31,867 bases of DNA from a virus. The notes under the pieces were generated by a model. The model ran no database searches. It was not told the origin of the DNA and was given only the letters and a program-made list of their open reading frames with translations. Positions 1 to 31,867 of the stretch are shown here, piece by piece. Position 1 is the first letter of the stretch. Every line of letters begins with the position of its first letter. The translations under genes and the position numbers were made by a program. The stretch covers positions 706 to 32,572 of IMG/VR virus record IMGVR_UViG_3300030390_002078, one strand, 5' to 3'.

Positions 1-1292
1 ATAACTGGAGGGTTACAAAAACATGTTTACGATTAGGTAGTAGGATTATAGGTAAATGTATGATGGGCTCAACTTCAAACTCATTAGATAAAGGTGGAGA
101 AAACTTCAAACGATTATACAACGCATCAGATGTTACTAAGCGAAACAGAAACGGCCAGACAGCGTCTGGTTTATATTCTCTTTTTATCCCAATGGAGTGG
201 AACTACGAAGGATTTATTGACGAACACGGAAGTCCAGTCTTCGATAATCCAGACCATGAAGTCTTTGACCCACACGGAGAGTTAATAGATGTAGGTGTAG
301 TAGAAAACTGGCAGAATGAAGCTGATGGTTTAAGAGGTGATCAAGATGCATTAAACGAATTTTATAGACAATTTCCAAGAACTACAGAGCACGCGTTTAG
401 AGATGAAACTAAAAACAGTATATTTAACTTAGTCAAACTATACGAACAAATAGATTATAACGAAGAGCTAGGAAGAACACTAGGACTTACTCAAGGTAAT
501 TTTCAATGGGTTAATGGTGTTAAAGACTCTAAAGTTATATTTTACCCAGATAAAAAAGGTAGATTTAAAGTAAGTTGGACGCCAAAACAACAACTACAAA
601 ACAACGTTACAACTAAAAACGGTATTAAATGGCCTGGTAACGAACACATGGGTGCTTTTGGTTGTGATAGTTATGACATATCAGGAACAGTTGATGGTGT
701 AGGTTCTAAAGGTGCTTTGCACGGGTTAACAAAGTTTAGTATGGAAGATGCTCCAGCTAACAGCTTTTTTTTAGAGTACTTAGCAAGACCACAAACGGCA
801 GAGATATTCTTTGAGGACGTTTTAATGGCGTTAGTATTTTACGGGATGCCTATACTCGCAGAGAACAATAAACCTCGTCTATTGTATTATTTAAGAAGAC
901 GTGGTTACAGAGGTTACAGCATGAATAGACCTGATAAAATATGGAATAAATTATCTGTAGCAGAAAAAGAAGTAGGTGGTATACCTAATTCAAGTGAAGA
1001 TATAAAACAAGCTCATGCTGCAGCTATAGAAATGTACATACAAGGTCACGTTGGTATGAAGCAAGATGGTACGTTTGGTGATTGCTATTTTAACGAGCTA
1101 TTAAATGACTGGGCAAAGTTCGATATAAACAAAAGAACAAAGCATGATGCGTCTATTAGCTCTGGACTTGCTATAATGGCAAACAACAGACATTTATATA
1201 AACCAAATGCAACAATAAAAAAAGAAAAATTAAACATAAGTATGGCTAGATTTAATAATGATGGCTTTACTTCAAAAATAATAGAAAATTAA
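1..1292 (+). CDS. terL: Terminase large subunit, C-terminal part (5' end outside window)
   Basis: This is the DNA-packaging motor subunit: its N-terminal ATPase drives DNA through the portal and its C-terminal RNase H-like nuclease cuts the concatemer. The frame is open from base 3, ahead of the first in-frame ATG at 60, so that ATG is internal and the gene enters from upstream. The visible part starts near the end of the ATPase domain, with the terminase-like segment RIIGKCMMGST followed by NSLDKGGENFKRLY. The nuclease triad is plausibly the Asp codon at 666 (GCDSYD), the Glu codon at 861 (ILAENN) and the Asp codon at 1146 (KHDASISSGLA), which matches the D-E-D arrangement of large terminases. 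The gene ends with TAA one base before the portal ATG, as expected for a terL-portal pair. Walker motifs would lie upstream and cannot be seen. Assignment is by recalled family motifs. Confidence 0.93.
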   Translation, partial: NWRVTKTCLRLGSRIIGKCMMGSTSNSLDKGGENFKRLYNASDVTKRNRNGQTASGLYSLFIPMEWNYEGFIDEHGSPVFDNPDHEVFDPHGELIDVGVVENWQNEADGLRGDQDALNEFYRQFPRTTEHAFRDETKNSIFNLVKLYEQIDYNEELGRTLGLTQGNFQWVNGVKDSKVIFYPDKKGRFKVSWTPKQQLQNNVTTKNGIKWPGNEHMGAFGCDSYDISGTVDGVGSKGALHGLTKFSMEDAPANSFFLEYLARPQTAEIFFEDVLMALVFYGMPILAENNKPRLLYYLRRRGYRGYSMNRPDKIWNKLSVAEKEVGGIPNSSEDIKQAHAAAIEMYIQGHVGMKQDGTFGDCYFNELLNDWAKFDINKRTKHDASISSGLAIMANNRHLYKPNATIKKEKLNISMARFNNDGFTSKIIEN

Positions 1293-1293
1293 T

Positions 1294-3720
1294 ATGGCAG
1301 ATCCAATTATTAAAGATTATTTTCCTAAACAAAACGTAAACGACGAGTATAAAAACTCTGCGGAATACGGTTTGAAGGTTGGTAGAGCTATTGAAGCTGA
1401 GTGGTTTTCAAATGGTGGTATGAACAGTAAGTTTCAACAAGGTAGAGATAATTATCACAAACTAAGATCTTACGCTAGAGGAGAGCAATCAGTACAAAAA
1501 TATAAAGATGAACTGTCTATTAATGGTGATTTATCATATTTAAATCTAGACTGGAAACCAGTACCTATTATACCTAAGTTTGTTGATATAGTTGCTAATG
1601 GTATGTCAGAAAGAATGTATGACATAACTACTTATTCTCAAGACCCTTTTGGTGTAGATAAAAGAACCAAGTACATGGAAGGTATACTTGAAGATATGAA
1701 AAGTCTTGAGATGACTCAAATGGCAGCTCAACAAGGTCTTGATATTAGGTCTAGTGAAATGGAAACAGAGGAACTGCCTGCTAACGAAGAAGAGTTATCA
1801 CTACACATGCAGTTAAATTACAAGCAAGGAGTTGAAATAGCTCAAGAAGAAGCTATAAACTGTGTGCTAGATGGTAATAATTATGATTTAACACAAAAAA
1901 GATTTTATTATGATCTAGCTGTTCTTGGTATAGGAGCAACTAAAACTTGTTATAACAAATCAAAAGGAATTACAATTGACTATGTTGATCCTGCTAAAAT
2001 AGTTTATTCTTATACGGACTCTCCTTATTTTGAAGATTTATATTATGTTGGTGAGGTAAAAACATTACCTATAAACGAATTAGTAAAAGAATTTCCTGAT
2101 TTAACTGCAGAAGAATTTGAAGAGGTACAAAAAACAAAACCTTATACCGAATTAGCTTACGGCCAAAGTTATGCTACGCAAGGTAAACATGATAGTAATA
2201 AAGTTCAAGTTTTATATTTTAATTACAAAACTTACAACAACGAGGTTTACAAAGTTAAAGAAACTGGCAGCGGTGGTGTTAAGGCGATACTTAAATCAGA
2301 CAAATTTGATCCACCAAAAGAAATTACTAATCAATTTCAAAAACTATCAAAATCTATAGAGGTTTTATATGAAGGTGCTATAATACTTGGAACAGGTAAA
2401 CTACTACACTGGGGATTAGCTAAAAATATGATAAGGCCAAAAAGTGATTATACTAAAGTTAAAATGAATTATAGTATAGTAGCTCCAAGAATGTACGATG
2501 GTAAAATTGAAAGTTTAGTTAGTAGAATAACAGGTTTTGCAGACATGATACAGCTTACGCATTTAAAACTTCAGCAAGTTATGTCACGTATGGTTCCAGA
2601 TGGTATATATCTAGATGCTGATGGTTTAGCTGAGATAGATCTGGGTAATGGAACAAACTACAATCCACAAGAAGCTTTAAATATGTTTTTCCAAACAGGT
2701 AGTATTATTGGTAGATCGATGACTGCTGATGGTGATATGAACCCTGGTAAAGTTCCAATACAAGAAATACAATCAGGTAATGGTGGTGCTAAAATGCAAA
2801 GTTTGATACAAACTTACAACTACTACTTGCAAATGATAAGAGATACTACTGGGCTTAATGAAGCTAGAGATGGTAGTATGCCTGACAAAGACTCTTTAGT
2901 AGGTATACAAAAAATAGCAGCAGCAAATTCAAACGTTGCTACTAGACATATATTAGATGCTGGATTATTTTTAACGCTACAAGTTGCTGAAAACTTATCA
3001 TTAAGAGTTTCTGATGTTTTAGAATATTCACCAACTAAAGATGCTTTTATACAAAAAATTGGAGCGTTTAATGTTGCTATATTAAAAGAACTAAAAGACG
3101 TACACTTACACGATTTTGGTATATTTATAAAACTACAACCAGACGAAGAGCAAAAACAGTTGTTAGAAAACAATATACAAATGGCACTACAACAACAAAG
3201 TATAAACTTAGAAGATGCTATTGACGTTAGAGAGGTTAAAAACTTAAAACTTGCAAACCAACTTTTGAAAGTTCGTAGAAAGAAAAAACAAGAACAAGAC
3301 CAAAAAGCTCAACAACAAAATATACAAGCTCAGGCACAAGCAAATCAACAGTCGGCTGCAGCAGCAGCACAAGCTGAGGTTCAAAAATCTCAAATGTTAG
3401 CTCAAACAGAAATGCAGTTAGAAACACAAAAATCAGAACTTAGAAAACAAGAGATGATGAGTGAAGCTGATTTGAAAAAGCAATTAATGCAACTAGAGTT
3501 TCATTATAACATGCAAATAAAAGAAAAAGAGTCTAAAGGTTTAAGTGATAGAGAGTCTAGTAAAGAAAATAGAAAAGATGACAGAACTAAAATGCAAGCA
3601 TCTCAACAAAGTAAACTTATAGAACAAAGAACCGGTGGTGGTCAACCCGTAGATTTTGAATCGTCTGGAAATGACAATTTAAGTGGAAATTTTGACCTAG
3701 GACAATTTGAACCAAGCTAA
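1294..3720 (+). CDS. Portal protein
   Basis: This is a putative dodecameric portal at the unique capsid vertex, the channel for DNA packaging and ejection and the docking site for terminase. It has 808 residues, in the usual size range of large podovirus portals. Its place directly after terminase is canonical. The central segment ITGFADMIQLTHLKL and the later IRDTTGLNEARDGS resemble the stem/wing region of portals in marine and Bacteroidetes phages. Residues about 660-750 are very rich in Gln, Ala, Lys and Glu and should form a long coiled coil, as in portals with an extended C-terminal barrel. The start is the ATG in the junction TAATATG, one base after the terminase stop. No Shine-Dalgarno sequence is visible. 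Function comes from order and motif resemblance; no catalytic residue is expected. Confidence 0.9.
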   Translation: MADPIIKDYFPKQNVNDEYKNSAEYGLKVGRAIEAEWFSNGGMNSKFQQGRDNYHKLRSYARGEQSVQKYKDELSINGDLSYLNLDWKPVPIIPKFVDIVANGMSERMYDITTYSQDPFGVDKRTKYMEGILEDMKSLEMTQMAAQQGLDIRSSEMETEELPANEEELSLHMQLNYKQGVEIAQEEAINCVLDGNNYDLTQKRFYYDLAVLGIGATKTCYNKSKGITIDYVDPAKIVYSYTDSPYFEDLYYVGEVKTLPINELVKEFPDLTAEEFEEVQKTKPYTELAYGQSYATQGKHDSNKVQVLYFNYKTYNNEVYKVKETGSGGVKAILKSDKFDPPKEITNQFQKLSKSIEVLYEGAIILGTGKLLHWGLAKNMIRPKSDYTKVKMNYSIVAPRMYDGKIESLVSRITGFADMIQLTHLKLQQVMSRMVPDGIYLDADGLAEIDLGNGTNYNPQEALNMFFQTGSIIGRSMTADGDMNPGKVPIQEIQSGNGGAKMQSLIQTYNYYLQMIRDTTGLNEARDGSMPDKDSLVGIQKIAAANSNVATRHILDAGLFLTLQVAENLSLRVSDVLEYSPTKDAFIQKIGAFNVAILKELKDVHLHDFGIFIKLQPDEEQKQLLENNIQMALQQQSINLEDAIDVREVKNLKLANQLLKVRRKKKQEQDQKAQQQNIQAQAQANQQSAAAAAQAEVQKSQMLAQTEMQLETQKSELRKQEMMSEADLKKQLMQLEFHYNMQIKEKESKGLSDRESSKENRKDDRTKMQASQQSKLIEQRTGGGQPVDFESSGNDNLSGNFDLGQFEPS

Positions 3721-3748
3721 ACACAATTATTAATTATTATATTATATT

Positions 3749-4927
3749 ATGGAAGAAAACAAAGACATACCTCAAGACACAGGTAAATTAAAAATTAAAA
3801 AATTACCTAAATACAATTTACAAGATGAAGACATAAAAGTCGATCTTAACAAACCAGCTGAAGAACCAGTACAAGAACCAAAGCAAGATGAAATTAAAGA
3901 AGATAACCCTATCGACGAGGGAGTGGTTACAGAGCTTAGTAATGCCGACACCACAGAAAAACAAGAAGAAGTACAACCGGAAGTTGAAGCACAAGAAACT
4001 CCAACACTAGAAGAGGTTGTAGTAAGTGAAACTACAGAGAAAAAAGTAGAGGAAGTTAAAGAAGAAGTTAAAGAAGCAATAAAAGTTGCTGAAGAAACTG
4101 GAAAACCTTTACCTGAAAATGTAGAAAAGCTTATTGATTTCATGGAAAAAACTGGTGGTGATTTAGAAGATTATGTAAAACTAAATCAAGACTACAGCAA
4201 GCTTAATGATAATATTGTTTTAAAAGAATACTACAAACAAACTAAAAGTCATTTAAGCGGTGAAGAAATAGATTTCTTAATAGATGATAGTTTTTCTTAC
4301 GATGAAGAAGAAAACACTGATAGAGAAATAAAAAGAAAAAAATTAGCGTTTAAAGAGCAAGTTGCCAACGCTAGAAGCCACATGGACGGGCTAAAGTCCT
4401 CGTATTACGACGAGATTAAAGCTGGAAGCAAGTTGACTTCTGATCAAAAAGAAGCTATTAATTTTTATGATAAATACAACAAAAATTCTGAACAAAGTGG
4501 AAAAATTCAGAAGCTGCAAAAAGAAGTGTTTGACGCAGGTACTAATAAACTGTTTAACAGCGAATTCAAAGGATTTGAATACAAGGTTGGAGAAAAAGTT
4601 TATAGGTATAATGTGAAGGATGCTGACAAAGTGAAAAACACACAAAGCGATATTAATAATTTTGTCAAGAAGTTCTTGAACGAAAAAAATGAAATGTCAG
4701 ATGCTAAAGGTTATCACAAGTCACTATTTACAGCAATGAATTCAGACGCAATTGCACAACACTTTTACGAACAAGGTAAAGTTGACGCATTGAAAGATAG
4801 TGTGAATAAAGCGAAAAACGTGGATATGAGCCCTAGACAATCTTTTGGTGAAGAGTCTAAATCTGGTTTTAAATACAAGGTGTTAGGTGATAGTTCATCG
4901 GATTTTAAAATAAAATTAAAACGATAA
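3749..4927 (+). CDS. Putative capsid scaffolding protein
   Basis: This 392-residue protein lies between portal and major capsid protein, the usual place of a scaffold that directs procapsid assembly and is then removed. Residues about 15-130 are strongly acidic, dominated by Glu, Lys, Val, Pro and Thr, and look disordered or helical. The remainder is predicted mostly helical with many charged residues. There are no Cys residues and no enzyme motifs. The chain ends in a short basic tail, FKIKLKR. Basic C-terminal ends that bind the coat protein are known in P22-type scaffolds. A similar basic stretch, LKIKKL, lies near the N-terminus. The leader is a 28-base A/T-only run apart from two C residues, without a Shine-Dalgarno motif. 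A scaffold/protease fusion is unlikely because no catalytic serine motif is seen. The assignment is mainly from context and composition. Confidence 0.72.
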   Translation: MEENKDIPQDTGKLKIKKLPKYNLQDEDIKVDLNKPAEEPVQEPKQDEIKEDNPIDEGVVTELSNADTTEKQEEVQPEVEAQETPTLEEVVVSETTEKKVEEVKEEVKEAIKVAEETGKPLPENVEKLIDFMEKTGGDLEDYVKLNQDYSKLNDNIVLKEYYKQTKSHLSGEEIDFLIDDSFSYDEEENTDREIKRKKLAFKEQVANARSHMDGLKSSYYDEIKAGSKLTSDQKEAINFYDKYNKNSEQSGKIQKLQKEVFDAGTNKLFNSEFKGFEYKVGEKVYRYNVKDADKVKNTQSDINNFVKKFLNEKNEMSDAKGYHKSLFTAMNSDAIAQHFYEQGKVDALKDSVNKAKNVDMSPRQSFGEESKSGFKYKVLGDSSSDFKIKLKR

Positions 4928-4952
4928 TTAACAATTAATACATAAATAAAAA

Positions 4953-6425
4953 ATGAGTATAAATAATTTAGCTGATCCAGTACCAGCTCCGGTAAAACAA
5001 ACGACAGGAGCTAGTTACTTAGACATGAGTACTGGATGGGCACAACAATATCTACCTGAGCTTTACGAAGCTGAAGTAGAGAGATATGGTAACAGATCGT
5101 TATCAGGATTTTTAGCAAAAGTAGGAGCTGAAGAAGCTATGCAATCAGACAAAGTTGTTTGGAGTGAGCAAGGTAGACTACATATTAATATTACAGGTGC
5201 AACTTTAGATGCTTCTGAAGATATTTTAGGTTTTGCTAATCAAAACGAAGCTGATTTGATAAGAAAGCACGACACATTACTACTGTACTGTACTGCTGAC
5301 ACAACAACTGTAGCTAACGTTGGTAAACAAATCAAAGTTTTAGTAACTGCTGTTGGTTCAGATGCTTTGGTTTCTGGTACTGATACTTTAGGAGTAACAA
5401 TAGCTCCTTACACTCAAGCTGATATGACTACTACTAACGTATTTACTGACGCTTCTGTATTTACTGTAATGGTTTATGGTTCTGAATATAAAAAAGGATC
5501 TACAGCTGATAGACACGCACTAACTCCATCTTTCAAAACTTTTGACAACAAGCCAATTATAATGAGAGACAAGTTCCAAATCGATGGATCTGACACTGCT
5601 CAAATCGGTTGGGTTGAAGTTTCTGGTGAAGAAGGACAAAATGGTTACATGTGGTACATGAAAGCTGAAGGTGATACTAGATCACGTTTCAATGATTACT
5701 TAGAAATGAGTATGATTGAAGCTCAAAAAGCTGCTTCTGGATCTGGTGCTGTTGCTACGGTAGAAGGTACTGAAGGTTTATTACAAGCAATTGAAACTAG
5801 AGGTCACATTTCTACTGATACTTTTGGTGGTACTAACGCTGAAAATTTAGCAGAATTTGATAACATCTTAGTTAAATTAGATGCTCAAGGAGCTATTGAA
5901 GAAAACATGCTTTACCTAGATAGAAATGATTCGTTGAAATTTGACGACATGCTAGCTGGTGTTTCTGTAGGATCTTCTGGTGGTACTGCTTTTGGACTAT
6001 TTGACAATTCTGCTGACATGGCACTAAACTTAGGTTTTATCGGTATGCGAAGAGGTTCTTATGACTTCTACAAGTCTGACTGGAAATACCTAAACAACGC
6101 GTCTTCTCACGGTTCTGTTGGATCATTACCTGGAGATAACAGTGGAACTGATACTTGGAAAGGTAATGCTAAATTATCTGGAGTTTTATGTCCTGCTGGT
6201 ACTTCATCTGTTTATGATGAAACTATGGGTAGAAACGTAAAAAGACCATTTATCCACGTACGTTACAGAGCTTCTCAAACTGACAATAGAAGACTAAAAA
6301 CTTGGGTTACAGGTTCAGTTGGTGGAAACATCACGTCTGACCTTGACGCAATGACAGTTAACTATTTAACAGAAAGATGTCTAGTGGTTCAAGCTGCTAA
6401 CAACTTTATGAAGTTAGTTAGATAA
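4953..6425 (+). CDS. Major capsid protein
   Basis: This is the putative main shell protein. It has 490 residues, follows portal and scaffold, and is followed by a strong terminator, as is common for the most highly expressed head gene. The N-terminus carries a helical arm (TGWAQQYLPELYEAEVERYG) and then alternating beta-rich and Gly/Ala/Thr-rich segments. The C-terminal part contains IHVRYRASQTDNRR and ends NNFMKLVR. The overall architecture is compatible with an HK97-type fold with an inserted domain, but that fold cannot be proved by eye. Codons with C in third position (ATC, TTC, AAC) seem more frequent here than in the flanking genes, which would suit very high expression; this was not counted. 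The 25-base leader is A-rich with no Shine-Dalgarno sequence. Confidence 0.87.
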   Translation: MSINNLADPVPAPVKQTTGASYLDMSTGWAQQYLPELYEAEVERYGNRSLSGFLAKVGAEEAMQSDKVVWSEQGRLHINITGATLDASEDILGFANQNEADLIRKHDTLLLYCTADTTTVANVGKQIKVLVTAVGSDALVSGTDTLGVTIAPYTQADMTTTNVFTDASVFTVMVYGSEYKKGSTADRHALTPSFKTFDNKPIIMRDKFQIDGSDTAQIGWVEVSGEEGQNGYMWYMKAEGDTRSRFNDYLEMSMIEAQKAASGSGAVATVEGTEGLLQAIETRGHISTDTFGGTNAENLAEFDNILVKLDAQGAIEENMLYLDRNDSLKFDDMLAGVSVGSSGGTAFGLFDNSADMALNLGFIGMRRGSYDFYKSDWKYLNNASSHGSVGSLPGDNSGTDTWKGNAKLSGVLCPAGTSSVYDETMGRNVKRPFIHVRYRASQTDNRRLKTWVTGSVGGNITSDLDAMTVNYLTERCLVVQAANNFMKLVR

Positions 6426-6434
6426 CAACACTTT

Positions 6435-6473
6435 AAAAGAACCGGGGCTTCGGCCTCGGTCCTTTTATTTTTA
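6435..6473 (+). terminator. Intrinsic terminator after the major capsid gene
   Basis: The left arm 6435-6448 pairs with 6453-6466 across the loop TTCG (6449-6452), closed by C-G, giving the exceptionally stable cUUCGg tetraloop. The stem has one G-U pair (6445/6456) and one A-C mismatch (6440/6461). The distal AAAA/TTTT pairs run into a T-rich tract, 6463-6473. It begins 10 bases after the capsid stop codon and should limit transcription into the next gene. Confidence 0.92.
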
Positions 6474-6495
6474 TTAACTTATATTATATATTATT

Positions 6496-7275
6496 ATGAA
6501 AACACAAGAAGAAGTAAAAGTAGTAAAACAGCCTTTTGACGTTAAACCTAACGTTATTGGCAATCAATTAATAGATAAAACATATTTATTAGCTAATGGA
6601 GCATCTCCTATATCGCAAACTATAAAAACTAAAAAAATATTTTGGTTTGATGAAAAAAGAGGTTTGAGAAGAGAAATTAAATACTGTCCAAACCAACAAA
6701 CTATTTTTGTTGACGAGATGGTAGGTCCACAAAACTTGGCTCACATAACTTTTTACGATGGAATTTTAAACGTTTCGCGTGAAAATCAAATGCTGCAAAA
6801 GTTTTTAAGTATTCACCCTGCAAATGGAAGTACTTTTGAAGAGTTTAATCCAGTTCAAATAGCTGCTGATGAAACAGCTAGCTTAGAATTAGAAATAGAA
6901 GCTTTAATGGCTGCTAAAGACTTAGATATAGACATGGCAGAAGCGGTAATGCGTGTAGAGATTGGATCTCAAGTGTCTAAGATGAGTTCTAAGGAGCTTA
7001 AAAGAGATTTACTATTATATGCTAAGCAAAATCCAGTTTTGTTTTTAGAATTAGTTAACGACGATAACGTTGTTCTTAGAAACTTTGGTATTAAAGCAAC
7101 TGAAGTAGGGATTTTAAATTTATCATCTGATCAAAGAACTTTTACTTGGGCTTCAAATAAAAGAAAACTAATGAATGTTCCGTTTGATGAACACCCGTAC
7201 TCTGCTTTAGCCGCTTGGTTTAAAACAGATGAAGGTATGGAAATATATTCAAATATAGAAAAACAATTAAGCTAG
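6496..7275 (+). CDS. Conserved phage protein of unknown function, head-tail region
   Basis: I do not recognise a defined family for this 259-residue protein, although similar sequences seem familiar from marine phage structural modules. Two regions can be seen. Residues about 15-110 are mixed beta, with KKIFWFDEKRGLRREIKY and FVDEMVGPQNLAHITFYDG, ending FLSIHPANG. Residues about 125-259 are helical, with LLLYAKQNPVLFLELVNDD and the C-terminal SALAAWFKTDEGMEIYSNI. There is no signal peptide or membrane segment. The gene has a terminator on each side (6435-6473 and 7287-7317), so its output may be set separately from both capsid and tail genes. It ends in TAG, one of only two such stops here. 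Candidate roles are a head-completion, decoration or assembly-chaperone protein, but none is shown by the sequence. Confidence 0.8.
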   Translation: MKTQEEVKVVKQPFDVKPNVIGNQLIDKTYLLANGASPISQTIKTKKIFWFDEKRGLRREIKYCPNQQTIFVDEMVGPQNLAHITFYDGILNVSRENQMLQKFLSIHPANGSTFEEFNPVQIAADETASLELEIEALMAAKDLDIDMAEAVMRVEIGSQVSKMSSKELKRDLLLYAKQNPVLFLELVNDDNVVLRNFGIKATEVGILNLSSDQRTFTWASNKRKLMNVPFDEHPYSALAAWFKTDEGMEIYSNIEKQLS

Positions 7276-7286
7276 ACCCTAATAAG

Positions 7287-7317
7287 TAGCCACTCTTTTT
7301 AGGGTGGCTATTTTTTT
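7287..7317 (+). terminator. Intrinsic terminator before the tail gene block
   Basis: TAGCCACTC (7287-7295) pairs with GGGTGGCTA (7302-7310) through seven Watson-Crick pairs, one T-G wobble and a closing C-G pair, over a six-base loop, TTTTTA. Seven T residues follow at 7311-7317. It starts 12 bases after a TAG stop. The bases 7276-7282 (ACCCTAA) can instead pair perfectly with 7299-7305 (TTAGGGT), which would break the terminator stem. Confidence 0.88.
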
Positions 7318-7324
7318 AACTTAT

Positions 7325-7350
7325 TAGTAGTATCAGTGATTATACTACTA
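7325..7350. repeat. 9-bp perfect inverted repeat in the leader of the tail gene block
   Basis: TAGTAGTAT (7325-7333) is the exact inverse of ATACTACTA (7342-7350), separated by the eight bases CAGTGATT. It lies between the terminator at 7287-7317 and the ATG at 7367. It lacks a following T tract, so it is not a second intrinsic terminator. The right arm contains TATACT (7341-7346), like a sigma-70 -10 box, but no good -35 box is seen. It could be an operator, a processing hairpin at the 5' end of the tail-block transcript, or chance in AT-rich DNA. Confidence 0.55.
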
Positions 7351-7366
7351 GTTATAAACAAACAAT

Positions 7367-8074
7367 ATGGCAATAAGCATAGACACAGTATATCAAAGAG
7401 TATTAGCAATAGCTAATAAAGAACAAAGAGGTTATATAACACCTCAAGAATTTAATCTATTTGCCAACCAAGCGCAGATGGATATATTTGAACAATATTT
7501 TTATGATATTGGTCAGTTTGATAGAAGAAATGGAAACGACACAGAGTATTCTAACATGATTAGCTTGCTAGAAGAAAAAATAAGTCCTTTTGAAAAGTTT
7601 AGAGTAAATATGTCTGCTGTGTCGGGCAACACTTTAACTCTACCTACTGATGTATATAGGCTAGGTATGGTAACTTCTGGATCTACAGAGATTGAACAAA
7701 TAAATAAAAAAGAATTAATATACATTGAAAAATCTCCATTGGCAGCACCAACCTCAACAAACCCTGTTTACATTAGATCTACAGGTACTACTATAAAAAT
7801 ATTCCCATCATCACCAACAGTAGCATACAGTGTTAGTAATGTTACTTGTAACTATGTAGCTAAGCCAGTTAATATTATTTGGGGTTACGAAACTGTAAGT
7901 GGTTCTGCTTTATATAATGTTAATGCTTCAACAAACCCACAGCTGCATGAATCAGAAGAAACTCTATTGGTTTTAAAAGTATTAGCTTTGGCTGGTATAT
8001 CTATAGAAGATCCACAGCTATATCAAATAGCTAGTCAAGAAGAAGTTAAACAAGTCAACCAAGAAAAACAATAA
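7367..8074 (+). CDS. Putative head-tail connector or tail-adaptor protein
   Basis: This 235-residue protein is first in the tail block. The N-terminus is helical and resembles, from memory, a protein found downstream of the capsid gene in marine and Bacteroidetes podoviruses: VYQRVLAIANKEQRGYITPQ, then FNLFANQAQMDIFEQYFYD. The middle (about residues 75-170) is beta-rich, with a VSGNTLTLPTDVYRLG segment. The C-terminus is helical again with HESEETLLVLKVLALAGISI and a charged tail. A helix-beta-helix pattern with a late bundle helix is compatible with an adaptor ring that sits under the portal, but a specific family cannot be fixed by eye. The next gene is in the same frame after TAA plus one codon. 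The leader AAACAAACAAT has no Shine-Dalgarno sequence. Function is inferred from position and general resemblance. Confidence 0.72.
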   Translation: MAISIDTVYQRVLAIANKEQRGYITPQEFNLFANQAQMDIFEQYFYDIGQFDRRNGNDTEYSNMISLLEEKISPFEKFRVNMSAVSGNTLTLPTDVYRLGMVTSGSTEIEQINKKELIYIEKSPLAAPTSTNPVYIRSTGTTIKIFPSSPTVAYSVSNVTCNYVAKPVNIIWGYETVSGSALYNVNASTNPQLHESEETLLVLKVLALAGISIEDPQLYQIASQEEVKQVNQEKQ

Positions 8075-8077
8075 GAT

Positions 8078-9199
8078 ATGGCATTATTTAAAGGCACACA
8101 AGAACAGTATTACGGTTTTAACAGTTTTAAAGTAACTGGTTCTACAACAAATTCATTTACTTTAGACTATCCAACACTACCATCTAGCATTAACGAGTTT
8201 CAAGTGTTTTTAATTGGTACTGTAAACGGTGTTACTAAAACATCTAGAACGTTAGCATCTGTATACAATGTAACAATATCAAGTTACACTGCGTCTACTG
8301 GTGTTTTGATTTTAAGCCATCAAATACCTTTAACTACAATTGTTGAGGTTATATTAATAACACCTAATCTTGGAAATTATCAATACATAAAACTAGAAGA
8401 CTTAGTAAATAACTTTATGGTTGGTTACACTGGTGAAGACAAAATAATAAACAGAGCTAAAAGAACTGATATAATTTTTCATGCTAAAAGAGCAATACAA
8501 GAATTTAGTTACGATACTTTTAAATCTACAAAGTCTCAAGAGATAGAAGTGCCACCTTCTTTAACTATGGCACTACCACACGATTACGTTAACTATGTTA
8601 AAATAATGTTCACTGATGATGCTGGTAATTTTAGGCCTTTAACACCCACTAGACACACTGGCAACCCAATAGATATTTCTCAAGATGGATCGTTTGAATA
8701 TATGTTCAATGATGATGGTACATTATTAACAAATCCAGACTCTACAACAAAAACAAGAAGAAAAGCACATGACCCTTATACTACTCAACAGACATCTGCA
8801 GATCATGATGTTGAAATACACGAGATTAGTTTTGGTGGAAGATACGGATTAAACCCAGAGCTAGGAGGGTTAAACGGAGATTACTATATTGATGAAGTCC
8901 AAGGTATTATAAACTTCTCATCTAATATAACAGGTAAAATCGTAGTGCTAAAATATATAAGTGATGGCTTAGGTACTGATGCTGAAATGATAGTGCATAA
9001 GTTTGCTGAAGAAGCGGTGTACAAGTGTATAGCACATGCTATTTTAGCAACAAAAATGAATACACCTGAGTATTTAGTAGCAAGATATAAAAAAGAAAGA
9101 AGAGCAGCTTTAAGAACAGCTAAGTTAAGACTATCTAATTACAAGTCTGAAGAGCTACAACAAACAATGAGAGGAAAGTCTAAGCAAATAAAACACTAA
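8078..9199 (+). CDS. Tail tubular / adaptor-like protein with extra N-terminal beta domain
   Basis: This 373-residue protein appears to have two parts. Residues about 110-373 look like a tail adaptor of the kind placed between connector and tail nozzle (compare T7 gp11 or P22 gp4, by role): VGEDKIINRAKR-like helices (here YTGEDKIINRAKRTDIIFHA), then LPHDYVNYVKIMFTDDAGN, and a long C-terminal helical bundle including VARYKKERRAALRTAKLRLS. Residues 1-105 are all beta (GSTTNSFTLDYPTLPSSI, VFLIGTVNG) and resemble the small beta-sandwich at the base of T7-type tail fibres, so the N-terminus may dock a fibre or decorate the tail. It is in the same frame as both neighbours, with only TAA plus one codon at each junction (TAAGATATG before, TAATATATG after), which suggests strong translational coupling. 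Role is inferred. Confidence 0.72.
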   Translation: MALFKGTQEQYYGFNSFKVTGSTTNSFTLDYPTLPSSINEFQVFLIGTVNGVTKTSRTLASVYNVTISSYTASTGVLILSHQIPLTTIVEVILITPNLGNYQYIKLEDLVNNFMVGYTGEDKIINRAKRTDIIFHAKRAIQEFSYDTFKSTKSQEIEVPPSLTMALPHDYVNYVKIMFTDDAGNFRPLTPTRHTGNPIDISQDGSFEYMFNDDGTLLTNPDSTTKTRRKAHDPYTTQQTSADHDVEIHEISFGGRYGLNPELGGLNGDYYIDEVQGIINFSSNITGKIVVLKYISDGLGTDAEMIVHKFAEEAVYKCIAHAILATKMNTPEYLVARYKKERRAALRTAKLRLSNYKSEELQQTMRGKSKQIKH

Positions 9200-9202
9200 T
9201 AT

Positions 9203-12200
9203 ATGCCGGAATTAAAAAACGTGTTCCATGCTGGTAAGATGAACAAAGATCTTGACGAGAGATTAATACCAAATGGACAATACAGAGATGCTTTAAACAT
9301 AGATATTTCATTTTCAGAATCTAGCGACGCTGGTTCTGCTCAAAACTCGTACGGTAATATTGAAAAGTCCGACCACAACATTACAGGCGCTAAGTGCATA
9401 GGTTCTTTAATAGATAAAGAAAACCAAAATGTAATATGGTTTATATCTGGAACAAGTGTAGATGCTATTGCTGAATACAACCCTTTAACTGGTGTTGTTG
9501 TTCCAGTTTTAGTAGATACTAATAAAGGTTCTAGCTCTGCTTTTTTAAACTTTAACAATGACTTTTTAATCACAGGTGCAAACGTGATTGATGAGTTATT
9601 ATTTTTTACTGACAATAGTTCAGAGCCTAAAAAGATAAATATCAGTAGAATGAAAAACGGTTCTACTAACTTCTCTACAACAACAAAATACCAAAACTCA
9701 GACGGTACATATACTAGCAATGTTTACGAAGAGCTAATAACCGTAATTAAAAAATATCCTTTAAATGCGCCAAAGGTTAAACTTGAATCTTCTATAAGAG
9801 AAGGTAATGTTAAAGGTATATCACGAACTTCTGGAAACACTGCTTATGTAGAATCTCCTTCTATATCAGAAGCTGACTTAAATTCTCAAGACGTTTTAAC
9901 ATCTAATATATATGCCTCCACATCAGGTGGTGCAAACATACTTAATATAACAGACTCTAACTATATAGAAAGAGTTAGCGCTAACTTCCCTGTTGATGGT
10001 AACGCTAGTAATATAATTTCTTTTTCAACTACAAATTTTACAACAGGAAGTGCTTATAAAAAATGGAGAGCTATAGAACCTGGCATGAAAGTTGCTATTA
10101 GTGAAAACGGAGCAGGAACATTTGTAGAGCCAAAAAGATACCACACTGTTAAAACAGTAGACTGGTTAAATCATACTATAACCGTAGATACTAAGAGTTT
10201 TGTTACAAACCCATTAAACAGCACAAAGGTAAGAATAGGCCATTGGTCAGAACCTTATAATAACGATTATTTTTGGGCTTATAGAGACAGTAGTGGTAAT
10301 ACATTAAAAAAACCTATAGGAACATCATCAAGTGTTAAAACTGATTTAGATGGTAACATATTAAAAGATGGTGGTATACTAGCGGATGGAACAGGTTTTG
10401 ATATAGCTTTAACAGGGTCTGATGCTACAGCCGGTTCTGGTCAACTGCAATATGGAACAGGTTGGAGTTACAACTCTGGCACAAAAACTTACAGCTATGA
10501 TGGTAGTGGGTCGTCAAGTCAAAGATACCCTAAAGTAACTAAATCTACAGACTTGTTAGAAGGCCATATTTACCAAATGAAAGCTACTATCACAATAACA
10601 ACAGCAGGTATTATAGGTTTTTTATCAAAAAATAGTAATTTAAACCAAACGGTATATAACGGTTTAAATGGTAATGAAACTAGAAGATATGAAGTTGGTA
10701 CTCATGAAGTAAGTATAAAATGGAAACAAAAAGTTAGTGGAGACAACGGTATGTTAGCATTGTTTGGATTGACTACGACAGTTGGTAGTATAAAGATTAC
10801 TGAAATAAATTGTTTAACCAAAGCAAGGCCTGTAAAAATACAACCAATTACTTTTTTAGGTAATACTTCTTATGAGGTTAATGATATAATAAACTTACAA
10901 GCTGATGATGTTACAGCAGAAAATCCAGACAGTGATAAGTTTGTAGACATAAGTCTTAAGCTTAGTAAAAAAATAAGAAAAGTTAATGGAAAAATAATTT
11001 CAAGTTCTCACTCAAACGCCACTGGTTCTGGGGTTGTTGGAGATGAAAAAATAACTGCGGGTGATTTCTCATCACTAACTTCATGGCACACTGGTATTTC
11101 AGGAACTACAGACGTTGGAACTTCTAGCGCTGGGTTTTTTGTTGATGCAGGAACTTTAACTTCAAACTCCACGGAAGGTTACATTAGAAACGTTTTAGAT
11201 GAAGTTTTAGTTGCTGATGAGGTATATAGATTAACTTACACGGTTACAGCAATTGAAGGTGAAGGTGCACTTAAATTAATACTAGGAACAGAAGACGCAT
11301 ATATTGGTGATGACTTAGACAAAGGTCATTCAAACCACTTGTTATTACCATCATCAGCAACTGGTACATTTAACGTGTATTGGAAACAAAAGTCACTTGC
11401 AAGAGGAGCTTTTAGTTTAACAGAGTTAATGTTTTACAATAACAGTGCTTGGAATGGCAATATAGACAATGTTAGTGTTAAAAAAGTTACTGGTAACACT
11501 ACAACTACTTGTGGTGTCATTGGGACTAATGATAACGGTAGACAAGCATTTGAAGCTGAAATTTTGTCTATAGATGATTCTATAATAGGTAATATTGGAT
11601 CTTTAAGCTTTACTTCAAGAAGAACTCAACCAGACGCTATATATGAAAAAGAATTTGCAAGGTTTTCTTATAGGTGGAAGTACATGGACAATCAATACTC
11701 AGCAATATCGCCTTTTACTGAAGTTTGTTTCTTACCAAAAAATGAAGAAGGTTATAGCTATGATTCTAAAGACGGTTATAACAAATCAATGGTCAATGAT
11801 GTTAGAAGAATAAATTTATCTGGCATAAGCTCAATGCCTGAAGATGTAAAATCTATAGATATACTTTATAAAAAATCAAATGCAACAAATGTATACATAG
11901 TTAGAACTGTAGAGAATAAAGACTTTGAAGAGTTAAAAACAAAAGACTCTATAGTTATAACATCTGAAGAAATAAAATCTTTACTTCCAGAAAACCAAAT
12001 GCTAAGGCCATACGATAATGTACCTAGAAAAGCTTTGTCGCAAGAGGTAACTGCTAATAGGTTAATGTACGGTAACTACTTGCAACAATACAATTATTTT
12101 AATACACCAGCTGAATTTAAAGTAAAAATAAACAGCTTTGATGTTGGAGATGGTCCTTTAAGATCTTTAAAATCTATTAGAGATTATCAAGTTGGTGTTG

Positions 12201-15200
12201 TATTTTTAGATAGCTATGGTAGACAATCACCTGTTTTTACAGATGAAACGGGAATTATAAGGTTAGATCAGTCAAAAGCAAAAACATCAAACAGAATACA
12301 ATGCTCTTTAGTTTCTCCAACGCCAGAATGGGCTACTCATTATAAGTATTATATAAAAGATTCTTCTAACGAGTATTACAATTTAGCTATGGATCGTTTT
12401 TACAGTGATATTGAAGATCAAAACGTTTGGATTTCTTTTCCTTCTTCTGAGATTAACAAGATAAATGAAAATGATTATATTGCTATAAAAAAAGAACATG
12501 ACACTGAAAATGCGGTAGACGTTCCATCAGGTGCAACAATAAAGTATAAAGTTTTAGACAAGCAGGCAGAACCACCAGAACACATAAAGTTTAAAATGAA
12601 ACAAATTGGAGAAAGTAATGATAAAACTACTTTTTCTTCAGGACGTGTTGTTTTAGACACTGACTCAAATTCAGCAAAAAATGCAAAATATGATTTACAA
12701 CTTTCTGGTTACCCAGCACAAGGAAAATCTAGTTTTTCAATAAGTGCTTTTGATCTTAAAGATGATGCAGAGTTTTTAGATGAGTTAGAATCTTATATAA
12801 CTCACACTGGTGTTTGGTATGATGTAGAAAATAGATTTTTTGACATTACATCAAAACTAAATGGTAGTGTTTCTGAAAAATACGAATTAACAAATATATA
12901 CAAAAAAACTATAATAAACAAACAAAGCTCTTCTAATAAAGCACATGGAGTTACTCCTCACAGAAACCTTTGTTTTAAAGCAGAAGGAACAACCTCATCT
13001 TCAACTTTTACTGTTGACACATCATCTCCTTCAGCAACTTCTAAAAGCGCTTTAACTGATATAAATTCTTTATTGCTTATCCAAGTTGGTATGAGAATTA
13101 CTGACAGTGAAAAGTCAGGTAATTTTACTAAGCGTGGTCAGGTTGTTTTAGTTACAGATGTTAACGCAGGGACTGGGGTAGTAACGTTAAGTGAGTCTAT
13201 ATTAATAAATGACGGAGAAGAAATAATCATGAAAGATGCTGTTGATGTTTATTTGTTTAAAACAAAAGAACCTTTTGGCGCTGATATAGGTTTTTTAGGA
13301 CAATCTCCTCAAGCTACAAAAATAGAATTAATAGACATAGCTACAACGTCTTATAGCGAAAGCAGCACGGTATTGCCAAACCCACAAGACTTAAATTTAA
13401 AGCTTACATTTTTCAAACAAACAACTGATGGTTTTGGTGAAGAATTTAAAGGTAAGTTTTTTATTAAAACAAAAAGAGACGCTATATTAAATGATTTTAT
13501 TTACAAATCTCAAAGCTCAATAAACACTTTTAAAAGTAAAGATTCTGCTCCGGTTTACTATGCTCAGTCATGGCTTTTAGACCAAGGAGATAGCGATGCA
13601 ATTATTCCAGACACAAATCTTTCAACTTCTAGTGATTATATAAAAGAAATATTAGATATACCTATAAACACAAACCCTTACGAATCTACTGACGGTCACG
13701 GTGATCAAGTTACTATTAATTTAAAAAACGCTACTAAAAAATTTGGGTATTTTGATGGTTCCAACACTAGACTTATTGCTAATACTGCGAATGGTAATGG
13801 TTTTTGCTTAAACCCAGAAACAGCACCAATATCCAGCGGTAAGGTTGATTACGCTGCTACTGTTATGTTAAATGGAACTGCCACAAGAATAAAGTTTGGT
13901 GGTGTTACAAGAGGTATTTTAAACAGTACTATTTATACTGGCATGGATTCAATAAATGGCTACAGCATGAAAGAGTTAGACTATGGCACTCCTATAAACT
14001 CTGGTGGAGTTTCAAACCCATCTGTGTGTATTGATCAAAGTGTTGGTTTTAGAGTTATAGATAAAACCGGAACAACTTGTCGTGGAGCTGTGCCATACGT
14101 TGGAGATGGTTGGCAAATTGGTAAGACTTTTTGCACTTTTAAGTTTTTTGGATTAGAAAGAATGTCGGCAACAAAAGGTAATTTAGGTAACTTATATAAT
14201 TTTTACAAATATTTAACAACACCTGGGCAAACCTTTAGGTTTACAAAAGATCCTACAAATACTGTTTATATAATAAGACAGTGCGAGACTTTTGAAGCTG
14301 TTAACACTACTTGGGGAGTGGGTAGAACAGAAATGAAGATAGAGAAAAATGACAGATCTGACATACCTTATTATGACCAAGCTGTTGGCGTTCAAATACA
14401 ACTAGACAAAGGTATAGTTTGGAGTCCTTTTGATGAAATTGACAACCAATCTTTACCAGCTATATCAAACTTAGAGCTAAGCTCTGATTCTTATGCTACA
14501 AATAAAACTTTTACATCTGCAGAGGCAAAATCTAATAGTGAAAAAGTTGCAAAAAGAAACGCTAGTGTTTTCTCTGCTTTTGAAGTTGATTTTGGTGAAG
14601 TAGCAATAAGTAGTAACACGCCTGCTGTTTTTGAAGTTTTACCAAAAGAAAAAACTGATTTAGAATTATTTTACGAAACTCCTAGCACAAAGATGATTGT
14701 AAAAGATGGTATGAGTGTTGAGACAAGTTATAGAACGGTAAACGGAGAAAACCCACTAGATGTAAACGCTGTTGTAAGCAAAGACACGTTGTCACAGGGT
14801 AATATTTTTCAAATAAAACCTTCTTTTGTAAATCAAATAGTTCCTGCTGGAGAAACTGTTACTGTTTTTAAGAAAGATCAAAACGGAAACGTTGTTTACA
14901 AAGATGATTTTGTTTTGTCACAACCACTATTAACATCAAGTAGTTCTCAATTAACTGTTGCTAATAATTTTCAAGCTGTTGGCAACGATATTTATAACGT
15001 TATTGATGCTACTTCTGAAACTAAAAACTTAAACTATTTTAATTGCTTTAGTTTTGGTAATGGAGTTGAGTCTAACAGGTTGTTTGATGATTACAATGCT
15101 GTAACTATTGACAAAGGTCCTAGGGTTTCTACTATACTAAATACTGATTACAAAGAAGAGCGTAAAAAAAATGGATTAATATATTCTGGTATATATAACT

Positions 15201-16501
15201 CTAAGTCTAGTTTTAACAACTTAAACCAATTTATACAAGGTGAAAAAATAACTAAAGATTTAAACCCTGATTATGGGTCCATACAAAAACTATTTACAAG
15301 AAACACAAATGTAATTGTTCTTTGTGAAAACAAAACTTTAAAAGTTTTAGCTAACAAAGATGCTTTGTTTAATGCTGACGGTAATCCTCAGCTAACAGCC
15401 ACAAACAAGGTTTTAGGTCAAGTTGTACCATTTGTTGGTGAGTATGGTATTTCTACAAACCCAGAGTCTTTTGCTTCTTATGGTTATAGATGTTATTACA
15501 CTGATAAAAAAAGAGGTGCTGTTATTAGACTTTCTGGAGATGGCATAACTAACATATCAGAAAAAGGTATGTCTAAATTCTTTAGAGAAAACTTAGATAA
15601 CTCTTTAAAAGTTTTAGGTTCTTACGATTCTTTAAAAGATAATTATAATGTTACTTTAAATAATAACACTGTAAGTTTTACTGAAAAAACAAACGGATGG
15701 GTTAGTTTTAAATCTTTTATACCAGAACAAGGCTTATCAATACTAAATTCTTATTACACTTTTAAAAACGGTGAGATATACATGCATAATGAGTCTTTAG
15801 CTAGAAATAATTTTTACGGAACTTCTTACGATTCTACTGTTAAATTAATTTTTAATGGCGAACCAGATACTGTTAAAGATTTTAAAACTATAAGCTATGA
15901 AGGTGATGCTGGTTGGGTTGCTGATTTAATAACAACAGATAAAGAAAGCGGAAGCGTGCCAAGCTTTATAGAGAAAGAAGGTAAATACTTTAACTTTATA
16001 AAAGGAACTAAAATAAATAATGATGTTGATTTGTTAAAAACTCAAGGTTTAAATGTTCAAGGTATTGGAAAACCGTCTACTGTAACTTTAAATGGAAACG
16101 TTAGAAGTTTTACTCACACTATTACAGCTTTAGATATAGCTTCAAACACAGAACCTAAAAAATGGATAATAAACAATTCTGAAACTAGTTCTACGTCTAC
16201 TAGTAATAAAATCAAGTTTAATCAAAAAATTACAAATACAGGAAATACAGTTAGAAGTTTTTATATTCACCCTCAAGTAAACAAAGGTATTGCTTGGAAG
16301 CTAGATAACAATGACTTTACGTTTTCTTTTACAGAAAACCCATCAATACCTAATTTTTCAGGATCTGTTACAACAGAAATGGTTGGTGATAAAGTTAAAG
16401 TTTCAGTATCAATAACAACAGGTGGAAGTACATACCCGCAATCAAACACAAGATCAGTGTTAACAATAACAGCTGGATCAGCTTACCAAGAACAAATATA
16501 A
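9203..16501 (+). CDS. Giant tail protein (tail nozzle / stabilization type), 2432 aa
   Basis: This very large protein probably forms the distal tail tube. Residues 11-30 are GKMNKDLDERLIPNGQYRDA, a highly distinctive N-terminal motif that I associate with the large tail/stabilization proteins of marine podoviruses (functional analogues of T7 gp12 and P22 gp10). Residues about 394-535 and 611-757 look like two tandem carbohydrate-binding-like beta-sandwiches; the second closes with IDNVSVKK, typical of such modules. Small beta modules starting with a Gly-Met turn lie at about 290-345 and 1290-1344. Residues about 1990-2133 contain CYYTDKKRGAVIRLSGDGIT and look like propeller-type blades. The rest is mostly beta and Ser/Thr/Asn-rich. 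There is no signal peptide. It follows the 373-aa gene in the same frame and ends one base before the next ATG. T7 gp12 is about 800 residues, so this version is roughly three times larger. Confidence 0.8.
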   Translation: MPELKNVFHAGKMNKDLDERLIPNGQYRDALNIDISFSESSDAGSAQNSYGNIEKSDHNITGAKCIGSLIDKENQNVIWFISGTSVDAIAEYNPLTGVVVPVLVDTNKGSSSAFLNFNNDFLITGANVIDELLFFTDNSSEPKKINISRMKNGSTNFSTTTKYQNSDGTYTSNVYEELITVIKKYPLNAPKVKLESSIREGNVKGISRTSGNTAYVESPSISEADLNSQDVLTSNIYASTSGGANILNITDSNYIERVSANFPVDGNASNIISFSTTNFTTGSAYKKWRAIEPGMKVAISENGAGTFVEPKRYHTVKTVDWLNHTITVDTKSFVTNPLNSTKVRIGHWSEPYNNDYFWAYRDSSGNTLKKPIGTSSSVKTDLDGNILKDGGILADGTGFDIALTGSDATAGSGQLQYGTGWSYNSGTKTYSYDGSGSSSQRYPKVTKSTDLLEGHIYQMKATITITTAGIIGFLSKNSNLNQTVYNGLNGNETRRYEVGTHEVSIKWKQKVSGDNGMLALFGLTTTVGSIKITEINCLTKARPVKIQPITFLGNTSYEVNDIINLQADDVTAENPDSDKFVDISLKLSKKIRKVNGKIISSSHSNATGSGVVGDEKITAGDFSSLTSWHTGISGTTDVGTSSAGFFVDAGTLTSNSTEGYIRNVLDEVLVADEVYRLTYTVTAIEGEGALKLILGTEDAYIGDDLDKGHSNHLLLPSSATGTFNVYWKQKSLARGAFSLTELMFYNNSAWNGNIDNVSVKKVTGNTTTTCGVIGTNDNGRQAFEAEILSIDDSIIGNIGSLSFTSRRTQPDAIYEKEFARFSYRWKYMDNQYSAISPFTEVCFLPKNEEGYSYDSKDGYNKSMVNDVRRINLSGISSMPEDVKSIDILYKKSNATNVYIVRTVENKDFEELKTKDSIVITSEEIKSLLPENQMLRPYDNVPRKALSQEVTANRLMYGNYLQQYNYFNTPAEFKVKINSFDVGDGPLRSLKSIRDYQVGVVFLDSYGRQSPVFTDETGIIRLDQSKAKTSNRIQCSLVSPTPEWATHYKYYIKDSSNEYYNLAMDRFYSDIEDQNVWISFPSSEINKINENDYIAIKKEHDTENAVDVPSGATIKYKVLDKQAEPPEHIKFKMKQIGESNDKTTFSSGRVVLDTDSNSAKNAKYDLQLSGYPAQGKSSFSISAFDLKDDAEFLDELESYITHTGVWYDVENRFFDITSKLNGSVSEKYELTNIYKKTIINKQSSSNKAHGVTPHRNLCFKAEGTTSSSTFTVDTSSPSATSKSALTDINSLLLIQVGMRITDSEKSGNFTKRGQVVLVTDVNAGTGVVTLSESILINDGEEIIMKDAVDVYLFKTKEPFGADIGFLGQSPQATKIELIDIATTSYSESSTVLPNPQDLNLKLTFFKQTTDGFGEEFKGKFFIKTKRDAILNDFIYKSQSSINTFKSKDSAPVYYAQSWLLDQGDSDAIIPDTNLSTSSDYIKEILDIPINTNPYESTDGHGDQVTINLKNATKKFGYFDGSNTRLIANTANGNGFCLNPETAPISSGKVDYAATVMLNGTATRIKFGGVTRGILNSTIYTGMDSINGYSMKELDYGTPINSGGVSNPSVCIDQSVGFRVIDKTGTTCRGAVPYVGDGWQIGKTFCTFKFFGLERMSATKGNLGNLYNFYKYLTTPGQTFRFTKDPTNTVYIIRQCETFEAVNTTWGVGRTEMKIEKNDRSDIPYYDQAVGVQIQLDKGIVWSPFDEIDNQSLPAISNLELSSDSYATNKTFTSAEAKSNSEKVAKRNASVFSAFEVDFGEVAISSNTPAVFEVLPKEKTDLELFYETPSTKMIVKDGMSVETSYRTVNGENPLDVNAVVSKDTLSQGNIFQIKPSFVNQIVPAGETVTVFKKDQNGNVVYKDDFVLSQPLLTSSSSQLTVANNFQAVGNDIYNVIDATSETKNLNYFNCFSFGNGVESNRLFDDYNAVTIDKGPRVSTILNTDYKEERKKNGLIYSGIYNSKSSFNNLNQFIQGEKITKDLNPDYGSIQKLFTRNTNVIVLCENKTLKVLANKDALFNADGNPQLTATNKVLGQVVPFVGEYGISTNPESFASYGYRCYYTDKKRGAVIRLSGDGITNISEKGMSKFFRENLDNSLKVLGSYDSLKDNYNVTLNNNTVSFTEKTNGWVSFKSFIPEQGLSILNSYYTFKNGEIYMHNESLARNNFYGTSYDSTVKLIFNGEPDTVKDFKTISYEGDAGWVADLITTDKESGSVPSFIEKEGKYFNFIKGTKINNDVDLLKTQGLNVQGIGKPSTVTLNGNVRSFTHTITALDIASNTEPKKWIINNSETSSTSTSNKIKFNQKITNTGNTVRSFYIHPQVNKGIAWKLDNNDFTFSFTENPSIPNFSGSVTTEMVGDKVKVSVSITTGGSTYPQSNTRSVLTITAGSAYQEQI

Positions 16502-16502
16502 C

Positions 16503-17819
16503 ATGTCAGGAATATTAAAAATATACAAAGAAAAGGCTACTGTTAAATTGTCAACAACTGCAACTGCTTTAGCTACTGTAACAGGAACTGTGCATTATAT
16601 GACTACTAGTAATCCACAGATAATTGCTGGTCAAACTCTTAGTGTTCATCAAACAATAAAAGTATTAAGTGTTGTTAGCGAGTCTTATAATGGCGCTAGG
16701 AGATCAAAGGTTACTCTAAATGGTAGTTTAACTATAAATGCAAATACAGCTCTAACATTTACTAGTAATGATAATACTTTTTCTACAGAAGGTAGAGTTG
16801 GAGAGGTTAGCAATTTTAAAATAACAGTGGATAGAATTACTGGTAGTATATTAAGCCCAAAACCTACGCTAAATTTTAGTGATGTGTATAGCATTAGTAG
16901 TTACAAAGTTGTAAGCTCTGATACTTTTGAAAACACAACAGAGCTTATAAGAAGAGAATACAATGTTACGTATGTAGTTCCTTTAAAAAAATCTTATAAT
17001 AAAGATATATTAAACTTAAAAGTTTCAACTATAATAGACGAAACCGGTGTTAACAACCAGATTTTTGGATATGAACTTTTAACAAACCCTCCTGGTCAAA
17101 ACATAGAAAGTCTAACAGTTAAAAAGTCTTCATTTTTAAAAGACTTAACTAGCATTAGCTTTCCTTCTAAAAGAAATATAAATAAAAAAGCAGAAACTAG
17201 ACTATTGGTAGTTTACGGAGATCCAGGCGTGACGTTTAAGCTTGGTGTTGTTTCTAATGTTATACCTGTAACTAGCAATAGTTCCGCTCAAACAAATCAA
17301 ACTACTTTGTCAATGGGAAATGGCTCAAACACTGCTGTTGCTAAAATTAACAAAGGTATGACCATAACATCGACAACATCTTCAAGCGTAAGCGCTGGTC
17401 TTAAGGTTAAAAGCACTAGTGGTACTAACGTTGTTGTTTCTACAGCTCAAAGTCTTGCTGCTAATGAACAAATTAGCTTTGGTCATGTGTTGGTTGCTGC
17501 AAACACAATTAAAACTATAGATGAAAATGGTATACATGCTGAGTATGTAACATTTCCTAAAAACATTAGTACTGCAAATATAACCTTTACTATCACTCTT
17601 ACGCAACATTCAAACTTTTCTTTTATAGGATTTGATTCGCCAGAAACTTTAAGTATTGTTTCTTTAGCAGTGCCAATAGCTGTACCTGCTTACGTAACTT
17701 CTACGGATCGAAGAACTACCTCTTCAAATCAACAACCATCAACCAGCGTTGTATCTACTGGTAGCGGTACGGTTGTTAACAACTACGCAACTACAAATAA
17801 TACTAATTTAGGATTTTAA
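16503..17819 (+). CDS. Beta-rich tail-associated protein of unknown function
   Basis: I do not recognise a named family. The 438 residues are almost entirely beta-prone and rich in Thr, Ser, Asn and Val, with little Cys or Trp, as in tail-surface or fibre proteins. Two copies of a small module are visible at about residues 37-89 (IIAGQTLSVHQ to NTALTF) and 279-328 (INKGMTITSTTSS to NEQISF); related copies occur in the preceding tail protein. The last 50 residues are low-complexity Thr/Ser/Asn (TSSNQQPSTSV, NNYATTNNTN), probably flexible. The ATG lies one base after the preceding TAA. A role as an accessory tail or receptor-contact protein partnering the 2432-aa protein is plausible from context and shared modules, but no binding motif proves it. 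Confidence 0.72.
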   Translation: MSGILKIYKEKATVKLSTTATALATVTGTVHYMTTSNPQIIAGQTLSVHQTIKVLSVVSESYNGARRSKVTLNGSLTINANTALTFTSNDNTFSTEGRVGEVSNFKITVDRITGSILSPKPTLNFSDVYSISSYKVVSSDTFENTTELIRREYNVTYVVPLKKSYNKDILNLKVSTIIDETGVNNQIFGYELLTNPPGQNIESLTVKKSSFLKDLTSISFPSKRNINKKAETRLLVVYGDPGVTFKLGVVSNVIPVTSNSSAQTNQTTLSMGNGSNTAVAKINKGMTITSTTSSSVSAGLKVKSTSGTNVVVSTAQSLAANEQISFGHVLVAANTIKTIDENGIHAEYVTFPKNISTANITFTITLTQHSNFSFIGFDSPETLSIVSLAVPIAVPAYVTSTDRRTTSSNQQPSTSVVSTGSGTVVNNYATTNNTNLGF

Positions 17820-17829
17820 ACAATAAAAC

Positions 17830-18192
17830 ATGGCAACAATAAGTTTATCATTTGACAACCAAGTAAATGTTTCTGTATCAGAAAATGCAAATGCTGCTTC
17901 GTACGACTCTGTTTTTATGAAGTCATCTGATGATAGTATTCATTATATAGGTGATGTTACAGGAATATCTGCGGATAGAAAAACAATAACAATAACTATA
18001 GATGCTAATTCAAACCCACAAATACCAGCTGCTGGTGCTCCAAGTAGTGATTATGTGTTTTTTGTTAAAAAAGCAGATGTTTCTAACGCAAAACTTACAG
18101 GTTACTACGCTGAAGTTGACATGAAAAATAATTCTGCACTTAAAGCAGAACTGTTTGCTGTTGGCTCAGAAATAGCTATAAGTAGTAAATAA
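17830..18192 (+). CDS. Small conserved tail-associated protein, 120 aa
   Basis: This short acidic protein has an N-terminal beta region (ISLSFDNQVNVSVSENANA), a second beta segment (KTITITIDANSN) and a conserved-looking end, LTGYYAEVDMKNNSALKAEL followed by FAVGSEIAISSK. Similar small proteins ending in a GSEI-x-SSK-like motif are familiar to me from structural regions of marine phages, including myovirus-like ones, so it is probably a virion or assembly component. No signal peptide, membrane segment or catalytic motif is present. It begins 10 bases after the preceding stop, with an A-rich leader (CAATAAAAC), and is followed by a 41-base spacer, the longest gap between genes after the two terminator regions. 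Its exact role is unknown. Confidence 0.7.
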   Translation: MATISLSFDNQVNVSVSENANAASYDSVFMKSSDDSIHYIGDVTGISADRKTITITIDANSNPQIPAAGAPSSDYVFFVKKADVSNAKLTGYYAEVDMKNNSALKAELFAVGSEIAISSK

Positions 18193-18233
18193 CACATATA
18201 AGGTGTAATTATAAATAAACAATACAATACATT

Positions 18234-18989
18234 ATGATAGATTTAATTTTAGAAATTTTTACTTACCAAGCAGATGCTAATTATGCTGTTGTTCCTATAG
18301 CTGCTATGATGGCTATAGGTGGTGCAACACAAATATTATCAGCTATTGATTTTGGTGGTAAAAGAAGAAAAGAAAGAGAAAATGCTAGAGCAGCTTACGA
18401 CAAACAGTTATCTGTATATAAAGGTTTAGACACTAGTAATCCTTATGCTAACATGAAAAACAGATACTCTGGTATGGAAAACCAATTTGCTGGCATGGAT
18501 AATGCTATGAGTGATTTACAAGTAAACACACAGCAAGCAGAATTTATGGGTGATCAGTTTCAGCAAAGCCAAGCTAACATAATGCAAAACATGCAAGGAG
18601 CTGCTGGTGGTAGTGGTGTTGCAAGTTTAGCTCAAGCAATGGCTAATTCAAGCGCTAAGTTTGCTAGACAATCAGCAGCATCTATAGGTGCACAAGAAGC
18701 TAAAAACAATATGATGGCTACTCAAAACCAAGCTAAAATAAATATGCTTACAGCACAAGAAGACTCTAAAAACCAACTAATGAAAGCTAAAGGTGCTACT
18801 ATGGTTGACCAGTCTATAGCTAAAGGAAAGCTCGCATCTATGCAGATGGAACAAAGCAAGCAAGGTACTATACTTGGTATGGATGCCAATAGAGTTGCAG
18901 CGTCAAATCAAGCACAAATGGCTGCGCAACAACAGATGGTTGGTGGTATTGGAAATATAATAGGTGGTTTAACATATAAAAAAGGATAA
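18234..18989 (+). CDS. Putative internal virion (DNA ejection) protein, gp14-like position
   Basis: This 251-residue protein starts with a hydrophobic stretch (about 17-40, including VVPIAAMMAIGGATQIL), then a basic segment (KRRKER), then a long helical, Ala/Gln/Met/Asn-rich body that should form coiled coil. Residues 75-95 hold three tandem heptads: KNRYSGM, ENQFAGM, DNAMSDL. A Gly-rich hinge (GAAGGSGVASLAQAMA) follows at about 122-137, and the C-terminus is again Gly-rich. The composition and the early membrane-like helix match small internal core proteins that enter the cell envelope during ejection (T7 gp14 by analogy). The next two genes would be the gp15- and gp16-like partners. The start ATG is preceded by an AT-rich 41-base spacer without a Shine-Dalgarno sequence. 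No direct homology to T7 gp14 is claimed. Confidence 0.72.
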   Translation: MIDLILEIFTYQADANYAVVPIAAMMAIGGATQILSAIDFGGKRRKERENARAAYDKQLSVYKGLDTSNPYANMKNRYSGMENQFAGMDNAMSDLQVNTQQAEFMGDQFQQSQANIMQNMQGAAGGSGVASLAQAMANSSAKFARQSAASIGAQEAKNNMMATQNQAKINMLTAQEDSKNQLMKAKGATMVDQSIAKGKLASMQMEQSKQGTILGMDANRVAASNQAQMAAQQQMVGGIGNIIGGLTYKKG

Positions 18990-18990
18990 T

Positions 18991-20637
18991 ATGGCATTTG
19001 GAAAAGCAGACATAGGTTTAATACAAGCAGATAGAGCGGCACAAAAAATAGATCCTAACTTAGGTATAGGTATGGCTGTTGATAAAACGCTTGATGGTAT
19101 GAAGCAAGCGGCGGCAGCACAATCTACTGCAATGAAAAAGTACGTTCAAAACTCAGACGGTGTATTTGACAAAGCAATTGCTAAACACCAAACAGGAGAC
19201 GACAGTCTCAAACCAATTGTTCAAGATTGGATGACAACCACAACTACATCACACAAAGGTGATCACGCAAATTCAAATAATCAAATAAGTAGGTCTAAAT
19301 CTTTAAACAGTGCTAAAGAAGATATTGTGTTTGGTAACGAGTTAAACTCTTATATAGTTCAAACAATAGAAAACAACGGTGTTATGAGTCCTGGAATGAG
19401 TAAAGCTGACCAGTACTTTTCTAAACAATTTGGTGGGCAAAATTTTGAAATAACCAGTCAAGATGGTGTTCGTGGTATTAGCATACCAAACGAAAATGGT
19501 AATGGCTCAACTTTTTTTGATAGAAACAATCTACCAGTAGGTTTTAGTAAGTTTAATGAAGGAAGCACAGCTATTTTAGGTATATGGAACACACAATTCG
19601 GAAATAATACTGATTATAGTAAACTAAAAAACCCAGGTACTGATGGTGAATATAAGGACGCTTTGATGATCTCTAACAATGGCAAGCCTCCAAACTATCA
19701 CCAAACTTTAGATCTTATAACTCAAGACCATAGTAAAGATGGTGTTGACAACCCTTTCATGAAACAATTTAAATCAGGTGTATTAGACCCTTCTTTTTAT
19801 CAAAATGAAGACGGTACATACATTAGTGTTAATGGTAAAACTTACAGCCCTGACGCAAGCCTTAACTACAACACAATGGATCCAAGAGGTGGTTTATCAG
19901 AACAAGATTTAGAAGATTTTTTAAGAAACAAAAATAGTGAAGGAACAGTTGAATATCAAAATAGAAACAATCATGTAAATTTTGTTGTTGATAAGTATTC
20001 TAAGTTTATGGGTACTATAACTAATGACGAGTACGAAAATAAACAACAGGAGTTAATGAAGCAAAACCAAACTTATTTTAATAATCCAAACGAAGACGGT
20101 TCTTTTTCAACGTTTTTTACAACTAAAGGTGTTGAGCCTAAAAGCAGTGCTGTTAAAACAAGAAAAAATACAGTTAATAACAGTATGCGTTTTGATGCTG
20201 CTACAACAGCATACGTAGGAACTGGAGTTGATAATCGTGGTGGTGATGGAGCAGAGCTTCAAAGAGTTACTAACTGGAATAGTTTTGACTTTGAAAGTCA
20301 ATTAAACTCTACTGGTAAGCTTGATAAAAACAATACTGAAAAAGGAGACTTTGTTAGCAACCTAATGCAGCAGTATAAAGGTTCTAATATTGAATTTGAG
20401 TCCGCTGAAAAAGGAGTTTTATCAATACAAATGCCTGATGAAGATGGTAATATGATAAGACATGTTTATGACTTTACTAAAGGTGATAAAAACGATGTTA
20501 TGAAAGAGCTTGAATCTAGGCTTAATCTTGCTGAGTTTGGAGATGGTTTTGGCGCCGACGCTTTAGGTAACGATGCTAGTACTTGGTACGATCAGTTAAA
20601 TAAGAAAAATAAAAGAATAGAGACAAAACTAAACTAG
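18991..20637 (+). CDS. Putative internal virion protein, gp15-like position
   Basis: I cannot name a domain in this 548-residue hydrophilic protein. The N-terminal 60 residues are helical and Ala/Gln-rich (GMKQAAAAQSTAMKKYVQ). The middle is mixed, with many Asn, Gly and Asp. The end is acidic-helical with a Lys-rich tail (DQLNKKNKRIETKLN). No signal peptide or membrane segment is present. It lies between the gp14-like gene (one-base junction, TAATATG) and the giant gene, the place of a second internal core protein that would build the ejection channel. It ends in TAG. The downstream 3593-residue frame follows in the same reading frame after a single TAT codon, so readthrough would fuse the two into one chain of about 4143 residues. 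Function is inferred from gene order only. Confidence 0.66.
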   Translation: MAFGKADIGLIQADRAAQKIDPNLGIGMAVDKTLDGMKQAAAAQSTAMKKYVQNSDGVFDKAIAKHQTGDDSLKPIVQDWMTTTTTSHKGDHANSNNQISRSKSLNSAKEDIVFGNELNSYIVQTIENNGVMSPGMSKADQYFSKQFGGQNFEITSQDGVRGISIPNENGNGSTFFDRNNLPVGFSKFNEGSTAILGIWNTQFGNNTDYSKLKNPGTDGEYKDALMISNNGKPPNYHQTLDLITQDHSKDGVDNPFMKQFKSGVLDPSFYQNEDGTYISVNGKTYSPDASLNYNTMDPRGGLSEQDLEDFLRNKNSEGTVEYQNRNNHVNFVVDKYSKFMGTITNDEYENKQQELMKQNQTYFNNPNEDGSFSTFFTTKGVEPKSSAVKTRKNTVNNSMRFDAATTAYVGTGVDNRGGDGAELQRVTNWNSFDFESQLNSTGKLDKNNTEKGDFVSNLMQQYKGSNIEFESAEKGVLSIQMPDEDGNMIRHVYDFTKGDKNDVMKELESRLNLAEFGDGFGADALGNDASTWYDQLNKKNKRIETKLN

Positions 20638-20640
20638 TAT

Positions 20641-23600
20641 ATGGCTGAAGAAACAAACTTTTCCTACGCTCATGGGTTATCCGCTGATTCAGAGGCGGGT
20701 GTAAACGTAATGAAAAACGATAATGGTAATAAAACTAAGCTTGGAGACGGTACAATAGCTTATTCTAAAACTTATTATGGTCTTACTTTGTCCGCTTGGA
20801 TGGATTGGAATGATAAAAAAGTGCCTAAAAAATGGACTAGTAAAAACTTTAAAAAACTAAACGACGAATACAATCTAGAGTTTTCAAACGCTACCAAAAA
20901 ATCTTCAAATACAATACAAAGCGCTGGTAAAGCTAAAGTAGAAACATATTTTAAAGACAATATCTGGGACAAGCATAAGCTTGGTGAAATAACAGATAAA
21001 AAAGTAGGAGCTAGTATATACGATGCTATGATTAACCAAAACTTTACTTTTGGTGATAAAGGCAAAAAAAATAAAACAATTCTTACAACGCTAAAAAACG
21101 CTGGTTATACTGTTCCAGGAGGTAAGTTTACTGATCTTGATGACGCTATTAAACATGTTAATTTAGCTATTGCAGATGAAAATGTTGGTGGAGATAAAGT
21201 TTTAAATGCTTACGCTAACAGAAGAGAGGAGAGCTATATAAAAACAAGCGAAAAAGACACAAACTATACGTTCAACAGGGGTTGGATGAAAAGGCTTAAC
21301 GAGCACAGAACAGAAAACAAGATAGACTCTACAAAGCTAACTGACACAGAGGCAATGACTACTGACAGTTTAACAGCTGCAAGAGTTGTAACTCCAGAAA
21401 TAACTGCTACAGCTGAAAAAATAGACATGACGTCTACAATACCTGGTGTTGGTCCAGAAATAAAACCTGGTCCATTTGCTACTAAGAAAGAACCAGCAAT
21501 ACCAGGACTTCCAAGTAAAGATGCATTTGAAAAAGAAAAAAGTAAAGAAGTAACTAACGTTGCTGTTGATGATAACAATACTGATAACAGTGAAACATCT
21601 ACAGTTTCTGACGAAAGCACAGAAACACCTTTCATGCTACCATCAGTTAAACAGGCTTTAGAAAACTCTAAAGACCCAAAGTACATAAAAGAATTAAAAA
21701 AGCAAGGCTACACAGCTGAACAGTACTTAGAAAATCCAGAACAAACTTTAAATGAAATAAGTAAAAAGTTAGATATAGAAAGTAATTTAGGCGAAGCACC
21801 AGCACCGCCAATATTATCTATGGGTGTTGAAAACAAAGCTAAAGAAGAAGTAGAAATAGAAACTCCTACAGAAGATATAAACGAAGTAGAAGAAGATGAC
21901 AAAGATGATTTTCCAGGTGGAGTAGATGACACTTCTAAAGTTGAAGTAAAAGAAGAATTAGTTGAAATTCCTAAAAAAGATCTTGAGTTAATAAAAATTG
22001 AACCAGCAGAGGAAAAGTTAGCTACTGCAACAGGTGGTAAAGAGGTTGCGGAGAAATACAAGACTAGTATTACAAAAACAACAGCAGGAGTAAACGATGA
22101 AGATTTTGTTTTTACTGAAGAAAAAGATGACAACGAACTAGAAGTGCAAGAAAACAATGCTATCACTACAAGCATTTTTAAACCAAATCCTCTTTCATCA
22201 TCTTGGAGCAAATCATTTTTTAATAAAGACGAAAAAAAGGTAGAGGTTAAAAATACTGAAACAGAAGTAGAAGTAGAAGATAACACTATTACTATGACCA
22301 ACTTACCTCCTGGATATTCAAACCGAGCTGAGCCAATTTCAGCAGGTGGAGACGTTATGGATAGTGAGGGTAAAATTACCAACACAAAAGTAGAGGCAAG
22401 GATTGCAGAAAAAGAAAGGTTGAAGTTAGAGAAAGAGAAAGCTTTCGCGGCTACAGTTGTTGATGTTGATCCAGAAAAAAAGTCTAAAGAAATTGCTTCT
22501 AAGTTTGAGTCTGAAGAAGATATAGTTGACAACCCGCTTGGTGTTAACCCAAAGTTAATAGACCAAATGAACAAGGTTGACTTGAACGAAGGTATTGTAA
22601 CAGAGGTTGATCCTAACGCCGCAACTGATACCGGAGGAGGTGATATGTATAGCAAAAAAGTAGAGTTTAATGAGAAGAGAATAAAAACCTATGAAGATGT
22701 AGTTTTAAATCAAATAAATAGAGAGAACGGTACAAACTATGCTACAAAGGAAGAGCTTTTTAATAGTGGTGATGAGATTAAATTAGACAGAAGAGTTTTT
22801 GCGTCAACATCACCTCAAGATATTTTTAGAGATAGAGTTGGTATTTTTACAGGTGAGAACGCAATGAACACTAATCTTAGGGATAGAAACCAACAGTACG
22901 ACCAATCATACCTACAAAACATAACAGACATTGCTGTTGCAGACAAGGCATATAAAAACATAATAACTTTAGATAAAGATGATCTTGATAATTCTCTTAT
23001 TAAAAATCTTTTTTTAGATTTACCTAACTCTGAAAGATTAGACTTTGGAAAGTTTAACGATCAAATGAAACTAGCGGTGCTTAACATAGTAAAACCAGAA
23101 GAGTTTAAAGCTATAGCCCAAGGAGATCCAAGATATAACGCTGCATATAAAAATTCGGTTGTAACAGCTGCAAAAATTCAGGTTTTAGCAAACGAAAACT
23201 TAGTTTTAAATAAACAAGGAGAGGTTTATGTTGGGTTAAACGCTGAACAAGAAAAAAGAGAAAAACAATTTTTTACTTCTAAAAATGATTTAGTAAACGC
23301 TTTTGAAAATGTAGACTTAGAATTAAGATCTATAAAAGAAAAGTACGGAAGCTTTATATGGGATAGAAGAGGAGCGGAGGTTTACTTACCTGATAGTATT
23401 AAAATACCTATAGATCCTAGAGACACTAAAAGAGTTTCAGAGATCAATGAGTACTTGTTAACACTTGACGAAGATAGAAAAAGCTTACAAACAGAAGGTA
23501 ATGAGTTAAAACTTAATAGAGAAAGTTTAAATAAAAAAGTAGGTGAGTGGCAAAAGAATATTGAAGGTTCTTGGAAAGCTCTAGCTTTTGACATGGCTAA

Positions 23601-26600
23601 ACCTATTGAGCAACAAAAAAATGCTTTTAGTGGTTTTTCAGCTAGTCAAGCTTTTGACATAGGTCTTGACAAACTAACTGAAAACTTTTTTGGAGCAGTT
23701 GGAGAAATTGGTTTAAACTTTGGTGAAGAAATGTTGAGGTTAAAGCTATTGAAAAAGGCAGTAAACCCAACAACATTACTTGCTATGGGAGCTGGTTACA
23801 ATATATCTAAAGTAATGGATAACAGCTTGTATAAAATTGGTGATGCAGGTGGTGGTATGAAAGCAACTAGTTGGGGTGGAGATGGTTATTCATATAACGA
23901 TCAATATCTTGACTTTTTAGCAGGAGCTGCAACACAAAAAATAGTTCCTTCAAATAAAATAGACAAACTTATAAACCCAACAGATGAAGATGGTGAAGGG
24001 TTTTTAGCTGGTCTTTTCAACCCTAAAGCTTACAACCCTTCTTTGTATACTATATCCAAAACAGTTGCAGACTTACTACCATATACATTGAATATTGCTT
24101 CTGCTGGGTTAAAAGCTAGTGTTAGGTCTGATGCTGCTTTAAGATCTATGTCTAGAAAGTCTACTACTTTTAATAAGGTTATGAATAACTTAACTCCTTT
24201 TGAAGGTGCTAATATTACTATGGGTAAAATGGGAGATAAGATAATATCGTCTCTTCACAAAAGTTTTAAAAATGCTACACCCGCGACTAGGGAAAAATTA
24301 ATGGGAGGTTTAAAAATGATAGATGTTAATCATAGAATGTTATTTTTTGACAACCTTTCAGATGCTAGAGCTCAAGGCTTGTCTGGGGATAAAGCAGTAT
24401 TTTATGCAAACGCAACTACACTAGCAACAGGTATTAGCCAGATGGTCATGCCTGATGTTAATTTTTTAAAGAGTACTTTACAAGGAAGAAACTTAATTAA
24501 AACATTTGTTAGTAACATTAAAAACGTAGGTACACAAGAAGCAATGAAAGCTCTTAACAGCCAAGCCATTAGAGGTGCTATGAAAACTTTTACTACAAAC
24601 TTCTTTAAAGAACATGCTGAAGAACAGCTAGATGTTATTTTAAATGACGTTGTTAAAGCAAATTTCTTAGCTGATTACTCTTGGGAAATATCTGATGTTA
24701 GAGCTCAAAGAGAAATACTTGTTGGAACAACTTTGCTTACAGGTGGTTTAGGTGGTAGACAAGCTATATCAACAGTAAGAAACACAAAGCAATTAATATA
24801 CAACGAGATTCAAGATAAAAATATTGAGTTAATGAACTTTTCTAGAATGGAGCAAAAAGAAATAGAAAAGAAGTTAAACGAGTTTAAAAACAAAAAATCT
24901 GGAAACAAGCAATACAACAAGCGTAAAATAAAAGATCTACAAAAAAGACTTGAAGATGAGCAAAAAATAGAGAAAAACGTTAGAAATATAGCTCAAGCTA
25001 TAAACGCAGCTCCAAAGTATGCTACAATAGACCAGATAGATACTATAATAAAAAAGAATGACCTTGTTAAAGAAAAGCAAGAGTTGTTAAAACGAAAAGA
25101 CAAAACGGGTGTAAAAAAACAAGTTGATAAATTAAATGAGCAAATAGCTGGTTTAGACACTAAGCTAGAAAGTTTAGACAACACTGAGTGGAAAAAGAGT
25201 CTTTACAACATGAGTTTGAAAAAGGGTAAAAGCATGTTAAAGATGTTTGGTATAGACGTTAATATTGTAGAGGGTGGTAAAAAAGATTTTGCTAAAGCTG
25301 TGGCAGCAAAAAACCAAGAGATTAAAATTAAAAACGAAGAGAGAAAAAAGAAAGGTTTAAAGCCTTTGCCTTTTCACAAATATGATGAAAACTCTGTTGG
25401 CGTGGTTATATATGATGACATTGGGAATAAGCCAATAATCTTTATAAATACTAAAGACACAGACGGTAAGAACGCAGTAGAAACAGACGACAACTATGGT
25501 GTTGGTTTTCACGAGGTGTTTCACCTTGTGTTTAGACAGACAGTTCTTAAAAACCCTAAAGCAGTTAAAGGTTTATCTTTTTTAATGAGACAAGAACTTT
25601 TAGGTAAAAACAAAAGAAAGTACATGTTTTCTGATAAAACTAATTACGTTAGTGGTAAGTTTAAAACATACGAAGACAGAGTAAATGGTATGGAGTGGGA
25701 CGAAATGTTTAGTGTTATATCTGAAGGTTTAGTTCAAGGTGATATTAAATTTAACTCCACGTTCTTAAGTGGTGTTGGTGATGTTATAAGAAGAACATTA
25801 AGTAAAGCTGGTATAAACTTTAAAATAAAAGGTACTAAAGGTATTATTAACTTTATAAGAGATTACAACAATGAGCTAGAAGGAAATAAAGAGTTTTCTA
25901 GAGGTATGAGAAAAACTATAAAAAATGGTTTAAAAATAGACAGCAAAGAAATTAGACAAGCTATTGTTGATGCTGAAGCTTTTGAAAAAGAAAACAAAAT
26001 GCCTGAGTGGATGTCGAAGTCTTTTTCTAGTGCGTCTACAAGAGGTGGTAGATTAAGAAATAAAAAGAATGTTTACGAAAGAGATGACGTTAAAGCTGAT
26101 ATAAAACTTTCAGAAAATACTCAAAAAATTGTTGATGAAAATACTAGAATAAGAGAAGAGCTTTTGGAAACAAGAGAGCAAGACGAGTTTGGAGAATTTG
26201 TTTATGACGAAGATTTAAGAAACGACTTAGTTGTAAACAACATGGCTTTAGTTACAGCTTTGTCTGACTTTGCAGCTAACAATCCTAAAATAATGGGACT
26301 GGAAGAAGGTAAAAGAGTTACTTTTGATCAGTTTTCTGCTGGTTACTCAGAGCAATTACTAAAACTTTCTAGAACCTACGATCCAGCGCTTGTACCGTTT
26401 GGTGCTTATTTAAACAGTTTGTTACCACTTAGATACAACGCTATAAAAGATGAAGCTCAAAAAGGAATGATTGAAGGATCTGTTAGTATAGAAAATGAAA
26501 AAGTTGGTGACATTGCAGATGATTCAACGCCATCTGACTTTGACAATGCTCCTAGATTTACAGCGCCTAAATATAATGTTGCTAAAGAAATTGGAGTAGA

Positions 26601-29600
26601 AGAAGAAGTAAAAGAACAGATAAGTGAAGGTTTTAGTGAGTTAAAACAATTAAAGAAACTTATTAACGAAGAAAGCCAAAGCGGTGAAACTATAGAGCAG
26701 TTAAAAGAAAGCTTAAAAGAAAAGCACATGCTTGATCTTGACTTAGACACTATGGAATTGAGTAGTGTTGAAGGATTAACTTATAAAACTATAGCTAGAC
26801 TAACAGGCATAGACGTTGACAAATTAAACCCAAGAAGCTCAAGCTTTTTAGCTAATTTAAGAAAAAAAGATACTAAAGCAGGTCCTAACGAGGTTAGGCC
26901 AGCACAAAGGTTTATAGCTCGCCGCGTTCAACTTATACTTTCCACTATATTTAATGAGGGTCATACAAAAGCTTTTAAATCTACTAACATGCCAAATGTG
27001 TTGCTAAGGTTTGGTTATAATAAAGGTTCTAAAAGAATTAAAAATAATTTTCCTCAATATAAAAAACCAAATCTAAGTGAGAGTGATTTTTTAGAATACT
27101 TAGGTATATTTAGAGTTACTAAAGATGGTAAAAAAGGTTTTGAGTTTAATGTTGATAGAAACACAAGTGCTAAGCTAACGGCTGTTTTATCTTTATTAGA
27201 CAGAACAATAACAAATCAGCAGATAAGAAAATCTTTAGAAGCTACGGGTGATTTAAACGAAAGACTTAAAAACTCTTTAGAAGACGGTTTAGCTGAGTCT
27301 TCACAATCTAAAAAAGCTAGAGAACTTATAGCTAGGTATGGTGCTGATATGGAAGTAGGAATAAAAGAGCGTATGCCAGAAGTTGCTCTTGTTCTTCAAG
27401 AAATAGATCATGAAAACACTAAGCAAAGCGCTATGATAACTAAAGTATCTAAAGTGTTTTCTAAAGATGGTTTTTTATTAAACACAGAAGCTAAAGCGCT
27501 TGTTGGCGATATGTTCAAAGAGTCTGGAATAGTTAAGCAGTTTATGTATCAAAAAGCAAATTTACAATCTCAAGGTGTTGAAATAGAACCTTTTGAGGAG
27601 TTTGCTGAAAAATACATGTTAGTAGAATTTTATGTAGGGCTTGCTGAAAAAATGGGTTTAAAAACCAAAGATGGTGACACGCCAACAGGAAAACAAATAT
27701 TTAATAGAAAAGCTATAACTAAAGGTAGAAAATTTGTTGCTGAGCAGATAAAAAGCATAGTAGATAGGTTTAAAAGTGGTGAGATAACCATGAAAGAGGT
27801 TTTGGAAGAGATTATGATGGAAGAACAAAATCATATTACAGCTTACAAACAAGGTGATGGTGAGTATATATCTATAGCTGGTACGGATAAGTTTGTAAAA
27901 AACCCTAAATACAAAGAAGGCGGAACACCTAGGTTTCAACTATTTCACTCTGAAGAAGGTCCAAAAGCGGATTTTAGAAAGTATATATACTCTTACGGTA
28001 TGGATCAAGATTTTATTGATGCAATGGAAAAAGAGTACCCGGGAAGCACAGCTATATTTAAAGATGGTAAATCAGATAATTTTGTTGAAATAAAATTTGA
28101 GCCACAAGACGGTGAAGGAGTTTTAAAACAAATGGTTAACTTGATGAAAAAAGTTACCCGTAAAGGTGCTAACAAGTATAGTCAAAAAAAGAAAGATGCA
28201 GAAGCTGAATTAGCTCGTAAAGCTTTAGTAAATAAAATTATATTTTTAGCTGATAAGCTTGAAAATGACTCTTCATTTACAGAGCAAGACTTTGTTGTTC
28301 AGATGATGACTCTTATGAGCAACCCTAGCACTACATTAAGAAGAGCTGGTAAGGTTGTTGGTATAATGGACGGTATAATAGACGAGGACGGAAACTTTTT
28401 GCTTGATGCAAAAGGTGTTGTTTCTAATTCACTTATAAGGTTTGAGCATCAAAAACCAGCTTCTTATCTTTTAATGAAAATGATAGATGTTGTTTTAAAC
28501 AAAAAAATAAAATCTACTGATTACAAAAAACTTTTTGACAAAGAGCTTATAGACTATAACGTAGCTATAATTACTAAAAAAGCAGATAAAACATTAGACA
28601 AAACCGGTTTAAAAAACATGATGGGGTTAGTTTATGAAGCTGGTAAAGAGTTTGGTTCTATGATCAGAATGTTTAATCCTATAAATAGAGGTGATAAAAA
28701 CGTTAAAGCAATAAGACTTATAAAAGATGTTGTTAACGGTGTTAAAGGTTTAGTGTTTGGTTTAGATCACAGTATAGCTGCAGAGTTAATGAACAAGCCA
28801 ATGGTTGAAGTAGAGCAAGATATGAAAATTAGTAAACTAACTCAATCAGCAAATTCTGTTAAGTACAATAGAGAGCCTAGAGGTATGAGTGCTTTTGATT
28901 TTGATGAGACAGTTGGTATTAGCGATAACTTTGTAATAGCTACTAAAGATGGTGAAACAAAACGTATAGCTTCTGATGAGTGGCCTATGGTTGGTGATCA
29001 ACTTGTTAAAGAAGGTTGGAAAATGGATTTTAGTGATTTTAACAAAGTTACTAACGGTAAACCAGGCCCGTTGATGGAAAAAATGAAAAACCAGATTAAA
29101 AAGTTTGGTCCTAAAAACGTTTTCATACTAACAGCAAGAGCTCCAGAAAGCCAAGCGGCAATACATGCTTATTTGGAAAGTGAAGGTATAAAAATACCTA
29201 TTGAAAATATTACTGGTTTAGGTAACAGTACTGGTGAAGCAAAAGCATTGTGGATGCTTAACAAGTTTGCAGAAGGATATAATGATATGTATTTTGTTGA
29301 TGATGCTTTACCAAATGTAGAAGCTGTTAAAAATGTTTTAGAACAACTAGACATTAAATCTAAAGTTCAAATAGCTATATCTAATAAAAGTTCTAAGTTT
29401 GATAGAGATTTTAATGAAATACTTGAACAACAATCTGGTGTAGAAGCTAAGAAAAGATTTTCTAAAGCAAAAGCTAGAAGAAGAGGTGAAGAGAAAAATA
29501 AGTTTAAAATATTAATACCACCATCTGCTGAGGATTTTATAGGTTTAATATACTCTTTTTTAAGTCCAGGAAAAAAAGGAGAGCAACAATTTGAATGGTT

Positions 29601-31422
29601 TAAAGAAAACTTAATAAAACCACTAAATAGGGGTTACCAATCTTTAAACAATGCTAAGCAAGCTATAGCAGGTGATTATAAAGCTTTGTTAAAAAAGATG
29701 CCTGTTGTTTCTAAAAAATTGTATAAAAAAATACCTAACTCAGATTACACTTATGGAGATGCTGTTAGGGTTTATTTATGGGATAAGTTTGGTTTTAAAA
29801 TACCAGGACTTACAGATACAGATCAAGCTGATTTAGTAAAAATAATATCTTCTGATATAGAATTAAAAGCCTTTGCAGATCTTTTAGGCATTGCTTCTAA
29901 ACAAGAAGGTGGTTATGTTAAGCCAGGTGACCATTGGTTAACTGAGGATATTAAAGTAGATTTACAAAATGCTGTTTCTAAAATAAACAGAAAACAGTTT
30001 TTTGCAGAGTTTTTAGAAAATGTAGGTATAATATTTTCTCCAGAAAACATGAATAAAATAGAAGCTATATACGGTAGAAATTACAGAGAAGCTTTAGAAG
30101 ACATGTTATATAGAATAGAAAATGGTACTAACAGAAGTTTTGGAGATAATAGAATTGTAAACAGGTTTATGAACTGGATAAACGGAGCTATTGGTACAAC
30201 AATGTTTGTAAACGTAAGATCTGCTTTGCTACAAACTCTTTCTACTGTTAACTTTATAAACTGGGAAGACAACAACGTTATAGCAGCTGCTAAAGCTTTT
30301 GCTAATCAAAAACAATTTTGGGCGGACTTTTCAATGATATTTAACTCAGACATGTTAAAGCAAAGACGTAGTGGTTTATCTATGGATGTAAATGCTAACG
30401 AACTAGCTGATTACGTTGCAAACTCTGGTAGTATGATTGACAAGTATAAAGCTGCTGTAAACTACATACTTACAAAAGGTTTTTTACCTACACAAATTGC
30501 AGATAGTTTTGCTATCGCTTCTGGTGGTGCTACGTTTTATAGAAACAGATTAAATAAGTATGTTGCTGAAGGTATGAGTGTTCCTGAAGCTAAGAAAAAA
30601 GCTTTTAATGATTTTCAAGCTATAGCAGAAGAAACACAACAGTCTTCTAGACCTGATATGATTTCTCAACAGCAAGCCTCTGTTTTAGGTAGAATTATAT
30701 TAGCTTTTCAAAACACACCTATGCAGTATGCGCGTTTAACAAAAAAGGCAGCTTTAGATTTAATAAACGGAAGAGGTAGTATGAAGGCAAATATTTCAAG
30801 AATAGTTTATTACGGTGCTGTGCAAAATGCGATATTCTATGCTTTACAAACAGCTTTGTTTGCTATGATGTTTAGTGACGACGAAGATGATGAAGAGTTT
30901 TTTGATAAAAAACAAGAAAGAATAATAAGTGGTAGTATAGACAGTTTGCTTAGAGGTATGGGTATTGGTGGTGCTGTTATATCTACTATAAAGAACATGA
31001 CTATAGCTTTTTACAAAGAACAAGAAAAAGATTATAATAAAGATGAATCTGCTGTAATTATGGAATTAGCAAACTTATCTCCACCAATAGGTATTAAGTT
31101 TAGACAAATAAGAACTGGAGAAAGAGCAATACAATGGAATAAAGATCTTATAGAAGAACTTCCTTATTATAATTTAAAAAACCCTGTTTGGGAAGCTGCA
31201 TTTGCATTTACTCAAACAGCAACAAACATACCTATGTCAAGGCTTTATCAAAAAGTAACAAATGTTTCAGAAGCTTTTGGAGAAGATTTAGCTGCTTGGC
31301 AAAGAATTGGTTTAATGGCAGGTTGGACAAAGTGGAACCTAGGTGTTGAAAACTCTAAAACAGCAAGTAAAAGAAGAAGTAAAAACAAAAGAAAAAAAGT
31401 AACTAAAACATTCAACTACTAA
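20641..31422 (+). CDS. Giant polyvalent virion protein with muramidase-, zincin- and HAD-like domains
   Basis: This 3593-residue protein is probably packaged and injected at infection, as T7 gp16 is. Domains in order: (1) residues about 8-232, GH108/PG_binding_3-like muramidase, candidate catalytic Glu18, YDAMINQ helix, and FNRGWMKRLNEHR at 211-223. (2) About 236-665, an acidic Glu/Thr/Lys/Val linker. (3) About 665-1400, helical, unassigned, with hydrophobic stretches near 1025-1080. (4) About 1401-1520, Lys/Glu coiled coil. (5) A zincin-like domain, HEVFH at 1624-1628 and possible third ligand Glu1688. (6) About 1855-1975, a sigma-region-2-like segment with YDP 1913-1915. (7) About 2748-2925, HAD hydrolase, Asp2753/Asp2755, Thr2831, Lys2868, Asp2887/Asp2888. 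(8) About 2960-3500, a conserved-looking C-terminal region with QNTPMQYAR and a hydrophobic helix near 3388-3411, possibly an LPD38-type domain. The end is very basic. The domain mix resembles polyvalent proteins. Whether it is proteolytically processed is unknown. Confidence 0.82.
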   Translation: MAEETNFSYAHGLSADSEAGVNVMKNDNGNKTKLGDGTIAYSKTYYGLTLSAWMDWNDKKVPKKWTSKNFKKLNDEYNLEFSNATKKSSNTIQSAGKAKVETYFKDNIWDKHKLGEITDKKVGASIYDAMINQNFTFGDKGKKNKTILTTLKNAGYTVPGGKFTDLDDAIKHVNLAIADENVGGDKVLNAYANRREESYIKTSEKDTNYTFNRGWMKRLNEHRTENKIDSTKLTDTEAMTTDSLTAARVVTPEITATAEKIDMTSTIPGVGPEIKPGPFATKKEPAIPGLPSKDAFEKEKSKEVTNVAVDDNNTDNSETSTVSDESTETPFMLPSVKQALENSKDPKYIKELKKQGYTAEQYLENPEQTLNEISKKLDIESNLGEAPAPPILSMGVENKAKEEVEIETPTEDINEVEEDDKDDFPGGVDDTSKVEVKEELVEIPKKDLELIKIEPAEEKLATATGGKEVAEKYKTSITKTTAGVNDEDFVFTEEKDDNELEVQENNAITTSIFKPNPLSSSWSKSFFNKDEKKVEVKNTETEVEVEDNTITMTNLPPGYSNRAEPISAGGDVMDSEGKITNTKVEARIAEKERLKLEKEKAFAATVVDVDPEKKSKEIASKFESEEDIVDNPLGVNPKLIDQMNKVDLNEGIVTEVDPNAATDTGGGDMYSKKVEFNEKRIKTYEDVVLNQINRENGTNYATKEELFNSGDEIKLDRRVFASTSPQDIFRDRVGIFTGENAMNTNLRDRNQQYDQSYLQNITDIAVADKAYKNIITLDKDDLDNSLIKNLFLDLPNSERLDFGKFNDQMKLAVLNIVKPEEFKAIAQGDPRYNAAYKNSVVTAAKIQVLANENLVLNKQGEVYVGLNAEQEKREKQFFTSKNDLVNAFENVDLELRSIKEKYGSFIWDRRGAEVYLPDSIKIPIDPRDTKRVSEINEYLLTLDEDRKSLQTEGNELKLNRESLNKKVGEWQKNIEGSWKALAFDMAKPIEQQKNAFSGFSASQAFDIGLDKLTENFFGAVGEIGLNFGEEMLRLKLLKKAVNPTTLLAMGAGYNISKVMDNSLYKIGDAGGGMKATSWGGDGYSYNDQYLDFLAGAATQKIVPSNKIDKLINPTDEDGEGFLAGLFNPKAYNPSLYTISKTVADLLPYTLNIASAGLKASVRSDAALRSMSRKSTTFNKVMNNLTPFEGANITMGKMGDKIISSLHKSFKNATPATREKLMGGLKMIDVNHRMLFFDNLSDARAQGLSGDKAVFYANATTLATGISQMVMPDVNFLKSTLQGRNLIKTFVSNIKNVGTQEAMKALNSQAIRGAMKTFTTNFFKEHAEEQLDVILNDVVKANFLADYSWEISDVRAQREILVGTTLLTGGLGGRQAISTVRNTKQLIYNEIQDKNIELMNFSRMEQKEIEKKLNEFKNKKSGNKQYNKRKIKDLQKRLEDEQKIEKNVRNIAQAINAAPKYATIDQIDTIIKKNDLVKEKQELLKRKDKTGVKKQVDKLNEQIAGLDTKLESLDNTEWKKSLYNMSLKKGKSMLKMFGIDVNIVEGGKKDFAKAVAAKNQEIKIKNEERKKKGLKPLPFHKYDENSVGVVIYDDIGNKPIIFINTKDTDGKNAVETDDNYGVGFHEVFHLVFRQTVLKNPKAVKGLSFLMRQELLGKNKRKYMFSDKTNYVSGKFKTYEDRVNGMEWDEMFSVISEGLVQGDIKFNSTFLSGVGDVIRRTLSKAGINFKIKGTKGIINFIRDYNNELEGNKEFSRGMRKTIKNGLKIDSKEIRQAIVDAEAFEKENKMPEWMSKSFSSASTRGGRLRNKKNVYERDDVKADIKLSENTQKIVDENTRIREELLETREQDEFGEFVYDEDLRNDLVVNNMALVTALSDFAANNPKIMGLEEGKRVTFDQFSAGYSEQLLKLSRTYDPALVPFGAYLNSLLPLRYNAIKDEAQKGMIEGSVSIENEKVGDIADDSTPSDFDNAPRFTAPKYNVAKEIGVEEEVKEQISEGFSELKQLKKLINEESQSGETIEQLKESLKEKHMLDLDLDTMELSSVEGLTYKTIARLTGIDVDKLNPRSSSFLANLRKKDTKAGPNEVRPAQRFIARRVQLILSTIFNEGHTKAFKSTNMPNVLLRFGYNKGSKRIKNNFPQYKKPNLSESDFLEYLGIFRVTKDGKKGFEFNVDRNTSAKLTAVLSLLDRTITNQQIRKSLEATGDLNERLKNSLEDGLAESSQSKKARELIARYGADMEVGIKERMPEVALVLQEIDHENTKQSAMITKVSKVFSKDGFLLNTEAKALVGDMFKESGIVKQFMYQKANLQSQGVEIEPFEEFAEKYMLVEFYVGLAEKMGLKTKDGDTPTGKQIFNRKAITKGRKFVAEQIKSIVDRFKSGEITMKEVLEEIMMEEQNHITAYKQGDGEYISIAGTDKFVKNPKYKEGGTPRFQLFHSEEGPKADFRKYIYSYGMDQDFIDAMEKEYPGSTAIFKDGKSDNFVEIKFEPQDGEGVLKQMVNLMKKVTRKGANKYSQKKKDAEAELARKALVNKIIFLADKLENDSSFTEQDFVVQMMTLMSNPSTTLRRAGKVVGIMDGIIDEDGNFLLDAKGVVSNSLIRFEHQKPASYLLMKMIDVVLNKKIKSTDYKKLFDKELIDYNVAIITKKADKTLDKTGLKNMMGLVYEAGKEFGSMIRMFNPINRGDKNVKAIRLIKDVVNGVKGLVFGLDHSIAAELMNKPMVEVEQDMKISKLTQSANSVKYNREPRGMSAFDFDETVGISDNFVIATKDGETKRIASDEWPMVGDQLVKEGWKMDFSDFNKVTNGKPGPLMEKMKNQIKKFGPKNVFILTARAPESQAAIHAYLESEGIKIPIENITGLGNSTGEAKALWMLNKFAEGYNDMYFVDDALPNVEAVKNVLEQLDIKSKVQIAISNKSSKFDRDFNEILEQQSGVEAKKRFSKAKARRRGEEKNKFKILIPPSAEDFIGLIYSFLSPGKKGEQQFEWFKENLIKPLNRGYQSLNNAKQAIAGDYKALLKKMPVVSKKLYKKIPNSDYTYGDAVRVYLWDKFGFKIPGLTDTDQADLVKIISSDIELKAFADLLGIASKQEGGYVKPGDHWLTEDIKVDLQNAVSKINRKQFFAEFLENVGIIFSPENMNKIEAIYGRNYREALEDMLYRIENGTNRSFGDNRIVNRFMNWINGAIGTTMFVNVRSALLQTLSTVNFINWEDNNVIAAAKAFANQKQFWADFSMIFNSDMLKQRRSGLSMDVNANELADYVANSGSMIDKYKAAVNYILTKGFLPTQIADSFAIASGGATFYRNRLNKYVAEGMSVPEAKKKAFNDFQAIAEETQQSSRPDMISQQQASVLGRIILAFQNTPMQYARLTKKAALDLINGRGSMKANISRIVYYGAVQNAIFYALQTALFAMMFSDDEDDEEFFDKKQERIISGSIDSLLRGMGIGGAVISTIKNMTIAFYKEQEKDYNKDESAVIMELANLSPPIGIKFRQIRTGERAIQWNKDLIEELPYYNLKNPVWEAAFAFTQTATNIPMSRLYQKVTNVSEAFGEDLAAWQRIGLMAGWTKWNLGVENSKTASKRRSKNKRKKVTKTFNY

Positions 31423-31424
31423 CA

Positions 31425-31867
31425 ATGAAAAAACTAATAATAATTATATGTATAGCACTTGTTGCTTGCTCAACACCTAAAGAGTGTTGTTCTCAAGATT
31501 TTAAAAAGTATTTTAAGTTTGCTACGTTTTATGCTGCAGCTAATGGTGGTAACTCTATATCGGATGTAGATGTGTTTTCTGTTACTGATGGTTTAAACAC
31601 TGTTACAGTATCAACACCGTACGATTACAACTTAGCTCTAGGTATACGTAAGATTGCAAGGTTTGGATATGAAAACAAAGCTCAAACGTTTTATGATGGT
31701 ACTGAAAACTCATGGTCTGACGGTGCTAATGTAGGTAAAGTACGTGGGTTAGAGTTTTTGTTTGAAGTAGATTACACAAGACAACAAGGCATAGACTACT
31801 TAGATCAACATCACTTTGTTAGATATGTAGATGATATGTATATAATAAAAGGTGAATACTTAGAAGA
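31425..31867 (+). CDS. Exported lipoprotein-like phage protein, 3' end outside window
   Basis: An open frame of 147 codons runs to the window edge. It starts MKKLIIIICIALVACSTPKE: two Lys, a hydrophobic core and a lipobox LVAC with Cys15, so it is a likely lipoprotein; a Sec type I signal is the alternative. The mature part has alternating aromatic and polar residues (YFKFATFYAAANGGNSISDV, then LALGIRKIARFGYENKAQTF, then GLEFLFEVDYTRQQG), compatible with outer-membrane-facing beta structure or a beta-barrel. I recall similar marine phage proteins but no function. It begins two bases after the giant virion gene, so the two are co-transcribed. Export to the host envelope would suit a role in superinfection exclusion, receptor masking or lysis, but this is inference. 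No Shine-Dalgarno sequence is seen. Confidence 0.8.
   Translation, partial: MKKLIIIICIALVACSTPKECCSQDFKKYFKFATFYAAANGGNSISDVDVFSVTDGLNTVTVSTPYDYNLALGIRKIARFGYENKAQTFYDGTENSWSDGANVGKVRGLEFLFEVDYTRQQGIDYLDQHHFVRYVDDMYIIKGEYLE

Follow-up and report, generated by a model that had tools for sequence, protein, structure and literature searches.

A giant polyvalent-type protein with a predicted sigma-region-2-like domain and an invariant HAD motif set in an uncultured lineage of crAss-related podoviruses

The last structural gene of an uncultured, marine, crAss-related lineage of Bacteroidota podoviruses encodes a giant protein, residues about 1816-1949 of which are predicted to fold as region 2 of a sigma-70 factor. 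It is proposed, with a probability of roughly 0.55, that the protein is an ejection protein of the polyvalent type, in which wall lysis (where present), processing, capture of the host RNA polymerase (RNAP) and a phosphatase would be joined in one chain. The window (the whole stretch of DNA analysed, 31,867 nucleotides) was taken from a viral metagenome record of 32.6 kb, in which it spans bases 706-32572. An earlier note on this DNA had described the same protein as an injected toolkit; that reading was incomplete because it missed the sigma-like domain, the most telling part.

Genomic context and relatives

The giant frame is uninterrupted from the ATG at 20641 to the stop at 31422 (3593 aa), as the earlier note had read it, and stands last in an operon of structural genes of the terminase-portal-MCP-muzzle type (Table 1). 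On its 5' side lie a terminase fragment, the portal, the MCP and a 2432-aa muzzle-type protein (9203-16501, + strand) in which the crassvirus muzzle C-terminal domain scores above the Pfam cut-off; this domain ties the lineage to the crAss-like podoviruses. The 251-aa and 548-aa proteins upstream of the giant protein had been called gp14- and gp15-like, a description that holds for their position but not for family likeness, family searches having given no meaningful match for either. Nearly all of the relatives listed have a gene of 345-764 aa abutting the giant gene upstream, and in nearly all of them a gene of about 200-360 aa lies two genes upstream. Directly 3' of the giant gene, a partial gene (31424-31867, + strand) starts with a lipoprotein-type signal (MKKLIIIICIALVACSTPKECC) and possibly encodes an envelope or superinfection-exclusion protein; several relatives (L003, L008, L009 and L010) have a gene of 349-360 aa in this place, two sampled examples of which were without a Pfam match.

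Table 1. Features of the giant protein and its upstream neighbours, in positions of the window.
Feature	Position	Strand	Remarks
251-aa protein	18234..18989	+	gp14-like by position only
548-aa protein, adjoins giant gene upstream	18991..20637	+	gp15-like by position only
Giant protein gene	20641..31422	+	3593 aa, last gene of structural operon; relatives from 19 + 80 loci
GH108-like muramidase domain, aa 17-132	20689..21036	+	Pfam PF05838 above cut-off
Acidic linker, aa about 235-689	21343..22707	+	poorly conserved; net charge as low as -21 per 100 aa
Zincin-like metallopeptidase domain, aa about 1520-1762	25198..25926	+	HEVFH 1624-1628, E1688
Sigma-70 region 2-like domain, aa 1816-1949	26086..26487	+	predicted structure and profile comparison
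Helix-turn-helix, sigma region 4-like (tentative), aa 2045-2074	26773..26862	+	Sigma70_r4_2 E 0.021, below cut-off
Mostly helical region, without assigned fold	27088..28845	+	invariant His H2603 in E-H-x-x-P motif
HAD-superfamily phosphatase domain, aa about 2748-2915	28882..29385	+	motifs I-IV, predicted fold
All-helical C-terminal region, aa about 2940-3593	29458..31419	+	conserved; polyvalent-protein type fold (predicted)

Two scans of IMG/VR gave 19 loci and then 80 loci, the latter from at least 581 confirmed candidates encoding the giant protein, and the group is therefore abundant. Portal (58-83%) and MCP (about 47-66%) were found in 40/40 tested related records, so that these phages are regarded as one lineage. 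Both proteins match those of Flavobacterium (Elemovirus), Cellulophaga, Maribacter and Tenacibaculum podoviruses, which makes a marine member of the Bacteroidota the most likely host. A tblastn search of cultured phages with the giant protein returned nothing convincing, and no isolate of the phage collection encodes it.

The order of domains, which the earlier note had thought worth following through metagenomic phages, recurs after the N-terminus in about 100 relatives. Close to 100 relatives among the matches listed, whose complete giant frames measure 2229-4311 aa, share a variable N-terminus, one HExxH zincin, the HAD phosphatase and a helical C-terminus, in this order. In every locus listed the giant frame includes the HAD domain, and its distance to the C-terminus is constant; in the relatives listed the zincin-to-HAD spacing is 815-1245 aa and the helical stretch beyond the HAD is about 850-1050 aa long. 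Each giant protein has a single HExxH, except L012 (an HExxxH variant) and fragments. Identity in diverged relatives is 10-17% over the first 250 residues, 2-13% in the acidic linker, 10-22% in the zincin and sigma-like parts, 49-80% in the HAD and 24-68% in the C-terminus. On the sequences compared, an arrangement kept in about 100 listed relatives is not chance, and the constant core consists of zincin, sigma-2-like region, helical region, HAD and C-terminus.

Some giant proteins depart from this pattern in detail. That of L041 has an insertion of about 480 aa directly after HAD motif IV (about aa 2444-2924), flanked by a local sequence repeat (VLDQLDVRSKV / VLDQLDIKSDV), which does not look like an intein. 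The giant frames of L020 and L030 are in two parts, about 280 bases apart; the split in L020 is a frameshift relative to the 96.6% identical L017 and probably a sequence error.

N-terminal wall hydrolase and zincin

Scans of the single sequence against Pfam, PHROGs, NCBIfam and PADLOC gave GH108 and otherwise weak hints only. GH108 passes the Pfam cut-off with 22.1 bits vs 21.2 (26.8 bits when the N-terminal piece is searched alone), and is followed by a weak PG_binding_3 at residues 182-219. The muramidase claimed in the earlier note is present here, but it is not a constant part of the protein: a recognisable wall hydrolase was found in 7/84 N-termini of relatives (GH108 in four, SLT in two and glucosaminidase in one), and since its type also varies it is regarded as an exchangeable accessory. 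The idea that a muramidase belongs to the common architecture was rejected for the same reason.

The HEVFH motif is the sole HExxH of the giant protein. Its H/E/H residues are invariant, and E1688 is invariant in A3 and conserved to at least 90% in A6, so that the HExxH and the Glu in a later helix that mark zincin-like metallopeptidases are both present; the fold is weakly supported, the predicted model of this region matching anthrax lethal factor modestly (Z about 6-7 at an rmsd of about 5 A). The zincin assignment of the earlier note is upheld by these residues and this fold match. A survey of polyvalent proteins likewise connected the zincins of these proteins with lethal factor and suggested processing of the chain as their task (PMC5512222), and it is plausible that the zincin modelled here would do likewise.

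HAD phosphatase and helical C-terminus

The HAD domain had been recognised in the earlier note, and its identity is now borne out by conservation and structure prediction. Motifs I-IV (DxDxT, T, K, DD), represented by D2753-F-D2755-E-T2757, T2831-A-R, K2868 and D2887-D2888, are all invariant in 86 sequences. When residues 2700-3593 were modelled with AlphaFold (mean pLDDT 76.8), the domain adopted the predicted HAD Rossmann-like fold; the best 50 VIA rows are mostly HAD phosphatases, including class B/C acid phosphatases (Z 6-8), and Acid_phosphat_B is met in relatives with E 0.0019. Judged by its fold and motifs, the domain is plausibly a phosphatase that acts on a nucleotide-type substrate. 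Conservation of the HAD about equals that of the portal and is somewhat above that of the MCP, so it cannot be called uniquely hyperconserved.

The C-terminal region ranks second in conservation along the chain and is shared among the relatives listed, in agreement with the earlier note; its AlphaFold pLDDT is mostly 70-94. The giant protein has no Pfam LPD match, and the BFVD matches of the predicted C-terminus are proteins named large polyvalent, PolyVal ART or MuF C-terminal, those bearing LPD names having a TM of about 0.3-0.5. The E-H-x-x-P motif with its invariant His at residues 2602-2606 (28444-28458, + strand), between the sigma-like part and the HAD, is possibly a further active site.

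A sigma-70 region 2-like domain

Sigma-70 region 2 is the predicted fold of the part that follows the zincin, and two independent routes, structure comparison and profile-profile comparison with controls, agree on it. By eye, the pattern of sigma regions 2.1-2.4 is repeated in residues 1855-1950. The model of residues 1520-2700 has a mean pLDDT of 72.3, with a moderate value of about 60-82 in the sigma part. Of its best 50 PDB entries in VIA, sigma factors account for 39, with alignments to model residues about 297-430, and lethal factor accounts for 10, aligned to the zincin; the remaining one is unrelated. Sigma-32 is the best sigma match, with Z 9.2 and 2.9 A over 91 residues, to be read against the Z of 7.6 reached by the unrelated row, since with small helical folds a middling Z can come about by chance. 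Foldseek with the whole multi-domain model places SigA domain 2 at the top of its PDB matches (probability 0.89, E 1.2), and among the predicted models in BFVD a phage sigma is matched with probability 0.99.

For the profile route, 24 primary and 14 ECF sigma factors were aligned and compared with the giant-protein profile by hhalign. Sliding windows over residues 1790-1999 scored 35-36 (best 35.9, P 3.6e-5), vs an average of 9.5 and a maximum of 14.8 for shuffled columns (n=100) and at most 16.9 for windows of the helical C-terminus. Leaving out the clade of the window does not abolish the match (P 4.3e-5), nor does restricting the sigma factors to ECF alone or to RpoD alone; that small clade by itself is too shallow to give it, and two diverged subgroups tested alone were not significant, scoring no better than shuffles. 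A profile search of the PDB aligned SigA collinearly without significance (E 0.49), and no PDB sequence was matched significantly when the sigma, zincin and HAD profiles were used as queries. The helix-turn-helix at residues 2045-2074 is collinear with the sigma order in hhalign; its score, 26.2 vs a maximum of 16.2 for shuffles, is weaker than that of region 2, and its Sigma70_r4_2 score is 12-15 bits vs a cut-off of 25.7.

The protein is not filed as a sigma factor because the Sigma70_r2 and r4 cut-offs are not reached; the record of the window has no Pfam match to Sigma70_r2 at all. Furthermore, sigma region 2.3 has aromatic residues that are not conserved here, which casts doubt on promoter melting, and for this reason, together with the result for the diverged subgroups, the domain is called sigma-region-2-like. 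Descent of the domain from the phage's own sigma gene was considered and set aside, as the two have no special similarity.

That separate sigma gene is a genuine one of about 251-259 aa, present in 12/50 related records, nearly all of them the longest; such sigma-70 genes were seen in records L164-L172. Neither a multisubunit RNAP nor an RNAP of the phi14:2 gp66 type was found in 20 related records, which, being fragments, fall short of proving that the phages lack an RNAP gene. A search with PF00940 (phage-type RNAP) gave no match, and none in control genomes either, which makes it uninformative, and the giant protein itself is without a Pfam RNAP match and without a DFDxD motif. A sigma gene with no RNAP found in the 20 fragment records is consistent with reliance on the host RNAP.

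Comparison with known systems

Polyvalent proteins of phages, as surveyed by Iyer et al. 2017 (PMC5512222), resemble the giant protein in their very long chain, unrelated activities, HExxH zincin with a downstream Glu, lysozyme-type domain and late-gene setting, as well as in the C-terminus, whose predicted structure resembles proteins named LPD, PolyVal or MuF. Several unrelated domains are combined here in one polypeptide, namely GH108, zincin, sigma-2-like domain, HAD and helical C-terminus. Neither of the words "sigma" and "phosphatase" occurs in the main text of PMC5512222; in comparison with it, the invariant HAD and the sigma-2-like domain are new parts, the novelty of the sigma-2-like domain applying within the open-access literature.

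The N4 virion RNA polymerase is a protein of about 3500 aa in which an HExxH C1 domain precedes a large helical region (PMC12633501). The giant protein is similar in size, in this succession of an HExxH domain and a large helical region and in its putative ejection role, but it has no RNAP domain, a sigma-2-like part lies beyond its zincin, and it also carries a HAD as well as, in some members, a wall hydrolase. Giant proteins, an RNA polymerase included, also close the structural cluster of the crassvirus phi14:2 and were detected in its virions by MS/MS. The giant protein likewise ends a structural cluster, one whose 2432-aa protein has a crAss muzzle domain, whereas phi14:2 gp66-gp68 have no profile match to it. 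An equivalent slot is occupied by giant proteins annotated "structural protein" in the closest relatives in culture, elemoE (gp18, YP_010109083.1, 3694 aa) and Cellulophaga phi38:1 (gp101). Only elemoE gp18, which is of similar length, shares a detectable domain, a homologous zincin at 41 bits; profile comparison gave no match in it to the HAD, the sigma-2-like domain or the C-terminus, and homology to the HAD or the C-terminus was not detected by profile in the giant proteins of cultured relatives.

The earlier note had placed the protein in the slot of T7 gp16, which we take to be the last member of the ejection genes and to carry an N-terminal wall hydrolase (SLT). The last place of the giant gene in the operon and the N-terminal wall hydrolase (SLT in two relatives) do resemble gp16, but wall opening is optional in this lineage and its domain swapped. 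The giant protein is presumably about 2-3 times longer than gp16, with the zincin, sigma-2-like and HAD parts in addition.

Proposed role and alternative explanations

Synteny and the neighbours annotated as structural indicate that the giant protein is likely to be packaged with the genome and expelled into the cell along with the DNA. The N-terminal wall hydrolase, GH108 in this case, would open the peptidoglycan where it is present, and the zincin would probably cut the chain into working pieces or cleave a host protein. The sigma-2-like domain, perhaps with the helix-turn-helix, would dock on the host core RNA polymerase, a step we hold tentatively, at somewhat less than even odds; the outcome would be either that early viral transcription is started or that the host sigma is displaced. 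The HAD would remove phosphate from a nucleotide or another phosphomonoester in the new host cell, and the helical C-terminus would serve in packaging or translocation. A protease-like, a sigma-like and a phosphatase domain in one chain suggest immediate seizure of the gene-reading machine of the host. Of the injected toolkit of the earlier note, a multi-enzyme protein of polyvalent type in the ejection slot is retained but constant wall opening is not, and the strongest hint for its action on host molecules is the sigma-2-like fold.

In another reading the protein would serve ejection or form a channel, and its sigma-like helices would be no more than a look-alike bundle, or what is left of a decayed domain; they would make no contact with RNA polymerase, and only the HAD and the C-terminus would matter. 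Region 1800-2150 is indeed only 10-22% identical in diverged relatives vs 49-80% for the HAD, and the failure of the diverged subgroups to exceed shuffles and the middling Z common for small helical folds point the same way; we consider this unlikely, however, as sigma factors fill 39/50 of the best entries across the whole sigma-2 domain, the profile match survives removal of the window's clade with the ECF and RpoD alignments each sufficing, and region 2 and the helix-turn-helix stand in sigma order. That order also bears on a rather unlikely explanation in which the domain is an appropriator or decoy that blocks the host sigma or holds the RNAP without starting viral promoters, which the separate sigma gene would do later: the existence of that gene and the lack of conserved aromatic melting residues agree with it, but a helix-turn-helix in the region 4 position would be unneeded.

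A role confined to the particle is improbable. In that case the zincin would process the protein while particles are assembled, the protein would stay in them as a tail-tip or head scaffold, and the HAD would serve assembly. Zincin processing in head assembly has a precedent in DdrB of phage P1 (PMC5512222), and the HAD and C-terminus are conserved about like the portal; wall hydrolases at some N-termini and the last position in the operon nevertheless fit ejection better, and the polyvalent-type ejection protein is preferred.

The group is abundant, yet the phage collection holds no isolate encoding its giant protein. Conservation of the HAD at about the level of the portal implies that its substrate should be central to infection. 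It is possible, though doubtful, that the injected sigma-like domain replaces a virion RNA polymerase by capturing the host RNAP for the first viral promoters, or by withholding it from host genes, ahead of all viral gene expression. If so, this lineage would carry a sigma-like domain where N4-like phages and crassviruses carry a virion RNA polymerase, which would be a different, and directly testable, solution to starting the first transcription.
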